A stretch of 64,000 nucleotides of DNA, taken from positions 103,088 to 167,087 of the forward strand of contig NZ_BMQU01000012.1 in assembly GCF_014648275.1 (NCBI RefSeq), written 5' to 3'. The translations under genes and the position numbers were made by a program. This document shows, one piece after another, positions 1 to 64,000 of the stretch. The notes beneath the pieces were generated by a model that was given only the letters and a program-made list of their open reading frames with translations, was not told where the DNA came from and did no database searches. Numbering within the stretch: the stretch's first letter is position 1; each line of letters opens with the position of its first letter. The stretch comes from Pseudomonas laurentiana (lineage in GTDB: Bacteria; Pseudomonadota; Gammaproteobacteria; Pseudomonadales; Pseudomonadaceae).

Positions 1-1
1 A

Positions 2-1486
2 GCCGGAAACCAGCTTGCCGCTGCCCTGCGCATCGGCCGGTCGATGCAGCCGGTGGCATTCATCGACGACGATCCGAGCATCGCCGACCGGGTGATTTCC
101 GGGTTGCAGGTCTACAAACCGCGCAATATTCAGCGCATGATCAAGGACACTGACGCGCAGGAGATCTTACTGGCCGTGCCTTCGGCCAGTCGGGCTCGCC
201 GCCGGGAAATACTGACGTTCCTTGAAGGTTTCCCGCTGCATGTGCGTAGTGTGCCGGGCTTCATGGATCTGGCCAGCGGGCGGGTCAAGGTCGACGACAT
301 CCAGGAGGTAGATATTGCCGATTTGCTGGGGCGGGATGCGGTGCCTGCGCAGGAAGACCTGCTGGAGCACTGTATTGCGGGCAAAGTGGTGCTTGTGACC
401 GGCGCGGGCGGGTCGATCGGTTCAGAATTGTGCCGGCAGATTCTCGGGCAGAAACCGAGCACGCTGCTGCTATTTGATCACAGTGAATTCAACCTCTACA
501 GTATCACCAGCGAGCTGGAGCAGCGCATTCGGCGTGAGGCGTTGCCCGTACAGATGTTGCCGGTCTTGGGGTCTGTACGCAATCACGGAAAACTGCTTCA
601 AGTGATGCAAACTTGGGGGGTGGAGACCGTCTATCATGCCGCGGCCTATAAGCATGTACCGATGGTTGAGCACAACATTGCTGAAGGCGTGATGAACAAT
701 GTTATCGGTACGCTTAACACCGCGCAGGCCGCTCTCCAGGCTGGAGTCGTCAACTTTGTACTGATTTCTACAGACAAGGCCGTTCGACCGACCAATGTCA
801 TGGGCAGCACCAAGCGTCTGGCGGAAATGATCCTCCAGGCATTGAGCCGAGAGGTTGCGCCTGTGCTGTTCGGCGAGAGCGGGAATGTTTCGCAGGTCAA
901 CAAGACCCGCTTCACCATGGTGCGCTTTGGCAATGTGCTGGGCTCCTCGGGCTCAGTCATTCCTCTGTTCCACAAACAGATCAAAGCGGGCGGACCGTTG
1001 ACAGTGACCCACCCGAAAATCACCCGCTATTTCATGACGATTCCCGAGGCTGCACAGCTCGTTATCCAGGCCGGATCGATGGGGCAGGGTGGCGATGTCT
1101 TTGTGCTGGACATGGGCGAGCCGGTAAAAATCATCAAACTTGCTGAAAAAATGGTTCACCTGTCTGGTCTGAGTATTCGTTCCGAGAGTAATCCTCGTGG
1201 AGACATTGCTATAGAGTTCACCGGCCTGCGTCCAGGCGAGAAACTCTATGAGGAGTTGTTGATTGGTGACAATGTAGTGTCAACTCGACATCCAATGATC
1301 ATGAGTGCGCAGGAAGACTACCTTTCTTGGGATGCTCTCAAGGGGCGTCTGCATGCGTTGACGGAGGCCTTGGTGAAGGACGATTACGCCCTTGTGCGCC
1401 AGTTACTGCGCGAAACGGTGAGCGGTTATGCACCAGATGGCGAGATTGTGGACTGGATTTATCAGCAGCGAAGGATTGATCCGTAA
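2..1486 (+). CDS. wbpM: WbpM/FlaA1-type nucleotide-sugar 4,6-dehydratase, 5' end outside window
   Basis: The reading frame is open from base 2, so the gene begins left of the window; the first ATG (44) is internal. The visible 494 residues hold the end of the CoA-binding-like middle domain and the complete C-terminal extended SDR domain. The NAD-binding glycine motif TGAGGSIGSE lies near residue 130, and the STDKAV...MGSTK stretch carries the Ser-Met-Lys type catalytic set of this family instead of Tyr-x-x-x-Lys. Full family members have four or five N-terminal membrane helices, here cut off. Known role of the family: inner-membrane conversion of UDP-GlcNAc to UDP-4-keto-6-deoxy-GlcNAc for O-antigen sugars such as QuiNAc, FucNAc or bacillosamine. 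In Pseudomonas wbpM commonly ends the O-antigen locus just before a comEA-like gene; here about 29 kb of extra DNA separates the two. Confidence 0.93.
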   Translation, partial: AGNQLAAALRIGRSMQPVAFIDDDPSIADRVISGLQVYKPRNIQRMIKDTDAQEILLAVPSASRARRREILTFLEGFPLHVRSVPGFMDLASGRVKVDDIQEVDIADLLGRDAVPAQEDLLEHCIAGKVVLVTGAGGSIGSELCRQILGQKPSTLLLFDHSEFNLYSITSELEQRIRREALPVQMLPVLGSVRNHGKLLQVMQTWGVETVYHAAAYKHVPMVEHNIAEGVMNNVIGTLNTAQAALQAGVVNFVLISTDKAVRPTNVMGSTKRLAEMILQALSREVAPVLFGESGNVSQVNKTRFTMVRFGNVLGSSGSVIPLFHKQIKAGGPLTVTHPKITRYFMTIPEAAQLVIQAGSMGQGGDVFVLDMGEPVKIIKLAEKMVHLSGLSIRSESNPRGDIAIEFTGLRPGEKLYEELLIGDNVVSTRHPMIMSAQEDYLSWDALKGRLHALTEALVKDDYALVRQLLRETVSGYAPDGEIVDWIYQQRRIDP

Positions 1487-1525
1487 TGGTGTTGTAATTG
1501 CTTTTCTCCGCGCTGCGTCACCTGT

Positions 1526-1564
1526 TTAAAAGTCTCCGAAAGCCTGGCCACAGTAGACTTTTAA
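1526..1564. repeat. 10-bp perfect inverted repeat downstream of wbpM
   Basis: TTAAAAGTCT (1526-1535) is repeated inverted as AGACTTTTAA (1555-1564) with a 19-base loop, flanked further out by GCTGCG (1512-1517) and CGCAGC (1566-1571). It sits between the wbpM stop and the left end of the IS3 element. The stem is AT-rich and no T-run follows, so a simple rho-independent terminator is uncertain. The rest of 1487-1666 shows no gene. Confidence 0.5.
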
Positions 1565-1666
1565 GCGCAGCTGTCATAGTAATGTACTTCAGAGACTCAC
1601 GAGATGAGACAGGTATATTCCCGTAGGGGGCGTGCTTGGTAAACCAAGTTAGCAATTGGTGACTAG

Positions 1667-1692
1667 TGTAGTGGTCAACTAATCCCGGACAC
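1667..1692. repeat. Left inverted repeat of the IS3 element
   Basis: TGTAGTGGTC at the outer edge matches the outer 10 bases of the right end exactly when inverted. The inner part, ending in CCGGACAC, also matches with two short differences. Confidence 0.8.
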
Positions 1693-2500
1693 TGCATTGA
1701 GTTTTTCCTCAGCAACAGCGGGCGCGAGCCCGCTGTTGAAATGATGCGGTTGCCGCCAGTTGTAGCGCTGCATCAAAAACCGACCGATATCCTGCTGTGC
1801 CAGCGATGCGCTCATGTAGCCCACGGCCGGTACCTATTCCGTTTTCAGGCTGCGAAACAACCGTTCCATCGGTGTCGAGGCAGTTTCCACGTCGGCTCAT
1901 GCTCTACTTGAAGCGATAGCGCCAAAGTCGCTGACGGAAGCTTCGGCTGCCATATTGGCTTCCTTGTCGCTGTGAAACAGAGCGTTCTGAGGCCGACCAC
2001 GCTGCTCATACGCTATGTCCAATGCCTTGATCACCAGGTCGACATCTGGCTTCGATGAAAACGCCCAGCCCACCACGCGGCGGGCGAACAGGTCGATCAA
2101 GGCCGCCACATAGTGCCAGCGACCCTGGGCCCAGACATACGTGATGTCCCCGCACCAGACCTCATTTGGTGCCGACACGGCGAACTCTCTATCCAGCACG
2201 TTCGGGATATCAGGCCGCTCCACCGTCGCCTTTTTGTAGGCATGTGAGCCGGGTTGCTTGCTGATCAACTTCATCTCGCTCATCAGCTTGCGCACCTTGA
2301 ATCGCCCAATCGCTATGCCGTCCTCGCGCATCAGCCGCGCTGCGGCTTTGGGGGAACAGTTCATTCACGTGGCTACGCAAAATCAGCCGCTTAACGTCTG
2401 GAGATCGGTGCTTGCGACAGTGCGCGTAATAGCAGGATCGGGTGACTTCAAATACCGAGCACAACAGATCAACAGGCTCTTCAGAACGAAGCTGATCAAT
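1675..2500 (-). pseudogene. IS3-family orfB (DDE transposase), frameshifted
   Basis: Three frames are needed to read the protein. The N-terminal part (about 2464-2360) reads VTRSCYYAHCRKH and continues into a segment with REDGIAIGRFKVRKLM; the middle (2364 down to about 1930) holds the rve integrase core with WCGDITYVW (first Asp), ALIDLFARRVVGW (second Asp) and FHSD. The C-terminal part beyond 1900 should carry the catalytic Glu (usual NxPxERL), but it reads as shifted sequence (RRGNCLDTDGTVV), with the expected ending AEEKLNAVSG back in another frame just before the left inverted repeat. No functional DDE enzyme can be made. It is read toward the left end and originally followed orfA by programmed frameshifting. 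Confidence 0.85.
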
Positions 2501-2548
2501 TAACGCGAACGCTCGTGTTCCTCAGCCATCAAGAGCGCGGTGGCCTTC

Positions 2549-3904
2549 CTAAGAAACACCACTTGCCGGTTGCAGCGTGAAGCCAAACTCAGCCGCACGT
2601 CGGTACAAACCTTTCACCACTCGCTCCCGATACTTTTGCTCGTAGTGATCGGCACCTGGGTCTTGATAACTCATTCCGAAACGCATGGCGTTGTAAAAAA
2701 GAATCGCGATCTTTCGAGCGGTAGCAGTCACGGCTTTGGCTTTTCCAATTCGTGCGGCAAGCCGCCGGTAAAATGCACCCAGCGCCGTGTTCGTCCGTCC
2801 GACGGTCACTGCTGCTAACCGCAAGTGGGCGGTCACTCGATTTTTGGTCTTGCGGGTATGGGCCGAAAGTACCTTGCCGCCACTGATGCGACAGCCGGGT
2901 GCGAGTGTCAACCAGGACGTGAAATGGTGGCAGGTACGCCATCGACTTAGATCTGTGCCGCACTCGGCGACCAGCCGCAGAGCCAAATAAGGGCCGATGC
3001 CGTGGATCTGGGTCAGATCAACACCGACCAGTTGATAAAGCAAGGTACGGACATCGAAATTGAGCGCGTTGGGCTGCCGAGTGTTATGTCGTGGTTTTGG
3101 CAACTGCTCGACCGGCGATACTTTCTCTTGCGAGAGTTTGAGCAGCACTTGTGCAATCTGCTGGTCGCAAACCAGTAACTGCGCCTGATAAGCGTCATAC
3201 ATGGACAGCGCCTGCGTTAAAGCGAAAACGTGCTCGGGCTGGTAGTTGCCGACCAGCGATGCCTCTATCACATCAATACCCGCCTTGCAGCGCTTGTCAC
3301 TCAGCGCGGCTAACGAAGAAGGACTGCGCTCGCCTGCAACGATGGCGCGAATTATCCGCATCCCCGACAAGCCCGCGATATCGGCCACGACGTGATGCAG
3401 TCGCGGGTTCATGTGCGTGAGGGCTTTTTGCATGTGCTGAATATGGGCAGCTGCGTAGTCGAGGTGGCGCTCTCGCAGCCTCAAATAGCTGCGTAAGGCC
3501 GAAATCTCACGATCCGGATGAAAGCTGGCGCGCAGTAAACCGCAGGCATGGAGCCGTTGTATCCACTGCGCGTCATTTACATCGGTTTTACGTCCTGGCA
3601 CCGCACGAGCGTCGCGGGCGTTGGCCAATATCACCTGAAGACCGTGTGCCTCCAAAATCTCGTAAACCGGGATCCAGTAAACGCCTGTCGACTCCATTGC
3701 GATGGTCGTTATGCCAAGATTGACCAGCCAATTGGCCATGCGCTCTAGATCGGCAGTGAAGGCTTGGAAGGTTTGTACGGATTCTTTGGCAAGGTCGGCG
3801 GGAACAGCCACCACATGAAAGCGTGAGCCAATATCAATGCCCGCTGCGCGATCATGAATGACCGGTAACCCTCGCTGCTTGAAATCGTGCTTGTTCATGA
3901 GCAC
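2549..3904 (-). CDS. IS110-family DEDD transposase (recombinase)
   Basis: A 451-residue protein with no internal stop. The N-terminal DEDD_Tnp_IS110 RuvC-like domain shows GIDIGSRFHVVAV (Asp, about residue 24), AMESTGVYW (Glu, about 110) and KTDVNDAQW (Asp-Asp, about 145). The C-terminal Transposase_20 domain contains IHGIGPYLALRLVAE and SWLTLAPG near residues 310-350, where the catalytic serine of this family is expected (SGGK follows). It is longer than the roughly 330-400 residues of most members. Known role: RNA-guided recombination that inserts and excises the element without hydrolytic DDE chemistry. The stop codon sits at the very edge of the element. It appears intact and therefore possibly active, in contrast to the IS3 and IS66 genes around it. 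Confidence 0.93.
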   Translation of the reverse strand: MLMNKHDFKQRGLPVIHDRAAGIDIGSRFHVVAVPADLAKESVQTFQAFTADLERMANWLVNLGITTIAMESTGVYWIPVYEILEAHGLQVILANARDARAVPGRKTDVNDAQWIQRLHACGLLRASFHPDREISALRSYLRLRERHLDYAAAHIQHMQKALTHMNPRLHHVVADIAGLSGMRIIRAIVAGERSPSSLAALSDKRCKAGIDVIEASLVGNYQPEHVFALTQALSMYDAYQAQLLVCDQQIAQVLLKLSQEKVSPVEQLPKPRHNTRQPNALNFDVRTLLYQLVGVDLTQIHGIGPYLALRLVAECGTDLSRWRTCHHFTSWLTLAPGCRISGGKVLSAHTRKTKNRVTAHLRLAAVTVGRTNTALGAFYRRLAARIGKAKAVTATARKIAILFYNAMRFGMSYQDPGADHYEQKYRERVVKGLYRRAAEFGFTLQPASGVS

Positions 3905-4121
3905 CTCCAGTCAAGTTGAACTGGACGGGGACTCGGATCAAATCACCTTCCTAAACGGGGTCACGGTACGCGCCACCACTAACGGGTCCGCAGCTTCCCC
4001 TGGGTCAAGTTTTTTGACGGGGACTTAGCCTCCAAAAAGCCAGCGACCACTGTCCAGTGGGGTAAGTGTAGAGCACGGTGTTTCTAGTCCAATGGGCCGC
4101 GGAGCGCCGGGGAGGCGGTTT
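3905..4121 (-). ncRNA. Candidate bridge RNA region of the IS110 element
   Basis: The non-coding left end upstream of the transposase is rich in hairpins: CCACT/AGTGG at 4047-4060; TCCCC-(3-nt bulge)-GTCAA / TTGAC-GGGGA at 3996-4023; CCAG/CTGG at 3907-3924. IS110-group elements are known to express a structured bridge RNA from this position, whose two loops pair with target and donor DNA. The minus strand also contains TTAGGAAGG (about 3946-3954), which equals the bases at the element's right junction with its target. That this segment is transcribed and acts as a guide is inference from family knowledge and visible hairpins. Loop assignments were not computed. Confidence 0.5.
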
Positions 4122-4420
4122 TTTAAGATCGATTTTTCCCGTTCCAGCCGATTGATTCGAGCTTCTAGCTCCTGGATTTTTTGCTGTTCGGGCGTCAGCG
4201 CTTTACTGGTCGGGGTTACACCATTTCGCTCTTCCTGAAGCTAGTTAACCCATCGACGCAGGGCCGACTCGACCAGCCCAAGCGAACGGGCTGCTTCGAT
4301 ATGGCTATAGCCCTGATCGAGCGCTAGGCTGGCAGCTTCGCGCTTGAATTCTTGGGTAAAGGAGCGACGTTACTTGGTCATCGGACACCTCTCTATGGCG
4401 AGCATTCTCGCCTAAATGGG

Positions 4421-4445
4421 TGTCCGGAACCATTAGACCACTACA
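4421..4445. repeat. Right inverted repeat of the IS3 element
   Basis: TGTCCGGAACCATTAG followed by ACCACTACA is the inverted counterpart of the left end at 1667-1692. It ends 42 bases before the stop codon of the acyltransferase gene at 4488. Confidence 0.8.
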
Positions 4446-4487
4446 AAGCTCATCGTGCATTAGCCGAAGATGAGCTTTGGCTACTGC

Positions 4488-6374
4488 TTAGTCGGTAGGC
4501 AAAAGCACTGAGCTGTTAAGAGTCGCGGCGTTGTGCAGTGTATGAATGTGATCGATGAACGTTTGAAAATACGGTGCTGCAACTGCCCCGTATTGTACAG
4601 AGCCTACCTCATTCAGGTGGTGGGAGTCCATGTAAATCAAGGTGTTGTTCTGCAACGGGGCCTCAGAAAATAGCGCGCTATTCGAGAGGTCTAGAAAAGA
4701 TGCATTCTTGTGTCGAGAAACGAGTGTTTTTACTTTAAAGTTGGCCTGGGTCCATTCGGTGTTCTTCTGTGTGGTCAAATGCAGGCCTATGTTGTTCAGG
4801 CGGTAAATTCGTTGCGGGTTTGATGAGAACATGGGTACTTGGGCAAGCACTAGGACTTTCTGGTTTCTAATGGAAGCCTCTGATATAAACTTGTCAAGTT
4901 GCTCCATGAATAGGGCACTTGGAGTATGGAATTGCCACATGCCAGCAATAACAATTCCATCGGCCTCGGGTATGTATTTTTTGGCTTCATTGATCTGAGC
5001 GTTACAGGCGTCACGACCCCACTCTGCGATTCGAGTGGTATCGAATCCTGGAATAGTTATGCAGTTGCTTGCTGAAATGACTTTTATTTTCGCATGAATG
5101 GAGTTTCCAATAACATCAGCAAAATAGTTTAGCTGTGCAGCATGGCTATCGCCTAGCATGAGTAGCGTTTGATTCGATGATTTATCACCGCGCAGGCAGT
5201 CGCCTACAATCTGCCCATGGCAGATTTCAGCGTCTACTGCATAGCGGGTTAAATTATCGGAGAGGGGCGCTGCCAGATGGCGACTTACTATGCCAGCTAA
5301 AGTGATCATAATTAGCGAGGCGATAGCTAAGCTTGCTAGGTGAGTGTATGTGGTTTTGGTTGATGAGCGCTTTCTGAATGGTGACTCAATGTATCGATAA
5401 GACAAGTACGCGCAGCCAACGGTCAGCACCGGGAATGCAATATATGACAAAGCGCTCAGTGTATATGTTCCAGAGAGGTATCGTGTTATCGCCAGTATTG
5501 GCCAGTGCCAGAGATATAGCGAATAAGATATCGCCCCGATAAAGACCAGTGGTGTAAATGAAAGTGCACGGTTAAATGAGCTATTATAGCTTGTCAATAG
5601 CAATGCAGTGCCGATGCAGGGTGGTAATGCAAGAAGGCCCGGGAAGCTTGAACTTTCTGTAATCAGGAAGAAGCTGGGGAGGATAAGCACCAGTCCCAGT
5701 GCTGCGAGAAAATTGGATGCGCGGACTGTTGTGTGGCGACCGGGTGGTATTAAGGCTGCGATGCTTCCTATAAGAAATTCAGGTGTTCTTGCCAGTAGCG
5801 AGAAGTAAATTTTTTGCTGGTGGTTACTCTGTAGGCGGAGCTCAGAGTATGCAAGTAAAGTCACGGTCACTAGACATATTGCCGGCACCAAAAAGCGGCG
5901 GGGTATGAGTATTAGGAGTGCAGGGAGGAGTAGGTAAAACTGCATTTCAACTGCAAGTGACCAGGTGTGAAGCAGTGGTAGCTCGTAAGCGACAGGAGAG
6001 AAGTAGTTTCCCTGTTTTGAAAAAAATGAATTGCTGTCAAAGTAGAGGGCTGATTTTACACTCTGCTTGAATAGGGCGAAGTCGGTGGGGGTTAAAAATA
6101 TTGCGGCGAAAATTGAGAGTATAATTATTAGTGTCAAGTATGCGGGGATAATTCGTTGGGCGCGGCTAGTATAAAAGCCTAGTAGTGAAAAATTCCGGGA
6201 TTTCTTTTTTTGTAGGATTAAACTTGTTATCAGGAAGCCGGAAATCACAAAGAAGATATCAACGCCTATAAAACCACCCGGCAGCCAGCTCTTGTTTAAA
6301 TGAAATAAAATAACACTAAGTACAGCGATGGCGCGTAGGCCTTGAATATCGTGCCTGAGTTGATTACTGCTCAT
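4488..6374 (-). CDS. OafA/YrhL-type membrane acyltransferase fused to an SGNH domain
   Basis: A 628-residue protein. Residues about 1-350 form the Acyltransferase_3 domain with about ten membrane helices; it starts with HDIQGLRAIAVLSVILFHL, the conserved RAIAV and active-site His region, and contains FFVISGFLIT and the LLHTWSLAVEMQFY motif. A periplasmic SGNH domain fills residues about 380-628, with MLGDSHA (catalytic Ser) and a late MDSHHLNEVG block (Asp-x-x-His). Known role: O-acetylation or other O-acylation of lipopolysaccharide sugars, with the SGNH part completing transfer in the periplasm. The gene is visibly richer in A and T than the core genes to the right, a sign of transfer. It starts at the ATG giving MSSNQLRHD. 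Confidence 0.92.
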   Translation of the reverse strand: MSSNQLRHDIQGLRAIAVLSVILFHLNKSWLPGGFIGVDIFFVISGFLITSLILQKKKSRNFSLLGFYTSRAQRIIPAYLTLIIILSIFAAIFLTPTDFALFKQSVKSALYFDSNSFFSKQGNYFSPVAYELPLLHTWSLAVEMQFYLLLPALLILIPRRFLVPAICLVTVTLLAYSELRLQSNHQQKIYFSLLARTPEFLIGSIAALIPPGRHTTVRASNFLAALGLVLILPSFFLITESSSFPGLLALPPCIGTALLLTSYNSSFNRALSFTPLVFIGAISYSLYLWHWPILAITRYLSGTYTLSALSYIAFPVLTVGCAYLSYRYIESPFRKRSSTKTTYTHLASLAIASLIMITLAGIVSRHLAAPLSDNLTRYAVDAEICHGQIVGDCLRGDKSSNQTLLMLGDSHAAQLNYFADVIGNSIHAKIKVISASNCITIPGFDTTRIAEWGRDACNAQINEAKKYIPEADGIVIAGMWQFHTPSALFMEQLDKFISEASIRNQKVLVLAQVPMFSSNPQRIYRLNNIGLHLTTQKNTEWTQANFKVKTLVSRHKNASFLDLSNSALFSEAPLQNNTLIYMDSHHLNEVGSVQYGAVAAPYFQTFIDHIHTLHNAATLNSSVLLPTD

Positions 6375-6533
6375 TATGTTTCTCGTGTTTTTGTCGATTA
6401 CTGGCGGCTTTACTTTGGCCCGTCATTCTACCATCACGGCGCATCAAAATCGCGACTTAGAGGGCAGCGGTACTCGTTGGGGCAACCACCTAAAAGCAAG
6501 CGGCGTAGGTCGAGGGGGGAGTGGCATGGGCTA

Positions 6534-6569
6534 GCTTTGAATGCGATCCACCGTACCCACATTCAAAGC
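6534..6569. repeat. 10-bp perfect inverted repeat upstream of IS66 tnpB
   Basis: GCTTTGAATG (6534-6543) and CATTCAAAGC (6560-6569) face each other across 16 bases. It lies between the start of the acyltransferase gene and the IS66 tnpB gene, where a left end of the IS66 element would be expected but is not recognisable. It may be an unrelated mobile-element end or an operator; nothing decides. Confidence 0.45.
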
Positions 6570-6620
6570 CACTTGTTGATGCCCGATGCTGTGCTCCGAT
6601 TTCTCAGGAGCCCATTCACC

Positions 6621-6980
6621 ATGATGCGACCCGACGCCAAAGTCGAAAAAGTGTACCTGTACCCCAAGCCCGTCGACTTCCGAAAATCCATCCACGGACT
6701 GGCCGCTCTGGTGGAACTCGATATCAAGGTGGCCGTGTTCGACCCGGTACTTTTCGTGTTCCTCAACAAGCCGCGCAACCGCGTGAAGATCCTCTATTGG
6801 GAGTGTAACGGCTTCTGTCTTTGGCTCAAGCGCCTGGAATCTGAACGGTTCAAAATTTCGCCCGACGCCACCGATGAGGCGATTGTCCTGACCGTCCAGG
6901 TACTGAATTGGCTACTCGACGGCTTTGACCTCTGGTGCAACCGTCTGCATCAGGTTCTGACTCCGCATTTCGTCGCCTGA
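6621..6980 (+). CDS. tnpB: IS66-family accessory protein TnpB
   Basis: A 119-residue protein with the TnpB signature: VYLYPKPVDFRKSIHGLAAL near the start and FVFLNKPRNRVKILYWE in the middle, then GFCLWLKRLE. The usual family length is 110-120, so this gene is complete. I chose the ATG at 6621, although the frame stays open back to 6342, because family members begin a few residues before the VYLYP motif. TnpB is required together with TnpA and TnpC for IS66 transposition, but its exact biochemical role is not established. With tnpA absent and tnpC broken it is probably idle. The tnpC remnant starts 19 bases downstream. Confidence 0.85.
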   Translation: MMRPDAKVEKVYLYPKPVDFRKSIHGLAALVELDIKVAVFDPVLFVFLNKPRNRVKILYWECNGFCLWLKRLESERFKISPDATDEAIVLTVQVLNWLLDGFDLWCNRLHQVLTPHFVA

Positions 6981-6998
6981 GTTAGTATAATCCATGGC

Positions 6999-8525
6999 AT
7001 GATTTCCATGCCCAAAGACCTCCCTGACGATCCTGTTCTGCTCAAGCAATTGCTTGAGCAAATGATCAGTGAGCGTGAGTCGGACAAGGGCAAGATCGTT
7101 CACCTCGAAGAGGAAAACGCCCTGTTGCGCCAGCGCTTGTTCGGCCGCAAGTCCGAGCAGTGAGCGGACCCGCTGACGCCACAAATGGCGTTGTTCAACG
7201 AAGCTGAAAGCGTCGCCGAGCCTGCCAATGAAGCAGCGGAAGAAGAAACCATTGTACCGGCAAGACGACGTGGAAAGCGCAAACCGCTGCCCGTCGACCT
7301 TCCGTGGATTGAAGTCATCCACGAGCTGCCCGAGCACGAACTGACCTGTACTTGCGGGTGCCGTGAGCATCCCATCGGTGAAGAGGTCAGCTAGCAGCCC
7401 GAAATTGTCCCGATGCAGATCCGTGTGATCAAACACATCCGCAAGATCTATGGTTGCTGTGGTTGCGAGAGCGCGCCAGTGACAGCCGACAAGCCCGCCC
7501 AATTGATCGAGAAAAGCCTGGCCACCCAAGCGTGCTTGCCACGCTGCTGACCACCAAATACGTCGACGGCCTGCCGCTTCATCGTTTCGAAAAAGTGCTG
7601 GGCCGCCACGGCATCGATATCCCTCGGCAAACCTTGGCGCGTTGGGTCATCCAGTGCAGCGAGCATTTCCAGCTGCTGTTGAACTTGATGCGCGACAGTT
7701 TGCTATGCAGCCAGGTCATCCACTGCGACGAAGCACGCGTCCAGGTATTGAAAGAGCCTGGCCGTGAGCCGAGCAGTCAGTCCTGGATGTGGGTACAAAC
7801 AGGTGGCCCGTCTGGCAGACCAGTCATTCTGTTCGACTACTCCACCAGCCGGGCGCAGGAAGTGGCGACGCGCCTGCTCGATGGCTATCGCGGCTACGTG
7901 ATGACCGACGATTACGCAGGTTACAACGCACTGGGTGCACAAGCGGGCGTTGAACGCCTGGGCTGTTGGGCGCATGCGCGGCGTAAATTTGTCGAAGCAC
8001 AGAAAGTGCAGCCAAAAGGGAAAACCGGGCGTGCAGACATTGAACCTGATCAACAAGCTGTACGGTGTAGAGCGGGATTTGAATACTGTGAGCGATGAAA
8101 CCCGCAGGGCCGGTCGTCACAAACACAGCGTACCGCTGCTGGCCCAATTGAAAAGCTGGATGGAAAAGACACAGTCCCAAGTGACCTCGCAGAACGCTCT
8201 CGGCAAAGCGATCAACTACTTGGCGAGCAACTGGAGCAAGCTTGCGCGGTATGTAGAGGAAGGTTTCCTACCCATGGATAACAATGCTGCCGAACGCGCT
8301 ATCCGTCCCTTTGTGATCGGCAGAAAGAATTGGTTGTTCAGCGACACGCCGAAAGGCGCGACAGCCAGCGCACAACTGTACAGCCTGGTTGAAACCGCCA
8401 AAGCCAATGGGCAAAAGCCCTATGCGTGGCTGCGCCACGCACTGAAGCAACTACCGCATGCTTCGACGGTTGACGATTACGAAGCGCTGTTGCCATGGAA
8501 CTGCAAGCCGGTAATGCCACGGTAA
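6999..8525 (+). pseudogene. tnpC: IS66-family transposase TnpC, with stops and frameshifts
   Basis: Read from ATG 6999 (MISMPKDLPDD), the frame has a TGA at 7161-7163 after RQRLFGRKSEQ and a TAG at 7392-7394. The protein then continues in another frame from about 7540 to about 8030 ([54 protein letters not shown]) and returns to the first frame to the stop at 8523-8525 ([29 protein letters not shown]). The zinc-finger region, DDE core (DEA, DDY, NNxAER) and IS66 C-terminal domain are all recognisable. At least two stops and two frameshifts make it inactive. Confidence 0.9.
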
Positions 8526-8570
8526 ACCGAGACCTTACCTTGCGGTAGGTGGGGTCTGTGGATCAGTTAC

Positions 8571-8807
8571 GCTGTTCAGCGATACCCCGAAGGGCGCCAT
8601 GGCCAGTGCTCAGATCTACAGCTTGGTCGCGACTGAAAGGTCAACGACCAAAAGCCTTGTACGTGGCTGCGCCACATATTGGAGCGCCTGCCGCATGCGC
8701 GATCGGTGGCGGACTACGAAGCATTGCTGCCCTGGAGCTGCTCACCGGAGATGCCACAGTAACCGTGGTCACCACTTCGCTGTAGGTGGGGATCAGGGAT
8801 CGGTTAC
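8571..8807 (+). pseudogene. Second, older IS66 tnpC 3' remnant with its right end
   Basis: This stretch repeats, with clear divergence, the last 63 or so codons of tnp[20 protein letters not shown], then across a frameshift WLRHILERLPHARSVADYEAL and a stop near 8762, then the terminal sequence GGGATCGGTTAC. It begins exactly where the first IS66 element ends (8570). The two copies are distinct relatives, not a simple tandem repeat, because they differ at many positions. Confidence 0.8.
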
Positions 8808-8890
8808 GATGAATCAGGCGCTGCTGAAGAAACTGTAGGATCGGTTTGGTCTGGTCTCGATACTATCACCCAGCTAACCGCACATCCTGA

Positions 8891-8961
8891 ACCTCCGTAT
8901 ACGGAACCGTACGTACGATGGTGTGAGAGGATGGCGGCTGTGAGGCCGCCTCCTACTCAAT
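8891..8961 (+). ncRNA. Group II intron remnant: domains V and VI only
   Basis: Bases 8891-8922 fold as a domain-V-like hairpin: ACCTCCGTA pairs with TACGATGGT (two mismatches), the upper stem TACG/CGTA has a GAAC loop, and a CG bulge sits on the 3' side. Domain VI follows (8923-8961): GAGGATGGCGG pairs with GCCGCCTCC, the last part carries a candidate branch-point A, and it ends in TACTCAAT. This matches the 3' end of bacterial group IIC-like introns as I know them. The triad in the lower stem reads CTC where CGC is expected. No reverse transcriptase gene or domains I-IV are present, so it is a dead 3' fragment. Confidence 0.65.
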
Positions 8962-8975
8962 CTATTCGAATAGAG

Positions 8976-10052
8976 TTATCCAGCGGAAGTGCGCGCCACG
9001 GGCTGAACTTGAGTTGCAATAAGTTTCTGTTTTAACCAGCGACGAACGGTAAGATGCTTGTCTTCGAGTAGCCATGCGCAGAGCGCGGAGAAGAGTACAC
9101 AGACGAAGATCGAAAGCCATGCTTTGGCGGGTTGCGAGGAGTTCATGTGTGCACTTAGCAGCACCCGGATGGGTTCGTGTGTCAGGTACATTGCATACGA
9201 CAAGAACGCACCCTTGGATGCAATCCATTTAGCCTGCGAGGAAACACGTAGGTCAGTGCTAGCAAAGATAATGAACATTAGGGTTACGCCAGTGAGCAAC
9301 ATTAGTTGCTGGTCATACATGTTCATGTAACTGCCAAACGACAGTCGTTGGAACCTCCATAGCAGACCGGCGATGACCAATGCTAGCGGCAGTGCAAGCC
9401 GCTTCCAATTTATGGAGGGCATATAGATATAGATATAAGCGCAAGCGGCGCCGAGGAACCACTCCCAGCCAATTGACTCCCAGATTGTAAAGTATCCAAC
9501 TACCAGTATTGCTGGTATGGCAAGCACTGCCGCAAGCCCTCGCTCCACTGCCGACATGTCACGCCAAAAGAATACGATACCGAAGAAGACGTATAGCCAC
9601 CATTCAACTGCAATGCTCCAGAAGACGCTATTACCGCCAAATATGTTGACGCGTGGAACGCCTTCGATCATGCGTGTAAAGGGGGTGTGCTGTAGCTGGA
9701 ATAGATGCGCGATCCAGTCCCAGGCAGTAGGCGCAGTTCGACCGATTAGGAGTGCGAACACAACGAACGAAATAAGCATCGCGGGTACGTATAGGACGTA
9801 AATCCTACTAAATCTATCAATCATGTACTCGCTGAAACTGTATTTCACACGGGTGAGGCAGTGATACGTAATCAGAAAACCAGACAGCCAGAAGAACACA
9901 ACGACTGCCAAGCTCTGAAATGGCATGGTTTTTCCGAACCAACTGACAGGTTGCACGCCAGACAGTGTATGTCCAACCAGCACAGAAAATGCAGCCAACG
10001 CTCGAATTGCATTGAGCATCGTTGATTGGCCTATGGTCAAATTTTTCGTCAC
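8976..10052 (-). CDS. Acyltransferase 3 family membrane protein
   Basis: A 358-residue Acyltransferase_3 protein with about ten hydrophobic segments. The N-terminus shows LNAIRALAAFSVLVGHTLSG (RALA...GH, the conserved His region), then FFWLSGFLITYHCL, and further on SVFWSIAVEWWLYVFFGIVF, the conserved block before the second half. Unlike the gene at 4488 it has no SGNH domain. Known role of the family: transfer of acetyl or other acyl groups to extracytoplasmic carbohydrates. Its place beside a glycosyltransferase in a surface-polysaccharide locus suggests decoration of the same glycan. Its 3' end lies only 15 bases from the group II intron remnant. Confidence 0.9.
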   Translation of the reverse strand: MTKNLTIGQSTMLNAIRALAAFSVLVGHTLSGVQPVSWFGKTMPFQSLAVVVFFWLSGFLITYHCLTRVKYSFSEYMIDRFSRIYVLYVPAMLISFVVFALLIGRTAPTAWDWIAHLFQLQHTPFTRMIEGVPRVNIFGGNSVFWSIAVEWWLYVFFGIVFFWRDMSAVERGLAAVLAIPAILVVGYFTIWESIGWEWFLGAACAYIYIYMPSINWKRLALPLALVIAGLLWRFQRLSFGSYMNMYDQQLMLLTGVTLMFIIFASTDLRVSSQAKWIASKGAFLSYAMYLTHEPIRVLLSAHMNSSQPAKAWLSIFVCVLFSALCAWLLEDKHLTVRRWLKQKLIATQVQPVARTSAG

Positions 10053-10488
10053 GGACGAATCCTTTCTAGTGTGAAAGCATTGGGTAGATTTCGATTTTTG
10101 CTGGGAGTGAAGGTTACCAGAAAGTTCTTTTCAAGACGATGAGTTACCTCAGCATCGTTGTCTCCATGAACCTGTTCGCCGAGCGATTGTCGCTGTTGAC
10201 CAATTACTCCGGTTTTTTATCAGAACCGGATGGCATTCATGCTTGACGTGACTTTCCCCGTTGGATACTGGGCGAGCCTTATGCTAGCTAGCAGCCAGGG
10301 CTCATTGATTGTCGACCTGTCCCAGATACAAAAAATATCACGAATAAGCGTCCTAGTATGCCAGTCGAAGCGTTAAACTGTAAGGAAAGGTGGATCCGCC
10401 AGTACCCTTGTTACCGAGCTTGCAGCTGCACCCCAAAAGGCTAAATGGACGTTATTTGACCAGTTGTTCTGGTCTCTCAGGAGAAACA
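10053..10488. other. Intergenic region between divergent acyltransferase and GT2 genes
   Basis: 436 bases without a convincing gene. They must contain the promoters of both flanking genes. The only clear structure is a hairpin at 10208-10230 (TCCGGTT, 9-base loop, AACCGGA). No JUMPStart/ops element was found. Confidence 0.5.
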
Positions 10489-11472
10489 ATGTCGAGTGAG
10501 TTTCTAGCAACGAAGAAGACTACTGAGGTGGGGCGTCTCCCCTCCAAGAAAGTGTCGGCCTCTGTGGCTGTATTGATGTGTACACGAAACGGTGAAAAGT
10601 TTCTGGTCGAGCAACTTGAGTCTATTGAGCGTCAATCTCATAGAAATTTTCATGTTTTCATTTCCGATGACGGCTCAACGGACTCGACCTTAGCCATCCT
10701 TCAGCAGCAACAGCACTCATGGGGGGGGCGAGTTTCTTTGTTTAATGGGCCAGGAAAAGGGTTTGCCACTAATTTCTTGTCGCTGAGTTGCAACCCCGAG
10801 GTGGATGCCGATTTTTTTGCTTGGTGTGACCAGGATGATATCTGGCACGAGGACAAGTTGAAAAAAGCGACGGAATGGTTGTCGGGGGTTCCCGCGGATA
10901 TACCAGCTTTATATTGTTCGCGCACGGAGTTGGTAAGTGAGGTGGGACAGCCAATCGGCTTTTCGACCTTGTTTCGCCGAAAGCCCGATTTTTGTAATGC
11001 GCTCGTTCAGAATATCGCTGGTGGTAACACCATGGTATTCAATCGGGAGTTGATGATGTTGCTGCGCGAGGCAGGTGACTCAGTGCCCGCCGTATCCCAT
11101 GACTGGTGGGCTTATCTATTAGTTAGTGGTTGTGGCGGGAAAATTTTTTATGATTCAAATCCTTCAATTCTGTATCGACAACACGATTCAAATTGTGTGG
11201 GTGCAAACACAGGAGTTCGTGAAAGCGGCAAGAGAGTCAAGCAACTGTTGCACGGTCGCTATAGACAATGGATGGACCAGAACATCGTAGCCTTGCAGGC
11301 AATCAGTCATCGCTTTACACCTGAAAACAGAAATACCCTGGAACTGTTTAGCCGTGCTCGAAAAGGTAACCTGTTTAAGCGCCTTGCGGGAATGCGACGT
11401 GCCGGCGTCTATCGTCAAACCTACCTTGGCAATATCGGTCTTTTGGCAGCAATATTCATTCGGCGCGTCTAA
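10489..11472 (+). CDS. Glycosyltransferase family 2, rhamnosyltransferase-like
   Basis: A 327-residue GT-A protein. It contains VAVLMCTRNGEKFLVEQLESI at about residues 26-46, SDDGSTDST (nucleotide-binding Asp pair) near 60, WCDQDDIWH near 108 (the DxD region) and HDWWAYLLVSGCGG near 205, followed by the YRQHDSN block typical of bacterial rhamnosyltransferase-like GT2 enzymes. The ATG at 10489 is preceded by CAGGAG at the right distance and is preferred over the upstream in-frame ATG at 10390. The enzyme probably adds a sugar to the lipid-linked O-antigen unit on the cytoplasmic side; donor and linkage cannot be read from sequence. It is transcribed toward the RTX gene. Base composition is lower in GC than the core genes. 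Confidence 0.9.
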   Translation: MSSEFLATKKTTEVGRLPSKKVSASVAVLMCTRNGEKFLVEQLESIERQSHRNFHVFISDDGSTDSTLAILQQQQHSWGGRVSLFNGPGKGFATNFLSLSCNPEVDADFFAWCDQDDIWHEDKLKKATEWLSGVPADIPALYCSRTELVSEVGQPIGFSTLFRRKPDFCNALVQNIAGGNTMVFNRELMMLLREAGDSVPAVSHDWWAYLLVSGCGGKIFYDSNPSILYRQHDSNCVGANTGVRESGKRVKQLLHGRYRQWMDQNIVALQAISHRFTPENRNTLELFSRARKGNLFKRLAGMRRAGVYRQTYLGNIGLLAAIFIRRV

Positions 11473-11532
11473 TCACAGAGCGTGACAGTGACCCGCAGAT
11501 GGCCAGCCTGGATACCGGCCATCCTCGGTGTA

Positions 11533-13224
11533 TCAGAAGATAAAGTCTAGAGGAGTGAGTTGATCTTTTCTAATGTTTTTCAGGGTGATGGTACTGGTCT
11601 CATTCAGCCGAATGACGGCATCGTCGCCCTGTTGAGCAGTCAGTGCCATCACTTCTACAAACGAGGCGAGGTTGCCCGTCAGATCGATGACATCTTTCTC
11701 TCCGGCGTAACCGGAGAAATCCATGATGATGTCGTTGCCGCTGTCCTGTTTTTCCCAGAAGATGAAAGAATCGGCGCCCGGCCCGCCCCACAACACATCG
11801 TCGCCCAGGCCTCCATCCAGTACGTCGTCGCCTTCATTTCCGAAAAGTTGGTCATTCCCTGCGTCACCGAAGAGAAAATCATCACCTGCTCGCCCCTCGA
11901 TATGGTCATCACCTTCGGCACCTGCTAGCAAATTGCTGTCGTCGTTACCCAACAGAATGTCGTTATAAGGCGTGCCCTGTGCACCTTGAATATTCTTGAG
12001 ATGGTCATTGCCGCAGCATCCGAAGGCCCGGCCGTCATCAAGGTCTACCTTAACTGGTCTGGGTTTCTGTCCCGCAGTGTGCGGATGCCAATAGTCCACC
12101 ATCGTCGCTTGATCCTTGGCGATCAGCTTGTCGTCGCCCGGTGTGAGATTGGGGACGGGAAGAAAATTATGGTATCGAAGACGGTGCAATGGAGAAAGGT
12201 AGGTGGCGTATTCCGGTTCGACCGTTTCAATCTGGCCAGGCGTGGAGCGGCCGTGTTTGAGTATCAACGTCTGCTGGTCGGAGGTGTTATTGCCCAGGTC
12301 TTTCACTCGTGTTTTGTCATGGTTGTCGGGTAAGTAGTAAGGAATTAATGACTGCGTGACATCGTTGTCGCGTATGGCGCCAGCTTCCGAGCGTTTGAAT
12401 GTGATGCCATGTATGAAGTTCTTGACAGTATTACCCTTCACCAACACATCGGTGGCTCCATCACCGCCGACCCATATACCGTAGGTTGAGCGTGAGCGCG
12501 TGTGCCAGGCAGGCATATCAGAAGTGAGTTCCAGAGATCGATTGGAAATGCGGTTGCCTCGAACGATACTGCCGTCACCGAAGTGAGTCAGGCAAATGCC
12601 GACGCCTTCGCCTATGTCCTTGACGCCGCTACCCCGGACCTCCTCGATAGTGTTGTCACTGACCTGTATGTCTTTGCCATAGACTTCGATGCCCATGGCG
12701 TAGGCGTTGGCGATCCCAGTGCTCCCGCCTATGTCAGTAATCGTATTGTTGCGTATGACTGAATTATTACCTTCGACCCTGATGCCCCTGAAGGTGCTGT
12801 CATGAATAGTCAGTCGCTCGACCAGATGCTTGCCTTCACCCATGTCGTCAGAGGTTTTTGCGCGGTCGAAATAACCGGAGATGTAAACGGCATACTGGAA
12901 ACCCGAGAGGGTTCCATTCCTGATTTCGAGTGCTTTATGCCCAAAGGCAGAAATGCCATAGAAGGCATTATCGGGTGTGCGAGGACCGCTCAGTGTGTGT
13001 CCGCCAAGATCCAGTACGACGTTGTCCGCAGCAATCTGGATGCCATTGCCCTGGGTTTCGAGGGATGCAGATAGTGTGTAGTGCCCAGGTACGCTGATGG
13101 TATAGGGCAGCGAGCTAATCTGCTGCACAGTTGCAGGGTTGGCAAGGGTGGTGTGCCCCCACAAACTGAATACAAGCAGGATCGTTGTTCGCAAGGAGGT
13201 AAGGTTGGCGAAGATACGGTTCAT
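11533..13224 (-). CDS. Exported right-handed beta-helix protein with C-terminal RTX repeats
   Basis: A 563-residue protein. Residues 1-28 form a Sec-type signal peptide (hydrophobic core TTILLVFSLWG, cleavage expected after TLA). Residues about 50-300 form a right-handed parallel beta-helix of the pectate-lyase/C5-epimerase type, with NVVLDLGGHTLSG, NSVIRNNTI, IQVSDNTIEEV, SIVRGNRIS and VLVKGNTVKNF coils. Residues about 417-481 hold five or six calcium-binding nonapeptides (GNDxxL, GAEGDDHIEG, GDAGNDQLFG, GNEGDDVLDG). The protein ends in LDFIF, like type I secretion substrates. The gene overlaps its upstream neighbour by ATGA and is last in the Wzm/Wzt operon. A polysaccharide epimerase, lyase or surface-glycan protein is possible; no catalytic residues can be assigned. 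Confidence 0.85.
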   Translation of the reverse strand: MNRIFANLTSLRTTILLVFSLWGHTTLANPATVQQISSLPYTISVPGHYTLSASLETQGNGIQIAADNVVLDLGGHTLSGPRTPDNAFYGISAFGHKALEIRNGTLSGFQYAVYISGYFDRAKTSDDMGEGKHLVERLTIHDSTFRGIRVEGNNSVIRNNTITDIGGSTGIANAYAMGIEVYGKDIQVSDNTIEEVRGSGVKDIGEGVGICLTHFGDGSIVRGNRISNRSLELTSDMPAWHTRSRSTYGIWVGGDGATDVLVKGNTVKNFIHGITFKRSEAGAIRDNDVTQSLIPYYLPDNHDKTRVKDLGNNTSDQQTLILKHGRSTPGQIETVEPEYATYLSPLHRLRYHNFLPVPNLTPGDDKLIAKDQATMVDYWHPHTAGQKPRPVKVDLDDGRAFGCCGNDHLKNIQGAQGTPYNDILLGNDDSNLLAGAEGDDHIEGRAGDDFLFGDAGNDQLFGNEGDDVLDGGLGDDVLWGGPGADSFIFWEKQDSGNDIIMDFSGYAGEKDVIDLTGNLASFVEVMALTAQQGDDAVIRLNETSTITLKNIRKDQLTPLDFIF

Positions 13225-14417
13225 TGGTTTTGATCTTGTCGAAGAGCAGGCTTGTTAAGTCGGGTCGAGTTTCGCATTATCCGGTCGTTGGCGCTGTTCA
13301 TGTATTGGCGTTGAGCTGGAACAAACAGGCTTCCTATGTGCTGCCGTGTCAGGGCATGGATCACCGAGCTGTCGGACGACAGGGCTAGCAATGCTGAGGC
13401 CGATGAAACCGAAATCACCTTGCATTGTTGGTTGAGTACCGTAAATAGCTCGATGGGCAGATGTTCCAGATGCTCTGGAAATGGTTGTACCCTGTATTCG
13501 CCAAGCGCGTCGAGTAACTGTGTGACAAAGGCAGAGTCTGTACCGGCGTGTTTTTTTATATAAAGCAATTCGCGGGTCGTCACGTGCTCTTTGCAAATGT
13601 CGATGTACAAAGCGAGCTCATTTTTCTGGCTGGTAAATTTACTTCGGGTGAAGTTGCTGAGTATCAATAAGGCCGTCGTGCTATACCCCGCTTGGATTAC
13701 ATGCTGTTCGAATTCATCGATTTCTGGAAACGTTTTCTTTAGGGAATGCAGGGTGTGCATTACCGCATCGGCGGGAATCACCACCGGTTCAGGGTAGGGA
13801 ATCCCTTCGACCTGATCATCGAAGTTGATCGCGATCAGTGCCTTTTCCGCCGTTAGCCATGTTTTCACATTGCGCAATCGGCTTCGCCAGAACAACTCCT
13901 TAAAGCCACGTAGGCTTAGGGGCGCGCGCGGCCGCTCAGGTGGGTAGGAGGGGTAGAGAAATCCCGGCGCATCACCGTAGCAGATTATTCGCCCGGGCCT
14001 GAGGGCTTGCATGAAGGCCTGGGACGTATGGTCTGAGCTCGCATCGTGAGCGTAATAGAATGTGGAACAGCCACCGATTTCACTCAACCGCTGCTCAAGC
14101 CATCGAGCACGCTTCATCAGATTCCGATAGGGCGATAGGGGGCCGTCGCGCTCTTGCCGGGAAAATATCAATGTTGAAATGAAAGGATATTGGTGGAGTG
14201 CGCTAGCAAAGAACTGGCGTGTTCGCGAATCCGGCTCGTGGTCGCTTGCCTCGTAAGACCATAGCACCAAGACCGCCGGAGTATCGGTCGGTATGGCATT
14301 GATTACACGGTCATGTTCCAGTGCACACAGTGCGTGCAATAGTTGGTGAGGAAACGACACCATCATGACCGCACACGCTGTCTGCGCGACAGCGGTGTCA
14401 GGGTTCGAATGGCTCAT
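13221..14417 (-). CDS. Polysialyltransferase-like glycosyltransferase (putative nonulosonate transferase)
   Basis: A 398-residue protein when started at ATG 14417, which overlaps the wzt stop by ATGA; the frame is open to 14486, but the overlap start fits the operon pattern. It resembles the GT52/polysialyltransferase group: FYYAHDASSDHTSQAF, RIICYGDAPGFLY (place of the family's D/E-D/E-G motif), LYIKKHAGTD (place of the HP motif) and VISVSSASALLAL (the SS motif). Such enzymes use CMP-sialic acid or related CMP-nonulosonates. With a CMP-legionaminate pathway next door, it may transfer that sugar; this is inference. The canonical HP reads HA here, which weakens a strict family assignment. Confidence 0.65.
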   Translation of the reverse strand: MSHSNPDTAVAQTACAVMMVSFPHQLLHALCALEHDRVINAIPTDTPAVLVLWSYEASDHEPDSRTRQFFASALHQYPFISTLIFSRQERDGPLSPYRNLMKRARWLEQRLSEIGGCSTFYYAHDASSDHTSQAFMQALRPGRIICYGDAPGFLYPSYPPERPRAPLSLRGFKELFWRSRLRNVKTWLTAEKALIAINFDDQVEGIPYPEPVVIPADAVMHTLHSLKKTFPEIDEFEQHVIQAGYSTTALLILSNFTRSKFTSQKNELALYIDICKEHVTTRELLYIKKHAGTDSAFVTQLLDALGEYRVQPFPEHLEHLPIELFTVLNQQCKVISVSSASALLALSSDSSVIHALTRQHIGSLFVPAQRQYMNSANDRIMRNSTRLNKPALRQDQNQ

Positions 14418-15808
14418 GGTTTCTCGCGCAGGGGCGACATCTGGATGTCCCAAGGCAGATGAGGGCGAATCAGGCAGCCGGGCCAAGTGTTCGGCCAGTT
14501 ACCTCGCACACCCGCAGCTTGACTATCGTCTGCCACGCTGAACTTCAGCACTGAAGACTGGATGATTCGATGTTCGGCTTCCGAGCCGGGCCAAAGCTCC
14601 ACGTCGATACGGAAGTCCCCCACGTTCAGAAGTGGAGATTGGATCGTGCAGCGTTCAGTATATTGGCCTATCGCGCGGACACCCGGTGGGGCCTGATGAT
14701 TGTCCATGCTGAACAGCAGGTAGTGGCCCGCGAGATCCTTGAGGTGGATGTGGGCGTTGATAGGCCATTTTTCCTTGAGGATGGTGAAGGTTATCTCAAC
14801 GGTGCAACTGGCTTTGATATCGAATTGAGCGCTCGGCTTTCCATCCAAGTCGACGATCCTGACGGAATCCAGGCGCACGCAATCGTCGAACAGCGGCGCT
14901 TCGGACTCTGCCCACACTACCTCGGAGGTCATCGCTATTCCCGACCTGATATAGGAACGGGTGATGTCTGAAACGGTTGGTGCCGAGTCCCTTGACGCTT
15001 GGAGGTGTGTCTGTTCGATCCTGCTATCGTTGATGATTCTGCCGTGGGCCATGTGTACAGCACGATTGCAGATCCGGTTGACAGCATCCATATCGTGGCT
15101 GACGAACAGGAGCGTGCGACCTTGGTCCGCGACCTGCAGCATCTTGTCTGTGCAACGTCGCTGAAAGGCCGCGTCACCAACCGCCAGCACTTCGTCGACG
15201 ATCAGGATTTCGGATTCTAGGTGCGCCGCCACCGAGAACGCCAAGCGAACATACATGCCGGATGAATAGCGTTTGACGGGCGTATCGATAAGTTCTCCGA
15301 GCTCGGAGAACTCGATGATCTCCTCGAGTCGCCGGCTGATTTCCTTGGGCTTCATGCCCATGATCGAGCCGTTCAGGAAGATGTTTTCACGGCCGGTAAG
15401 ATCACCATGGAACCCTGTGCCGATCTCTAGCAAACTGATCAGGCGACCGCGAAAGCGGAACTTGCCAGACGAAGGTGAGGTAATGCGTGACAAAATCTTG
15501 AGCAGCGTACTTTTTCCGCAGCCATTTGGGCCGATGATACCGACACGGTCACCCTCTCCGATTTCCAGATTGATATCTCTGAGCGACCAGAAATGGTTAA
15601 GCGGTGCATCCTCTGTCTGCAGCCCGTCAAGGATGGTATGGGTACCAGGTGCTTCATAGGCAATCTTCACTGCAGGTTTGCGCAGGGGATTGACCACCCG
15701 GCCAAAGGCACGGCGCAATTGCTGATTGACCATTTCGGCGGCGGTCACATTCGATTTGCCAATTCGATACAGCTTGGAAATTTCTTCGCAACGAATGGCC
15801 CAGGTCAT
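14414..15808 (-). CDS. wzt: O-antigen ABC transporter ATP-binding protein Wzt with C-terminal domain
   Basis: A 464-residue protein. The ABC domain occupies residues about 1-290: GPNGCGKST (Walker A, 93-101), YSSGMYVRLAFS (signature), ILIVDEVLAVGD (Walker B) and FVSHD (switch His). Residues about 320-464 form a Wzt_C-like beta-sandwich, which in known systems recognises the terminal modification of the finished polysaccharide before export. ATG 15808 (MTWAIRCEEISK) overlaps the wzm stop by ATGA; the longer frame to 15916 lies inside wzm and is not used. With Wzm it exports the completed chain across the inner membrane. The extra domain suggests a capped chain, so one of the two neighbouring GT-B enzymes may add the cap. 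Confidence 0.93.
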   Translation of the reverse strand: MTWAIRCEEISKLYRIGKSNVTAAEMVNQQLRRAFGRVVNPLRKPAVKIAYEAPGTHTILDGLQTEDAPLNHFWSLRDINLEIGEGDRVGIIGPNGCGKSTLLKILSRITSPSSGKFRFRGRLISLLEIGTGFHGDLTGRENIFLNGSIMGMKPKEISRRLEEIIEFSELGELIDTPVKRYSSGMYVRLAFSVAAHLESEILIVDEVLAVGDAAFQRRCTDKMLQVADQGRTLLFVSHDMDAVNRICNRAVHMAHGRIINDSRIEQTHLQASRDSAPTVSDITRSYIRSGIAMTSEVVWAESEAPLFDDCVRLDSVRIVDLDGKPSAQFDIKASCTVEITFTILKEKWPINAHIHLKDLAGHYLLFSMDNHQAPPGVRAIGQYTERCTIQSPLLNVGDFRIDVELWPGSEAEHRIIQSSVLKFSVADDSQAAGVRGNWPNTWPGCLIRPHLPWDIQMSPLREKP

Positions 15809-16665
15809 AACGTATCCACGACATTTTTTTCGAAATGCTGGAATATCAATACCCCAACAGTGAAGCACACCACTGCGATCGCAATCAGTGTCAACAACGT
15901 GCTTTGCGCCGGCCACTCTCCGTGCATGGCGTCACGGTAGCTGGTGATGACTAGGGAAAGCGGGTTAACCGAGTACCAAGGCTTGGCCCAGGACGGTACT
16001 GCCGAGACCGGATAAATGGCCGGTGTGGAGTAATAGAACAGCTGTAGTGCCAGGGGGACCAGATGCTTGATGTCGCGATACTTGGCGTTGAGCGGTGCCA
16101 GCATGAGGCCTACGCCCAGTCCGATCATCAGCGTGCAGCCGAGCAGTAGCGGCATCAGCAGCAGTAGTTGCAGCGTCCACACGCCGTAGGCGATGGCGAA
16201 AGGGGTGATCAGAAAAGCATACGCAATCAGGAAGTCGACTGCTGCACCTACGGCATATGAACCGCCAATCAGCAGCCTGGGAAAGTAGACCTTGCTGATC
16301 AGTCCCGCGTTGCCCTCGATCATTTGTACTGAAGGATTCAACACGTTCATGAACGCGTACCAGGGGATCACCGCGACCAGGTAGAACATAATGGTAGGCA
16401 ATCCATCGGTCGGTACTTTCACCATTAGCCCGAAGACGATGACGAATACACCAACGGTAATCAGCGGAGTTAGAATGACCCAGCCCAGGCCGAAGATAGT
16501 CTGTGTATAACGGCCCTTCAGGTCGCGTTTGCAGAAAACCCACAGCAGTAGTCGAAAGTCCCAGAGGTTTCTAAGCAGCCCCAGAAGGTCGAATTGGCTG
16601 GTGTTGCTGACGACCGTTTCCCTGAGTGGGGGACGGCTGTTTCCTTTGCTACTCATGGGCGTCAC
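15805..16665 (-). CDS. wzm: O-antigen ABC transporter permease Wzm
   Basis: A 286-residue ABC-2 type permease with six predicted membrane helices. It shows the N-terminal cytoplasmic KRDLKGRYTQTIFGLGWVILTPL segment, IPWYAFMNVL, LNAKYRDIKHLVPLALQLFYYSTPAIYP and the end WYSVNPLSLVITSYRD, all typical of polysaccharide permeases. It forms the channel with two Wzt subunits. It overlaps the upstream glycosyltransferase-like gene (stop 16662-16664) and wzt, each by ATGA. No Wzx/Wzy pair is visible in the window, so the glycan of this operon is probably made by the ABC-dependent route. Confidence 0.93.
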   Translation of the reverse strand: MTPMSSKGNSRPPLRETVVSNTSQFDLLGLLRNLWDFRLLLWVFCKRDLKGRYTQTIFGLGWVILTPLITVGVFVIVFGLMVKVPTDGLPTIMFYLVAVIPWYAFMNVLNPSVQMIEGNAGLISKVYFPRLLIGGSYAVGAAVDFLIAYAFLITPFAIAYGVWTLQLLLLMPLLLGCTLMIGLGVGLMLAPLNAKYRDIKHLVPLALQLFYYSTPAIYPVSAVPSWAKPWYSVNPLSLVITSYRDAMHGEWPAQSTLLTLIAIAVVCFTVGVLIFQHFEKNVVDTL

Positions 16666-18212
16666 GTTCTGCTTGAGGTGGTGAACTGGGCTTGAACGCT
16701 GGTCAGTTCGGCGATCAGGTCAATTATGCGCGCCATGGAGCGCCCGTCCTGCATACCCCATTCGCTGGCACTCTCAATTTGACCGGCGCGGGCCCGTTCA
16801 TATGCCTCCTTGTCATCGGTCAGGCGCTCGAGCGTGGACTGGAAGACGCTGTATCGATTGGTCGTCACCAGGCCCTTGGCCCCGTCGAAATCGGTATAGC
16901 CATAGTCATAGCAGTCGTAGTTGATTGCCGGGATGCCACATGCAGTCGCCCAGCGCAAGGTAGAGGAGACGCAGGCGACAAAGAGGTCGCAGGCCGGTAC
17001 CAGATCGAGGGTATCGATATCGGTAACGCGATGATGCAGGCGATAAGGTCGCAGTACCTCGGTCAGCAGTTCGGGGTCGGTTACCGGGTGAGGGCGGATG
17101 ACCACGTTGAAGTCAGTGAATCGGCTGACAGTGGCTAGTGCTTTGGCCCAACCCTTGCATAGCGCCTTGTAGTCGGGAAACTCCATGGGGATATTGCGCG
17201 AACCGTACTGGTCGGTGGGCCAGGCGCACACCAGCAGTGGCTTCTCGGGGTCTAGCCTCAGGCGCCGGAATACACGGTTTCTCGCCTGCTCGTCATGCCG
17301 TGCGGCATGCAGGATGTCGTCATAGGCAGCCCCCGTCACGCGCAATTGACTCTCGGGAAACTGCATCCGCTGATAGTAACGTTCCATTTCGGGGCTTTCG
17401 ACACCGATGCAGGTAACGCGACTGCTATTGGGGATCCATGGGTGCTCGGGGGCACACCCGAATGCTTCGAGCAAAATGATCCTGTCCCCAGGCATCCGTA
17501 ACAGTTTTTTCGAAGCGTAATAGTTGACCCAGTGTGGGAATAGTGACGCGGTGATCTTGTTGATCAGATTGTGTTCGGCATCATACATCGGCTTGTCGAA
17601 CAGGCTTTCCACCATCTCCTTGGCTGTGCCCACAGCGAAAGGAATGATGAGGGTCGGCACCTGGTCGTTGTTGCAAAGCTTGGTAAGCAAGGCGTTGACC
17701 GAGCCAGGGAACTCCTGGCCAAAGACCACTAGAGAAGGGTTCACCTTCTTGTACACCTGGCGTGCGTAATAGAATGGTCGGAAGAATTTTGCGTTTCTTT
17801 TCTTCTGCTGTTTTTCCACGGCACTGGCCGTCGCATCGGTGAGCCTAAGCAGAGGACTCAGCAAAGCCGACAGCATAAGGACGCCCCATACGGACCATTT
17901 GCTTTTGTTGCTGCGCTGCTCTCGCAAAGAGTTTGGAACGTAGCCGTTCTCCAGGCCGTCGGCTATCTCCTCGTACTTTTTCGACAGTGGCGAGTGCTTC
18001 AATGATTTACCTGGAAAGTAGTCACTGAAGTCGTTGAGGCGACAGGTCGCCCGATCCTGCTTGAGGTTTATGTAGCCTGGCTGCGCAAAGAGAAAGCTGA
18101 TGCCGTAACCAGCCTGTTTCGCTGCCACGGCAACCCGACGGAGCTCTACGAACTCACCTGCCTCATTGATGACAAAAAGAATGTTCTTGTCAGGAAGAGA
18201 ACTGCACTTCAT
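16662..18212 (-). CDS. Putative GT-B glycosyltransferase with HP and SS motifs
   Basis: A 516-residue protein that I do not place in a named family with certainty. The N-terminus (NILFVINEAGEFVELRRVA) looks like the start of a Rossmann domain. The C-terminal half has VVIRPHPVTDPELL (HP motif near residue 385) and FVACVSSTLRWATACGIPAIN (SS motif near 425), the arrangement found in capsule and sialic-acid/KDO-type GT-B transferases and in related 2-epimerase folds. The middle holds a basic, helical segment (residues about 100-150). It is the first gene of the five-gene ATGA-linked operon that includes Wzm and Wzt. A role in adding a CMP-activated sugar, as starter or cap of the chain, is inferred from context. 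Confidence 0.6.
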   Translation of the reverse strand: MKCSSLPDKNILFVINEAGEFVELRRVAVAAKQAGYGISFLFAQPGYINLKQDRATCRLNDFSDYFPGKSLKHSPLSKKYEEIADGLENGYVPNSLREQRSNKSKWSVWGVLMLSALLSPLLRLTDATASAVEKQQKKRNAKFFRPFYYARQVYKKVNPSLVVFGQEFPGSVNALLTKLCNNDQVPTLIIPFAVGTAKEMVESLFDKPMYDAEHNLINKITASLFPHWVNYYASKKLLRMPGDRIILLEAFGCAPEHPWIPNSSRVTCIGVESPEMERYYQRMQFPESQLRVTGAAYDDILHAARHDEQARNRVFRRLRLDPEKPLLVCAWPTDQYGSRNIPMEFPDYKALCKGWAKALATVSRFTDFNVVIRPHPVTDPELLTEVLRPYRLHHRVTDIDTLDLVPACDLFVACVSSTLRWATACGIPAINYDCYDYGYTDFDGAKGLVTTNRYSVFQSTLERLTDDKEAYERARAGQIESASEWGMQDGRSMARIIDLIAELTSVQAQFTTSSRT

Positions 18213-18323
18213 TCGTTACTCACTCGCATCGTAGCTGAGTCTCCATGCTTGAATACTATCTGTGGAGGACGGCCCTGGGGGCGTACCTTGGGTATGCGTG
18301 GTCTGGTCGAGTGCTTGTCAGGA

Positions 18324-18812
18324 TCACCGTGTGTCGTTGAGTGCATTTAAAGCGCGCAATCGGGCGCTCTCGGTTGCCTTCGCAGCTTCTGCGACAGGCC
18401 CCGACCCAGGCGTAAACTTTGCAATTTCCTTTGTCAGTTGCGCGTAGGCATTCAGCTTGACCATCGATGATTCGGGGGATGCGGAAAGTTCGCCCAGCGA
18501 TTTTTCCGAGGCCAAGCGAGCGGCAGCTGCAACGGACTCGGGTGCTTTCGTGGCGAGTTTGGCTGCAGCTTCCGGTGAGGACACTGCCAAGTTCAGTGCA
18601 TCATCCTCTAGTGTCCCCGCCTCGTCACTGATCTCTGCGGTCAGGGTGGGGGCAGGAGGCACGGGAGCTACAGCTGGAGTAGCAGGGGTGGAGGCGCTTA
18701 GCGAGGCAGGGCGGCCAATTATCTCGTTCTTGACTTTCGGGGAATTATCACAGCCGGTGAGGAGTAGGCACATTGAGCTCAGCACAATGAGAGACATAGG
18801 AAGCTTTTTCAC
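18324..18812 (-). CDS. Small alanine-rich lipoprotein of unknown function
   Basis: About 162 residues, with a lipoprotein signal peptide ending in the lipobox LLTGC followed by DNSPK. After that comes a Pro/Ala/Thr-rich linker (about residues 35-60) and then an Ala/Glu/Ser-rich, probably helical region. I choose the GTG at 18812 because AAAGG lies about nine bases upstream; a TTG at 18821 and an ATG at 18788 are alternatives. The Asp after Cys favours retention in the inner membrane by the general +2 rule, but Pseudomonas sorting is less strict. It lies between ptmE-like and the export operon on the same strand. I do not recognise a family. Confidence 0.7.
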   Translation of the reverse strand: MKKLPMSLIVLSSMCLLLTGCDNSPKVKNEIIGRPASLSASTPATPAVAPVPPAPTLTAEISDEAGTLEDDALNLAVSSPEAAAKLATKAPESVAAAARLASEKSLGELSASPESSMVKLNAYAQLTKEIAKFTPGSGPVAEAAKATESARLRALNALNDTR

Positions 18813-18879
18813 GGATATCAACCTTTCAATGCGAGGCCTGCAAAGTATCCCCGATATGGGGGCGCCAAGTTATTTGCAG

Positions 18880-19926
18880 TCATCTTTGCGAGGGCCATTC
18901 GTGTTGGGCGCGCTCAAACTCTTCGATCTGGCCGATATCCAGCCAATACTCCCGTAGCGGGAATGCAGCCGTGCTCTTGCGGGCCTTGATCAGGTCCTCG
19001 AACAGGGTCGGCATGTCGTAGAAAGTCTCGGGCGGAATCAGGTCAAGCGCAGCGGGCGAGATCGCATAAATGCCGGCGTTGACAAAGAATCGGTGGACCG
19101 GCTTCTCATCGATGGACTCGATGGCTGCACCGTCCATTCGTACCACGCCATAGGGGACCTGGAAGTCGTATTCGCGGACGGTCATGGTCGCCAAGGAATC
19201 ATGCTCGTCATGGAATTGCACCAAGTTGTCGAACCGAGCGTGTGTCAGCAGGTCACCGTTCATGACTAGGATCGGATCTTGTGGGCGTTCTGGTAGCAGC
19301 GAAAGCGCACCCGCGGTGCCCAGGCGCTTGTGCTCCTGCAGGTAGCAAATGTTCACGCCCCATTTGCTGCCATCGCCGAAATGGTCTCGCACCACGGACG
19401 CGAGGTAGTTCACCGAAAGGAAGAAGTTGCGAAAACCCTGCTCGATGAAGCTTTCCAGTATGCATTCCAAGATTGGCTTGCCTGCGATCATCAGCATGGG
19501 TTTGGGGCAGTTTTCGGTCAGCGGACGCAGACGCTCGCCCAGCCCGCCGGCCATGAGTACGACCCAGTTCGGGCGCTCCAGAATGCCGGCAATGCCGTCC
19601 AGCGTCACCAGGCCGACAACCTTGCGTTGGTCATCGATCAGGGGTAAATGGTGCAGCACGTTGCGCCGCATCAGCTTGAGCTGTTCGGCGGGCAGGGAAG
19701 TAGTGTGCGCGGTGATCGGCGAGGCATTCATGACTTCGGATGCGGGGCCGTCCAGCGAAAAACCACGGAGTATGGCCCGGCGGACATCGCCGTCGCTCAG
19801 CGTGCCGACGAGCTGTTGATCCTTGTCTAGCATCAGCGCCAATTGCAGGCCGCTGGCGTCGATACAGCGAATGGCGTCGCGCAGCGTTGCGTCCGTGCCA
19901 ACTACGGTGTCTCTCCAGTCCTTCAC
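18880..19926 (-). CDS. ptmE: CBS-domain sugar-phosphate nucleotidyltransferase (PtmE/LegX type)
   Basis: A 348-residue protein. Two CBS domains fill residues about 5-115 (LVGTLSDGDVRRAIL and KVVGLVTLDGI), followed by a nucleotidyltransferase domain from about 120: VVLMAGGLGERLRPLTENCPKP (nucleotide-binding GGxGxRLxPLT and the KP lysine), VMNGDLLT (metal-binding Asp) and the closing EYWLDIGQ. In Campylobacter, PtmE of this architecture makes GDP-glucosamine for legionaminic acid. Divergent placement next to LegB/C/G/I/F genes makes that the best guess. The start is GTG (19924-19926) with AGGAAA upstream. Related CBS-nucleotidyltransferases serve other pathways, so substrate and nucleotide are inferred. 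Confidence 0.82.
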   Translation of the reverse strand: MKDWRDTVVGTDATLRDAIRCIDASGLQLALMLDKDQQLVGTLSDGDVRRAILRGFSLDGPASEVMNASPITAHTTSLPAEQLKLMRRNVLHHLPLIDDQRKVVGLVTLDGIAGILERPNWVVLMAGGLGERLRPLTENCPKPMLMIAGKPILECILESFIEQGFRNFFLSVNYLASVVRDHFGDGSKWGVNICYLQEHKRLGTAGALSLLPERPQDPILVMNGDLLTHARFDNLVQFHDEHDSLATMTVREYDFQVPYGVVRMDGAAIESIDEKPVHRFFVNAGIYAISPAALDLIPPETFYDMPTLFEDLIKARKSTAAFPLREYWLDIGQIEEFERAQHEWPSQR

Positions 19927-20538
19927 TTATTGATTTCCTAATCTGTGCCTATTACCAGGAACTAAGATATCCCCGGTTGTCCTTGTCTTGCGAATGATCC
20001 CAGCGCGACTAGCATGTCGTCATGCCAGGGCTAAGTCGGGAGGGGCGGTATTGTTACCGATTTTGCGTTCGTGACCTAGCTTTGGGCACTCGCAAACTTG
20101 CCAGAGATCGTGTCGCGTCAATTGGGGTAATTCTCCGGGGCAGCGATGGTCAGGTCTAACGCCGTTGCAAAAATGATTAGGCGAGTCCGGCGTCAGTGTG
20201 CAGAGCGTTTGCTCTGCTGGCATGCTCTGACATATTTTGATGCAGCTTTTCGTAAGCTCTTTTATTCCTGTGCGGGTAGCAAGGTGCGGAACGCTGCTTG
20301 CTGTATAGTGTCGCTCCCCAGAAGCTTTTCCCTGCGGATTAGGGTGAAGATTGTGCTGTTGGCGGTGTGTCATGCCGACTACGGGGTGGATGCCGAAGCA
20401 GCATGCCAGGCGTGTCGCAGCTGTTTTGCAGAAAGTGCTCAAGCGACACCGATTGCTGTCGAGTATTGAAGGACCTATTCATTTGTTTCGCGCCTCACGG
20501 AATGTATTTTCGAGGCGGTCTAGTTTAAGGGTTGAACG
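19927..20538. other. 612-bp divergent intergenic region of the nonulosonate locus
   Basis: It separates the minus-strand ptmE-like gene from the plus-strand legB gene and must hold both promoters. Overlapping short open frames on both strands (20020-20442 minus, 20146-20469 plus) show no recognisable protein features and are not called. An AGCAAG/CTTGCT inverted pair lies near 20277-20302, next to a TATAGT hexamer. No confident promoter, riboswitch or ops element could be assigned. Confidence 0.5.
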
Positions 20539-21519
20539 ATGACTACAGTTTTAGTGACCGGCGCCGATGGCTTCATTGGTTCGCATCTGACAGAATTGCT
20601 TGTGCGTGAAGGCTACAAGGTCAAGGCGCTTTCTCAATACAATTCGTTTAACTACTGGGGGTGGCTGGAGGACGTCGACTGCCTTTCTCGTATCGAAGTG
20701 CTCAACGGTGATGTCCGTGATCCGCACTACTGCAAGCACATTACCAAAGACGTGGATATCGTTTTCCACTTGGCCGCGCTGATTGCCATTCCTTACTCTT
20801 ACGTTGCACCTGACAGCTATGTCGACACCAACGTCAAAGGTACCTTGAATATTTGCCAGGCGGCCATGGAGAATGGTGTCAAGCGGGTCATCCATACTTC
20901 TACCAGTGAAGTTTACGGTACCGCGAAGTATGTTCCGATCGACGAAAAACATCCGTTGCAGGCTCAGTCGCCCTACAGTGCTTCGAAAATTGGTGCCGAT
21001 GCGATGGCGATGAGTTTCTACAACGCTTTCGACCTGCCGCTGACGATTGCCCGGCCGTTCAATACCTACGGGCCTCGCCAGTCTGCGCGTGCAGTGATCC
21101 CTACTATCATCAGCCAGATCGCTTCGGGTCAGAAGCAGATCAAGCTGGGCGATGTGACGCCTACCCGTGACTTCAACTACGTCGCCGACACCTGCCGTGG
21201 CTTCCTCGAACTGGCCCGCTGTGAGCAGGCGGTTGGCGAAGTCGTGAATATCGGCTCCAACTTCGAGATCTCGGTAGGGGACACCCTCAACCTGATCCGC
21301 GAACTGATGGGTAGCGACGTCGAGTTCCTCACCGACGAGCAGCGGATGCGTCCGGAGAAGTCCGAGGTCTTCCGCTTGTGGTGTGACAACAGCAAGATCA
21401 ATGGCCTGACCGGCTTCAAGCCCGAGTACTCGATCCGCCAGGGCTTGGAGAAGACGGTTGAGTGGTTCACCCAGCCACAGAATCTCGCCAAGTACAAAGC
21501 CAATATCTATAACGTCTGA
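20539..21519 (+). CDS. legB: NAD-dependent nucleotide-sugar 4,6-dehydratase, LegB type
   Basis: A 326-residue extended SDR enzyme with VTGADGFIGSHL at the N-terminus (GxxGxxG NAD motif), HTSTSEVYG with the catalytic Thr/Ser and Glu, and YSASKIGAD with the Tyr-x-x-x-Lys pair near residue 147. The stretch RPFNTYGPRQSARAVIP is highly typical of LegB/dehydratases of GDP- or UDP-GlcNAc in nonulosonate loci. It would form the 4-keto-6-deoxy sugar used by the aminotransferase encoded next (8 bases downstream). It is the first gene of the plus-strand leg operon. A GDP-linked substrate is expected if the adjacent PtmE-type enzyme supplies it. Confidence 0.88.
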   Translation: MTTVLVTGADGFIGSHLTELLVREGYKVKALSQYNSFNYWGWLEDVDCLSRIEVLNGDVRDPHYCKHITKDVDIVFHLAALIAIPYSYVAPDSYVDTNVKGTLNICQAAMENGVKRVIHTSTSEVYGTAKYVPIDEKHPLQAQSPYSASKIGADAMAMSFYNAFDLPLTIARPFNTYGPRQSARAVIPTIISQIASGQKQIKLGDVTPTRDFNYVADTCRGFLELARCEQAVGEVVNIGSNFEISVGDTLNLIRELMGSDVEFLTDEQRMRPEKSEVFRLWCDNSKINGLTGFKPEYSIRQGLEKTVEWFTQPQNLAKYKANIYNV

Positions 21520-21527
21520 GGTCTGGT

Positions 21528-22679
21528 ATGTACGACTCGCTTGTCAGGTTTGTGCGCGATCAGTACCGCACTCAGGAGTTTATTCCACTGCATGCTCCGG
21601 TATTTGCGGGTCATGAACAGCGGTATGTTGGCGAAACCATCGCCTCCACTTTCGTCTCCAGTGTGGGGGCCTTCGTCGACCGCTTCGAGCACGACATGCA
21701 GGTCTTCACTGGCAGCCCGCGCGCCGTGGCGACCGTCAATGGCACGGCGGCCTTGCACATTGCCCTGTTGCTGGCCGGAGTGAGGGCTGGCGACTTGGTG
21801 ATCACCCAGTCGCTGACCTTCGTGGCGACGTGTAATGCCATCGCTTACTGTGGCGCCGAGCCGGTCTTCGTGGACGTCGATCGCGAGACGCTGGGGCTTT
21901 CACCCTCGGCGCTGGAGCGCTGGCTCGATAGCGAAGCGATGATGGGCGAGGATGGCGTATGTCGGTTGCGTAAAGATGGCCGGGTGCTGCGCGCCTGCCT
22001 ACCCATGCATACCTTCGGCCATCCGGTGGCGCTCAAGGAACTGCTGGTAGTCTGTGAGCGCTGGCAGTTGGCGTTGGTTGAGGACGCCGCCGAATCCCTG
22101 GGCAGTACCTATCAGGGGCAGCACACCGGCACTTTCGGGCTGATCGGGACGTTGAGCTTCAATGGCAACAAGATCATCACCACGGGAGGCGGTGGTATGG
22201 TGCTGACTAACGACGCGCTGGGTACAAGGGCCAAGCATCTGACGACAACCGCCAAGCAGCCTCACGCCTATGAATATGTGCATGACGAAGTGGGCTACAA
22301 CTATCGGCTGCCTAACCTGAATGCCGCGCTTGGCTGTGCCCAGCTCGAGCAGTTGGACGGTTTCCTGGCGGCAAAGCGTCAATTGGCCATGAACTACAAA
22401 GAGGCACTGCAGAGCAGTGACCTGACATTTGTCACCGAGCCGGCAGATTGCCGTTCGAACTACTGGCTGAATGCTGTCATCTGCCAGGATCTCGCTCAGC
22501 GGGATGCGTTGCTCAAAGCTACCAACGAGCGAGGCGTGATGACGCGCCCCATCTGGGCGCTGATGAACCGTCTGCCAGCCTACCAACACTGTCTGAGGGG
22601 GGACCTGAGCAACGCCGAGTGGCTGGAAGCGCGGGTTGTCAACCTGCCGAGCAGCGTGCCGCCGCAGGAGGTCAAATGA
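21528..22679 (+). CDS. legC: PLP-dependent sugar aminotransferase, LegC type
   Basis: A 383-residue DegT/DnrJ/EryC1/StrS aminotransferase. TVNGTAALHIALLLAGV is the conserved phosphate-binding start, VEDAAESLGSTYQG the Asp region contacting PLP, and SFNGNKIITTGGGGM carries the Schiff-base lysine. It probably transfers an amino group to C4 of the 4-keto sugar made by LegB. The stop overlaps the start of the next gene (ATGA). LegC members are about 380 residues long, so the gene is complete. Confidence 0.88.
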   Translation: MYDSLVRFVRDQYRTQEFIPLHAPVFAGHEQRYVGETIASTFVSSVGAFVDRFEHDMQVFTGSPRAVATVNGTAALHIALLLAGVRAGDLVITQSLTFVATCNAIAYCGAEPVFVDVDRETLGLSPSALERWLDSEAMMGEDGVCRLRKDGRVLRACLPMHTFGHPVALKELLVVCERWQLALVEDAAESLGSTYQGQHTGTFGLIGTLSFNGNKIITTGGGGMVLTNDALGTRAKHLTTTAKQPHAYEYVHDEVGYNYRLPNLNAALGCAQLEQLDGFLAAKRQLAMNYKEALQSSDLTFVTEPADCRSNYWLNAVICQDLAQRDALLKATNERGVMTRPIWALMNRLPAYQHCLRGDLSNAEWLEARVVNLPSSVPPQEVK

Positions 22680-23830
22680 GCCGTCGCATTGCCGTCTTTA
22701 CCGGTACCCGGGCTGAGTACGGCCTGCTTTACTGGCTGATGAAGGAAATCCAGAAGAGCGAGCAGTTGGACTTGCAGCTCATCGTCAGTTGCATGCACTT
22801 GTCACCAGAGTTCGGTTACACCTGGCAGCAAATTGTCGAGGACGGCTTCGAGATCGACGCCAAGGTAGAGATGTTGCTTTCGTCCAATACCGATGTTGGT
22901 ACTGTTAAGTCCATGGGGTTGGGGGTGTTGGGCTTCGCTGATGCGCTGGATCGTCTGCGCCCGGATCTTCTGGTGGTGCTGGGTGATCGTTTTGAGGCGT
23001 TGAGTATCTGCCAGGCGGCCCTGATCATGCGCATCCCTATCGTGCATGTGCATGGTGGGGAGTTGACTGAAGGCGCGTACGACGATGCCATCCGGCATGC
23101 AATCACCAAGATGGCGTACCTGCATTTCGTCGCCGCGCAACCCTATCGCAAGCGTGTTATCCAGATGGGGGAGTCGCCTGAACGGGTGTTCAACGTGGGT
23201 GCCGTTGGGCTCGATCATCTCAAGCGCACGCCCGATATGCCGCTTGAGGCGTTGCGCGACAGCCTCGGCTTCGATTTGTCGGCGCCGTTCCTGCTGGTGA
23301 CCTACCACCCTGTGACGATGCTCGAAGAGGATCCGGAAAAAAGCTTCGAGGCGCTTCTGCAGGCCTTGGAGGCGTTTCCTGCTTATCGCGTGGTCGTCAC
23401 CTATCCGAACGCGGATAACGGCGGCCGGGCGATCATTCCGATGATCGAGCAGTTCGCGGTACAGAATCCCGAGCGTGTGCTGGCGATACCTTCTCTTGGG
23501 TTCAAGCGCTACCTGAGCGTTGTGAAGCGTGCTGCCGCCGTCGTTGGCAATTCGTCCAGCGGTATCATCGAAGTCCCTTCGTTCGGTGTCCCCACTGTCA
23601 ATATCGGCAGCCGCCAAGCAGGGCGCCTGAGCGCAGACTCCGTGTTGCACTGCGCGCCGGACAGGGTAGCGATCGAGTCCGCTATCGGCTTGGCGCTGAG
23701 CGAGCCTTTTGCCCAGGCAAGCAGGCAGACGATCAACCCCTATGGGCAGGGCGATGCCGCCAGCGCAATCGTGCGTATCCTTGAAACCTGTGACACTTCG
23801 GGTCACAAGTCATTTCATGATCTGAGTTGA
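22676..23830 (+). CDS. legG: Hydrolysing UDP/GDP-sugar 2-epimerase, LegG/NeuC type
   Basis: A 384-residue protein beginning at ATG 22676, with GGAGG seven to eight bases upstream and overlapping the legC stop; the longer frame from 22448 is not used. It shows the family start FTGTRAEYGLLYWLM, VVLGDRFEAL, VHVHGGELTEGAYDDAIRHAITKM and the late VVGNSSSGIIEVPSFGVPTVNIG block. Enzymes with GTRAEYG hydrolyse the nucleotide and invert C2, releasing the free 6-deoxy-mannosamine derivative. That product is the substrate of the synthase encoded four bases downstream. Confidence 0.9.
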   Translation: MSRRIAVFTGTRAEYGLLYWLMKEIQKSEQLDLQLIVSCMHLSPEFGYTWQQIVEDGFEIDAKVEMLLSSNTDVGTVKSMGLGVLGFADALDRLRPDLLVVLGDRFEALSICQAALIMRIPIVHVHGGELTEGAYDDAIRHAITKMAYLHFVAAQPYRKRVIQMGESPERVFNVGAVGLDHLKRTPDMPLEALRDSLGFDLSAPFLLVTYHPVTMLEEDPEKSFEALLQALEAFPAYRVVVTYPNADNGGRAIIPMIEQFAVQNPERVLAIPSLGFKRYLSVVKRAAAVVGNSSSGIIEVPSFGVPTVNIGSRQAGRLSADSVLHCAPDRVAIESAIGLALSEPFAQASRQTINPYGQGDAASAIVRILETCDTSGHKSFHDLS

Positions 23831-23833
23831 CGA

Positions 23834-24919
23834 ATGAAATCTGTAAGCAGAGATTCCGTGTACATCATCGCTGAGGCCGGTGTTAACCATAACGGTCAGC
23901 GTGAACTGGCTTTCGAACTGATCAATCAGGCGGCACGAGCGGGCGCAGATGCGGTGAAGTTTCAGACGTTCAACGCCAGCAAGCTTGCGTCCGTCACGGC
24001 ACCCAAGGCGCTCTACCAGAAAACGACCACTGATGCCGAGGAAAGCCAGCAGGCCATGCTTCGGAAGCTGGAATTGCCTCGCGACTGGCATGCTGACCTT
24101 CAGGCTCATGCAAAAGACAAGGGGATCGAGTTCATCAGCACGGCCTTTGATAATGACAGCCTCGATTTCTTGGGCACACTAGACATCCCGTTTTTCAAGG
24201 TGCCGTCCGGTGAGTTGGTCAATGGCCCGTTGTTGTGGCAATTCGCCCGAACTGGCAAGCCGCTGATTGTCTCTACTGGTATGGCGACCTTGAGCGAGGT
24301 TGAGCAGGGCCTGGCCATAATCACGCATGCATTGGTCAATGATCAGGAGCCTGCGGATATGGATGATGTGTGGCGTTGCTGGAGCGACGGGCAGGCGCGA
24401 GCCCGGCTTCAGGGACATGTCACGCTGCTCCATTGCACTTCCCAATACCCGACGCCGCTTGCAGAGGTGAACTTGCGGGCGATGGATACCCTTCAACAGG
24501 CTTTCGGCCTGGAGGTTGGCTATTCGGACCATACCCAGGGGGTGCTTATTCCGGTAGCTGCCGTGGCGCGAGGCGCGCGTGTCATCGAAAAGCATTTCAC
24601 CCTCGATCGGTCAATGCCTGGCCCTGACCATAAAGCCTCGCTGGAACCTGCCGAGCTTGCCGACATGATTGCGCAAATCCGCGGGTTGGAGCAGGCACTG
24701 GGCCAGCCGGCAAAATTGCCGCAGCCGAGTGAGTGGGATACGCGCAAGGCAGCGCGGCAGCAGGTAATGGTCGTTCGTGACATTTCGGCGGGTGAATGCT
24801 TCTCGCGTGACGACCTGTCGACCGCGCGCTGTGGCGGCGGCCTCCCTGCTACGGCGCTGTGGGGGCTGGTCGGTGCAGTCGCGACAAGGTCCTATCGCGC
24901 GGGAGAGGCGGTAGAGTAA
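23834..24919 (+). CDS. legI: Nonulosonic acid synthase, LegI/NeuB type
   Basis: A 361-residue protein. The NeuB TIM-barrel domain runs over about 280 residues: IIAEAGVNHNGQRELA, ADAVKFQTF, STAFDNDSLDFL, KVPSGEL, STGMATLSE, HCTSQYPTP and EVGYSDHTQG, then KHFTLDR. The C-terminal SAF (antifreeze-like) domain follows from about residue 300 (VMVVRDISAGE). Known reaction: condensation of phosphoenolpyruvate with a 2,4-diamino-6-deoxymannose derivative to a nine-carbon acid, metal-dependent. In this context legionaminate or a close analogue is the expected product. A gap of 411 bases follows before the amidotransferase gene. Confidence 0.9.
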   Translation: MKSVSRDSVYIIAEAGVNHNGQRELAFELINQAARAGADAVKFQTFNASKLASVTAPKALYQKTTTDAEESQQAMLRKLELPRDWHADLQAHAKDKGIEFISTAFDNDSLDFLGTLDIPFFKVPSGELVNGPLLWQFARTGKPLIVSTGMATLSEVEQGLAIITHALVNDQEPADMDDVWRCWSDGQARARLQGHVTLLHCTSQYPTPLAEVNLRAMDTLQQAFGLEVGYSDHTQGVLIPVAAVARGARVIEKHFTLDRSMPGPDHKASLEPAELADMIAQIRGLEQALGQPAKLPQPSEWDTRKAARQQVMVVRDISAGECFSRDDLSTARCGGGLPATALWGLVGAVATRSYRAGEAVE

Positions 24920-25330
24920 AGCCCATGCTACCTGGCGATATGGGTACCTGATGTTTCGCCGCAACCGATGCCAAATTACCAGGGCCCGATTTGATCACGT
25001 CTGTATACTTCGCCACCGTGGTCATGTCGGTCCAACGGTGGCGCGATCAAGGCGTGTGGCGGGGCGAGTGCGACATGTATCGGCGATTTTCCCGCTCCCC
25101 GGGCCCGTTGAAGTTTTTTTATTTCCTATTTCGACATGGAGTGTCGACAGCAATGACAGTAAGGCTGCATGAGTGGCAGAACCCGCTTGGGGTGATTCAC
25201 AAGGAAGGAATCAACTGTGTCGGCTTTAGTGATGTTCGAGTCGTAGCAAGTAGGCGTCATTACAACGACCTGCATTTGGCTCGCAATAACTACCCCGTTT
25301 GATTGTTGTATTTGCATTTGGAGACTGGTT
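24920..25330. other. 411-bp gap inside the leg cluster
   Basis: An unusual gap in an otherwise tightly packed operon. Short open frames (for example 24991-25302) show no recognisable family, and no LegH-type acetyltransferase is readable in any frame. It may contain an internal promoter for the amidotransferase genes or be the scar of a lost gene. Confidence 0.5.
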
Positions 25331-26644
25331 TTGAAAATTTCCCCTAGTTCGACGATAGATCTTTCCAAGTTCACCGCCCCAAAGGCTGAGCGGGAAGTTT
25401 TCTATGGGCTGCCGCGAGACGTAAAATTCTGCAAGATCTGCAACATGTCTAACCAGCAGCCCATGTCGAGCAACGAGTACGCGCACAGCAACAGCTCCAC
25501 CAAGTCGACCATGAGCTTTGACGAACATGGCGTGTGCCACGCTTGTAATTTCAACAAGCTCAAGGAGGACGGCGAAATCGACTGGGATGAGCGCGAGCGT
25601 GAACTGCTCGAGCTTTGCAATCAGTACCGCAAAAACGACGGCAGCTATGACTGCATTGTCGGCGGCAGCGGTGGTAAAGACAGCGCGATGCAGTCGCACC
25701 TGCTGAAGTATAAATACGGCATGAACCCGTTGACCGTGACCTGGTCGCCGCACCTGTACACCGACATTGGCTGGAAGAACTTCCAGAACTGGCTGCATGT
25801 TGGCGGCTTCGACAACTTCCTGTATACCCCGAACGGCAAGATCCACCGCTTGCTGACCCGCAATGCGACGATCAACCTGCTGCATCCCTTCCAGCCGTTC
25901 ATTCTGGGGCAGAAGACTTTCGTCGCCAAAATGGCCGCTAAGCTGAATATTCCGCTGATCTTCTACGGGGAAATGCCGGGCGAGTACGGCGAGAAGATTT
26001 CGCACAAGACCTCCAGCTACGCTGCTACCAATGAAGTTGCAGAGAGCGAAGGTTTCTCGCTGGATTATCTGGGTGGCAAGGACATTCGCGATGTCTTCCT
26101 GGGCGGCAAGCCGATCGGCGAGTACCTAGACGAAGGTGTGCCGATGGTCGATTTGGCCAGCTACCTACCGATGGCGCCGGACATCCTGGAGCGCAAGGGT
26201 ATTGAGTTCAAGTATCTGGGCTACTACAAGAAGTGGGTGCCACAGGAAGCCTACTACTACGCCGTCGAACACACCGGCTTCGAAGCCAATCCGGTGCGTA
26301 CCGAAGGCACGTATTCCAAGTACAACAGCCTTGATGACAAGGTCGACGGGTTCTTCTACTTCACCCGCTGGATCAAGTTCGGCGTGGGCCGCTCGATGAT
26401 GGATTCCGCCCAGGAAATCCGTAATCACCATATCGACAAGGAAGAAGCTATCGCGCTGATGCAGCGTTATGAGGGTGAGTACCCTTCACGCTACGAGAAA
26501 GAGTTTCTTGACTACATCAGCATGACCCGTGAAGAGTTCCTGGCCACCTGCGACCGTTTCCGTTCGCCGCACCTGTGGCACGTGGTCGATGGGGAGTGGA
26601 AGCTGCGCTACACCCCATGGAATCCACAGGGCAACGCTGAATGA
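25331..26644 (+). CDS. wbpG: N-acetyl sugar amidotransferase (WbpG/PseA/PtmG type)
   Basis: A 437-residue protein with TTG start and GGAGA upstream. N-terminal cysteines CKICN and CHACN (about residues 34-37 and 72-75) look like a zinc site. The ATP-pyrophosphatase P-loop GGSGGKDSAMQ lies near residue 110, followed by EMPGEYGEK and the C-terminal DKEEAIALMQRYEGEYPSRY region typical of this family. WbpG in Pseudomonas aeruginosa and PseA/PtmG in Campylobacter convert an N-acetyl group to acetamidino. WbpG uses ammonia from HisH/HisF-like partners, and both partners are encoded immediately downstream. An acetamidino nonulosonate is therefore the expected product. Confidence 0.88.
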   Translation: MKISPSSTIDLSKFTAPKAEREVFYGLPRDVKFCKICNMSNQQPMSSNEYAHSNSSTKSTMSFDEHGVCHACNFNKLKEDGEIDWDERERELLELCNQYRKNDGSYDCIVGGSGGKDSAMQSHLLKYKYGMNPLTVTWSPHLYTDIGWKNFQNWLHVGGFDNFLYTPNGKIHRLLTRNATINLLHPFQPFILGQKTFVAKMAAKLNIPLIFYGEMPGEYGEKISHKTSSYAATNEVAESEGFSLDYLGGKDIRDVFLGGKPIGEYLDEGVPMVDLASYLPMAPDILERKGIEFKYLGYYKKWVPQEAYYYAVEHTGFEANPVRTEGTYSKYNSLDDKVDGFFYFTRWIKFGVGRSMMDSAQEIRNHHIDKEEAIALMQRYEGEYPSRYEKEFLDYISMTREEFLATCDRFRSPHLWHVVDGEWKLRYTPWNPQGNAE

Positions 26645-27402
26645 GCAACACGCGACTGATAGCCCGCCTTGATGTGAAGGGGCCTAACCTGATCAAAGGG
26701 ATTCATCTCGAGGGGCTGCGCATCATCGGTTCACCAAACGAACATGCCCTGAGCTATTACGAGCAGGGCATTGACGAGCTCATTTACATGGATTGTGTTG
26801 CGAGCCTGTATGGGCGCAACAGCCTGGGTGAACTGATCCGCAAAACTGCTGAAAACGTCTTCATCCCGATGACCGTTGGTGGTGGTGTGCGCTCGGTCGA
26901 GGATGTGGCCAATTTGCTGCGTTGCGGCGCGGACAAGGTCGCCGTCAACACGGCGGCCGTGGGCAACCCCGGTCTAGTGAGCGAAATTGCGCGCCGTTTC
27001 GGTAGTCAGTGCATGGTGCTGTCGATCGAGGCGAAGCGCGTCGCGCCAGACCGGTGGGAGGTCTTCACCGACAACGGTCGGGAAAGCACCGGGCTGGATG
27101 TGGTCGAGTGGGCTCGCAAGGGTGCTTCGCTCGGCGCAGGGGAAATCCTCTTGACCTCGGTCGACCAGGAAGGCACTCGCAAAGGGTTCGATCTGGAACT
27201 GGTTCAGACAGTCACCGAAACGGTAGGCATACCTGTCATCGCCAGCGGCGGCATGGGCAGCGCCCAGCACGCCGTCGACGTGGTTGGTACAGGGGCGGAT
27301 GCTGTCGCGATGGCTGACATCTTGCACTACAAGCGGGCTGCTTTGGCTGATATTCGCAATGACGTTTCGGCGGCGGGAATCCGGGTACGCATGTATGAAT
27401 GA
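26641..27402 (+). CDS. hisF: HisF-like amidotransferase partner with altered catalytic residue
   Basis: A 253-residue TIM-barrel protein of the HisF family. Asp11 is present (ARLDVKG). Position 130, Asp in true HisF, is Glu here (VLSIEAKR). The glycine-rich phosphate sites TVGGGVRS and ASGGMGS are kept. It overlaps wbpG by ATGA and hisH by 8 bases, so the three are co-translated. Known relatives in O-antigen loci channel ammonia from HisH to WbpG and are not needed for histidine synthesis. The Asp to Glu change supports such a specialised role. The biosynthetic hisF would be elsewhere in the genome. Confidence 0.87.
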   Translation: MSNTRLIARLDVKGPNLIKGIHLEGLRIIGSPNEHALSYYEQGIDELIYMDCVASLYGRNSLGELIRKTAENVFIPMTVGGGVRSVEDVANLLRCGADKVAVNTAAVGNPGLVSEIARRFGSQCMVLSIEAKRVAPDRWEVFTDNGRESTGLDVVEWARKGASLGAGEILLTSVDQEGTRKGFDLELVQTVTETVGIPVIASGGMGSAQHAVDVVGTGADAVAMADILHYKRAALADIRNDVSAAGIRVRMYE

Positions 27403-28045
27403 TATAGTCAGCGTTATCGATTATGGCGTGGGTAACCTGTTCAGCGTGCAAAAAGCGCTCGAACACTGTGGTGCGACGGTCCGCTTGGTGTCTAGCCCCG
27501 AGGACCTCAAACATGCCACTAAAGTGCTGTTGCCGGGTGTAGGCGCGTTTGCCGATGCTATGCGCCAGCTCAATGCCAGTGGCATGGACGAGGCCATCAA
27601 GGCTTATGTGGCCTCCGGCGCTCCACTGTTCGGGATTTGCCTAGGCATGCAACTGCTGCTCGACAGCAGCCATGAGTTCGGTCATTCCGAAGGCTTGGGG
27701 CTGATCCCCGGCACGGTCGAGCTGATAACGGCCAGGGGCCTTTCGGGGCAACCCATCAAAGTGCCGCATATCGGTTGGTCCAGCCTTGTAATGCCGCCGA
27801 CGCGCAGCTCATGGGAGGGCACCGTGCTTGAAACTGTCGAGACTCGGAACAGTGCGGTCTACTTTGTTCATTCCTACATGGCAGTGCCCAGTGTTGCCGA
27901 GCACCGTGTCGCGGATTGCCAGTACGGCGATACTGCGGTGGCGGCGGTGGTTGCCAGGGATAACGTCTGCGGTGCGCAGTTCCATCCGGAAAAGAGCGGC
28001 AGGGTTGGGCTCTCCATGCTGCGCAGCTTTGTGACGGCCCGATGA
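27395..28045 (+). CDS. hisH: HisH-like glutamine amidotransferase subunit
   Basis: A 216-residue class I glutaminase. I start it at ATG 27395 (MNDIVSVIDYGVGNL), overlapping the end of hisF by 8 bases; the frame is open back to 27284 but inside hisF. The triad is complete: Cys in LFGICLGMQLL, and His and Glu in AQFHPEKSG. LPGVGAF is the oxyanion-side motif. It would release ammonia from glutamine for the sugar amidotransferase through the HisF-like partner. The stop overlaps the next start by ATGA. Confidence 0.88.
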   Translation: MNDIVSVIDYGVGNLFSVQKALEHCGATVRLVSSPEDLKHATKVLLPGVGAFADAMRQLNASGMDEAIKAYVASGAPLFGICLGMQLLLDSSHEFGHSEGLGLIPGTVELITARGLSGQPIKVPHIGWSSLVMPPTRSSWEGTVLETVETRNSAVYFVHSYMAVPSVAEHRVADCQYGDTAVAAVVARDNVCGAQFHPEKSGRVGLSMLRSFVTAR

Positions 28046-28737
28046 AAATCCTCGCGATCATCCCCGCTAGGGGAGGCTCAAAGCGTTTGCCCGGCAAGAA
28101 CATCAAGCATCTTGACGGGCGGCCGCTGATTGCCTGGACGATCGAGGTGGCGTTGCAGAGCCAGATGTTCGTCGAGACCATCGTCTCTACGGACGACCCG
28201 GCGATTGCCGAAGTCGCGCAGCGTTTTGGTGCAGCGGTTCCGGGATTGCGCCCAGCGCACCTGGCAACCGACACGGCAGGCAGCGTGGATGTGGTTCTAC
28301 AGGTGCTGGACGACTATGAGGCCGTTCACGGCGACGTGAATGGCGTCATGCTGCTCCAGCCCACGTCTCCGTTTCGCACCAGTGAGTCGATTCGCCAGGC
28401 AGTGGCGCTATTCGAGGCCAATGGCAGGCGAGCGGTGGTGAGTGTCTGCACTGCGGCCTCGCACCCTGCGTGGAGCTTCAGTCTCGAAGGCGATACACTA
28501 GCGCCGTTCCTGGGGTGGGAGCCGTTGACCAGGCGCTCCCAGGACCTGCAGCCGGCATATACCCTCAATGGTTCGATCTACTTGGTTGCGCCACAGGTGT
28601 TGCGCCAGGAAAAGCGCTTCGTCGGGCCTGGTGTCCAGCCCCTGGTGATTGCCGAGGCGTTTGAATCGCTGGATATCGACACGCCTGAAGATTGGGAGAT
28701 GGCGCTCTTTGCTCTAGGACAACGTGCCCGGCAATAA
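28042..28737 (+). CDS. legF: CMP-nonulosonate cytidylyltransferase, LegF/NeuA type
   Basis: A 231-residue protein starting AIIPARGGSKRLPGKNIK, the CTP-binding signature of CMP-sialate-type synthetases. STDDPAIAEVAQRFGA, LLQPTSPFRT and the metal-binding SLDIDTPEDW follow. It activates the nine-carbon acid with CTP to give the CMP donor used by the transferases. Length is typical (about 230). It is the last gene of the plus-strand operon, linked by ATGA to hisH, and is followed by a convergent core gene. Confidence 0.9.
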   Translation: MKILAIIPARGGSKRLPGKNIKHLDGRPLIAWTIEVALQSQMFVETIVSTDDPAIAEVAQRFGAAVPGLRPAHLATDTAGSVDVVLQVLDDYEAVHGDVNGVMLLQPTSPFRTSESIRQAVALFEANGRRAVVSVCTAASHPAWSFSLEGDTLAPFLGWEPLTRRSQDLQPAYTLNGSIYLVAPQVLRQEKRFVGPGVQPLVIAEAFESLDIDTPEDWEMALFALGQRARQ

Positions 28738-28748
28738 CGGGCATTGCC

Positions 28749-29519
28749 TCAGGCCGGTCGGGCTGTGCCCGGGAAAACCCTGAACAGGCGTTCGCTGCCC
28801 AGTTCGATCGCGCTAAGGTGGCCATCGGCAAATGAGCAGCCGGTGTCGATGTAGGCCACATTGCCGTGCCGGGTAACCTGCGGCACGGTGGAATGTCCGA
28901 CATACACCGTGCTGATGCCCTGGATGGGCGTGGCGTCCTGGCGGGTGATCTTGCCCCGGGCGTACAGGGCTTGCATCAGCGCGTTGGGCTGCCCAGGGTG
29001 CTGCCTGGCCACCAGCAAGCGGATCGATTCCTGCCAGCTCAGGCCCTTTTCCCAACTGGGGCATTCGGCATGGATGACCCCGATGGCATGGCCTTCATTC
29101 AGCCTGACCTGTAGGGCCACCGGCATGCTGCATAGCGCCGCTGAGATCTGCGCCTGTCGGGCGTGCGGTAATTCATAGAACCACGCACCTCCGTTGCGGG
29201 CGTGGCGGGGGGCGTCGCCTGTGCCTGCGATGTAATCTAGCACCATCTGTTCGTGGTTGCCCCGCACGGCGTGAAACCACGGGCGTGACAACCAGTCCAG
29301 CACGTCCTCTGAGCATGGGCCGCGGTCAATCAGGTCGCCGGTACAGAACAGGCGGTCGACCGCCGGCGCGAATCCGATGTCTGCCAGCAAGGCATCGAGC
29401 ATTTCAAAATGCCCATGCACATCACCCACGACAAAATCCCGTCCTGCAGTATTGACGTCAAAAAAACCCAGGTGCGGTGTGTAAGAAAATTCCTGCAACC
29501 TGCCTACTCGTTTAAACAA
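28749..29519 (-). CDS. Metallophosphoesterase, PrpA/ApaH-like serine/threonine phosphatase type
   Basis: A protein of about 256 residues with the binuclear-metal motifs in order: FVVGDVHGH, LFCTGDLIDRGP, AVRGNHEQM, then HAE and a late YIDTGCS. This is the PPP-type phosphatase/diadenosine tetraphosphatase-like group; the substrate is unknown. The start is uncertain: the longest frame begins with TTG at 29519 without a clear ribosome site, and another TTG at 29498 has GGCAGG in front. It is convergent with legF, 11 bases away, and marks the return to core genes. Confidence 0.82.
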   Translation of the reverse strand: MFKRVGRLQEFSYTPHLGFFDVNTAGRDFVVGDVHGHFEMLDALLADIGFAPAVDRLFCTGDLIDRGPCSEDVLDWLSRPWFHAVRGNHEQMVLDYIAGTGDAPRHARNGGAWFYELPHARQAQISAALCSMPVALQVRLNEGHAIGVIHAECPSWEKGLSWQESIRLLVARQHPGQPNALMQALYARGKITRQDATPIQGISTVYVGHSTVPQVTRHGNVAYIDTGCSFADGHLSAIELGSERLFRVFPGTARPA

Positions 29520-29783
29520 ATGTGAAGTGATCGCTGTGCATGGGGCACGCGGCTATATTAACCCGATACCCCAGCAGCCAGAAGTTGGTATGCGTGCATC
29601 GGGGTAATCAATTGGTCGGCAGTGTTGTCTGAAGGTGCAATCGTGGCACATTGCCTTTAACTGTTGTAGGATATTTCTCTGTTGGGCTTCAGGCTAGACC
29701 CTACCAAAGACCTGGCTGAGCATCAGGTTGGTTTAAACAATAATTTAAAAACATTTCGATAATTCATTCTTTGTGGGGGAGTT

Positions 29784-30107
29784 ATGGATCGTTTCGAGTC
29801 CATATTGACTGCTATCGGGTATCTCAGGATTCCATTGCGCCTGTTGTTGTTGGTAGTACAGACAGTTGCCATCTACGGTGCGCTGGCCTATTACGCTGAC
29901 CTGCACTGGGCGCTCAGTGCCTTCGTTCCAGCGGTGTTCCTGTATTTCTGCCGGATTCAGTCGGTCAACTGTGCCCTGGCCGTGTTGGGGGCGTTCTACG
30001 GTTGGGGTATGTCCTGGGTTGGGGCGATCAGCGTGATCTTCGGTTTGTTGGCGTTGCTTTTAATCGTCAAGGCGTTCGGTGACGTAACACAAGAAATGGC
30101 AACCTGA
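29784..30107 (+). CDS. Small membrane protein of unknown function
   Basis: A 107-residue protein with about four hydrophobic segments (LRLLLLVVQTVAIYGALAY, AFVPAVFLYFC, CALAVLGAFYGW, AISVIFGLLALLLIV). A GGGGGAG ribosome site lies six bases before the ATG. I do not recognise the family. It stands alone between the phosphatase and the decayed comEA copy. Confidence 0.7.
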   Translation: MDRFESILTAIGYLRIPLRLLLLVVQTVAIYGALAYYADLHWALSAFVPAVFLYFCRIQSVNCALAVLGAFYGWGMSWVGAISVIFGLLALLLIVKAFGDVTQEMAT

Positions 30108-30300
30108 AATCGAGTCAGGCAGTGCAAGGTAGGGAGTAACGAAGGCCACTGTTGACTTTTCGAAAAGACCAGATCGCTTGGCGCGTTTGGAAAGAAATCC
30201 AGGCCTGCCAGCGCTTGCCGCTGCATCCATTGGCGTCTAGTTTTCAGTTGCAGCCAAGGAAACTCCGTCTTTGAACTCAACACCCATGGAGTATCACCTA

Positions 30301-30616
30301 TGCTCCTCACCACGCTCGCTTTGCTGTTCGCCGCACTGCTCGGCTTCTCTTCCGCTGCCGTGGCGACCCCTCCGCAGCTTCCGTCACCATAGCGACGGTT
30401 ACGGTGTAGCAGGGCGTTGCCACGATCAACCTGAACACTGCCGAAGCTACCACGCTGTAAGCCGCGCTCAATGGCATCGGCAAGGCCAAGGCCAAAGCCA
30501 CCGTTACCTATCGCGAACAGCATGGCGCCTTCACATCGGTAGACGAGTTGCTGGAAATAAAGGGCATCGGCAAGGCGCTGCTGGAGCGCAACCGTGACAA
30601 GATGAGCATCAACTGA
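30301..30616 (+). pseudogene. Decayed comEA-like gene (copy of 33282-33602)
   Basis: Aligned by eye with the intact gene at 33282: the upstream CAGCCAAGGAAA and GTATCACCT are shared, then a signal-peptide start (MLLTTLALLFAALLG), then in-frame stops (after LPSP, and TAA in ATTL*AALNGIGKAKAKA). The helix-hairpin-helix part (VDELLEIKGIGKALLERNRDK) is still readable to the TGA at 30614. It cannot give a full protein. It is the first member of a decayed duplicate of the comEA-DUF2897-pyrF-oxidoreductase block. Confidence 0.88.
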
Positions 30617-30672
30617 AGAATGGCGGGAGTGCGACACTGCATTTCCGCCAAGTGACCGAGGCGCCGCGGGGT

Positions 30673-30840
30673 TCAGCGGTCGTGTGCGTCTTTGGCATTG
30701 GCCTCGGCATTGCGTTCCCTGACATTGCGCAGCTTCTCTTTGGTCCATGGCAATTTCTTCGCGGTGTCCTTGAGCAACATCAGACTGCCGATGATCGAGC
30801 CGATCGCCACCAGTAGTATCAACTAGGCATACCAAGGCAT
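30673..30840 (-). pseudogene. Decayed DUF2897 gene (copy of 33725-33892)
   Basis: It reads MPWYA, then a TAG where the intact copy has Trp, then LILLVAIGSIIGSLMLLKDTAKKLP and ...ERNAEANAKDAHDR to the stop at 30673-30675. Length (56 codons) equals the intact gene. A single stop after codon 5 plus many substitutions mark it as a decayed relative, not a recent duplicate. Confidence 0.85.
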
Positions 30841-31025
30841 GACATTCTCCTTCTTGCGTGAATGGTGCCCTTGTACCCGTTCGAGTCAGGCGAGTCAGGG
30901 TGTCCTGCCTTGGTTTCATTATAGGAAAGCCGCCTTGTGCAAGACATTTGGCAATCCCGGTCCCCGCTGCACCGCAGCATCGGCTACAAAGCGCGCCGAT
31001 TTCGACTTGCCCAGAGAGCCTGCCC

Positions 31026-31612
31026 ATATCCGCTTGCCAGGCACCTATTATCGTCGCTCTGGATTTCCCTTCCCGCGACGCCACCCTGAAGCTGGCCGAT
31101 CAGTTGGGCCCAAAGATGTGCTGGGTTAAGGTCGGCAAAGAACTGTTCACCAGCAGTGTATGCGGTATCGTTGAAGCGCTCTGCGACATGTTCCTAGACT
31201 TGAAATTCCACGACATTTAGAACACTACCGCGATGGCAGTGAAGGCCGCAGCCGCTCTTGATTGGTGTGACTGTGGCGACCAGCATGGAGCGCGAGGACC
31301 TGGCCGGTATCGGCCTGGACATCGAGCCGCAGGAGCAGGTGCTTCGTCTGACGGCGCTGGTCGAGAAGTCTGGTATAGACGGGTTGATGTGTTCGGCGCT
31401 GGAGGCGTCTGTGCTCAAGGTGGCGCACCCCTCGCTGCAACTGGTGACCCCCCCCGGTATCCGCCCGGCTGGCAGTGCATAGGACGATCGGCGACGTACC
31501 CTCACACCGCGTGAGGCGCTCGATGCAGGCTCCGATTACGTGGTTATCGGTCGTCCGATCAGCCAGGCAAAGGACCCAGCGCAGGCATTGGCAGCTGTGG
31601 AGGCGGAATTCG
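31026..31612 (+). pseudogene. Decayed pyrF (copy of 34038-34739)
   Basis: The start codon is ATA where the intact copy has [26 protein letters not shown] and [11 protein letters not shown] remain, then a TAG follows in FHDI*NT near 31218. About 100 bases corresponding to intact 34275-34375 are deleted. The second half ([38 protein letters not shown] in shifted frame) is still clear. Similarity ends near 31612, replacing the last codons with unrelated sequence. Confidence 0.88.
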
Positions 31613-31669
31613 TACCTGACCAGCAGGCTTTCAACGGGGCGCTTTCCGGGCGCCCCTAACCCTTGACAC

Positions 31670-32038
31670 TCAGTTGGAACGCTTTGACGCAAAATAGCCT
31701 TCCAAGCTCGCCATTGCCTCCTTTGGAAAGTTTACAGCCGTTTCAAAGACGAATTCGTCAGTCAGACATGGATTGTTCCTGTCTCGCAGGTCGTTCCACT
31801 GGCAAGTCCAGACATCCAGATGCAAGACAAGCTTCATCAGGTTTTTTTGCTGAATTTGCGGTAATAAGTGGCAGTGATCAAGGATTAGCGCCAGAGTCTT
31901 TTCGTTATTTGTTTTTATTATTTTTGCGTATAAATAAATACGACCATTTTTCAAATAGGCTTGATAGGCTTCGTGGCCGCGTAAGAAAAGCGTATCAAGC
32001 AGCCCGATGAAATGTTCTTCTGAAATAACTGGGGTCAT
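31670..32038 (-). CDS. Unknown 122-residue protein beside the formyltransferase
   Basis: A soluble-looking protein starting MTPVISEEHFIGLLDT with ATG 32038, 22 bases after the formyltransferase stop, so very likely in the same transcript. It is rich in Leu and His, with ALILDHCHLLPQIQQKN and LVLHLDVWTCQWNDLRDRN; no membrane segment or signal peptide is seen. I do not recognise a family. It is AT-richer than the core genes around it. The pairing with a sugar formyltransferase suggests a partner role in glycan modification, which is only a guess. Confidence 0.7.
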   Translation of the reverse strand: MTPVISEEHFIGLLDTLFLRGHEAYQAYLKNGRIYLYAKIIKTNNEKTLALILDHCHLLPQIQQKNLMKLVLHLDVWTCQWNDLRDRNNPCLTDEFVFETAVNFPKEAMASLEGYFASKRSN

Positions 32039-32060
32039 TGCATGTCTGTTCCGGTAATGT

Positions 32061-32807
32061 TCAGTTTCGTACTCTCTTGTTGGATTTCAGTACAAACTCA
32101 TATCCGTGAAGCGTTATCTTGGGAGGGAAACGCTCGGTATAGGTTGCGCGGATAACTCGCTCGAGTTCAGCTGAGCAAATACCTGGGTCCAGGCTGGACA
32201 GTTGATCGAGCTCTTTCATGCGCCGCGCTTCACCTCTCCAGCGCTCATGTGCGGAGCTGGCCAGCATTTTCTCTACATAGCGTTTACCGGAGGCGTCGAT
32301 GCCGCCGGCAATATCAAAAAACAGATCCAGCAGTTTTAGGTGCGATCGCTCCAGTAGCGAATCAACCGTGTCACCCGGGGCGATCGGGAAACGACGGCAA
32401 TCCAAGATGTTACCGTGATCGACCTTTTCGTTCATCAGGTGAGCTGTCACACCGTATTCGGGCGCATCTTCGTACAAAGCAAAATTGAGGCAGCCACTGC
32501 CAGGGTACTCGGTGGGTCCTGGGTGGAAATTGATGGCGGCAATACTGGCTTGATCCAGCAACGACTTGGGAAGAATAAACAGGCTACGGAAGCACAGTAT
32601 GTAGTCGCCGCACCATGATTTTAGTTCCTCCGGAAGAACTTCGCCTCGGCCGCCGGAAATGACAGTGGTGACTTCAAATTTTAAGCGATTCAGATAGCCA
32701 AGCGCCTTCAGAGTTGCATCGCATTGGGAGCGGCCAAAGAATAGAACTTTGATCTTGTCTGGGGAGGTGACAGGTGCGTTGTACTGTTCAGGGTTTACGG
32801 AGGTCAT
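32061..32807 (-). CDS. Formyltransferase-family protein (putative sugar N-formyltransferase)
   Basis: A 248-residue protein with the formyltransferase fold: IKVLFFGRSQCD at the start, AINFHPGPTEYPGSGCLNFA with Asn93 and His95, and EKVDHGNILD with Asp130. These are the catalytic Asn, His and Asp of the Fmt/ArnA/VioF group that uses 10-formyl-tetrahydrofolate. It lacks the C-terminal tRNA-binding domain of methionyl-tRNA formyltransferase and is shorter (about 315 expected), so a small-molecule amine such as an amino sugar is the likely acceptor. ATG 32807 has AGGAATAGG in front. It lies with the unknown gene at 31670 inside the decayed duplicate core block. It could formylate an amine of the nonulosonate made by the leg genes. 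Confidence 0.8.
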   Translation of the reverse strand: MTSVNPEQYNAPVTSPDKIKVLFFGRSQCDATLKALGYLNRLKFEVTTVISGGRGEVLPEELKSWCGDYILCFRSLFILPKSLLDQASIAAINFHPGPTEYPGSGCLNFALYEDAPEYGVTAHLMNEKVDHGNILDCRRFPIAPGDTVDSLLERSHLKLLDLFFDIAGGIDASGKRYVEKMLASSAHERWRGEARRMKELDQLSSLDPGICSAELERVIRATYTERFPPKITLHGYEFVLKSNKRVRN

Positions 32808-32926
32808 TCCTATTCCTTGCCAATTTGGTCCGTTCGTTGAAAAGTATCACATACTGATCCCCTCATATAGTTCGCCAGGTCTTATAGTCCTGGTTCGACA
32901 GGTTGTCGGCCGGCCATGCTCCTCGA

Positions 32927-32975
32927 CTCAGACCTCAGACCTCAGACCTCAGACCTCAGACCTCAGACCTCAGAC
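32927..32975. repeat. Seven tandem copies of the heptamer CTCAGAC
   Basis: The unit CTCAGAC is repeated seven times without error over 49 bases. It begins 119 bases upstream of the formyltransferase start and ends where similarity to the oxidoreductase 3' end begins. Perfect copies suggest recent slippage. It is not a CRISPR array, as there are no spacers. Confidence 0.92.
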
Positions 32976-33064
32976 CTTTAGCACCAACTTTCCGAAGTTC
33001 CTCCCGCTGAACAGCTTCAACAATGTCTCCAGCCCGTCGACCACATCTTCCTTGCTTCCTAGGG
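32976..33064 (-). pseudogene. 3'-terminal remnant of an oxidoreductase gene (copy of 34737-34826)
   Basis: CTTTAGCACCAACTTTCCGAAG and the following bases match the last 25 or so codons of the intact zinc-free oxidoreductase gene read on the minus strand, including CAGCTTCAACA and CCAGCCC. About 12 bases are deleted relative to the intact copy. Similarity stops near 33064. With the decayed comEA, DUF2897 and pyrF copies it completes a duplicate of the whole core block. Confidence 0.82.
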
Positions 33065-33281
33065 GGGCGGTCCCGGAATGAGATCATCATTTACCTATTT
33101 CAGATTCATCTGAGCGAGCAACTGTTCGGCATGCAGCGCCGTACGCAGGTCAACGCGCTGTCGAATTTAGTAAAAAATCATCCGTCCATCTCGTTTGACG
33201 CACCGCACCCGCCGTCTACGTTTCAAAGGCAGCCAAGGAAAAGCTGCCTCTGCAAGCAAACGTCCTAAGGAGTGTCACCTT

Positions 33282-33602
33282 ATGCGCCACATGTACCTGT
33301 CCTCTCTGCTGTTAGCCCTGTTTGCCACGTTCTCGTTACCTGCCTCGGCGGCGCCAACGGCCCCGGCCCAGCCTGCGGTTCAGGCTGTCGTTGAGCAAAA
33401 CGTGGGCAAGGTTGATCTGAATAAAGCCAGCGCCGCCGCCCTGCAAAGTGAATTGACCGGTATCGGTAAAGCCAAGGCCGAGGCTATCGTTGCGTACCGT
33501 GAGGCTCACGGTGATTTTGCGTCGGTTGATGAGTTGTTGGAGGTCAAGGGTATTGGCAAAGCGTTGCTGGAACGCAATCGCGATAAGTTGACGGTCAACT
33601 GA
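33282..33602 (+). CDS. ComEA-like helix-hairpin-helix protein
   Basis: A 106-residue protein: Sec signal peptide (about 1-23, LLLALFATFSLPASA), a Pro/Ala/Gln-rich linker, then two helix-hairpin-helix motifs (SELTGIGKAKAEAIVAYR and LLEVKGIGKALLERNRD). VDLNKASAAAL is the standard entry of ComEA domains. ATG 33282 has AAGGAG in front; the longer frame is not used. ComEA proteins bind DNA in the periplasm for uptake in competent bacteria; in Pseudomonas this short form is common next to the O-antigen locus and its role is unclear. A decayed copy lies at 30301. Confidence 0.9.
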   Translation: MRHMYLSSLLLALFATFSLPASAAPTAPAQPAVQAVVEQNVGKVDLNKASAAALQSELTGIGKAKAEAIVAYREAHGDFASVDELLEVKGIGKALLERNRDKLTVN

Positions 33603-33668
33603 CCGGGAGTGGGGCGGGTGTGTCGGCGCGGCGTTGTGAGTGTTTGGCGTCGGGGAGGTGTTGCCTTC

Positions 33669-33694
33669 CATCGCGGGCAAGTCCGCTCCCACAC
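33669..33694. repeat. REP-type palindromic element
   Basis: ATCGCGGGCAAGTCCGCTCCC followed by ACAC matches the Pseudomonas REP consensus (GCGGGCAAGCCCGCTCCCAC), in the convergent gap between comEA-like and DUF2897. A degraded inverted partner follows to about 33722. Confidence 0.7.
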
Positions 33695-33724
33695 GTTTTT
33701 GGGGGCGAGCTCGCACCCACAGGT

Positions 33725-33892
33725 TTAGCGGTCCTTGGCGTCTTTGGCGTCCATTTCGGCGTTGCGTTCGTGGATGCGTTTGAGCTGTTCTTCGGTCAGC
33801 GGCAGTTTTTGCGCGGTGTCGCGCAGCAGCATCAGGCCGCCAATGATGGAGCCAAGGGCAACCACCAGGATCAACCAGGCATACCAGGGCAT
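33725..33892 (-). CDS. DUF2897 family small membrane protein
   Basis: A 55-residue protein, MPWYAWLILVVALGSIIGG and so on: one N-terminal membrane helix and a charged tail (LTEEQLKRIHERNAEMDAKD). The ATG at 33892 has GGAGA upstream on the minus strand; the longer frame to 34039 lacks support. This family is widespread in Pseudomonas just before pyrF; its function is unknown. A stop-containing copy lies at 30673. Confidence 0.85.
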   Translation of the reverse strand: MPWYAWLILVVALGSIIGGLMLLRDTAQKLPLTEEQLKRIHERNAEMDAKDAKDR

Positions 33893-34037
33893 AGGGTTCT
33901 CCTTGTCCAGCGTTGGATGTATAGCTTCAGTATAAGAGGGCCAGCGGATTGACGGCGAATTCGTGATCAGTGGCCCCCCTTGCGCTGCTGCATCGGCTAC
34001 AATGCGCGCCGATTTCGACTTGCCAAGAGACTTGCCC

Positions 34038-34739
34038 ATGTCCGTCTGCCAGACGCCTATTATCGTCGCCCTGGATTTCCCTTCCCGTGACGCCGCCCTG
34101 AAGCTGGCCGATCAGCTGGACCCGAGCCTGTGCCGGGTCAAAGTCGGTAAGGAGCTGTTCACCAGCAGCGGTTCGGGCATCGTCGAGACCCTGTGTGAGA
34201 AGGGCTTCGAGGTGTTTCTCGACCTGAAATTCCACGACATTCCGAACACCACCGCCATGGCTGTCAAAGCGGCTGCCGAGATGGGCGTGTGGATGGTTAA
34301 CGTGCACTGTTCTGGCGGCCTGCGCATGATGACGGCCTGCCGTGAGGTGCTGGCTCAGCGCAGCGGCCCACAGCCACTGCTGATTGGTGTCACCGTGCTC
34401 ACCAGCATGGAGCGTGAAGACCTGGCCGGCATCGGTCTGGACATCGAGCCGCAAGAGCAGGTGCTGCGCCTCGCTGCGCTGGCCGAGAAGGCCGGAATGG
34501 ACGGCCTGGTCTGCTCGGCACTGGAGGCCCCGGCGCTGAAGGCGGCTCACCCGGCGCTGCAACTGGTCACCCCGGGTATCCGCCCGGCGGGCAGCGCCCA
34601 GGACGATCAGCGCCGTATCCTCACGCCACGTCAGGCGCTGGATGCGGGCTCCGACTACCTGGTGATCGGTCGCCCGATCAGCCAGGCCGCCGATCCAGCC
34701 AAGGCGCTGGCCGACGTGGTTGCCGAGATCAGGGCTTAA
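34038..34739 (+). CDS. pyrF: Orotidine-5'-phosphate decarboxylase
   Basis: A 233-residue TIM barrel with [15 protein letters not shown], the catalytic [12 protein letters not shown] (Asp-x-Lys-x-x-Asp) and the end motif VTPGIRP...DQRRILTP and YLVIGRPIS. It catalyses the last step of UMP synthesis. ATG 34038 gives the family's usual length; the frame is open 25 codons further upstream. Its last 11 bases overlap the 3' end of the convergent oxidoreductase gene. This is the functional copy, as the relative at 31026 is broken. Confidence 0.95.
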
Positions 34740-35733
34740 GCACCAGCTTGCCGAAATTTTCCCCGCTAAACAGCTTCAACAGTGTTTCGGGGAAAGTTTC
34801 CAGCCCTTCGACCACGTCCTCCCGGCTTTTCAGCCTGCCGGTAGCCAGCCAGCCGGCGATTTCCTGCCCCGCGGCGGCAAACTGTGGGGCGTGGTCCATC
34901 ACCACAAAGCCTTCCATCCGTGCCCGATTCACCAGTAGCGACAGGTAGTTGGCCGGTCCCTTGACCGCCTGTTTGTTGTTGTACTGGCTGATGGCGCCGC
35001 AAATCACCACCCGCGCCTTGAAGTTCAGGCGGCTGAGCACGGCATCCAGGATGTCGCCGCCAACGTTGTCGAAATAGATATCCACACCCTTGGGGCACTC
35101 GCGCTTGAGGCCTTCCAGTACATTTTCGGCCTTGTAGTCGATGACCCCATCGAAGCCCAGTTCATCGACCAGGTAGCGGCACTTGTCCTGACCACCGGCA
35201 ATCCCGACCACGCGGCATCCTTTGATCTTGGCGATCTGCCCGGCAATGCTACCCACCGCACCGGCTGCGCCGGATATCACCACGGTTTCGCCAGCCTTGG
35301 GCGCGCCGACGTCCAGCAGGGCGAAGTAGGCCGTCATACCGGTCATGCCCAGAGCCGACAGGTAACGCGGCAGTGGTGCCAGTCGTGGGTCGATTGTGTA
35401 GAAGCCTTTGGGCGCGCCGACGAAGTAGTCTTGCACGCCAAGTGCGCCGTTGACGTAGTCGCCCACGGCGAAGTCCGGGTGTTTGGAGGCGATCACTTCG
35501 CCAACGCCCAGGGCACGCATGACCTCACCGAGTGCCACCGGCGGAATGTACGACTTGCCCTCATTCATCCAGCCGCGCATGGCCGGGTCCAGTGACAGGT
35601 AGAGGTTCTTGACCAGCACCTGGCCGTCTGCCGGTTCCTCGACGGGCACTTGTTCAAAGGTGAAATCATCTCGCGTCACGGCGCCCACCGGGCGTTTGGC
35701 GAGCAGGAAGCGGCGATTGTTCAAGGCGGTCAT
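34729..35733 (-). CDS. NADP-dependent zinc-free oxidoreductase (CurA/leukotriene-B4-dehydrogenase-like)
   Basis: A 334-residue medium-chain dehydrogenase/reductase. ATG 35733 ([17 protein letters not shown]) fits family starts; the frame runs on to 35793. It contains [11 protein letters not shown], the nucleotide motif [37 protein letters not shown] (NADP-binding Lys/Tyr), [16 protein letters not shown] and [10 protein letters not shown]. These are marks of the CurA/PTGR-type enoyl or enone reductases, which lack zinc. The physiological substrate is unknown. Convergent with pyrF with an 11-base overlap. Confidence 0.9.
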
Positions 35734-36064
35734 GGCGTAGCTCTCTGGTGGAAGGTAAAGCCTGTTCATAGACCCTGTGGGCGGTATCGGCAAGGGTTAG
35801 CGTTCGGCGAAATACCCGACGATTGATACCGGTGATTGAGTCTTGGCGGTATTTGACGGAAGCCGGTTGCACTGTGCGGAAGGCGTTTTCAGGCGTTGCC
35901 CCAGGCATCGCCAGCACGACCTCCGGGTTTCTGAAAACGACGTGTGTCTAGCTTTTTGCCATTATTCCGACGCCAAAGGCTTGTGCGGCGGCTTGCGTGA
36001 TTGCCACTCTGCGTCCTGGGGATTGTCCGGGGTTTCCGGGATAGCAGCAGGGGAGCGGGGCGCA
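35734..36064. other. Divergent intergenic region before the chemoreceptor gene
   Basis: 331 bases between divergently transcribed genes. The chemoreceptor frame stays open through part of it (from 35843), but the translated sequence is Cys/Arg-rich and unlike a receptor N-terminus, so it is taken as leader. No clear sigma-28 or sigma-70 promoter could be picked. Confidence 0.4.
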
Positions 36065-38011
36065 ATGAATTCGGCCAGCAAGGGTGGTTTTGCCAATTGG
36101 GGAATGGCCCGCAAGATGGGCCTTGGGTTTAGCCTGGTGTTGCTGTTGACGACACTGGTGGCAGGGTTGGGTGTCGCGGCCTTGTTGGGTGTTGGCAAAC
36201 GCTTCGATGGCCTCAAGCAAATGACTGCGGTCAACGATGCCTTGCTGCAGGTACGCCTGCGAGAGCAGACCTACGCACTGACCTCCGATCCCAAGGCGGT
36301 TGAAGCCTTGCACCAAGGCGTGGAGGTTCTACAGACGCAGGCCCGTGAACTGCCGCAGCTTGCCAGTGCCGATGTTGAACAGGCGTTGGCGGCCTATCGT
36401 CAGGCATTCGACCAGTTCGTCGAGTTGACGCAGGCCAAGGAGCTGGCGCTGGACATGGCCAATTGGTCGGTCTCCAGCGTGGCCAATAACCTGGACGTGT
36501 TGCAAGCCGGGCTTGCGGATGACGGCACCTGGACCCTGAAAGACTCTCAGGGTGCGCGAGGGGCGGAGTTCGTTGAGCAGGCCGGCCAGGTCGCACAGGT
36601 GGCACGGCTGATGCTGCTGGCCATGGACGAGGCCCGGGTACGGCTGGAGCAGAATCGCAAGGGTGCAGAGGACGTCCGTCAGGGACATATCGAGCAAGCG
36701 GAGCAGGCGGCGGCACTGGTCGAGCAGTTGAAGAGTAGTGTGCAGGACGCCGGTTACCAGAGCGTGCTCGCTGAAGTGGCGACTCATATCGCCAGCTTTG
36801 GCGAGAAGCTTGGTGAATACACCGACCTGCTGGGTCGCGAACAACAACTCAAACAGCAGCTGCAGCAGCGCGCCGAGCAGGTCATGGCGCAGGTCGACCA
36901 CGCGTCGACCGCCGAAGAGGCGGCAATGCAGGCTGAGCTTGGGCGAAACACCTGGCTGATTATCGCTGCCTCGCTGTTGGCGTTGGTGGTCGGTATCGTT
37001 GCTGCGTTGTTGATTACCCGGGCAATCGTTGGCCCGCTGCGCCGGGTGATTGGTCGTGCTCAGCAGATCGCGGCCGGTGACTTGAGCGGCGACATTGCGG
37101 TCGACCGGCATGATGAGGTGGGGCAGTTGCTATTGGCCATGCAGCAGATGGGCAGTGGCCTGGCGGGTATCGTCAGCGGTTTGCAGGTGGGGATCGAGCA
37201 GTTGGCCGGCAATGCTCAATCGTTGTCGGCCGTCACCGAACAGACTAACCGAGAGGTCAGCAGCCAGAAGGAAGAAACCGAACAGGTCGCCACGGCCATG
37301 CACCAGATGACTGCGACCGTCCACGATGTGGCGCGCAATGCCGAAGAGGCCGCGCAAGCGGCGCAGTCAGCGGACGACAAGGTTGAGAGTGGCCAACAGG
37401 TGGTGCGTCAGAGCATGCAGCGTATCGAGGCATTGGCCAGTGCCTCGGCGTCGGCCAGTGAAGGTATCGAGCGCTTGAGCGCCGAGGTGCAGAACATCGG
37501 CAAGGTGCTGGAGGTGATCAAGAGCGTGGCCGAGCAAACCAACCTGCTGGCGCTCAATGCGGCCATCGAAGCGGCGCGGGCAGGCGAGCAGGGGCGTGGG
37601 TTTGCGGTGGTCGCCGATGAGGTGCGCGCATTGGCCAAGCGTACCCAGCAGTCCACAGAGGAAATTGAGCGGCTGGTCAGCAGCCTGCGCAGCAATGCCC
37701 AGGCGTCGGTCGAACAGATCCAGGGCAGTGGTGAGCTGGTCAAGCTGGCCGTTGCCGATGCGCTGCAGACAGAGAGTGCCCTGGGCAGCATCGCGGCGGC
37801 GGTGTCGTTGATTCAGCAGATGAACCAACAGATTGCTGCCGCTGCCGAGCAGCAGAGCTCGGTGGCAGAGGAGATCAACCGTAGTGTCAGCAATATTCGC
37901 AGCAGTGCCGATCAGTCCGCGCTGGCCATGCAGGGCAATGCCAGTTCAAGTATCGAACTGGCACAACTGGGCACCGAGTTGAAAGGGATGGTTGGGCATT
38001 TTCGCTTGTGA
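36065..38011 (+). CDS. Methyl-accepting chemotaxis protein with large helical sensor
   Basis: A 648-residue receptor. The first membrane helix is at about 19-41 ([21 protein letters not shown]). A periplasmic sensor of about 250 residues is almost entirely helical and Gln/Ala/Leu-rich, as in HBM (helical bimodular) sensors of McpS type. The second membrane helix is at about 295-317, followed by HAMP ([21 protein letters not shown]) and a signalling domain with the conserved hairpin tip [22 protein letters not shown] 36065 is chosen because the first helix follows shortly after; longer frames add an implausible leader. McpS relatives sense TCA-cycle intermediates, but ligand specificity cannot be read here. 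Confidence 0.92.
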
Positions 38012-38054
38012 GGGGCTTGTGAGGGGTGGCGCTGCCAACCCTAGGCCGCTGCGG

Positions 38055-39248
38055 TCAGGCGGCCTTGCGCCAGTTCAGAATCATCAGTGTCAGCACCCCG
38101 GCCACGATGCCCCAGAACGCCGAACCCACGGAAAATAGTGTAAAGCCCGACGCCGTGACCATAAAGGTGATCAGTGCCGCTTCACGCTCCTTGGCTTCGT
38201 TCATGGCCACGGTCAACCCGTTCATGATCGAGCCAAACAGCGCCAGGGCGGCAATCGACAGCACCAGCTCCTTGGGCAGCGCCGCGAACAACGCCGCCAG
38301 CGTCGCCCCGAACACCCCGGCGATACCGTAGAAAATCCCGCACCAGACGGCGGCGGTGTAGCGTTTGTTCGGGTCTTCGTGGGCGTGCGGGCCTGTGCAG
38401 ATGGCCGCACTGATAGCAGCCAGGTTGATGCCGTGTGAACCGAACGGTGCCAGTACCAGTGAGGCCAGGCCGGTGACCGTAATCAGTGGTGAGGCCGGTA
38501 CTTGATAGCCATCGGCACGCAGTACGGCTACCCCTGGCATGTTCTGTGAGGTCATGGCGACGACAAACAGCGGGATACCGATGCTGATGGTGGCGGCGAG
38601 AGAGAAAGACGGGGTTGTCCACACCGGCGTTGCCACTTCCAGGCTGAAGCCGCTGAAGTCCAGCAGGCCAAGGGCGCCGGACAGCGCCGTACCCACCAAC
38701 AACGCCGCGAGTACCGCATAGCGTGGCGAGATGCGTTTGATCACCAGGTAGCTGAAGAACATTCCCAGCACCAGCAGCGTGCGGTGTTGGGCTGCAATGA
38801 AAATCTCGCTGCCGATCTTGAACAGAATGCCCGCCAGCAAGGCCGACGCCAGCGAGGCCGGGATGCGCTTGACCAAGCGCTCGAAGCTCCCGGTCAGGCC
38901 GCAGATCACCACCAGCAGGGCACAGGTGATGTAGGCACCGATGGCTTCGCCATAGCTGACGCCCCCCAGGCTGGTGATCAATAGCGCTGCGCCCGGGGTT
39001 GACCAGGCGATGGTCACTGGCGTGCGATAGCGCAGCGACAGGCCGATGCTGCATGCGGCCATGCCAATCGACAGGGCCCAGATCCAGGAAGAAATTTGCC
39101 CGCTGCTAAGCCCTGCCGCCTGACCTGCCTGGAACATCAACACCAGCGAACTGGTGTAGCCGGTGAGCATGGCGATAAAGCCGGCGACCACCGCTGAAGG
39201 GGAGGAGTCGGCCAGCGGGCGCAGGTGCGCAGAAGTGGCGTCGGTCAT
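38055..39248 (-). CDS. BenE-family benzoate/H+ symporter-like membrane transporter
   Basis: A 397-residue protein with about twelve hydrophobic segments. FIAMLTGYTSSLVLMFQAGQAAGL at the N-terminus, TIAWSTPGAALL, ALLAGILFKIG, VVAMTSQNMPGVAVL and APFGSHGINLAAISAAICTG are hallmark BenE blocks. Family members import aromatic acids such as benzoate with protons, but no benzoate catabolic gene is nearby, so the substrate is open. Convergent with the chemoreceptor and divergent from the GST gene. Confidence 0.9.
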   Translation of the reverse strand: MTDATSAHLRPLADSSPSAVVAGFIAMLTGYTSSLVLMFQAGQAAGLSSGQISSWIWALSIGMAACSIGLSLRYRTPVTIAWSTPGAALLITSLGGVSYGEAIGAYITCALLVVICGLTGSFERLVKRIPASLASALLAGILFKIGSEIFIAAQHRTLLVLGMFFSYLVIKRISPRYAVLAALLVGTALSGALGLLDFSGFSLEVATPVWTTPSFSLAATISIGIPLFVVAMTSQNMPGVAVLRADGYQVPASPLITVTGLASLVLAPFGSHGINLAAISAAICTGPHAHEDPNKRYTAAVWCGIFYGIAGVFGATLAALFAALPKELVLSIAALALFGSIMNGLTVAMNEAKEREAALITFMVTASGFTLFSVGSAFWGIVAGVLTLMILNWRKAA

Positions 39249-39395
39249 GCGGGCATTCCTTGTACGTCTGTAAGCAGATTTTTCAGACTAACCTGCACTA
39301 CCGTGATGTTTGCAGTACAGCAATCGTTGCATTTAGCCGTACAGTCACCAACTATTACAGACAGTTTCGTTTCAGCACTCAAAAGGGGAGGGGAA

Positions 39396-39998
39396 ATGTA
39401 CAAGGTCTATGGTGATTACCAGTCGGGCAACTGCTACAAGATCAAGCTGATGCTCCACCTGTTGAACCTGCCCTATGAGTGGCATCCCATCAACATTCTC
39501 AATGGCGACACCGAAACGCCCGAATTTCTGGCCAAGAACCCTAATGGCAAGGTGCCTGTGTTGGAACTTGAGGACGGCACCTGCCTGTGGGAGTCCAATG
39601 CCATTCTGAACTTCCTCGCTGACGGCACGGAGTATCTGCCGACGGAACCGCGCCTGCGCACCCAAGTGTTGCAGTGGCAGTTTTTCGAGCAGTACAGCCA
39701 TGAGCCATACGTGGCCGTGGCGCGTTTCATTCAGTTCTACCTGGGGCTACCAGAGGAGCGCCTGGATGAATACAAGAAGCTGCAAAAGGGTGGTCACAAG
39801 GCACTGCGGGTGATGGAGAAGCAGCTGCAGCTGACACCTTATCTGGTGGGCGACGACTATTCGATTGCCGATGTGGCCTTGTATGCCTACACCCATGTCG
39901 CCCATGAAGGCGGCTTCGACCTTTCCGGTTACCCGGCGATCCAGGCGTGGCTCAAGCGCGTGGCCAGCCACCCACGCCATGTGGCCATGCTGGGCTAA
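39396..39998 (+). CDS. Glutathione S-transferase family protein
   Basis: A 200-residue protein starting MYKVYGDYQSGNCYKIKLML, with a thioredoxin-like N-domain (NGKVPVLELEDG, cis-Pro; LWESNAIL, the glutathione-gamma-Glu Ser) and a helical C-domain with YSIADVALYAYTHVA (the folding Asp motif). ATG 39396 follows GGGGAGGGG. It probably acts in glutathione-dependent detoxification; no specific substrate can be named. Convergent with the glutaredoxin gene at 40035. Confidence 0.9.
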   Translation: MYKVYGDYQSGNCYKIKLMLHLLNLPYEWHPINILNGDTETPEFLAKNPNGKVPVLELEDGTCLWESNAILNFLADGTEYLPTEPRLRTQVLQWQFFEQYSHEPYVAVARFIQFYLGLPEERLDEYKKLQKGGHKALRVMEKQLQLTPYLVGDDYSIADVALYAYTHVAHEGGFDLSGYPAIQAWLKRVASHPRHVAMLG

Positions 39999-40034
39999 CT
40001 ACCCTGAAGTCGCGGCGCCTGCGATGGCGTCGCT

Positions 40035-40406
40035 TCAGGCCGCCGAGAAGCGTTGATCCAGGTACGCAATGATCGCCTTGGATTCATACATCCAGGTGGT
40101 TTCGCCATTTTCTTCGATACGCAGGCACGGCACTTTAATCCGTCCGCCACCTTCAAGCAGGGCCTGGCGATGCTGTTCGTCGTTCTTTGCATCACGCAGG
40201 GCCACCGGTACGTTCAGGCGGTGCAGGGTACGGCGGGTCTTGACGCAGAAGGGGCAGGCGTGAAACTGATACAGCGTCAGGCCTTTTGCATGCTGTTCGA
40301 TCTTGGCTTGTGCGGCAGGGTCACGCTTGAGCTTGCGCGGGCGGGTGATCAGGTCGAGAACGACGATCAGTTGGCCTAGGCCAATGCGAAGGGCTTTGAC
40401 GATCAT
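40035..40406 (-). CDS. Glutaredoxin-like protein with N-terminal hydrophobic segment
   Basis: A 123-residue protein. Residues about 5-20 are hydrophobic (LRIGLGQLIVVLDLI) and followed by basic residues, suggesting membrane attachment with the rest in the cytoplasm. The glutaredoxin/GST-N domain follows with LYQFHACPFCVKTRR (CPFC active site), IKVPCLRIE (cis-Pro) and MYESKAIIAYLDQRF. It probably reduces disulfides with glutathione. It follows folE on the same strand but is separated from it by a terminator. Confidence 0.88.
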   Translation of the reverse strand: MIVKALRIGLGQLIVVLDLITRPRKLKRDPAAQAKIEQHAKGLTLYQFHACPFCVKTRRTLHRLNVPVALRDAKNDEQHRQALLEGGGRIKVPCLRIEENGETTWMYESKAIIAYLDQRFSAA

Positions 40407-40425
40407 GGCTGCTTCTCACAATAAA

Positions 40426-40449
40426 AAGCCGACCCCGTGAGGTCGGCTT
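40426..40449 (-). terminator. Rho-independent terminator of folE
   Basis: A 9-bp stem AAGCCGACC/GGTCGGCTT with a 6-base loop. Read on the minus strand it is followed by TTTATTG, so it ends folE transcription. It lies between folE (stop 40466) and the glutaredoxin gene. Confidence 0.85.
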
Positions 40450-40465
40450 GAAGGTGTACAACCGA

Positions 40466-41011
40466 TCACTTGATCAGGTTGAGGAACTCGCTGCGGGTGG
40501 CGGCATTTTCACGGAACTCGCCCAGCATCACCGAGGTGACCATGGAGGAGTTCTGCTTTTCTACGCCGCGCATCATCATGCACATGTGTTTGGCTTCAAT
40601 GACTACGGCCACGCCGAGGGCGCCAGTCACTTGCTGGACTGCATCGGCGATCTGGCGGCTGAGGTTTTCCTGGATCTGCAGGCGCCGGGCGTACATGTCG
40701 ACGATACGCGCGACTTTCGACAGGCCCAGGACCTTGCCGGCCGGGATGTAGGCGACATGCGCCTTGCCGATGAACGGCAGCAGGTGGTGCTCGCACAGCG
40801 AGTACAGCTCGATGTCCTTGACCAGGACCATTTCGCTGTTGTCGGAGCTGAACAGCGCTCCGTTGGTCACTTCTTCCAGGGTTTGGGAATAACCGCGGCA
40901 AAGGTACTGCATAGCCTTCGCGGCACGCTTGGGCGTGTCGAGCAGGCCCTCGCGGGAGACATCCTCGCCCAGTTGGCCGAGGATCGCGGTGTAGTTCTGT
41001 TCCAGGGACAT
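40466..41011 (-). CDS. folE: GTP cyclohydrolase I
   Basis: A 181-residue protein with [21 protein letters not shown] (zinc Cys and His pair), [20 protein letters not shown] and the second zinc Cys in HMCMMMRGV. It forms dihydroneopterin triphosphate from GTP for folate. ATG 41011 ([11 protein letters not shown]) is preferred to the Pro-rich extension from 41077. Length and motifs are complete. Confidence 0.95.
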
Positions 41012-41080
41012 GGATCTACCTGTGGGGAATAATCGCAAACGCGAAGGGTACGGCGGCGGCGGCGGCGCTGCAAGCACAGC

Positions 41081-41638
41081 TTACTCGTCGCGCCCTTCGA
41101 GCATGGTGCGTTTGAGCATTACATACACCGCCCCGGTGCCACCGTGGCGGGCCTGGCACGAGGTGAAACCCAGTACCTGTGGATGTTGACGCAGCCAGGT
41201 ATTGACGTGGCTCTTGATCATGGGTCGTTTGCCGTCCAGGCGTACCGCCTTGCCGTGGGTGACCCGTACGCAGCGCACCTCGAAGCGGGTGGCTTCGGCA
41301 AGGAAGTCCCAGAGGGTTTCCCGGGCTTTTTCCACGCTCATGCCGTGCAGATCGAGGCTGCCTTCAAAGGCGATCTGCCCAAGCTTGAGCTTGCGCATCT
41401 GGCTTTCCTGGACGCCATCACGGCTCCAGTGCAGGTCGTCTTCTGGGCCGACATCGATCACGAACTGGTCGGAAAGCCCGTCGACGATCGTCTGGTCGCT
41501 ACGCACGGTGGCCGCCTGGCGCAGGCCGGCCAGTTGCTTGCGGTCGGCCTTGGGTTTACCAATCTCGGCGCGATCGTGCTTGATCGGCTTGACGCCGCGC
41601 ACTTCGCTCTTGAACAGGGAAAAATCGTCGTCTTGCAT
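41081..41638 (-). CDS. Smr-domain protein
   Basis: A 185-residue protein. The N-terminal half is charged and probably disordered; the C-terminal Smr domain (about 90-180) shows SLDLHGMSVEKARETLWDFL and VRVTHGKAVR (LDxH and THGKG-like motifs), typical of MutS2-C/Smr nucleases. Stand-alone Smr proteins are reported as endonucleases acting on RNA or DNA. It sits directly upstream of folE on the same strand. Confidence 0.88.
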   Translation of the reverse strand: MQDDDFSLFKSEVRGVKPIKHDRAEIGKPKADRKQLAGLRQAATVRSDQTIVDGLSDQFVIDVGPEDDLHWSRDGVQESQMRKLKLGQIAFEGSLDLHGMSVEKARETLWDFLAEATRFEVRCVRVTHGKAVRLDGKRPMIKSHVNTWLRQHPQVLGFTSCQARHGGTGAVYVMLKRTMLEGRDE

Positions 41639-41691
41639 GTAAGCCTCCGCCTGGGCGGCGCAGTTTACGCGACTCCCCGCGTCTCGTTAAT

Positions 41692-42012
41692 TCAATCGTG
41701 CTTTTTCATCAAGTGTGGCGCCAGGTTCAGTTCCCGGCCGCGGCGCAGTCGTGCCCTGCAACGGCGCCAGAACCACACGCCCAGCCACAGCATCAACACG
41801 CCGCAGCCAGTGATGATGCCTGCTGCGGCACGGTTTGTAGTCAGCTCGCCCAAGGCGGGTGCATGGCCCAACAGGCTGGCGGTGCCGGCCATCGCCAACA
41901 GTACGCCAAGGGTTGCCAGCAGGGCCGAAAAAGCAGCCGCAAAACGCATTGACCAATTACGCGGTTCGCGTGAGCGAAGGCGCTTGGCGTCGAAACCATC
42001 GGATAACTTCAT
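41692..42012 (-). CDS. Unknown small membrane protein
   Basis: A 106-residue protein with two membrane helices (about 22-46, FAAAFSALLATLGVLLAMAG; and 62-82, AGIITGCGVLMLWLGVWFW) and a basic C-terminus. I do not recognise the family. It lies between Smr and the isochorismatase-like gene on the same strand. Confidence 0.72.
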   Translation of the reverse strand: MKLSDGFDAKRLRSREPRNWSMRFAAAFSALLATLGVLLAMAGTASLLGHAPALGELTTNRAAAGIITGCGVLMLWLGVWFWRRCRARLRRGRELNLAPHLMKKHD

Positions 42013-42080
42013 TCCGATTTCCTCTATGGATATCGGGCCTTCGACCTGAAAGTACCGATGTGGTTCCGCCAGCTGTCAGG

Positions 42081-42671
42081 TCAAATCAGGCTGGCGACTT
42101 GGGTCACACAGGCAAAGTTGTCGGCCATGATCGCCATTTCACTTTGCTGGATCTGCGCCGCCGGTATTACGCCGCCCTTGAAGGGTAGGTCACGGGTGGT
42201 GCAGGCGTCTTCGACCAGGGTGCAGCGGTAGCCGTAGTCCTTTGCCCGACGCACGGTGGTGCTGACACTGGAGTGGCTCATGAAGCCGCAGACAATCAGG
42301 TCCAGATGACCGAGTTTTTGCAGTTCTTCATGAAGCTTGGTGTTCTTGAACGCGTTAGGCATGCGTTTTTCGATGATGACTTCATCGCCCTGTGGCTCGA
42401 GGCCAGGGATGAACTCGCCACGTTCGCCCTGCGGGTCGAACAGGCCACCAACGGTACCGAGGTGGCGTACGTGAATCACTGGTCGACCGGCCTTGCGTGC
42501 CGCGTCGAGCAGTTTGCCGATGTTGGCCACGGCTTCGTCCATGCCCGACAGCGCCAGAGGACCGCTCAGGTACTCTTTCTGCGCATCGATAATCACCAGG
42601 CTGGCGTTACTCAGCTTCGCCGGCGGGTAACCGCGACCGCTGAGGTGGAACATCGTCATTGGAACGGACAT
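42081..42671 (-). CDS. Isochorismatase-superfamily protein lacking the usual cysteine
   Basis: A 196-residue protein from ATG 42671 (AAGGAG upstream); the frame runs on to 42746. VIIDAQKEY holds Asp29 and EKRMPNAF holds Lys102, two members of the family triad. The third position, normally Cys in GxMTxxCVxxT, reads GFMSHSSVSTT, so Ser135 replaces Cys; the cis-peptide neighbourhood otherwise looks normal. True isochorismatases also lack that Cys, while amidases of the family need it. It may therefore be a hydrolase of another type or an inactive relative. Divergent from prmB. Confidence 0.85.
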   Translation of the reverse strand: MSVPMTMFHLSGRGYPPAKLSNASLVIIDAQKEYLSGPLALSGMDEAVANIGKLLDAARKAGRPVIHVRHLGTVGGLFDPQGERGEFIPGLEPQGDEVIIEKRMPNAFKNTKLHEELQKLGHLDLIVCGFMSHSSVSTTVRRAKDYGYRCTLVEDACTTRDLPFKGGVIPAAQIQQSEMAIMADNFACVTQVASLI

Positions 42672-42858
42672 CAGGGGCTCCTTTGGATAGGGCTTTTCGC
42701 CTATTCTCCCCTGCTTGGACGCAGATGTGAATCGCTTAGCGTACAAGCAGCGTGGTTAGTGGCCTGCAGCTATGCCGGTCAATCGCTCAAGACGTCATGG
42801 GCCGCCATATTCCTGGCCAGGCTGTTAGAATCGTCGGTCGTTTTTTTAGGAGTCTACC

Positions 42859-43767
42859 GTGACCACTTCCCGCCTGCGCACCCTGCGCGACCATATTCGT
42901 TGGGCTGTCAGCCGTTTTCACGAGAAGGAGCTGTTTTTCGGACATGGCGCCGACAACGCCTGGGATGAGGCGCGCCTGCTGGTGCTGGGCGCGGTACACC
43001 TGCCATGGGAAGTGGCTGACAGCTATCTTGACTGCCGCCTTGAGGATGAAGAAGTGGCGCACCTGCAGGCGCTGCTCAAGCGTCGCATCGAGGACCGCGT
43101 TCCGACCGCCTACCTCTTGGGTGAGGCCTGGTTCTGCGGCATGTCGTTCATTGTCGACGAGCGTGTACTGATTCCACGCTCGCCCATCGGCGAGTTGATC
43201 GAAAAGCGTTTCGAGCCGTGGCTGGCGGCAGAGCCGCAGCGCATTCTTGACCTGTGCACCGGCTCGGGCTGCATCGGTATCGTCAGTGCCGAAGTGTTCC
43301 CGGAGGCCGAAGTGGTGTTGGCCGACCTGTCCTTCGAGGCATTGGAGGTTGCCAATCAGAACATCGAGCGCCATGGCCTGGAAGAGCGGGTCTTTACGGT
43401 TCAGGGTGATGGTTTCGAGGGGCTGCCTGGGCAGCGTTTCGACCTGATCCTGTCCAACCCGCCGTATGTCGATGCCGAAGACTTCGCGGATATGCCGCAG
43501 GAGTACCACCATGAGCCGGAGCTGGGCCTGGCCTGTGGCGACGACGGTCTGGACCTGGTTCGGCGAATGCTGGCCGAGGCCGCGGATCACCTGACCGAGA
43601 AGGGCTTGTTGATTGTCGAGGTGGGCAATAGCCAGGTGCATCTGGCAGCCCTTTACCCTGAAGTGGATTTCGCCTGGCTGGACTTTGAGCGCGGTGGCCA
43701 TGGCGTGTTCATGCTCACGGCGCAGCAGTGCCGGGAGCATCAGGCATTGTTTGCTTCGCGGGTGTAA
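42859..43767 (+). CDS. prmB: 50S ribosomal protein L3 N5-glutamine methyltransferase
   Basis: A 302-residue class I SAM methyltransferase with GTG start and TAGGAG upstream. It shows [15 protein letters not shown] (SAM-binding), [14 protein letters not shown] and the catalytic NPPY in [14 protein letters not shown], with the helical N-terminal domain of the HemK/PrmB group ([17 protein letters not shown]). PrmB methylates a glutamine of ribosomal protein L3. In Pseudomonas it lies near aroC, as here. Confidence 0.93.
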
Positions 43768-43784
43768 GCGCTAGCGCAGTGTCT

Positions 43785-43858
43785 GCATCGCAGGAAAGAC
43801 CAGCTCCTACAGCATTGCGCCTTGCGCGTCTGTTGGGGCAGGCTTGCCTGCGAAGGCC
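43785..43858. repeat. REP pair (REPIN-like) between prmB and a convergent gene
   Basis: TGTTGGGGCAGGCTTGCCTG and CGAA (43831-43854) is a REP core, and GCATCGCAGGAAAGACCAGC to CTCCTACA (43783-43811) is its imperfect inverted partner. The pair lies in the gap between convergent genes, a usual position. Confidence 0.65.
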
Positions 43859-43869
43859 TCTGCTGGTTG

Positions 43870-44667
43870 TCAGCGGTGGGTTGCAATCCAGATCAGCAGC
43901 CCGGCCTGGAACACGGCGAAGGCAACCAGGCAGGTGATGGTAAAGCGCAGGCCACTGTCCTCGCGCTTGTATTTGTTCACACGTTCGTCACGCTCACGCA
44001 GTTGTGCTTCTTTTTCCTGCAGGGTCTGTTCGGCCTGCTGGAGCATGCCCGCAGCCTCGATGATATCGACCTGCTGGACCTTCTCGGTGTTCCAGCCACC
44101 CTTGAGCTCACCGACCTGCACTTCGAGGTAGCGGCCCTTCATGTGCTGGACATCGGCGTACTCGACGTCCAGCCCGACGTTTTTCAGCACATGGTCACGG
44201 CGCTGACGGGTGTCTTCGTTCAGCGCGTCCTTGCTCGGAAGTGCCGCACCTTCGATCCGGTAGTGTGACCACTTGTGTTGTGCCCACTGCACCCCCTGTG
44301 CCAGCAGAAAGCGTCCGAGGCCGCGGTTCAGGGGTTCCATCTGCAGGCCGCTGTCAGGGCCGAAGCTCACATGGTGCGTCTCATGGTCGACGCGGATGTC
44401 CAGGTGATTCTGCTCCTTGCGCACTTTTTGCCCAGGCAGACGAATCTCCATGCGCAGCAGGCTGTGCTCCTTGCTGTGCCGTTCGGCATAGCCGTACTGG
44501 ACGAAGCGCAAGGGCCGCGCACCGGTTGCCCGGTCAGTCGGCAGCGGGGCCAGGCGCAGCATGCGAAAATGCTCCGGCTTCAGGTCGGCCCAGGGCAGCG
44601 GGGCCGGTTCTGGAGCGGCCGTTTCGGCGCTCGCTTCGGGTGCATCCTGGGGTGGGGCATCGGTCAT
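43870..44667 (-). CDS. Unknown protein with C-terminal coiled coil and membrane anchor
   Basis: A 265-residue protein from ATG 44667 with GAGGA upstream. It has an acidic, Ala/Pro-rich N-terminus, a central globular part (LLRMEIRLPGQKVRKEQN, FLLAQGVQWAQHKWSHYRIEG), a coiled coil at about residues 205-240 (QQAEQTLQEKEAQLRERDER) and a final membrane helix (about 243-263) ending WIATHR. It is probably anchored with its bulk in the cytoplasm. I do not recognise the family. Confidence 0.75.
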   Translation of the reverse strand: MTDAPPQDAPEASAETAAPEPAPLPWADLKPEHFRMLRLAPLPTDRATGARPLRFVQYGYAERHSKEHSLLRMEIRLPGQKVRKEQNHLDIRVDHETHHVSFGPDSGLQMEPLNRGLGRFLLAQGVQWAQHKWSHYRIEGAALPSKDALNEDTRQRRDHVLKNVGLDVEYADVQHMKGRYLEVQVGELKGGWNTEKVQQVDIIEAAGMLQQAEQTLQEKEAQLRERDERVNKYKREDSGLRFTITCLVAFAVFQAGLLIWIATHR

Positions 44668-44773
44668 CACGGCAATCCTCTTGTGCGCAGCAGGCTGGCC
44701 GTAATTTTGACGCCAGCACCGGCTTATCGGCAGGGTTGGCCGGGACTGGAGCGCATTTTTCCGGAACTTCCGC

Positions 44774-45733
44774 TCAGGCCGCCGGCAATCGACGAATAAA
44801 CTCGACGATTCTCTCGCCAAGCTCACTGGCCAGCGGTAACGCCGGGTTGATGTAGCTTTGCTGCTGTTGGTGCATGTCGGCCGGTGCTATCCGCAGCATA
44901 TGGTTCATGCCCTCGATCAGTGCCAGTTCGGCATCGGGTTTTGCGGCCTTCAGGCGCAGGGCATTGTCGACGCTGACCTGGGCGTCATGGTTGCCCTGCA
45001 CGATCAGGGCCGGGACGCTCAGGCGGGCAAAGGCCGCTGCCGGGTCTTGCCGGAACAGTGAAATCAAATAGGGTTGAACGCTGGGGCGCAGTACATCCTG
45101 CAAGGGCAGGGGAACGTCGTTCGAGGTGCTGCCAGCCTTGAGCTGGTCGATGATTGTCAGCGCCCGCGCTTGATAACGACCCGGTACGCGTTCAGCAATC
45201 TGTTCACGCAGCACCTCATCCACTGGGCGACCGCTGCCGGCTACGGCAATCACGGCGCTGGCGCCTGCCGGCTCCGCCGCCAGGCTGGCGATCAATGCAC
45301 CTTCGCTGTGGCCCAGCAGCACCAGCGGGCCGAAGCGCGGGTCGGCGTTGAGTGCGCGCCCCCAGGCCACGGCATCGGCGACATAGCGCTCGACGCTCAG
45401 GTTGCGCTCGTCGGGTGTTGCTTCCAGGCTGGCCGCAACGCCGCGCTTGTCATAACGCACGCTGGCAATATTGTTGCGGGCGAGCAGCAGCGCCAGGCGT
45501 TTGAGGTTGTCGGTGTGGGCCCCATTGGGGTTGTTGCCGTCGCGGTCAGTCGGGCCTGAGCCTGCAATGATCAGCACCACGGGCGGCGGTCGCTCGCTGC
45601 GTGGCAGCAGCAGGCTGCCGCGCAGGATGCCAGCGCCGGTGTCGAGGTCCAGGGGGTGTTGCAGAACAGTCGGGGCCGCCGCTTGGGCGAAGCTGCTGAG
45701 GAACAGAAGAAGCAGGGTGAGGGCGCGTAGCAT
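44774..45733 (-). CDS. Exported alpha/beta hydrolase
   Basis: A 319-residue protein from ATG 45733. It has a signal peptide (LRALTLLLLFLSSFAQAAA), then the hydrolase core: VVLIIAGSGPTDRDGNNP (oxyanion region), YDKRGVAAS, LGHSEGALIASL with the nucleophile Ser, IVQGNHDAQV (Asp) and GMNHMLR (His). This is the group of serine aminopeptidase-S33-like hydrolases; the substrate is unknown. The longer frame to 45808 would bury the signal peptide and is not used. Divergent from aroC. Confidence 0.87.
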   Translation of the reverse strand: MLRALTLLLLFLSSFAQAAAPTVLQHPLDLDTGAGILRGSLLLPRSERPPPVVLIIAGSGPTDRDGNNPNGAHTDNLKRLALLLARNNIASVRYDKRGVAASLEATPDERNLSVERYVADAVAWGRALNADPRFGPLVLLGHSEGALIASLAAEPAGASAVIAVAGSGRPVDEVLREQIAERVPGRYQARALTIIDQLKAGSTSNDVPLPLQDVLRPSVQPYLISLFRQDPAAAFARLSVPALIVQGNHDAQVSVDNALRLKAAKPDAELALIEGMNHMLRIAPADMHQQQQSYINPALPLASELGERIVEFIRRLPAA

Positions 45734-45869
45734 TACAAGACCGCTGCTGGAAAGATGAAGGTTGGACACACGCTGGCCTAGAAGGTTCGCCAACAGGGAT
45801 GAACTCACCGGTTAGCCTGCGTATACTGGCGGCCTTGTTCAAATCAGGCTGATTCGCGGAGCGTCCTGC

Positions 45870-46961
45870 ATGTCCGGCAATACCTATGGCAAGCTGTTCA
45901 CTGTCACCACCGCTGGCGAAAGCCATGGTCCGGCGTTGGTCGCTATTGTCGACGGCTGCCCGCCGGGCCTGGAGCTTTCGCTGGCCGACCTGCAACACGA
46001 CCTGGATCGGCGCAAGCCTGGCACCAGCCGCCACACCACGCAACGCCAGGAAGACGATGAAGTCGAAATCCTCTCTGGCGTTTTCGAGGGCCGTACCACT
46101 GGCTGCGCGATTGGCCTGCTGATCCGCAATACCGACCAGAAGTCCAAGGACTATTCGGCGATCAAGGATCTGTTCCGCCCGGCGCATGCCGATTACACCT
46201 ACCATCACAAGTACGGTGTACGTGACTACCGTGGCGGGGGCCGCAGCTCGGCGCGCGAAACTGCGATGCGTGTGGCCGCCGGTGCCATTGCCAAGAAATA
46301 CCTGGCCAGCCAGGGCATCACCATTCGCGGCTACATGAGCCAGTTGGGGCCGATTGAAATCCCCTTCAAGACCTGGGAGTCGGTGGAGCAGAACGCGTTC
46401 TTCAGCCCAGACCCGGACAAAGTGCCAGAGCTGGAAGCCTACATGGACCAGTTGCGCCGCGACCAGGATTCGGTCGGGGCGAAAATCACCGTTGTCGCCG
46501 AAGGCGTCATGCCAGGCTTGGGTGAGCCGATCTTTGACCGTCTGGATGCCGAACTGGCCCATGCCCTGATGAGCATCAACGCGGTCAAGGGTGTGGAGAT
46601 TGGTGCCGGTTTTGCCAGTGTGGCCCAACGGGGTACCGAGCACCGCGACGAACTCACGCCGGAAGGTTTCCTCAGCAACAACGCCGGCGGCATTCTGGGC
46701 GGGATTTCCTCGGGGCAGCCGATCATTGCGCACCTGGCGCTCAAGCCAACATCGAGCATCACCACCCCTGGCCGTTCGATTGATATTGACGGCAACCCGG
46801 TCGAGCTGATCACCAAAGGCCGTCACGATCCATGCGTGGGCATCCGTGCCACACCGATTGCCGAGGCGATGATGGCCATCGTGCTGATGGACCACCTGCT
46901 GCGTCACCGTGGGCAGAATGCCGAAGTACGGGTCAGCACGCCGGTACTGGGCCAGCTGTAA
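45870..46961 (+). CDS. aroC: Chorismate synthase
   Basis: A 363-residue protein, full length, starting [22 protein letters not shown]. It has [18 protein letters not shown], the FMN/substrate-binding [12 protein letters not shown], and [13 protein letters not shown]. It converts EPSP to chorismate with reduced FMN. The following MFS gene starts 38 bases downstream on the same strand. Confidence 0.96.
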
Positions 46962-46999
46962 TGCCCCGAGCGTTCGATCGCGCCATGGCCGCCTGAGCC

Positions 47000-48148
47000 G
47001 TGGCGCCGATTCCCTACTGGCGACTGTCCAGCTTCTACCTGTTCTATTTCGCCTTGCTCGGTTCGACAGCGCCATTCCTGGCGCTGTACTTCGATCACCT
47101 GGGTTTTTCCAGTGCGCGTATCGGTGAACTGGTGGCTATTCCCATGCTGATGCGTTGCGTCGCCCCGAATTTATGGGGGTGGCTGGGGGATCGTACCGGC
47201 CAGCGCCTGCTGATTGTGCGGCTCGGTGCATTGTCGACACTGGCGAGTTTCTCGCTGATCTTCATCGATAAGAGTTATGCCTGGCTGGCGCTGGTGATGG
47301 CCTTGCATGCGTTCTTCTGGCATGCAGTGCTGCCGCAGTTCGAGGTCATCACCCTGGCGCATCTGCAGGGGCAGACGGCGCGTTACAGCCAAGTCCGCCT
47401 ATGGGGGTCGATTGGCTTTATCCTGACCGTTGCGGGCCTTGGCCGGTTATTTGAGTCGTTGAGCCTGGACATTTACCCGGTTGCACTGGCTGTGATCATG
47501 GCCGGCATCGTCCTGGCCAGCCTGTGGGTGCCCAATGCCCATCCTCCCGGGCAGCATCTCCATGACGCTGGCGATGGGTTTATCAAACAATTGGTTCGCC
47601 CTGGCGTGCTGGCCTTTTATGCCTGTGTGGCCCTGATGCAATTGAGCCATGGCCCGTACTACACCTTCCTGACCTTGCACCTTGAGCGCTTGGGGTACAG
47701 CCGTGGCACCATTGGTCTGCTCTGGTCGTTGGGCGTGGTGGCCGAGGTACTGATGTTTCTGGCCATGAGCTGGATCATGGCGCGGGTGTCGTTGCGCCGG
47801 GTGTTGTTGGCCAGTTTCCTGTTGGCCGCGTTACGCTGGATGCTGCTGGGCGAGTACGCCGAGCACCTGGCCGTGTTGCTGGTTGCGCAGTTGATGCATG
47901 CGGCCACCTTCGGCAGTTTTCATGCCGCGGCCATTGCCTTTGTCCAGCGCAGCTTTGGGGCACGCCAGCAAGGGCAGGGGCAGGCGTTGTATGCCGCATT
48001 GGCTGGCACCGGTGGTGCACTGGGCGCCTTGTATTCAGGCTACAGCTGGAATGCGTTGGGCCCCACTACAACCTTTAGTATTGCCAGCGTCGCTGCCCTG
48101 GCTGCAGCCGTTATCATTGCGACTCGAATGAAAGAGGACAGGGCATGA
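47000..48148 (+). CDS. MFS transporter, HcaT/phenylpropionate-permease-like
   Basis: A 382-residue protein with twelve hydrophobic segments and GTG start. WRLSSFYLFYFALLGSTAPFL, WGWLGDRTGQRLLIV (the MFS loop motif) and the second half VRLWGSIGFI fit the MFS_1-like/HcaT group. The substrate is not known. Its end overlaps mtnB by ATGA, so it is co-translated with methionine-salvage genes, which suggests transport of a related thio-compound or simple operon sharing. Confidence 0.85.
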   Translation: MAPIPYWRLSSFYLFYFALLGSTAPFLALYFDHLGFSSARIGELVAIPMLMRCVAPNLWGWLGDRTGQRLLIVRLGALSTLASFSLIFIDKSYAWLALVMALHAFFWHAVLPQFEVITLAHLQGQTARYSQVRLWGSIGFILTVAGLGRLFESLSLDIYPVALAVIMAGIVLASLWVPNAHPPGQHLHDAGDGFIKQLVRPGVLAFYACVALMQLSHGPYYTFLTLHLERLGYSRGTIGLLWSLGVVAEVLMFLAMSWIMARVSLRRVLLASFLLAALRWMLLGEYAEHLAVLLVAQLMHAATFGSFHAAAIAFVQRSFGARQQGQGQALYAALAGTGGALGALYSGYSWNALGPTTTFSIASVAALAAAVIIATRMKEDRA

Positions 48149-48765
48149 GCCTTACCCGTGAACAATTGGCCTTGGAAATCATCGAAGCAGGGCGCTTCCT
48201 CTACGGCCGTGGCTGGTCGCCGGCCACCAGCAGCAACTATTCCACCCGCCTGGCGGCGGATCAGGCACTGTTGACTGTTTCTGGCAAGCACAAGGGGCAG
48301 CTGGGCGTGGACGATGTCCTGGCCACCGACCTTGCAGGCAATAGCCTGGAGCCGGGCAAGAAGCCTTCGGCGGAGACCTTGCTGCATACCCAGTTGTACG
48401 CCTGGCGGGCAGATATCGGGGCAGTCCTGCATACCCACTCGGTCAATGCCACGGTGTTGTCACGCGTGACTGCTGGGGACTACCTGGTGTTCGAGGACTA
48501 TGAACTGCAGAAGGCCTTCAGTGGTATCTCGACCCATGAGTCGACAGTGCAGGTGCCAATCTTCGAGAACGATCAGGACATTGCCCGCCTGGCGGCCAAG
48601 GTTCAGCCTTGGCTCGAGGCGCACCCCGACTGTGTCGGTTACCTGATCCGTGGCCATGGCCTGTATACCTGGGGCCCGCGCATGAGTGATGCGTTGCGCC
48701 AGGTCGAAGCTTTCGAGTTTCTCTTCGAGTGTGAATTGAAAGTGCGATCGGTTACCGGTCGTTGA
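48145..48765 (+). CDS. mtnB: Methylthioribulose-1-phosphate dehydratase
   Basis: A 206-residue class II aldolase-fold protein: GRGWSPATSSNYSTRL, LHTHSVNATVLSR (zinc His pair) and IRGHGLYTWG (third His). It removes water from methylthioribulose-1-phosphate in the methionine salvage pathway. ATGA overlap with the MFS gene; mtnD follows after a short gap. Length is typical. Confidence 0.92.
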   Translation: MSLTREQLALEIIEAGRFLYGRGWSPATSSNYSTRLAADQALLTVSGKHKGQLGVDDVLATDLAGNSLEPGKKPSAETLLHTQLYAWRADIGAVLHTHSVNATVLSRVTAGDYLVFEDYELQKAFSGISTHESTVQVPIFENDQDIARLAAKVQPWLEAHPDCVGYLIRGHGLYTWGPRMSDALRQVEAFEFLFECELKVRSVTGR

Positions 48766-48791
48766 GTCGCTACAACTAGGAGTTGCCCCTG

Positions 48792-49337
48792 ATGAGCAGC
48801 CTGACCGTGTACCACCAGTCCACCCCGGACATCCCGAACAAGGTGCTGACCCACGTTGAGGACATCGCCTCGACCCTGGCCGAGCAGGGCGTGCGTTTCG
48901 AGCGTTGGGCCGCCAATGCGCCAATCCAGCCGGGCGCTAGCCAGGAAGAAGTGATTGCAGCCTATCAGGTCCAGATCGACAAACTGATGACCGAGTGTGG
49001 CTACATCACCGTCGATGTGGTGAGCCTGAACAGTGACCACCCGCAGAAGGCCGAACTGCGCGCCAAGTTTCTGGATGAGCACCGCCATGCTGAAGACGAA
49101 GTGCGTTTCTTTGTCGCCGGACGTGGTCTGTTCACCCTGCACATTGGCGAATATGTCTATGCCGTGCTCTGTGAGAAGAACGACCTGATCTCCGTGCCGG
49201 CCGGCACCCCTCACTGGTTTGACATGGGCGAGAACCCGCACTTCGTTGCCATTCGCCTGTTCAACAACCCTGAAGGTTGGGTGGCGCAGTTCACCGGCGA
49301 CAAAATTGCCGATCAATTCCCGCGCATCGACGACTGA
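48792..49337 (+). CDS. mtnD: Acireductone dioxygenase
   Basis: A 181-residue cupin. [14 protein letters not shown] supplies His, His and Glu, and [11 protein letters not shown] the last His of the metal site. Fe-bound enzyme yields the keto acid precursor of methionine, Ni-bound enzyme a side product. ATG 48792 has AGGAG upstream and is preferred over 48783. Confidence 0.93.
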
Positions 49338-49348
49338 CCGGAGCCTGC

Positions 49349-50032
49349 ATGACTATCAAAGCCATCCTCACCGACATTGAAGGCACTACCAGCGCGGTGA
49401 GCTTTGTCTTCGACGTGCTGTTTCCGTTCGCGGCCAAGCACCTGCCGGATTTTGTCCGTACCCATGCCGCCGAAACGGCTGTGGCAGCCCAGCTTCAGGC
49501 CGTGCGCACAGACAGTAATGAGCCTGCCGCTGACGTTGAACGGGTGATTGAAATCTTGCTGCAGTGGATTGCCGAGGACCGCAAGGCCACGCCACTCAAG
49601 GCGTTGCAAGGGATGGTCTGGGCCGAGGGCTATCAGGCGGGGCTGCTCAAGGGCCATGTCTACCCGGATGCGGTTGAAGCGCTCAAGCGCTGGCATCAGG
49701 ACGGCTATGCCCTGTATGTGTACTCCTCGGGGTCCATTCAGGCGCAGAAGCTGATTTTCGGCTGCTCCGAAGCTGGCGACCTGACACCGTTGTTCAGTGG
49801 GTATTTCGACACGACGTCCGGTGGTAAACGCGAGGCGCAGTCTTACCACACCATCGCCCAGGCGATTGGTTTGCCTGCAGAGCAGATCCTGTTTCTCTCG
49901 GACATCGTTGAGGAACTGGATGCCGCGCAGCAGGCGGGCATGGCGACCTGCGGACTGGTGCGCCAGGGTGGGGTGCTGGCGGGCCACAGCAATGTGGTGA
50001 GCTTTGCCTTGATCGATGTAAGCCAGTTCTGA
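49349..50032 (+). CDS. mtnC: Enolase-phosphatase E1
   Basis: A 227-residue HAD-family protein: [21 protein letters not shown] (first Asp box), [13 protein letters not shown] (Ser) and [17 protein letters not shown] (acidic box). It converts diketo-methylthiopentyl phosphate to acireductone, the substrate of MtnD. ATG 49349 has CGGAG in front; the 24-codon extension upstream overlaps mtnD. It is the last gene of the mtn operon. Confidence 0.93.
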
Positions 50033-50055
50033 CGCCGCGAGCACCCCACCGACGC

Positions 50056-50111
50056 TATCGCAGGCAAGCCTCCCACAAAAAGACCTGTAGGAGTCGGGCT
50101 TGCCCGCGATA
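50056..50111. repeat. REP pair (REPIN-like) downstream of mtnC
   Basis: TATCGCAGGCAAGCCTCCCACA (50056-50077, split at GCC|TCC relative to consensus) and TGTAGGAGTCGGGCTTGCCC with GCGATA (50087-50111) face each other across nine bases. Confidence 0.72.
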
Positions 50112-50242
50112 CAAACGCCGCGAACTCACGGGCAGCACTGCGTACCAATAGATTTCTTCTGTTGCATCAATGCGTTATTCCGCGTTGACCACCAGCCCGT
50201 GCTGGCCAAGACTTGGGCTTTTCCGGCAGCCAGGAGCGCCCC

Positions 50243-50764
50243 ATGTCCGATCAACCCACCTCCGAACCGCTCAACGACGACGCCATTGCCTTTGCCGAGC
50301 AGGTGTTCGATTGCGCCCGTCAAGGTGATGCCGTCGTACTTGAGCGCTTGTTGAAGCAGGGGCTGCCGGCCAATCTGTGTAATCACAAGGGCGATAGCCT
50401 GTTGATGCTCGCCAGTTACCATGGTCATGTCGAGGCTGTACGCGTGTTGTTGCAACAGGGTGCCGATCCGCAAATGGCCAACAACAATGGTCAACTGCCG
50501 ATTGCCGGTGCGGCGTTCAAGGGTGACCTGGCCATGGTGCAGTTGCTGGCAGAGCAGGGGGCTGGCATCGAGGCAGCGTCGGCTGATGATCGTACGGCCT
50601 TGATGATGGCGGCGATGTTCAACCGAACGGCCATCGTGGATTACCTGTTGGCACAGGGGGCTGACCCCAACCGTGCCGATGCCAAGGGCATGACCGCTTT
50701 AGGGGCTGCCCAGGCCATGGGCGCACAGGACACCATGAAGCAGTTGCAAGCGCTGGCCGGCTAA
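50243..50764 (+). CDS. Ankyrin-repeat protein
   Basis: A 173-residue protein with four ankyrin repeats: GDSLLMLASYHGHVEAVRVLLQQGADP, then NGQLPIAGAAFKGDLAMVQLL, DRTALMMAAMFNRTAIVDYLL and GMTALGAAQ. No signal peptide is visible, so it is probably a cytoplasmic protein-binding module. ATG 50243 follows AGGAG. Partner unknown. Confidence 0.9.
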   Translation: MSDQPTSEPLNDDAIAFAEQVFDCARQGDAVVLERLLKQGLPANLCNHKGDSLLMLASYHGHVEAVRVLLQQGADPQMANNNGQLPIAGAAFKGDLAMVQLLAEQGAGIEAASADDRTALMMAAMFNRTAIVDYLLAQGADPNRADAKGMTALGAAQAMGAQDTMKQLQALAG

Positions 50765-50821
50765 CCCTTGGCGAGCGTTTGCGGCTATCCTTGGCGCCTT
50801 TTATCGTCGTAGGGCCCCCTC

Positions 50822-51352
50822 ATGAAAAACCAACTGGTCGAACTCATTGGCAAAATCAGCTCTGGCTGCCTGCGTGAGGATGACATTGAGCGGATCGCTG
50901 ACGAAGCCGCCCAGGCCTACGCCGACCCCGCAGGGTTTCTGGCCGCCAACCCGGACATCAACTACGACGACACTTTCCCTATTTCCCTGGGTGAATGGGT
51001 CGTTGTAGGCAGCCTGCCGGACACCGTGCTGTTCCAGGCCGACAGCTACCAGGACCTGTTCGCCCAGATCGTTGCCTCCTTCGGCCCAGATGTGACGTTC
51101 AACATCAAGCCCAAGCAATTGGCCAAGACTGAAGCCTTGACCGCACTCAACCGCATCCAGATTCAGATGAGCAGCATGAACAAGGAGGCGGGCGGCTATG
51201 TGTTGCTCGACTTCAGCCAACCGCTTGATGATGAATTGCAGGTGGTGCTGGTCTACGGTAATGACTTGGAGCGTGTGCTTGAGTTGGCGGACGAAATCGG
51301 GATCGCCGCCGCACCGTCGCTTGAAGCACTGCGGTTGGCCTTGCACGTTTAA
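50822..51352 (+). CDS. Unknown cytoplasmic protein
   Basis: A 176-residue acidic protein with no signal peptide or membrane segment. It contains LREDDIERIADEAAQAY, FPISLGEWVVVGSLPDTVLF, FGPDVTFNIKPKQLAK and LLDFSQPLDDELQVVLVYGND. I do not recognise a family. It starts 57 bases after the ankyrin gene on the same strand and may share its transcript. Confidence 0.75.
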   Translation: MKNQLVELIGKISSGCLREDDIERIADEAAQAYADPAGFLAANPDINYDDTFPISLGEWVVVGSLPDTVLFQADSYQDLFAQIVASFGPDVTFNIKPKQLAKTEALTALNRIQIQMSSMNKEAGGYVLLDFSQPLDDELQVVLVYGNDLERVLELADEIGIAAAPSLEALRLALHV

Positions 51353-51424
51353 ACGAGCATGGTCGTGCCCAGATGTTGAGCGCTGGCTATGCTCAGTGGC
51401 ACACCAGCCCTCAGGAGCAGCACC

Positions 51425-51616
51425 ATGGGTTCGACGTTTAATGGCTTTGTTGGCCTGATCATTCTGGCCCTGGACATCTGGGCAATCATCAATGTGATCA
51501 AAAGCAGCGTAGGAACCGGGCCCAAGGTGCTCTGGGTGCTATTGATTCTGCTGTTGCCGGTGCTGGGCCTGATCATTTGGGCGATTGCCGGCCCCCGAGG
51601 CAGCGTCCGTCTATAG
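51425..51616 (+). CDS. PLDc_N-domain small membrane protein
   Basis: A 63-residue protein with two membrane helices: [19 protein letters not shown] and [22 protein letters not shown], ending in GPRGSVRL. The W-LL-LP-LG-I-W pattern is that of the PLDc_N (phospholipase D N-terminal-like) family, found as stand-alone small proteins. CAGGAG lies upstream of ATG 51425. Function unknown. Confidence 0.85.
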
Positions 51617-51743
51617 GCTCCCGTGTTGCCAGTTGCGCCTCGACGAATATTCGACCTGTCATGTTCGACAACGTACACTGCGCCCTTTTCTATGGCGGGC
51701 GCGTTTGCGCCCGTTGCCAGCCGCTTTTATTGGAGGTCCCGCA

Positions 51744-52604
51744 ATGAGCGACTACCTGGAAACGTTGTACGAAGGCTACGGCCAGCGCTTTCGCATGGAC
51801 AAGCTGCTGCACGAGGTTCGTACCGAGCACCAGCATCTGGTGATTTTCGAGAACCCGCGCATGGGCCGTGTAATGGCGTTGGACGGTGTAATTCAAACCA
51901 CCGAGGCCGATGAGTTCATCTACCACGAGATGCTCACCCACGTCCCGATCCTGGCCCATGGCACTGCCCGGCGCGTACTGATCATCGGCGGTGGTGACGG
52001 TGGCATGTTGCGTGAAGTGACCAAGCACCGTGGCGTCGAGCACATCACCATGGTCGAGATCGACGGTACCGTTGTCGACATGTGCAAGGAATTCCTGCCG
52101 GAGCACTCCAAGGGTGCCTACGACGACCCGCGCCTGAACCTGGTCATCGATGATGGCATGCGTTTCGTCGCAACCACCGAAGAGAAGTTCGACGTCATTA
52201 TCTCCGACTCCACTGACCCGATCGGTCCGGGAGAGGTGCTGTTCTCCGAGAACTTCTACCAGGCGTGCCATCGTTGCTTGAACGATGGCGGTATTCTGGT
52301 CACTCAGAACGGCACGCCGTTCATGCAGTTGTCCGAAGTTCAAACCACTGCAAGCCGCATGCGCAGCCTGTTCGCCGACTGGCACTTCTACCAGGCCGCG
52401 GTACCGACCTATATTGGCGGTGCAATGACCTTCGCCTGGGGTGCGACCAATACCAGCTACCGCAAGCTGCCTCTGGAGACCCTGCGTCAGCGTTTCGCCG
52501 GTAGTGGAATCGTTACGCGTTATTACAACCCGGAGATTCACATCGGTGCGTTTGCCTTGCCACAGTACGTGCTGCAGGCCGTGAACAAGCCCAGCAACGA
52601 TTGA
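51744..52604 (+). CDS. speE: Polyamine aminopropyltransferase (spermidine synthase)
   Basis: A 286-residue protein: [49 protein letters not shown] (decarboxylated-SAM site), [10 protein letters not shown] and [16 protein letters not shown] (catalytic Asp). It makes spermidine from putrescine. GGAGG precedes ATG 51744; the longer frame from 51585 is not used. Complete by length. Confidence 0.94.
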
Positions 52605-52610
52605 TGCCGC

Positions 52611-52636
52611 ACTACGGCGCCTTAGGGCGCCGTAGT
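52611..52636 (+). terminator. Strong hairpin after speE, possible terminator
   Basis: An 11-bp perfect stem ACTACGGCGCC/GGCGCCGTAGT with loop TTAG, seven bases after the speE stop. The following bases (CGATTTC) contain only a short T-run, so termination is likely but not certain. Confidence 0.6.
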
Positions 52637-52811
52637 CGATTTCATGAAGTGTGGCAAGTTTCTGAACAGAATTTTCACATTCGATTGCTGACAATTCGTG
52701 CGCTCAAATGCCTGTTCGACGAATGGCTCTCCAGTGCCCGGCTGTTTAGGGCAGGCTTGTTATTTCGCTCTTCGTTTCTTTCAAATCTGAATCTTTGGGA
52801 TCTTCCTATTC

Positions 52812-54896
52812 ATGGCTAACACGGACGCCTTGAGTCATCAGCGGGCTGCTTCGCGCGCGCTGCAACCGACCGTCAAATCGCACCTGGCCTACACGCTGCT
52901 GAGTGGTCTGGTGATCATGCTGATGCTCAGCCTGGTAAGGCTGGCGCTGCTGGTTTACAACAGCGATCAGATCGGCAACACCCCGGTTTCGACGTTGGCC
53001 GAGGCGTTCGCCAACGGCCTGCGCTTCGACCTGCGCCTGGTGGTATACCTCTGCGTTCCGCTGATGCTGGCGCTGTTGAGTGTCCGGGCGATGGCCGCGC
53101 GCGGCCTGTTCCGTTTCTGGTTGACCATCACCTCCAGTGTGGCCATGTTCCTCGGCCTGATGGAGATGGACTTCTACCGTGAGTTCCACCAGCGCCTGAA
53201 CGGGCTGGTCTTCCAGTACGTCAAGGAAGATCCAAAGACCGTACTGAGCATGCTGTGGTACGGCTTTCCGGTCGTTCGTTACCTTCTGGCCTGGGCCTTC
53301 GGGACCTGGTTGCTGAGCCTGCTGTTCAAGTGCGTCGATCGCATGACGCGGCCTCGTGGCGAGTACGGCAGCAGTGTGGCCGGTGCGCGCAGCGTGGCAC
53401 CTTGGTATGTGCGGGGTGGCGTGTTCTTCATGGTGCTGATGGTGGCCGTGGTTGCTGCACGCGGCACCTTGCGTCAAGGCCCGCCGATACGTTGGGGCGA
53501 CGCCTACACCACCGACTCGAACTTTGCCAACCAGTTGGGCCTGAACGGCACGCTGACCCTGCTCACTGCCGCCAAGAGCCGGATGTCCGAAGAGCGCGAC
53601 AATATCTGGAAGGCCACCCTGCCGCAGGACGAGGCGCAGGAAACCGTGCGCAGCATGCTGCTGACGCCTCACGACAAGCTGGTCGATGCCGATGAAGCGG
53701 CCGTGCGCCGTGAATTCACCCCGCCGGTGGAAAACACCCTGCCGATCAAGAACGTCGTTGTGATCCTGCTGGAAAGCTTCGCCGGGCATTCGGTGGGTGC
53801 GCTGGGCGCCACCACCAACGTTACGCCATACTTCGACAAGCTGGCCAAGGAAGGGTTGCTGTTCGACCGTTTCTTCTCCAATGGTACCCATACTCACCAA
53901 GGTATGTTCGCCACCATGGGTTGCTTCCCCAACCTGCCAGGCTTCGAGTACCTGATGCAAACCCCTGAAGGCAGCCACAAGCTGTCGGGTCTGCCGGCGC
54001 TGCTCAGTGCGCGCAAGTACGACGACGTCTATGTCTACAACGGCGATTTCGCCTGGGACAACCAGTCCGGGTTCTTCAGCAACCAGGGCATGACCACCTT
54101 CATTGGCCGTAACGATTTCGTCAATCCAGTGTTCTCCGACCCGACGTGGGGCGTGTCTGACCAGGACATGTTCGACCGCGGTGCGGAAGAGCTGGCGAAG
54201 AACTATGGCAAGAAGCCGTTCTATGCCTTGCTGCAAAGCCTGTCCAACCACACGCCATACGCGCTGCCGACAAACCTGCCGGTAGAGCCTGTGACTGGCC
54301 AGGGTCGTCTCGACGAGCACCTGACTGCCATGCGTTACTCTGACTGGGCACTGGGCCAATTCTTCGAGAAGGCGCGTAAAGAGCCGTACTTCAAGGAAAC
54401 CCTGTTTGTCATCGTCGGTGACCATGGTTTCGGCAACAACCAGCAGGTCACCGAACTCGACCTGAGCCGCTTCAACATTCCGCTGCTGCTCATCGCTCCG
54501 GGTATCCAGGAGAAGTTCGGCGCGGTCAACCACACCGTTGGTACCCAGATCGACATCGTACCGACCATCATGGGTCGTCTCGGTGGCGAAACCCGCCATC
54601 AGTGCTGGGGGCGTGATCTGCTGAACCTGCCTGAAGGCGACCAGGGTTTCGGCATGATCAAACCGTCGGGTAGCGAGCAGACCGTTGGCCTGGTAACGGG
54701 TGATCGGGTGCTGATCGAGTCCAAGGACATGTCGCCGCGCATGTACCGCTACCAGTTGGGCCGTGAGTTCAAGGCCGATCTGATCGAAAGCCCAGACCAG
54801 GTTGAATTGACGCGCAAACTGGAGTCGTTCATCCAGACCGCGACCAAGAGCCTGCTGGACAACACCGCCGGCGTGGTTCACGGCGTGCCGAACTGA
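52812..54896 (+). CDS. Sulfatase/LTA-synthase-family membrane protein
   Basis: A 694-residue protein. There are five membrane helices in the first 240 residues, then an extracytoplasmic alkaline-phosphatase-superfamily domain from about 310: NVVVILLESFAGHS (metal Glu), SNGTHTHQGMFATMG (Thr nucleophile region), FVIVGDHGFGNNQ (Asp-His metal site) and IPLLLIAPG. This architecture is shared with LtaS, OpgB/MdoB-type and EptA-like phosphotransferases. A periplasmic transfer of a phospho-group to glycan or lipid is likely; the substrate is unknown. ATG 52812 lacks a strong ribosome site. A terminator follows at 54928. Confidence 0.9.
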   Translation: MANTDALSHQRAASRALQPTVKSHLAYTLLSGLVIMLMLSLVRLALLVYNSDQIGNTPVSTLAEAFANGLRFDLRLVVYLCVPLMLALLSVRAMAARGLFRFWLTITSSVAMFLGLMEMDFYREFHQRLNGLVFQYVKEDPKTVLSMLWYGFPVVRYLLAWAFGTWLLSLLFKCVDRMTRPRGEYGSSVAGARSVAPWYVRGGVFFMVLMVAVVAARGTLRQGPPIRWGDAYTTDSNFANQLGLNGTLTLLTAAKSRMSEERDNIWKATLPQDEAQETVRSMLLTPHDKLVDADEAAVRREFTPPVENTLPIKNVVVILLESFAGHSVGALGATTNVTPYFDKLAKEGLLFDRFFSNGTHTHQGMFATMGCFPNLPGFEYLMQTPEGSHKLSGLPALLSARKYDDVYVYNGDFAWDNQSGFFSNQGMTTFIGRNDFVNPVFSDPTWGVSDQDMFDRGAEELAKNYGKKPFYALLQSLSNHTPYALPTNLPVEPVTGQGRLDEHLTAMRYSDWALGQFFEKARKEPYFKETLFVIVGDHGFGNNQQVTELDLSRFNIPLLLIAPGIQEKFGAVNHTVGTQIDIVPTIMGRLGGETRHQCWGRDLLNLPEGDQGFGMIKPSGSEQTVGLVTGDRVLIESKDMSPRMYRYQLGREFKADLIESPDQVELTRKLESFIQTATKSLLDNTAGVVHGVPN

Positions 54897-54927
54897 TCAC
54901 CGGCACTACGTGATGCCTGTTTGACTG

Positions 54928-54958
54928 AAGCCCCGATTTATCGGGGCTTTTGTTTTTT
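54928..54958 (+). terminator. Rho-independent terminator
   Basis: A 10-bp stem AAGCCCCGAT/ATCGGGGCTT with a 2-base nominal loop (fraying to a larger one), followed by TTGTTTTTT. It lies 32 bases after the sulfatase-family gene. Confidence 0.92.
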
Positions 54959-55144
54959 GATGTGTCGATACGACATACATCGATTGGCATCGGCCCTGCG
55001 CAAGCGCTAGGATGCACTCAGGGTCTACCTGATTCACGCTTCCCGGCCCTGTCTTGATCACTAGCTCGAAGGCCCGCGCCTCTACTGCGGGCGATAGCGT
55101 CACGCACTGAAGGTTAATCCATCGGTATTTGCGGAGGACGATTC

Positions 55145-55477
55145 ATGAGCAGCCAATATGATGACATCAGCATTAATGTCTTGCGCAGCATGAAGGAAGG
55201 CGGGTTCGACTTTGCCCGTATCCACCCCATCGAGTTCTATGCCGTTTTCCCCGATGAGGAGCGTGCCCGCAGAGCAGCCGGGAAATTCCGTGGCGAGTCA
55301 CTCAATGCACAGGTCTGTGAATGTGCCGATGGCGGCTGGCATCTGGAATTGAGCAAGGTGATGTATGCCACCTATGGCGGCATTGATGAGTTCGAGCAGG
55401 GCTTTGAGGCGGTGATTGCACCGCTGGGTGGTGAGGTTCAAGGCTGGGGGGTCAAGCAAGAGCGTTTGCTGGCCTGA
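55145..55477 (+). CDS. rraB: Ribonuclease E inhibitor RraB-family protein
   Basis: A 110-residue protein of the RraB fold: HPIEFYAVFPDEERARRAAGKFRG (the ferredoxin-like core start), WHLELSKVMYATYGGIDEFEQGF, and an acidic surface. GCGGAGGA precedes the ATG. RraB in E. coli binds RNase E and alters degradosome activity. This protein is somewhat shorter (E. coli about 138), lacking part of the N-terminal extension, so equal function is not certain. Confidence 0.82.
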   Translation: MSSQYDDISINVLRSMKEGGFDFARIHPIEFYAVFPDEERARRAAGKFRGESLNAQVCECADGGWHLELSKVMYATYGGIDEFEQGFEAVIAPLGGEVQGWGVKQERLLA

Positions 55478-55661
55478 GCCAATCGACCGTCAGCCGGGCA
55501 CTGCCTCGCAATGAGGCGCCGTTGCCCGGTTGACGGTGTATCTCGCACTGCACTGGTGCGGCGTTTTTCCCTCGCATCTATAACCACTTGAAATAAAAGC
55601 ATTTATGCCGATGGCACGGGGCTTGCGATGACGTCTTGGTCCGGATGACAAGGAGTTCGGC

Positions 55662-57071
55662 ATGATCCGCAGCTTTTATGACGAAATGTATGCCGGCAAC
55701 GGCGAAGTCCGAGCGCACTACAGCGGATTCGCCAGTTGGCTGGCCGAGACCCCGGCGGAATTGTTGGCTCAGCGTCGTCGGGAAGCCGACCTGCTGTTTC
55801 ATCGCGCGGGTATTACATTCACCCTCTACGGCGATGAGCAAGGCACTGAACGGCTGATCCCCTTTGACACGATCCCCCGCAGTATTCCCGCCACAGAGTG
55901 GCGGGTGATCGAGCGGGGCTGCATCCAGAGGGTCAAGGCCCTCAATCTGTTTCTCGCTGACCTCTACCATGATCAACGCATCCTGCGGGCCGGCATCATT
56001 CCAGCCGAACAGGTGCTGGCCAACGAGCAGTATCAGTTGGCAATGCAGGGGCTGAACCTGCACCGTGACGTGTATGCGCATATCTCCGGGGTTGACCTGG
56101 TACGCGACAGTGACGGCAGTTACTACGTGCTGGAAGACAATCTGCGTACCCCCAGCGGTGTCAGCTACATGCTTGAAGACCGCAAGATGATGATGCGCCT
56201 GTTCCCAGAGCTGTTCGCTGCTCAGCGCATCGCGCCGATCGACCACTACCCGAACCTGTTGCTCGACACCCTGAAAAGCTCCAGCCCGCTGGATAACCCC
56301 AGTGTCGTGGTGTTGACCCCAGGGCGCTTTAACAGTGCTTTCTTTGAACATGCTTTCCTCGCGCGTGAAATGGGCGTGGAACTGGTTGAAGGGGCGGACC
56401 TGTTTGTGCGCGACGAGCGGGTATACATGCGTACCACGGACGGCCCCAAGGCGGTTGATGTGATTTACCGGCGTCTGGACGATGCCTTCCTCGATCCGCT
56501 GGCCTTCAACCCCGACTCGATGCTGGGCGTGCCCGGCCTGCTGTCTGCCTACCGTTGCGGCAATGTGGTGCTGGCCAACGCCATTGGTACCGGGGTGGCC
56601 GACGACAAGTCGATCTACCCCTATGTCACCGACATGATCCGTTTCTATCTGGACGAGGAGCCAATTCTGAAGAACGTGCCGACCTGGCAATGCCGCAAAC
56701 CGGCTGAGTTATCCCATGTGCTGGCGCATCTGCCGGAACTGGTGGTCAAGGAGACCCAGGGCTCGGGCGGCTACGGCATGCTGGTCGGACCAGCGGCCAG
56801 CCGTGCCGAAATCGAAGCCTTCGCGGCGCGGATCAAGGCTCGGCCTGCGGCCTACATCGCTCAGCCGACGCTGTCGCTGTCGACCTGCCCGACCTTTGTC
56901 GAGAATGGCATTGCCCCACGGCATATCGATCTGCGCCCCTTTGTCTTGTCTGGCCGGGAAACCCGCGTGGTGCCCGGAGGGTTGACCCGTGTGGCGCTGC
57001 GTGAGGGCTCGCTGGTGGTCAACTCGTCCCAGGGGGGCGGTACCAAGGACACCTGGGTCGTTGAGGATTGA
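55662..57071 (+). CDS. Circularly permuted ATP-grasp type 2 protein
   Basis: A 469-residue protein (DUF404/DUF407 type). YDEMYAGNGEVRAHY at the start, LNLFLADLYHDQRIL, YYVLEDNLRTPSGVSYMLEDR, VVKETQGSGGYGM (ATP-grasp loop) and RHIDLRPFVLSGRE are typical. It is the first of three genes, ATP-grasp / alpha-E / transglutaminase, that occur together in many bacteria and are proposed to make and cut a peptide or amide tag. AAGGAG precedes the ATG. The substrate is unknown. Confidence 0.9.
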   Translation: MIRSFYDEMYAGNGEVRAHYSGFASWLAETPAELLAQRRREADLLFHRAGITFTLYGDEQGTERLIPFDTIPRSIPATEWRVIERGCIQRVKALNLFLADLYHDQRILRAGIIPAEQVLANEQYQLAMQGLNLHRDVYAHISGVDLVRDSDGSYYVLEDNLRTPSGVSYMLEDRKMMMRLFPELFAAQRIAPIDHYPNLLLDTLKSSSPLDNPSVVVLTPGRFNSAFFEHAFLAREMGVELVEGADLFVRDERVYMRTTDGPKAVDVIYRRLDDAFLDPLAFNPDSMLGVPGLLSAYRCGNVVLANAIGTGVADDKSIYPYVTDMIRFYLDEEPILKNVPTWQCRKPAELSHVLAHLPELVVKETQGSGGYGMLVGPAASRAEIEAFAARIKARPAAYIAQPTLSLSTCPTFVENGIAPRHIDLRPFVLSGRETRVVPGGLTRVALREGSLVVNSSQGGGTKDTWVVED

Positions 57072-57074
57072 ATC

Positions 57075-58025
57075 ATGTTGAGTAGAACGGCCTCGGATCT
57101 GTATTGGATGTCGCGTTATCTGGAGCGGGCGGAGAACCTCGCGCGGATGCTGGATGTGAGTTACTCACTGTCACTGATGCCGCAGGATGGCCGGGGAGGC
57201 GGCCTTGATGAGCTGGCGATGCCTTTGCTGATCACGGGCACCCTTGATGACTACCTGGCACGTCATGGCGAGTTGCACGCCGAGCGGCTGTTGCAGCACT
57301 TCGCGCTGGACCCAGGCAACCCGGCCAGTATCTACAGTTGCCTGGGCGCGGCGCGGGCCTGTGCCCATGCGGTGCGTGGGCGAATTACCGCCGACATGTG
57401 GGAGAATATCAACGCGGCCTGGCTGGAAATCCGTGGCATTGCTGAACAGGGCGTGGGGCGTTACGGCCTGAGTCGCTTTTGCGAGTGGGTAAAAGAGCGC
57501 TCGCACCTGTTTCGCGGCGCCACCTACGGCACCATCATGCGCAACGATGCCTTTCGTTTTATCCGGCTGGGCACCTTTATCGAGCGTGCCGACAACACGT
57601 TGCGCCTGCTTGACGCCCGTTATGAAGTGCTCGGTGATGAGGCCGATGCGGTCAGTGACAGCTCGGCCCGAGGTTACTACCAATGGAGTGCCTTGCTCAG
57701 GGCGCTGTCGTCGTTCGAGGCCTACACCGAGATCTACCGCGATGCTCCCGCAGCGCGGCATGTGGCCGAGTTGCTGTTGCTGCGGGCTGACGTGCCGCGC
57801 TCGTTAAGGGCCTGCACCGAAGAGATCGATCAGATCCTCGCCAGCCTGCCCGGCGCCAATGGCCGCCCGGCACAGCGCCTGGCCGCTGAGGTGGATGCAC
57901 GCCTGCGCTACACCGGTATCGACGAAATTCTCGATGCAGGCCTGCACCCTTGGTTGAGCGACTACATCCCGCTGGTGCGCCAGTTGGGCAACGCTATTCA
58001 CAGCGCTTACCTGGAGGTCGTATGA
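57075..58025 (+). CDS. Alpha-E domain protein (DUF403)
   Basis: A 316-residue, all-helical protein: MLSRTASDLYWMSRYLERAENLARMLDV (signature N-terminus), RAVRGRITADMWE-like helix HAVRGRITADMWENIN, FRFIRLGTFIERADNTLRLLD. It follows the ATP-grasp gene by three bases and overlaps the transglutaminase gene by ATGA. Biochemical role unknown; it probably works with both neighbours. Confidence 0.9.
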   Translation: MLSRTASDLYWMSRYLERAENLARMLDVSYSLSLMPQDGRGGGLDELAMPLLITGTLDDYLARHGELHAERLLQHFALDPGNPASIYSCLGAARACAHAVRGRITADMWENINAAWLEIRGIAEQGVGRYGLSRFCEWVKERSHLFRGATYGTIMRNDAFRFIRLGTFIERADNTLRLLDARYEVLGDEADAVSDSSARGYYQWSALLRALSSFEAYTEIYRDAPAARHVAELLLLRADVPRSLRACTEEIDQILASLPGANGRPAQRLAAEVDARLRYTGIDEILDAGLHPWLSDYIPLVRQLGNAIHSAYLEVV

Positions 58026-58819
58026 GACTGACCATTAGCCATGAAACTGCCTATCGCTATGAAGATCCTGTTCGCAGCAGTATCCAGTACCTGCGCCTGA
58101 CGCCGCACGATACTGAACGGCAGCAGGTGTTCAGTTGGCACCTCGACCTGCCTCGTCCGGTGCGTGCTCAAGTGGACCCATTCGGTAACATCCTGCATGT
58201 GTTGAGCCTGGATGAGCCACATTCCGAACTGATCATTCGTGCCCAGGGGCAAGTGGAAATCGATGAACAGTTCGAGGCAGAGCATGACGCGGGTTCGGCG
58301 TTACCGTTTTTGCGTTTCACGCGCTTGACCGAAGCCGACGAAGCATTGCGTGCGTTTGCCGAGCGTCAATGTCGCAAGCGCCGCGACCGCTCCGCGCTGA
58401 TTGAGCTGATGCACGGGTTGCATGAGCGCATTGCCTATACCCCCGGGGCGACGCTGGTGGAGACCTGTGCCGCGCAGGCATTCGCGGGTGGTGCTGGCGT
58501 CTGTCAGGACCACGCCCATGCGTTTCTGGCCTGCGCTCGCAGCCTCGGCATTCCGGCGCGGTATGTCTCCGGTTACTTGTTTGACAGCGATAGCCAGCAT
58601 CTGGCGAGTCATGCTTGGGCAGAGGCCTGGTTGGACAACGGTTGGTACAGCTTTGACGTCACCAATCAATTGCAGCGCCCCGAGCGCCACTTGAAATTGG
58701 CAGTCGGCCTGGACTACCTGGACGCGTGCCCGGTACGGGGTATGCGTCGTGGCGGTGGCTTTGAGCAGATGCACGCCAAGGTGCTGGTCACCCCGACCCT
58801 CAGCGCGCAGCAGCAATAG
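58022..58819 (+). CDS. Transglutaminase-like cysteine protease family protein
   Basis: A 265-residue protein with a beta-rich N-terminal domain (LTISHETAYRYEDPV) and a transglutaminase core with Cys (GGAGVCQDHAHAFL), His (LASHAWAEAW) and Asp (YSFDVTNQ). ATG 58022 overlaps the alpha-E stop; the upstream frame to 57950 is inside that gene. In the proposed three-gene system it would act as peptidase on the product of the ATP-grasp ligase. Confidence 0.9.
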   Translation: MRLTISHETAYRYEDPVRSSIQYLRLTPHDTERQQVFSWHLDLPRPVRAQVDPFGNILHVLSLDEPHSELIIRAQGQVEIDEQFEAEHDAGSALPFLRFTRLTEADEALRAFAERQCRKRRDRSALIELMHGLHERIAYTPGATLVETCAAQAFAGGAGVCQDHAHAFLACARSLGIPARYVSGYLFDSDSQHLASHAWAEAWLDNGWYSFDVTNQLQRPERHLKLAVGLDYLDACPVRGMRRGGGFEQMHAKVLVTPTLSAQQQ

Positions 58820-58821
58820 CC

Positions 58822-59625
58822 CTAGGGCTGCTTGTGGTCGGCCATGTGTTGGAGGTAGGCGAGCAGGGCGTCCAGTTCCCCGTCGCTGAGCACACTGCTG
58901 CTGAAACCTGGCATTTTCGCCTGTGGCCACTGGCGCAGGCTTTGCGGGTCACGGATGTAGCGACGCAGGTACTCGAGGTGGAAGTACTCGGTCGGGTTGT
59001 AGGGCAGGTTCAGGTCCGGGCCGAACTGCGCGTCGCCTGCACCGTTGAGCGTGTGGCAGGCCAGGCAGTTTTTCTGGAACACAGCAAAGCCCAGGTTGAC
59101 CGGGCTATTGTCTGCCAGTCCTGGTGCCGGACGCATGGCCGGGAAACGCTCGGCAACGGCTGCCAGCAGGCGAATGCTGGCAACCTGGAAAGGCCACTGT
59201 TCAGGGCTGATATGGCCCGCTCCTGGGTTCGTCCACACTAAATAAAACGGGCCCGCACTTGGCTTGCCTTTGCCCAGGCCCGGCCAGGGGCTGGCGGGGT
59301 CTTCGATGGCCAGCCAGGCTTGGGCTGGCCCCTTGGTGAGCAGTGGCCCCGCAGGCATCTCGGCGGCAAAACCGTCCAGCGCAACCGCCTGCAGGTGATC
59401 CTGTGCTGAAACGCCCGTGAGCAGGGCGCTCAGAGGGATTGCGCGGTAGTGCATGGCTTTTTTATAGGACACATCATCAGTGATGCTGATCGACTGCGTT
59501 TGCGGGTGCTTGAGCAAGTCTTCGGTTTGCCAGCGGATGGGCGCATCGCCCAGTTCCAGAACCAGTTGAGCGGCCTGTACGGGCAGGCTCAGGGCGGCAA
59601 ATAGCAGGACAAGGCAGCGTCGCAT
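58822..59625 (-). CDS. Exported c-type cytochrome protein
   Basis: A 267-residue protein from ATG 59625. It has a signal peptide (RRCLVLLFAALSLPVQA), an N-terminal domain of about 150 residues related to sulfite-oxidase/molybdopterin-like export domains (IRWQTEDLLKHPQT, YRAIPLSALLTGV), then a single cytochrome c motif NCLACHTLNGAGDAQFGPDL (CxxCH near residue 185) with a distal Met in AKMPGF. It is probably periplasmic electron transfer. The longer frame to 59937 runs through upstream non-coding sequence. Convergent with the transglutaminase gene, two bases apart. Confidence 0.87.
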   Translation of the reverse strand: MRRCLVLLFAALSLPVQAAQLVLELGDAPIRWQTEDLLKHPQTQSISITDDVSYKKAMHYRAIPLSALLTGVSAQDHLQAVALDGFAAEMPAGPLLTKGPAQAWLAIEDPASPWPGLGKGKPSAGPFYLVWTNPGAGHISPEQWPFQVASIRLLAAVAERFPAMRPAPGLADNSPVNLGFAVFQKNCLACHTLNGAGDAQFGPDLNLPYNPTEYFHLEYLRRYIRDPQSLRQWPQAKMPGFSSSVLSDGELDALLAYLQHMADHKQP

Positions 59626-59696
59626 GAAACAGTCTCCAACCAATGAGGCCGGCAGCATACACCACGGCAGATGCGGTCCTGAGGTGCGTGCCCGGT

Positions 59697-59792
59697 TTAG
59701 CCGAACAGTCGCGATAGATTCGGCAGAATCAAGAGGAGTGTAGTGGCAAAGAGGATGAGCCCTGCCTGACGTACCTTGGTGTGTTTGAACAT
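59697..59792 (-). CDS. 31-residue membrane peptide
   Basis: It reads MFKHTKVRQAGLILFATTLL and ends LSRLFG: a short basic head and one membrane helix. The ATG at 59792 has AAAGG about ten bases upstream. It lies 71 bases upstream of the cytochrome gene on the same strand. Small proteins of this sequence type are, to my knowledge, conserved in Pseudomonas, but function is not known. The leader contains an A-rich AAC repeat just before the ribosome site. Confidence 0.65.
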   Translation of the reverse strand: MFKHTKVRQAGLILFATTLLLILPNLSRLFG

Positions 59793-60155
59793 GGCTGACT
59801 GCCTTTTTGTTGTTATTTCCTGAATGCCGAGTGGCGTCCCTGTCGAAGGTCTTGCGTGTAATTTCGGGCCTGCCAGGCACCGACACAAACCTGCTGAAAG
59901 TGGGTATACAACTAACCTTAGGGTCAGCGGCACCCACCTTTTAGAACTGTTTGGTATTTACAGCTTAAAATAAATTTCTTTTGGCTATCAGGCGTTATGC
60001 CATCCCATGACGATCGCCCTTTCTAGACGCATGCGTGCAGTTCGTCGGTGGATCCAGTTAGCGCGACCGTTCGTCGGTGCATTCTACTTGCTTACAAGCC
60101 TTATTCGCGGCAGGCTCTAGCACGCTTTTCACCTTTGTCGTTCGGGACTATCTCT
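59793..60155. other. Divergent intergenic region with an Hfq/Crc-like A-rich motif
   Basis: 363 bases between the small peptide gene and the amidotransferase gene. On the minus strand the bases 59803-59819 read GGAAATAACAACAAAAAGG, which fits the AAnAAnAA motif bound by Hfq/Crc in Pseudomonas and overlaps the small gene's ribosome site. The rest shows AT-rich stretches near 59960-59985 suitable for promoters, but no sure hexamers. Confidence 0.45.
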
Positions 60156-60884
60156 ATGTCGCTACGCATCTGCATCCTGGAAACCGACGTCCTGCGGCCG
60201 GAACTGGTCGATCAGTTTCAGGGCTACGGACGGATGTTCGAGCAACTGTTTGCCCGGCAGCCCATCGCTGCGGAGTTCAGCCTGTACAACGTGATGAACG
60301 GCGAGTACCCCAGCGATGAGCAATCGTTCGATGCTTATCTGGTCACGGGCAGCAAAGCCGATTCGTTCGGCAGCGATCCCTGGATTCAAACCCTCAAGAC
60401 TTTTCTGCTCGAGCGCTATCAACGTGGCGACAAGTTGCTTGGTGTGTGTTTTGGCCATCAACTGCTGGCGCTGTTGTTAGGCGGCAAGACCGAGCGTGCG
60501 ACTCAGGGCTGGGGTGTCGGTATTCACCGCTACCGGGTGAGTGCACAGCAGCCGTGGATGACGCCGGCAATCGAAGACCTGACCCTGTTGATCAGCCATC
60601 AGGATCAGGTCACCCGCTTGCCGGAGAACGCCACGCTGATTGCCTCGAGCGAGTTCTGCCGCTATGCCGCCTATCACATCGACGATCAGGTGTTGTGCTT
60701 CCAGGGCCACCCCGAGTTCGTCCATGACTACTCCCGGGCGCTGCTTGACCTGCGCCAGCAGCACTTGGGCGATGAGGTCTACCGCAAGGGGTTGGCCAGT
60801 CTTTCCGCTGAGCATCAGGGCGAAACCGTGGCCGAATGGATGATGCGCTTCGTGGCCTATAAGCCTGAGGGCACGTCGGCCTGA
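60156..60884 (+). CDS. Class I glutamine amidotransferase-like protein
   Basis: A 242-residue protein with the triad Cys in LLGVCFGHQLLA, and His and Glu in CFQGHPEF. RICILETDVLRPEL at the start and VTGSKADSFGSDPWI fit the GuaA-like/PuuD-adjacent group of stand-alone amidotransferases (YfeJ type). The acceptor is unknown. ATG 60156 is preferred; 36 codons of open frame upstream lack support. Confidence 0.88.
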   Translation: MSLRICILETDVLRPELVDQFQGYGRMFEQLFARQPIAAEFSLYNVMNGEYPSDEQSFDAYLVTGSKADSFGSDPWIQTLKTFLLERYQRGDKLLGVCFGHQLLALLLGGKTERATQGWGVGIHRYRVSAQQPWMTPAIEDLTLLISHQDQVTRLPENATLIASSEFCRYAAYHIDDQVLCFQGHPEFVHDYSRALLDLRQQHLGDEVYRKGLASLSAEHQGETVAEWMMRFVAYKPEGTSA

Positions 60885-60893
60885 CGGCGCCTC

Positions 60894-61865
60894 TCAGAGC
60901 CAGCCGGAGCGCTTGAAACTGGCAAAGAGTGCGGAGCAACCTACGGTGATCACGCCCAGTACCGCGAAGTAGCCGTATTGCCACCCAAGCTCGGGCATGT
61001 TCTGGAAGTTCATGCCATAGATGCCGGCTACGGCGGTGGGGAAGGCCAGTATCGCCGCCCAGGCGGCGAACTTGCGCTGGACGATGCTTTGCCGCGATGA
61101 CTCCAGCAGCATACCGATCTCGATGGTCTGGCTGGCGATGTCACGAATGCCCGCCAGGTCTTCCATCTGCCGGGTTACGTGAATCTGCACATCGCGAAAG
61201 TACGGCCGCATGTTCTTGTCGATGAACGGGAATGTCAGGCGTTGCAATTCCTCGCTGATCTCGACCATCGGGGCCACGTAGCGACGCAGGCGCAGAATGT
61301 CCCGGCGCAGGCCGTGCAGGCGCTTGATGTCATCTTCATTGAGTGCGCCACTCAGTACACTCTGTTCCAGCTCTTCGATTTCGCCGTGAATGGCTTCGCT
61401 GACCGGCTGATAGTTCTCGGTGACAAAGTCGAGCAGGGCGTAGAGCACGAAGTCCTCGCCGTGCTCCAGCAACAGTGGGCGTGCCTCGCAGCGCTGGCGT
61501 ACCAGCGCGTAGGACTTTGAGTGGCCATTGCGGCAGGTGATGATGTACCCCTTGCCGGCGAAAATGTGCGTCTCGATGAACTCCAGCTTGCCCTCGTGGC
61601 GCACGGGCGAATACGTCACGATGAACAGTGCATCGCCGAACGTTTCCAGCTTCGGCCGGCTGTGCTTTTCCAGCGCATCTTCAATGGCCAGTTCATGCAG
61701 GTTGAACTGTCGCTGCAGGTTGGCCAGCTCCTGTGCATCCGGTTCTTCCAGGCCGATCCAGACAAAGTGCCCTGGCTTGCTGGCCCAGTGACTGCCTTCG
61801 TCCAGTTTGATTGACGTAACTTTTCTGCCGGCGCTATACACCGCGGCTGCAACGACTCGTCCCAT
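60894..61865 (-). CDS. corA: CorA-family magnesium/divalent cation channel
   Basis: A 323-residue protein: a large cytoplasmic funnel domain (IEDALEKHSRPKLE, AKGYIITCRNGHS-type strand) and two C-terminal membrane helices joined by the GMN motif (IYGMNFQNMPEL). It forms a pentameric Mg2+/Co2+ channel in the inner membrane by family knowledge. Convergent with the amidotransferase gene, nine bases apart. Confidence 0.92.
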   Translation of the reverse strand: MGRVVAAAVYSAGRKVTSIKLDEGSHWASKPGHFVWIGLEEPDAQELANLQRQFNLHELAIEDALEKHSRPKLETFGDALFIVTYSPVRHEGKLEFIETHIFAGKGYIITCRNGHSKSYALVRQRCEARPLLLEHGEDFVLYALLDFVTENYQPVSEAIHGEIEELEQSVLSGALNEDDIKRLHGLRRDILRLRRYVAPMVEISEELQRLTFPFIDKNMRPYFRDVQIHVTRQMEDLAGIRDIASQTIEIGMLLESSRQSIVQRKFAAWAAILAFPTAVAGIYGMNFQNMPELGWQYGYFAVLGVITVGCSALFASFKRSGWL

Positions 61866-61927
61866 GACTGCTCGCTTCTTCAGGTTATCCTGTCAGCTTG
61901 GTATGACTGCATCGATCCGGCAACTGC

Positions 61928-62650
61928 TCAGGCCGACTGCAGTTCGTTTTCCATCGTATCGATGCAGCGCTGCATCTGCTCCCGGCACTGTTGGATCAAT
62001 GCCGGGATGTCATCTTTGCCGAGGCCGCTGGTAGCGATGGGCGCCAGCGAGCGGATGATGACATTGCCGCTGTTCCAGCGATTCAGGCGCATGCGTTGTG
62101 CATAACGGCTGACACACACCGGAACGATGGGAACCCCGGCCTCGATTGCCAGGCGGAACGCGCCGCTCTTGAAGTCGAGCAACTGGCTCTCGGGGTTTCG
62201 GGTGCCTTCCGGGAAAATCCAGATTGAGGTGTTGTTGTGTCGCACGATCTGGGTGGTGCTATGGAGTGCCTGTCGCGCATGGTAGGCGTTACTGCGGTCG
62301 ACCAATATATTGCCGCCGAGCCAGAAGATCTGACCGAAAAAGGGTATCCAGCCCAGGCTTTTCTTGCCAATGCAAACGGTGCGTGGCGGGACTACATTAC
62401 CGAGGACGAACAGGTCGAAGTTGGACTGGTGATTGGCGATGATCACGCAGCCGGGCGGCTGGTCGAACAAGGGGCCGACTTCGGCCTTGACGCGCAGGCG
62501 CAACAGCCCGCCAATGGGCCACGCATACAGGCGAGCGAAAATCCGGCTGTTATCTGGATTGAAGGGACGACACAGGCCGATCAACAAGCCAAGCACACCT
62601 GCCAGCAGAAAGTGCATGCCCAACAGAAGCATACGGATCAGATAAAGCAT
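61928..62650 (-). CDS. plsC: 1-acyl-sn-glycerol-3-phosphate acyltransferase (PlsC-like)
   Basis: A 240-residue protein from ATG 62650. There is an N-terminal membrane helix (LLLGMHFLLAGVLGLLIGL), then IIANHQSNFDLFV (catalytic His-x4-Asp), GGNILVDRSN, IFPEGTRNPES (substrate phosphate site) and VPVCVSRYAQ. It acylates lysophosphatidate in membrane lipid synthesis. Pseudomonas has several paralogues, so this may not be the only one. Confidence 0.9.
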   Translation of the reverse strand: MLYLIRMLLLGMHFLLAGVLGLLIGLCRPFNPDNSRIFARLYAWPIGGLLRLRVKAEVGPLFDQPPGCVIIANHQSNFDLFVLGNVVPPRTVCIGKKSLGWIPFFGQIFWLGGNILVDRSNAYHARQALHSTTQIVRHNNTSIWIFPEGTRNPESQLLDFKSGAFRLAIEAGVPIVPVCVSRYAQRMRLNRWNSGNVIIRSLAPIATSGLGKDDIPALIQQCREQMQRCIDTMENELQSA

Positions 62651-62738
62651 TGAGTGACTCACACTGGGCAAACGCGGCGCAGTGTACGGCTGTGCACTCT
62701 TGGGGGCAAACGCTGATGGCACGCGTCGAGTGTCAACG

Positions 62739-62815
62739 CATCGCAGGCAAGACCGGCCAGGTGTGAAAGCCCTTGTCCTGTGTGGGCCCCGTGGTAAGCC
62801 GGTTTGCCTGCGATC
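62739..62815. repeat. REP pair (REPIN-like) between plsC and crotonase genes
   Basis: CATCGCAGGCAAGACCGGCC (62739-62758) and its inverted partner GGTAAGCCGGTTTGCCTGCG (62793-62812, then ATCG) enclose about 34 bases. Confidence 0.7.
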
Positions 62816-62826
62816 GGTGGGGGCCG

Positions 62827-63516
62827 TTAGCCCAAGTGTTCCTGATCGAGAATGATCGCGTCGTCCAGGGTGTCGAGCAAGGCCTTGCGCACCTTGAGCT
62901 TGGTGTTCTTGTGCGCCGTCATGTTGATTTTTTTCAGTTGCCGGGCGGCGGCCAGTGCGGTTTCCTGCAGCGTGTCGACTGCCACGACTTTGTCCAGGAA
63001 GCCGGCATCGACGGCGCTGGTCGGGTCGAACATCTCGCCATTGATCACCGAACGGTGAAAGGCCGAGCGGCGCAGGCGGTCGCGGGCCAGTTCGATGCCC
63101 GCGTGGTGCATGGTCATGCCGATCTGCACTTCGTTCAGGCCGATGCTGAAGGGGCCTTCGACACCGATACGGTAATCGGCCGAGAGCAGCAGAAAGGCTC
63201 CCTTGGCCACGGCGTGCCCTGGGCAGGCGACAATGACCGGGAACGGGTGGGCAAGCAGGCGACGGGACAGGGTAGAACCTGCGGTGACCAGGCTGACGGC
63301 AGCCTGTGGCCCGGAGGTCATCACCTTCAGGTCATACCCGCCGGAGAGGATGCCCGGCTGGCCGGTGATGATTACCACTGCACGGTCCTGCTGTGCACGA
63401 TCCAGCGCGGCGTTGAACGCGGTGATCAGGTCGGGGGAGATCGCGTTGACCTTGCCGTTGTTCAGGGTCAGGGTCGCGATGCCATCGTCCAGGTGGTAGG
63501 TAATCAGCTCACTCAT
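62827..63516 (-). CDS. Crotonase-family enoyl-CoA hydratase/isomerase-like protein
   Basis: A 229-residue protein: IATLTLNNGKVNAISPDL, ILSGGYDLKVM (oxyanion-hole strand), AVAKGAFLLLSADYRIG (second oxyanion Gly) and IGLNEVQIGM (catalytic Glu region). Members act on acyl-CoA thioesters. The first oxyanion motif reads SGGYD rather than the commoner SAGxD. Substrate unknown. GGGATCC region upstream carries a weak ribosome site. Confidence 0.87.
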   Translation of the reverse strand: MSELITYHLDDGIATLTLNNGKVNAISPDLITAFNAALDRAQQDRAVVIITGQPGILSGGYDLKVMTSGPQAAVSLVTAGSTLSRRLLAHPFPVIVACPGHAVAKGAFLLLSADYRIGVEGPFSIGLNEVQIGMTMHHAGIELARDRLRRSAFHRSVINGEMFDPTSAVDAGFLDKVVAVDTLQETALAAARQLKKINMTAHKNTKLKVRKALLDTLDDAIILDQEHLG

Positions 63517-63575
63517 GAGAGGGATCCTTTGTTGAGAGTGAGGCAGACGTTACTCAGCCTCTGCGGCCAGGTAAA

Positions 63576-63609
63576 GCGCCAAGGCTGACCGGTCAGTCAG
63601 CCTTGGCGC
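63576..63609. repeat. 14-bp perfect inverted repeat upstream of tRNA-Ser
   Basis: GCGCCAAGGCTGAC (63576-63589) and GTCAGCCTTGGCGC (63596-63609) form a perfect hairpin with loop CGGTCA. It lies in the gap between the divergent crotonase gene and the tRNA. No long T-run follows on the plus strand; on the minus strand TTTACC follows. Confidence 0.7.
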
Positions 63610-63739
63610 GTGCGGCCCCGTGGGCTGGGGGGCGAGGATGAAAGGCGGGTAAAGCACTTTATAGATTGGCGGCTTTGCCCTGTTTAGCCGGTAAAACGGC
63701 TCGCTGCCCTTAAGCGCATGAAAATTCTGAAAAAAACCT

Positions 63740-63768
63740 TTGCCAAAGGAAAAACTTTCGACTACATT
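63740..63768 (+). promoter_or_regulatory. Candidate sigma-70 promoter of tRNA-Ser
   Basis: TTGCCA (63740-63745) and TACATT (63763-63768) are separated by 17 bases, followed by the GC-rich stretch GCGCCCC, like stringent stable-RNA discriminators. The spacing to the tRNA 5' end (about 38 bases) is plausible. Confidence 0.5.
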
Positions 63769-63805
63769 AGCGCCCCTCGACAGGCTGAACAGCTTGAAGA
63801 GATCC

Positions 63806-63895
63806 GGTGAAGTGTCCGAGCGGTTGAAGGAGCACGCCTGGAAAGTGTGTATACAGGAAACTGTATCAAGGGTTCGAATCCCTTCTTCACCGCCA
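63806..63895 (+). tRNA. tRNA-Ser, anticodon GGA
   Basis: Acceptor GGTGAAG pairs with CTTCACC, followed by discriminator G and encoded CCA (63893-63895). The anticodon loop is CTGGAAA (GGA). The long variable arm (TGTATACAGGAAACTGTATC) and T-loop GGTTCGAATC are typical of serine tRNA. The 90-base length fits class II. Confidence 0.96.
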
Positions 63896-63903
63896 GACAA
63901 ATG

Positions 63904-63938
63904 AAAGCCCCGAACTCCTGTAGTTCGGGGCTTTTTTG
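63904..63938 (+). terminator. Rho-independent terminator of tRNA-Ser
   Basis: A 13-bp stem AAAGCCCCGAACT/AGTTCGGGGCTTT with loop CCTGT, followed by TTT and GTTG, nine bases after the tRNA. Confidence 0.93.
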
Positions 63939-64000
63939 TTGTGCGCCAGGCATGGCGCGTTGCGCGTTAGCGCAACCCGTTTGGCTGTGGTGGCTGAATG

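Follow-up and report, generated by a model that had tools for sequence, protein, structure and literature searches.

In the window (the whole 64,000-nucleotide stretch of DNA analysed here), a gene at the end of a Wzm/Wzt polysaccharide-export operon encodes a protein that joins a Sec-like N-terminus, a right-handed beta-helix and an RTX tail. Our preferred reading, which we put forward tentatively from sequence comparisons, is that this protein is exported by Sec and may bind, and most likely hydrolyse (trim), the legionaminic-type polymer of its own operon, either in the periplasm or at the cell surface.

Results

Architecture of the beta-helix/RTX protein

The gene runs on the minus strand from its ATG at 13224 to its stop codon at 11533-11535. 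The regions of its product and the neighbouring genes are listed in Table 1. The Sec signal peptide of the original prediction was recovered, by eye and by hydropathy and thus heuristically, in both the window protein and its Pseudomonas soli orthologue; a basic n-region is followed by a TTILLVFSLW core and a TLA/NPA site (by eye). The beta-helix coils that had been noted correspond to a Pfam match to PF13229 (Beta_helix, E 8.1e-17), and the RTX part to a match to PF00353 (HemolysinCabind, E 7.2e-18). GGxGxDxUx nonapeptides, the hallmark of RTX exoproteins, are present. The motif GxxGxDx[LIVF] occurs seven times, namely six times contiguously at residues 435-488 and once at residue 402; across 2000 shuffles it averaged 0.19 occurrences and never exceeded 3. 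A stricter pattern gives a count of five. The C-terminus reads PLDFIF, as the predicted LDFIF end requires. In the genome of this strain, PF00353 is found in the window gene only; on contig C7, a 1137-aa open frame has a weak match to the RTX part at 234344-234586 (33%, E 8.7e-6).

Two vicinal cysteines, residues 403-404 (about 12013-12018, minus strand), stand where the RTX domain begins. The pair is common to the P. soli orthologue, in which these are the only two cysteines. Vicinal cysteines are unusual in a type I substrate.

Table 1. Coordinates of the protein regions and of the surrounding genes.
Feature	Position	Strand	Basis or remark
GT2 glycosyltransferase, convergent, conserved neighbour	10390..11472	+	Pfam; P. 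soli comparison
Beta-helix/RTX protein, 563 aa	11533..13224	-	ORF and domain searches; P. soli orthologue 54.6% identical
C-terminal flank, end PLDFIF, type I substrate-like	11536..11760	-	NCBIfam matches below cut-off, reaching residues 561-563
Six contiguous RTX nonapeptides, residues 435-488	11761..11922	-	PF00353; motif positions
Linker (85 residues), residues about 316-400	12025..12279	-	no family match
Right-handed beta-helix, residues about 30-315	12280..13137	-	PF13229; relatives
Sec-like signal, residues about 1-29	13138..13224	-	by eye and hydropathy
ATGA start/stop overlap, beta-helix/RTX start and GT421 stop	13221..13224	-	kept in P. soli
GT421, 421-aa putative glycosyltransferase, weakly polysialyltransferase-like	13221..14486	-	true start may be internal
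Wzt, ATPase with Wzt_C-like end	14414..15916	-	ORF start probably too far upstream; ATG near 15808
Wzm, ABC2 permease (ABC2_membrane)	15805..16665	-	Pfam
GT516, 516-aa putative glycosyltransferase	16662..18212	-	weak TIGR04396 match, E 4.9e-7, below cut-off
Small lipoprotein	18324..18821	-	lipobox by eye
CBS and nucleotidyltransferase	18880..19926	-	Pfam
LegB, LegC, NeuC, NeuB, N-acetyl sugar amidotransferase, HisF-like, HisH-like, CMP-sugar synthase	20539..28737	+	NCBIfam

The operon and its surroundings

Upstream of the gene, on the same strand, we found Wzm (ABC2_membrane) and Wzt (ABC_tran; Wzt_C at 29.1 bits, cut-off 30.4), which confirms the polysaccharide ABC exporter that had been predicted. 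The ATGA overlap was also found as claimed, and from it we infer co-translation of the beta-helix/RTX gene with GT421. That this partner is a glycosyltransferase, as also claimed, stands on weak grounds: the window copy of GT421 has no match in Pfam or NCBIfam, and its P. soli orthologue matches PF07388, alpha-2,8-polysialyltransferase, below the cut-off (E 0.0081, 16.2 bits against 23.3). Profile comparison finds no relation between GT421 and GT516 (probability 0.5%), and no GT421 was found in plasmids. The small lipoprotein inside the operon has no Pfam or NCBIfam match, and the CBS-nucleotidyltransferase is presumably PtmE-like.

On the far side of GT2, an IS110-family transposase (2549-3904) separates a Polysacc_synt_2 gene from the cluster, and we take the ORFs at 6342-8525 to be pieces of an IS66 element. 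Two acyltransferase-3 genes, at 8976-10052 and 4488-6374 (both minus strand, the second fused to SGNH), are possible O-acetyltransferases that recall Legionella Lag-1; neither was matched in the P. soli stretch compared.

Sugar genes and the predicted polymer

The eight sugar genes are divergent from the exporter operon. Six exceed their NCBIfam cut-offs (LegB, LegC, NeuC, NeuB, the amidotransferase and HisH), and the HisF-like protein and the CMP-synthase (181.2 of 205.7 for PseF) score just below theirs. The gene set of an ABC-dependent legionaminic-type locus, i.e., LegB, LegC, NeuC, NeuB and a CMP-synthase with Wzm/Wzt, is thus present. By known pathways, this content points to a CMP-legionaminic-type sugar, which probably carries an acetamidino substitution. 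Between NeuB and the amidotransferase (24991-25302, plus strand) lies the remnant of a second CBS-nucleotidyltransferase, whose best match is 46% over about 50 residues and which is intact in P. soli (357 aa).

The serogroup 1 LPS locus of Legionella pneumophila is described as combining legionaminic genes, CMP-Leg5Am7Ac and Wzm/Wzt export of a legionaminic homopolymer; the available text of these sources does not mention a beta-helix/RTX gene (PMC3766260, PMC3694923). The polysialyltransferase match of GT421, taken with the sugar genes, recalls that O-chain and may serve as a lead. Genes resembling a conventional O-antigen cluster (by eye) lie upstream of the window and run into the Polysacc_synt_2 gene at 44-1486. 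This last gene is presumably wbpM. Because that cluster adjoins, the legionaminic-type polymer is probably a second polysaccharide, and the substrate of the beta-helix/RTX protein could be the other glycan.

Signal and secretion route

The best 10-residue hydropathy at the N-terminus is 2.01 in the window protein and 1.89 in the P. soli orthologue. For comparison, 30 other RTX loci were fetched, of which 23 were cut off at the 5' end and unusable. The 5' end was closed in the other seven, whose scores are 0.52-0.91 in six cases and 1.69 in the last; by this measure, which is a heuristic and not SignalP, a hydrophobic N-terminus is absent in six and doubtful in one. RTX proteins are normally exported in a single step by a type I secretion system (T1SS), with no periplasmic stage, and the secretion genes mostly share a locus with the RTX gene (PMC3034196). 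T1SS substrates are therefore expected to have no Sec signal, and the window protein has a Sec-like N-terminus.

A scan of the genes around the operon, between 44 and 32807, turned up no T1SS gene. In the genome, one of 21 HlyD-family matches is over the cut-off, on another contig. This sole strong T1SS adaptor (contig C30) stands beside ORFs that we take to be exporter-like and TolC-like, and near a gene start that we likewise take to be LapA-like. T1SS substrates carry an uncleaved secretion signal at the C-terminus. Their C-terminal parts match the C-terminal flank of the window protein, all below the cut-off, and its DFIF end resembles a type I signal, which counts against our preferred reading. 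On balance, Sec is the favoured route. Subsequent passage across the outer membrane by a type II secretion system is an unproven proposal, and no GspD match over the cut-off was found in the genome.

Conservation and rarity of the block

In P. soli LMG 27941, the whole block from GT2 to the CMP-synthase is retained in the same gene order, ATGA included. Identity between the two strains is 91% for LegB, 90% for Wzm, 75% for Wzt (86% in the ATPase part, 61% in the C-terminal part) and 70% for GT516, and it falls to 56% for GT2, 55% for the beta-helix/RTX protein, 46% for GT421 and 42% for the lipoprotein. Within the beta-helix/RTX protein, it amounts to 41% for residues 30-130, 61% for 131-290 and 69% for the RTX region, 398-500. 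GT421 and the beta-helix gene thus diverge much faster than the exporter, as would be expected if they followed differences in strain glycans; this pattern is only suggestive, because the lipoprotein and GT2 change equally fast. The P. soli block sits between O-antigen-like genes and rpsA/cmk, with flanks that differ from those of the window block, which lies behind the Polysacc_synt_2 gene and the IS elements. The block thus appears to have moved as a unit, beta-helix gene included. Conservation evidence of this kind is weak, as it comes from two orthologues.

The block is also rare. In a sample of 399 genomes of the genus Pseudomonas, the beta-helix part and GT516 each occur in two, and these are the same two genomes. 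The full-length query matched 2 of 194 genomes of relatives, i.e., the strain's own and one (G096) in which the match is to residues 397-535 only. The beta-helix part was found in 1 of 398 genomes sampled across the phylum (its own), and 1 of 174 relatives of P. soli gave a match (P. soli itself). Contigs of named genomes, searched with two peptide patterns of limited reach, yielded 36 fitting stretches, of which one, from P. soli, encodes a relative. Plasmids gave one weak match (29% over 37%), and phages and viral contigs gave none. A phage origin of the protein was considered and is without support, the one PHROGs tail-protein match (E 0.0077) being to residues 397-480.

Distant relatives

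Among 274 genomes sampled across the class, eight (including the strain's own) gave a match, and distant relatives occur at nine places in seven genomes. Six of these proteins, from four genomes, can be aligned with the greater part of the beta-helix (26-32% identity). Their length is 280-297 aa, none has an RTX part, and all but L026 begin, by eye, with a Sec-like sequence. For three more (L028-L030), the match is confined to part of the first 160 residues. On one contig of a relative from this class, three single-domain relatives (L025, L031, L032) are encoded in tandem with a shorter fourth ORF. As the simplest history, a Sec-exported beta-helix protein probably gained the linker and the RTX tail. 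The Sec signal would then belong to the beta-helix part, which eases the paradox of finding it with RTX repeats.

Fold matches and candidate residues

When the beta-helix part was used as a one- or two-sequence query, it matched no solved protein. An eight-row profile matched 13 solved sequences (E 3e-6 to 0.08), namely nine forms of one fucoidan lyase, a xylosidase, an exopolygalacturonase, NosD and an unnamed beta-helix repeat protein. PF05048 (NosD, a non-enzyme) matches seven of the eight family members. At the level of fold, these matches are compatible with both an enzyme and a non-enzyme. No catalytic motif was found in the protein; the PDB sequence matches include no chain named VexL or Vi depolymerase and, likewise, no named characterised VexL- or WceF-like member.

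The two orthologues share 50 invariant charged or aromatic residues. All six aligned relatives lack 33 of them, including five at columns where every relative has a gap. The beta-helix of the relatives carries mostly small polar residues. Arg149, Glu151, Glu180, Tyr182, Trp251, Lys277, Arg278 and Glu280 are identical in the orthologues and absent from all six relatives; His214, also identical in both, is present in one. These nine residues are no more than candidates. A conserved face was tried and rejected (21/25 versus 77/135 sites, Fisher p 0.008): the test was post hoc, and shifts of -6 to -1 give 21-23/25.

The original prediction had drawn an analogy with AlgE, which did not hold at the level of sequence. 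DPHD, the motif of the AlgE/AlgG mannuronan C5-epimerases (PMC4444821), is absent from the protein. The mannuronan-epimerase matches in the PDB fall only within residues 415-527, i.e., the RTX part, and the PDB matches, obtained by sequence, show no similarity of the beta-helix part to the epimerase A-module.

Discussion

The calcium-dependent, periplasmic or surface glycan enzyme originally proposed therefore survives in part: a calcium-binding, glycan-acting protein agrees with the domain make-up, with the conservation of the block and with the two-of-two co-occurrence, and the comparison with AlgE falls away. In the mechanism that we envisage, the mature protein would act on the exported nonulosonate polymer in the periplasm or at the cell surface, where its beta-helix would trim or bind the polymer, working like VexL and WceF. 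The RTX tail would fold only at high calcium, outside the cytoplasm, and could be a calcium-dependent stabilising or glycan-binding module, as the R-modules are in alginate enzymes. The architecture, the operon, its conservation, the co-occurrence and the relatives without RTX (mostly with Sec-like signals) are observed; we infer the action on the operon's polymer, hydrolysis as the activity, and the location. Beta-elimination needs uronate chemistry, which nonulosonic acids lack, so a lyase is less likely, an argument that fails if the polymer also contains uronic acids. A sharper version of the proposal, which we consider unlikely, is an 'endolegionaminidase' that depends on calcium. Its beta-helix would be the hydrolase and its RTX part would bind glycan, in an operon that would polymerise legionaminic polymer through the polysialyltransferase-like enzyme. 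Such an enzyme might set chain length or clear stalled chains from the periplasm, its type I-like tail serving as a calcium switch after Sec export.

A possible, though less likely, alternative to trimming is that the protein is a non-catalytic, calcium-dependent glycan binder or tether, holding the polymer at the surface or chaperoning it through the periplasm. Wzm/Wzt polymers are usually lipid-linked already, which argues against this, as do a number of charged and aromatic positions that only the two orthologues have in common. In its favour are the mostly small polar residues of the relatives, the NosD-like matches and the failure to find a catalytic motif; moreover, RTX modules such as the R-modules can bind polysaccharide (PMC4444821). 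That the protein is instead a passenger, a surface protein that travels on the same mobile block and does not act on its glycan, seems rather unlikely given that the ATGA and the operon-end position are kept at 46-55% identity, even if the block is rare, lies near IS elements, has apparently moved between sites and is seen in only two genomes.

Type I secretion of an enzyme, with the hydrophobic N-terminus unused and the DFIF tail directing export through the one strong T1SS of the genome, is improbable. The flank does look like those of type I substrates, and the genome has one adaptor over the cut-off; against this, the N-terminus is signal-like in both orthologues and in most aligned relatives, the T1SS is on another contig beside the LapA-like gene, and the vicinal cysteines are conserved. 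We regard an AlgE/AlgG-like epimerase of the polymer as highly improbable, since the missing DPHD motif, the restriction of epimerase matches to the RTX part, and sugar genes for a nonulosonate, not a uronate, all weigh against what the order of the domains suggests, a beta-helix followed by RTX being the layout of AlgE (PMC4444821).

If trimming or binding of the operon's polymer is correct, the protein would depolymerise or bind a sialic-acid-like bacterial polymer and be encoded together with that polymer's own exporter. It would then offer a tool for work on the structure and chain length of sialic-acid-like glycans. It would also allow a test of whether RTX domains can function when Sec, and not a type I system, has exported them.

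The earlier statement that linkage of such a protein to a polysaccharide ABC operon is undescribed was too strong, as VexL, from an ABC-dependent Vi system, and WceF, from an EPS operon, are precedents. Beta-helix proteins encoded with polysaccharide genes are thus already known; a literature search that covered few subscription journals found neither an RTX fusion in such a setting nor a gene of this sort in a legionaminic-type Wzm/Wzt cluster. The VexL gene belongs to the operon of its system, and VexL is not known to carry an RTX tail. ExsH of Sinorhizobium has RTX repeats and T1SS export; it belongs to a different catalytic family and is not known to contain a beta-helix. It is a succinoglycan glycanase described as cutting the exopolysaccharide of its own strain (PMC4916376). 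VexL is described as a periplasmic beta-helix depolymerase of the ABC-dependent Vi capsule system (PMC7949094, PMC9597891); the Achromobacter denitrificans enzyme is monomeric, and its substrate, like the one proposed here, is made by an ABC-dependent system, although it is a different polymer from that of the window operon. WceF, the stewartan hydrolase of Pantoea stewartii, combines a beta-helix with an export signal, is encoded in an EPS operon and cuts its own polymer; unlike the window protein, it has a Tat signal, is trimeric and tailspike-like, has 736 aa and belongs to a system with Wzc and Wzy-type control, and RTX is not mentioned in the available text (PMC7949094). The trait shared with both is an exported (here Sec-like) beta-helix protein encoded with polysaccharide genes. 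A beta-helix tailspike is reported to fragment a polymer that bears pseudaminic acid, using a retaining mechanism with two glutamates; here pseudaminic acid is a site of recognition and not the linkage for which cleavage was demonstrated (PMC5314372). Finally, the AlgE epimerases and the AlyA3 lyase of Azotobacter are described as acting on their own polysaccharide with a catalytic module followed by calcium-binding R-modules, which bind the polymer (PMC4444821). The window protein has the same beta-helix-then-RTX layout as AlgE, and differs from these enzymes in having no DPHD, no catalytic-module match, a Sec-like signal, and nonulosonate instead of uronate genes beside it.
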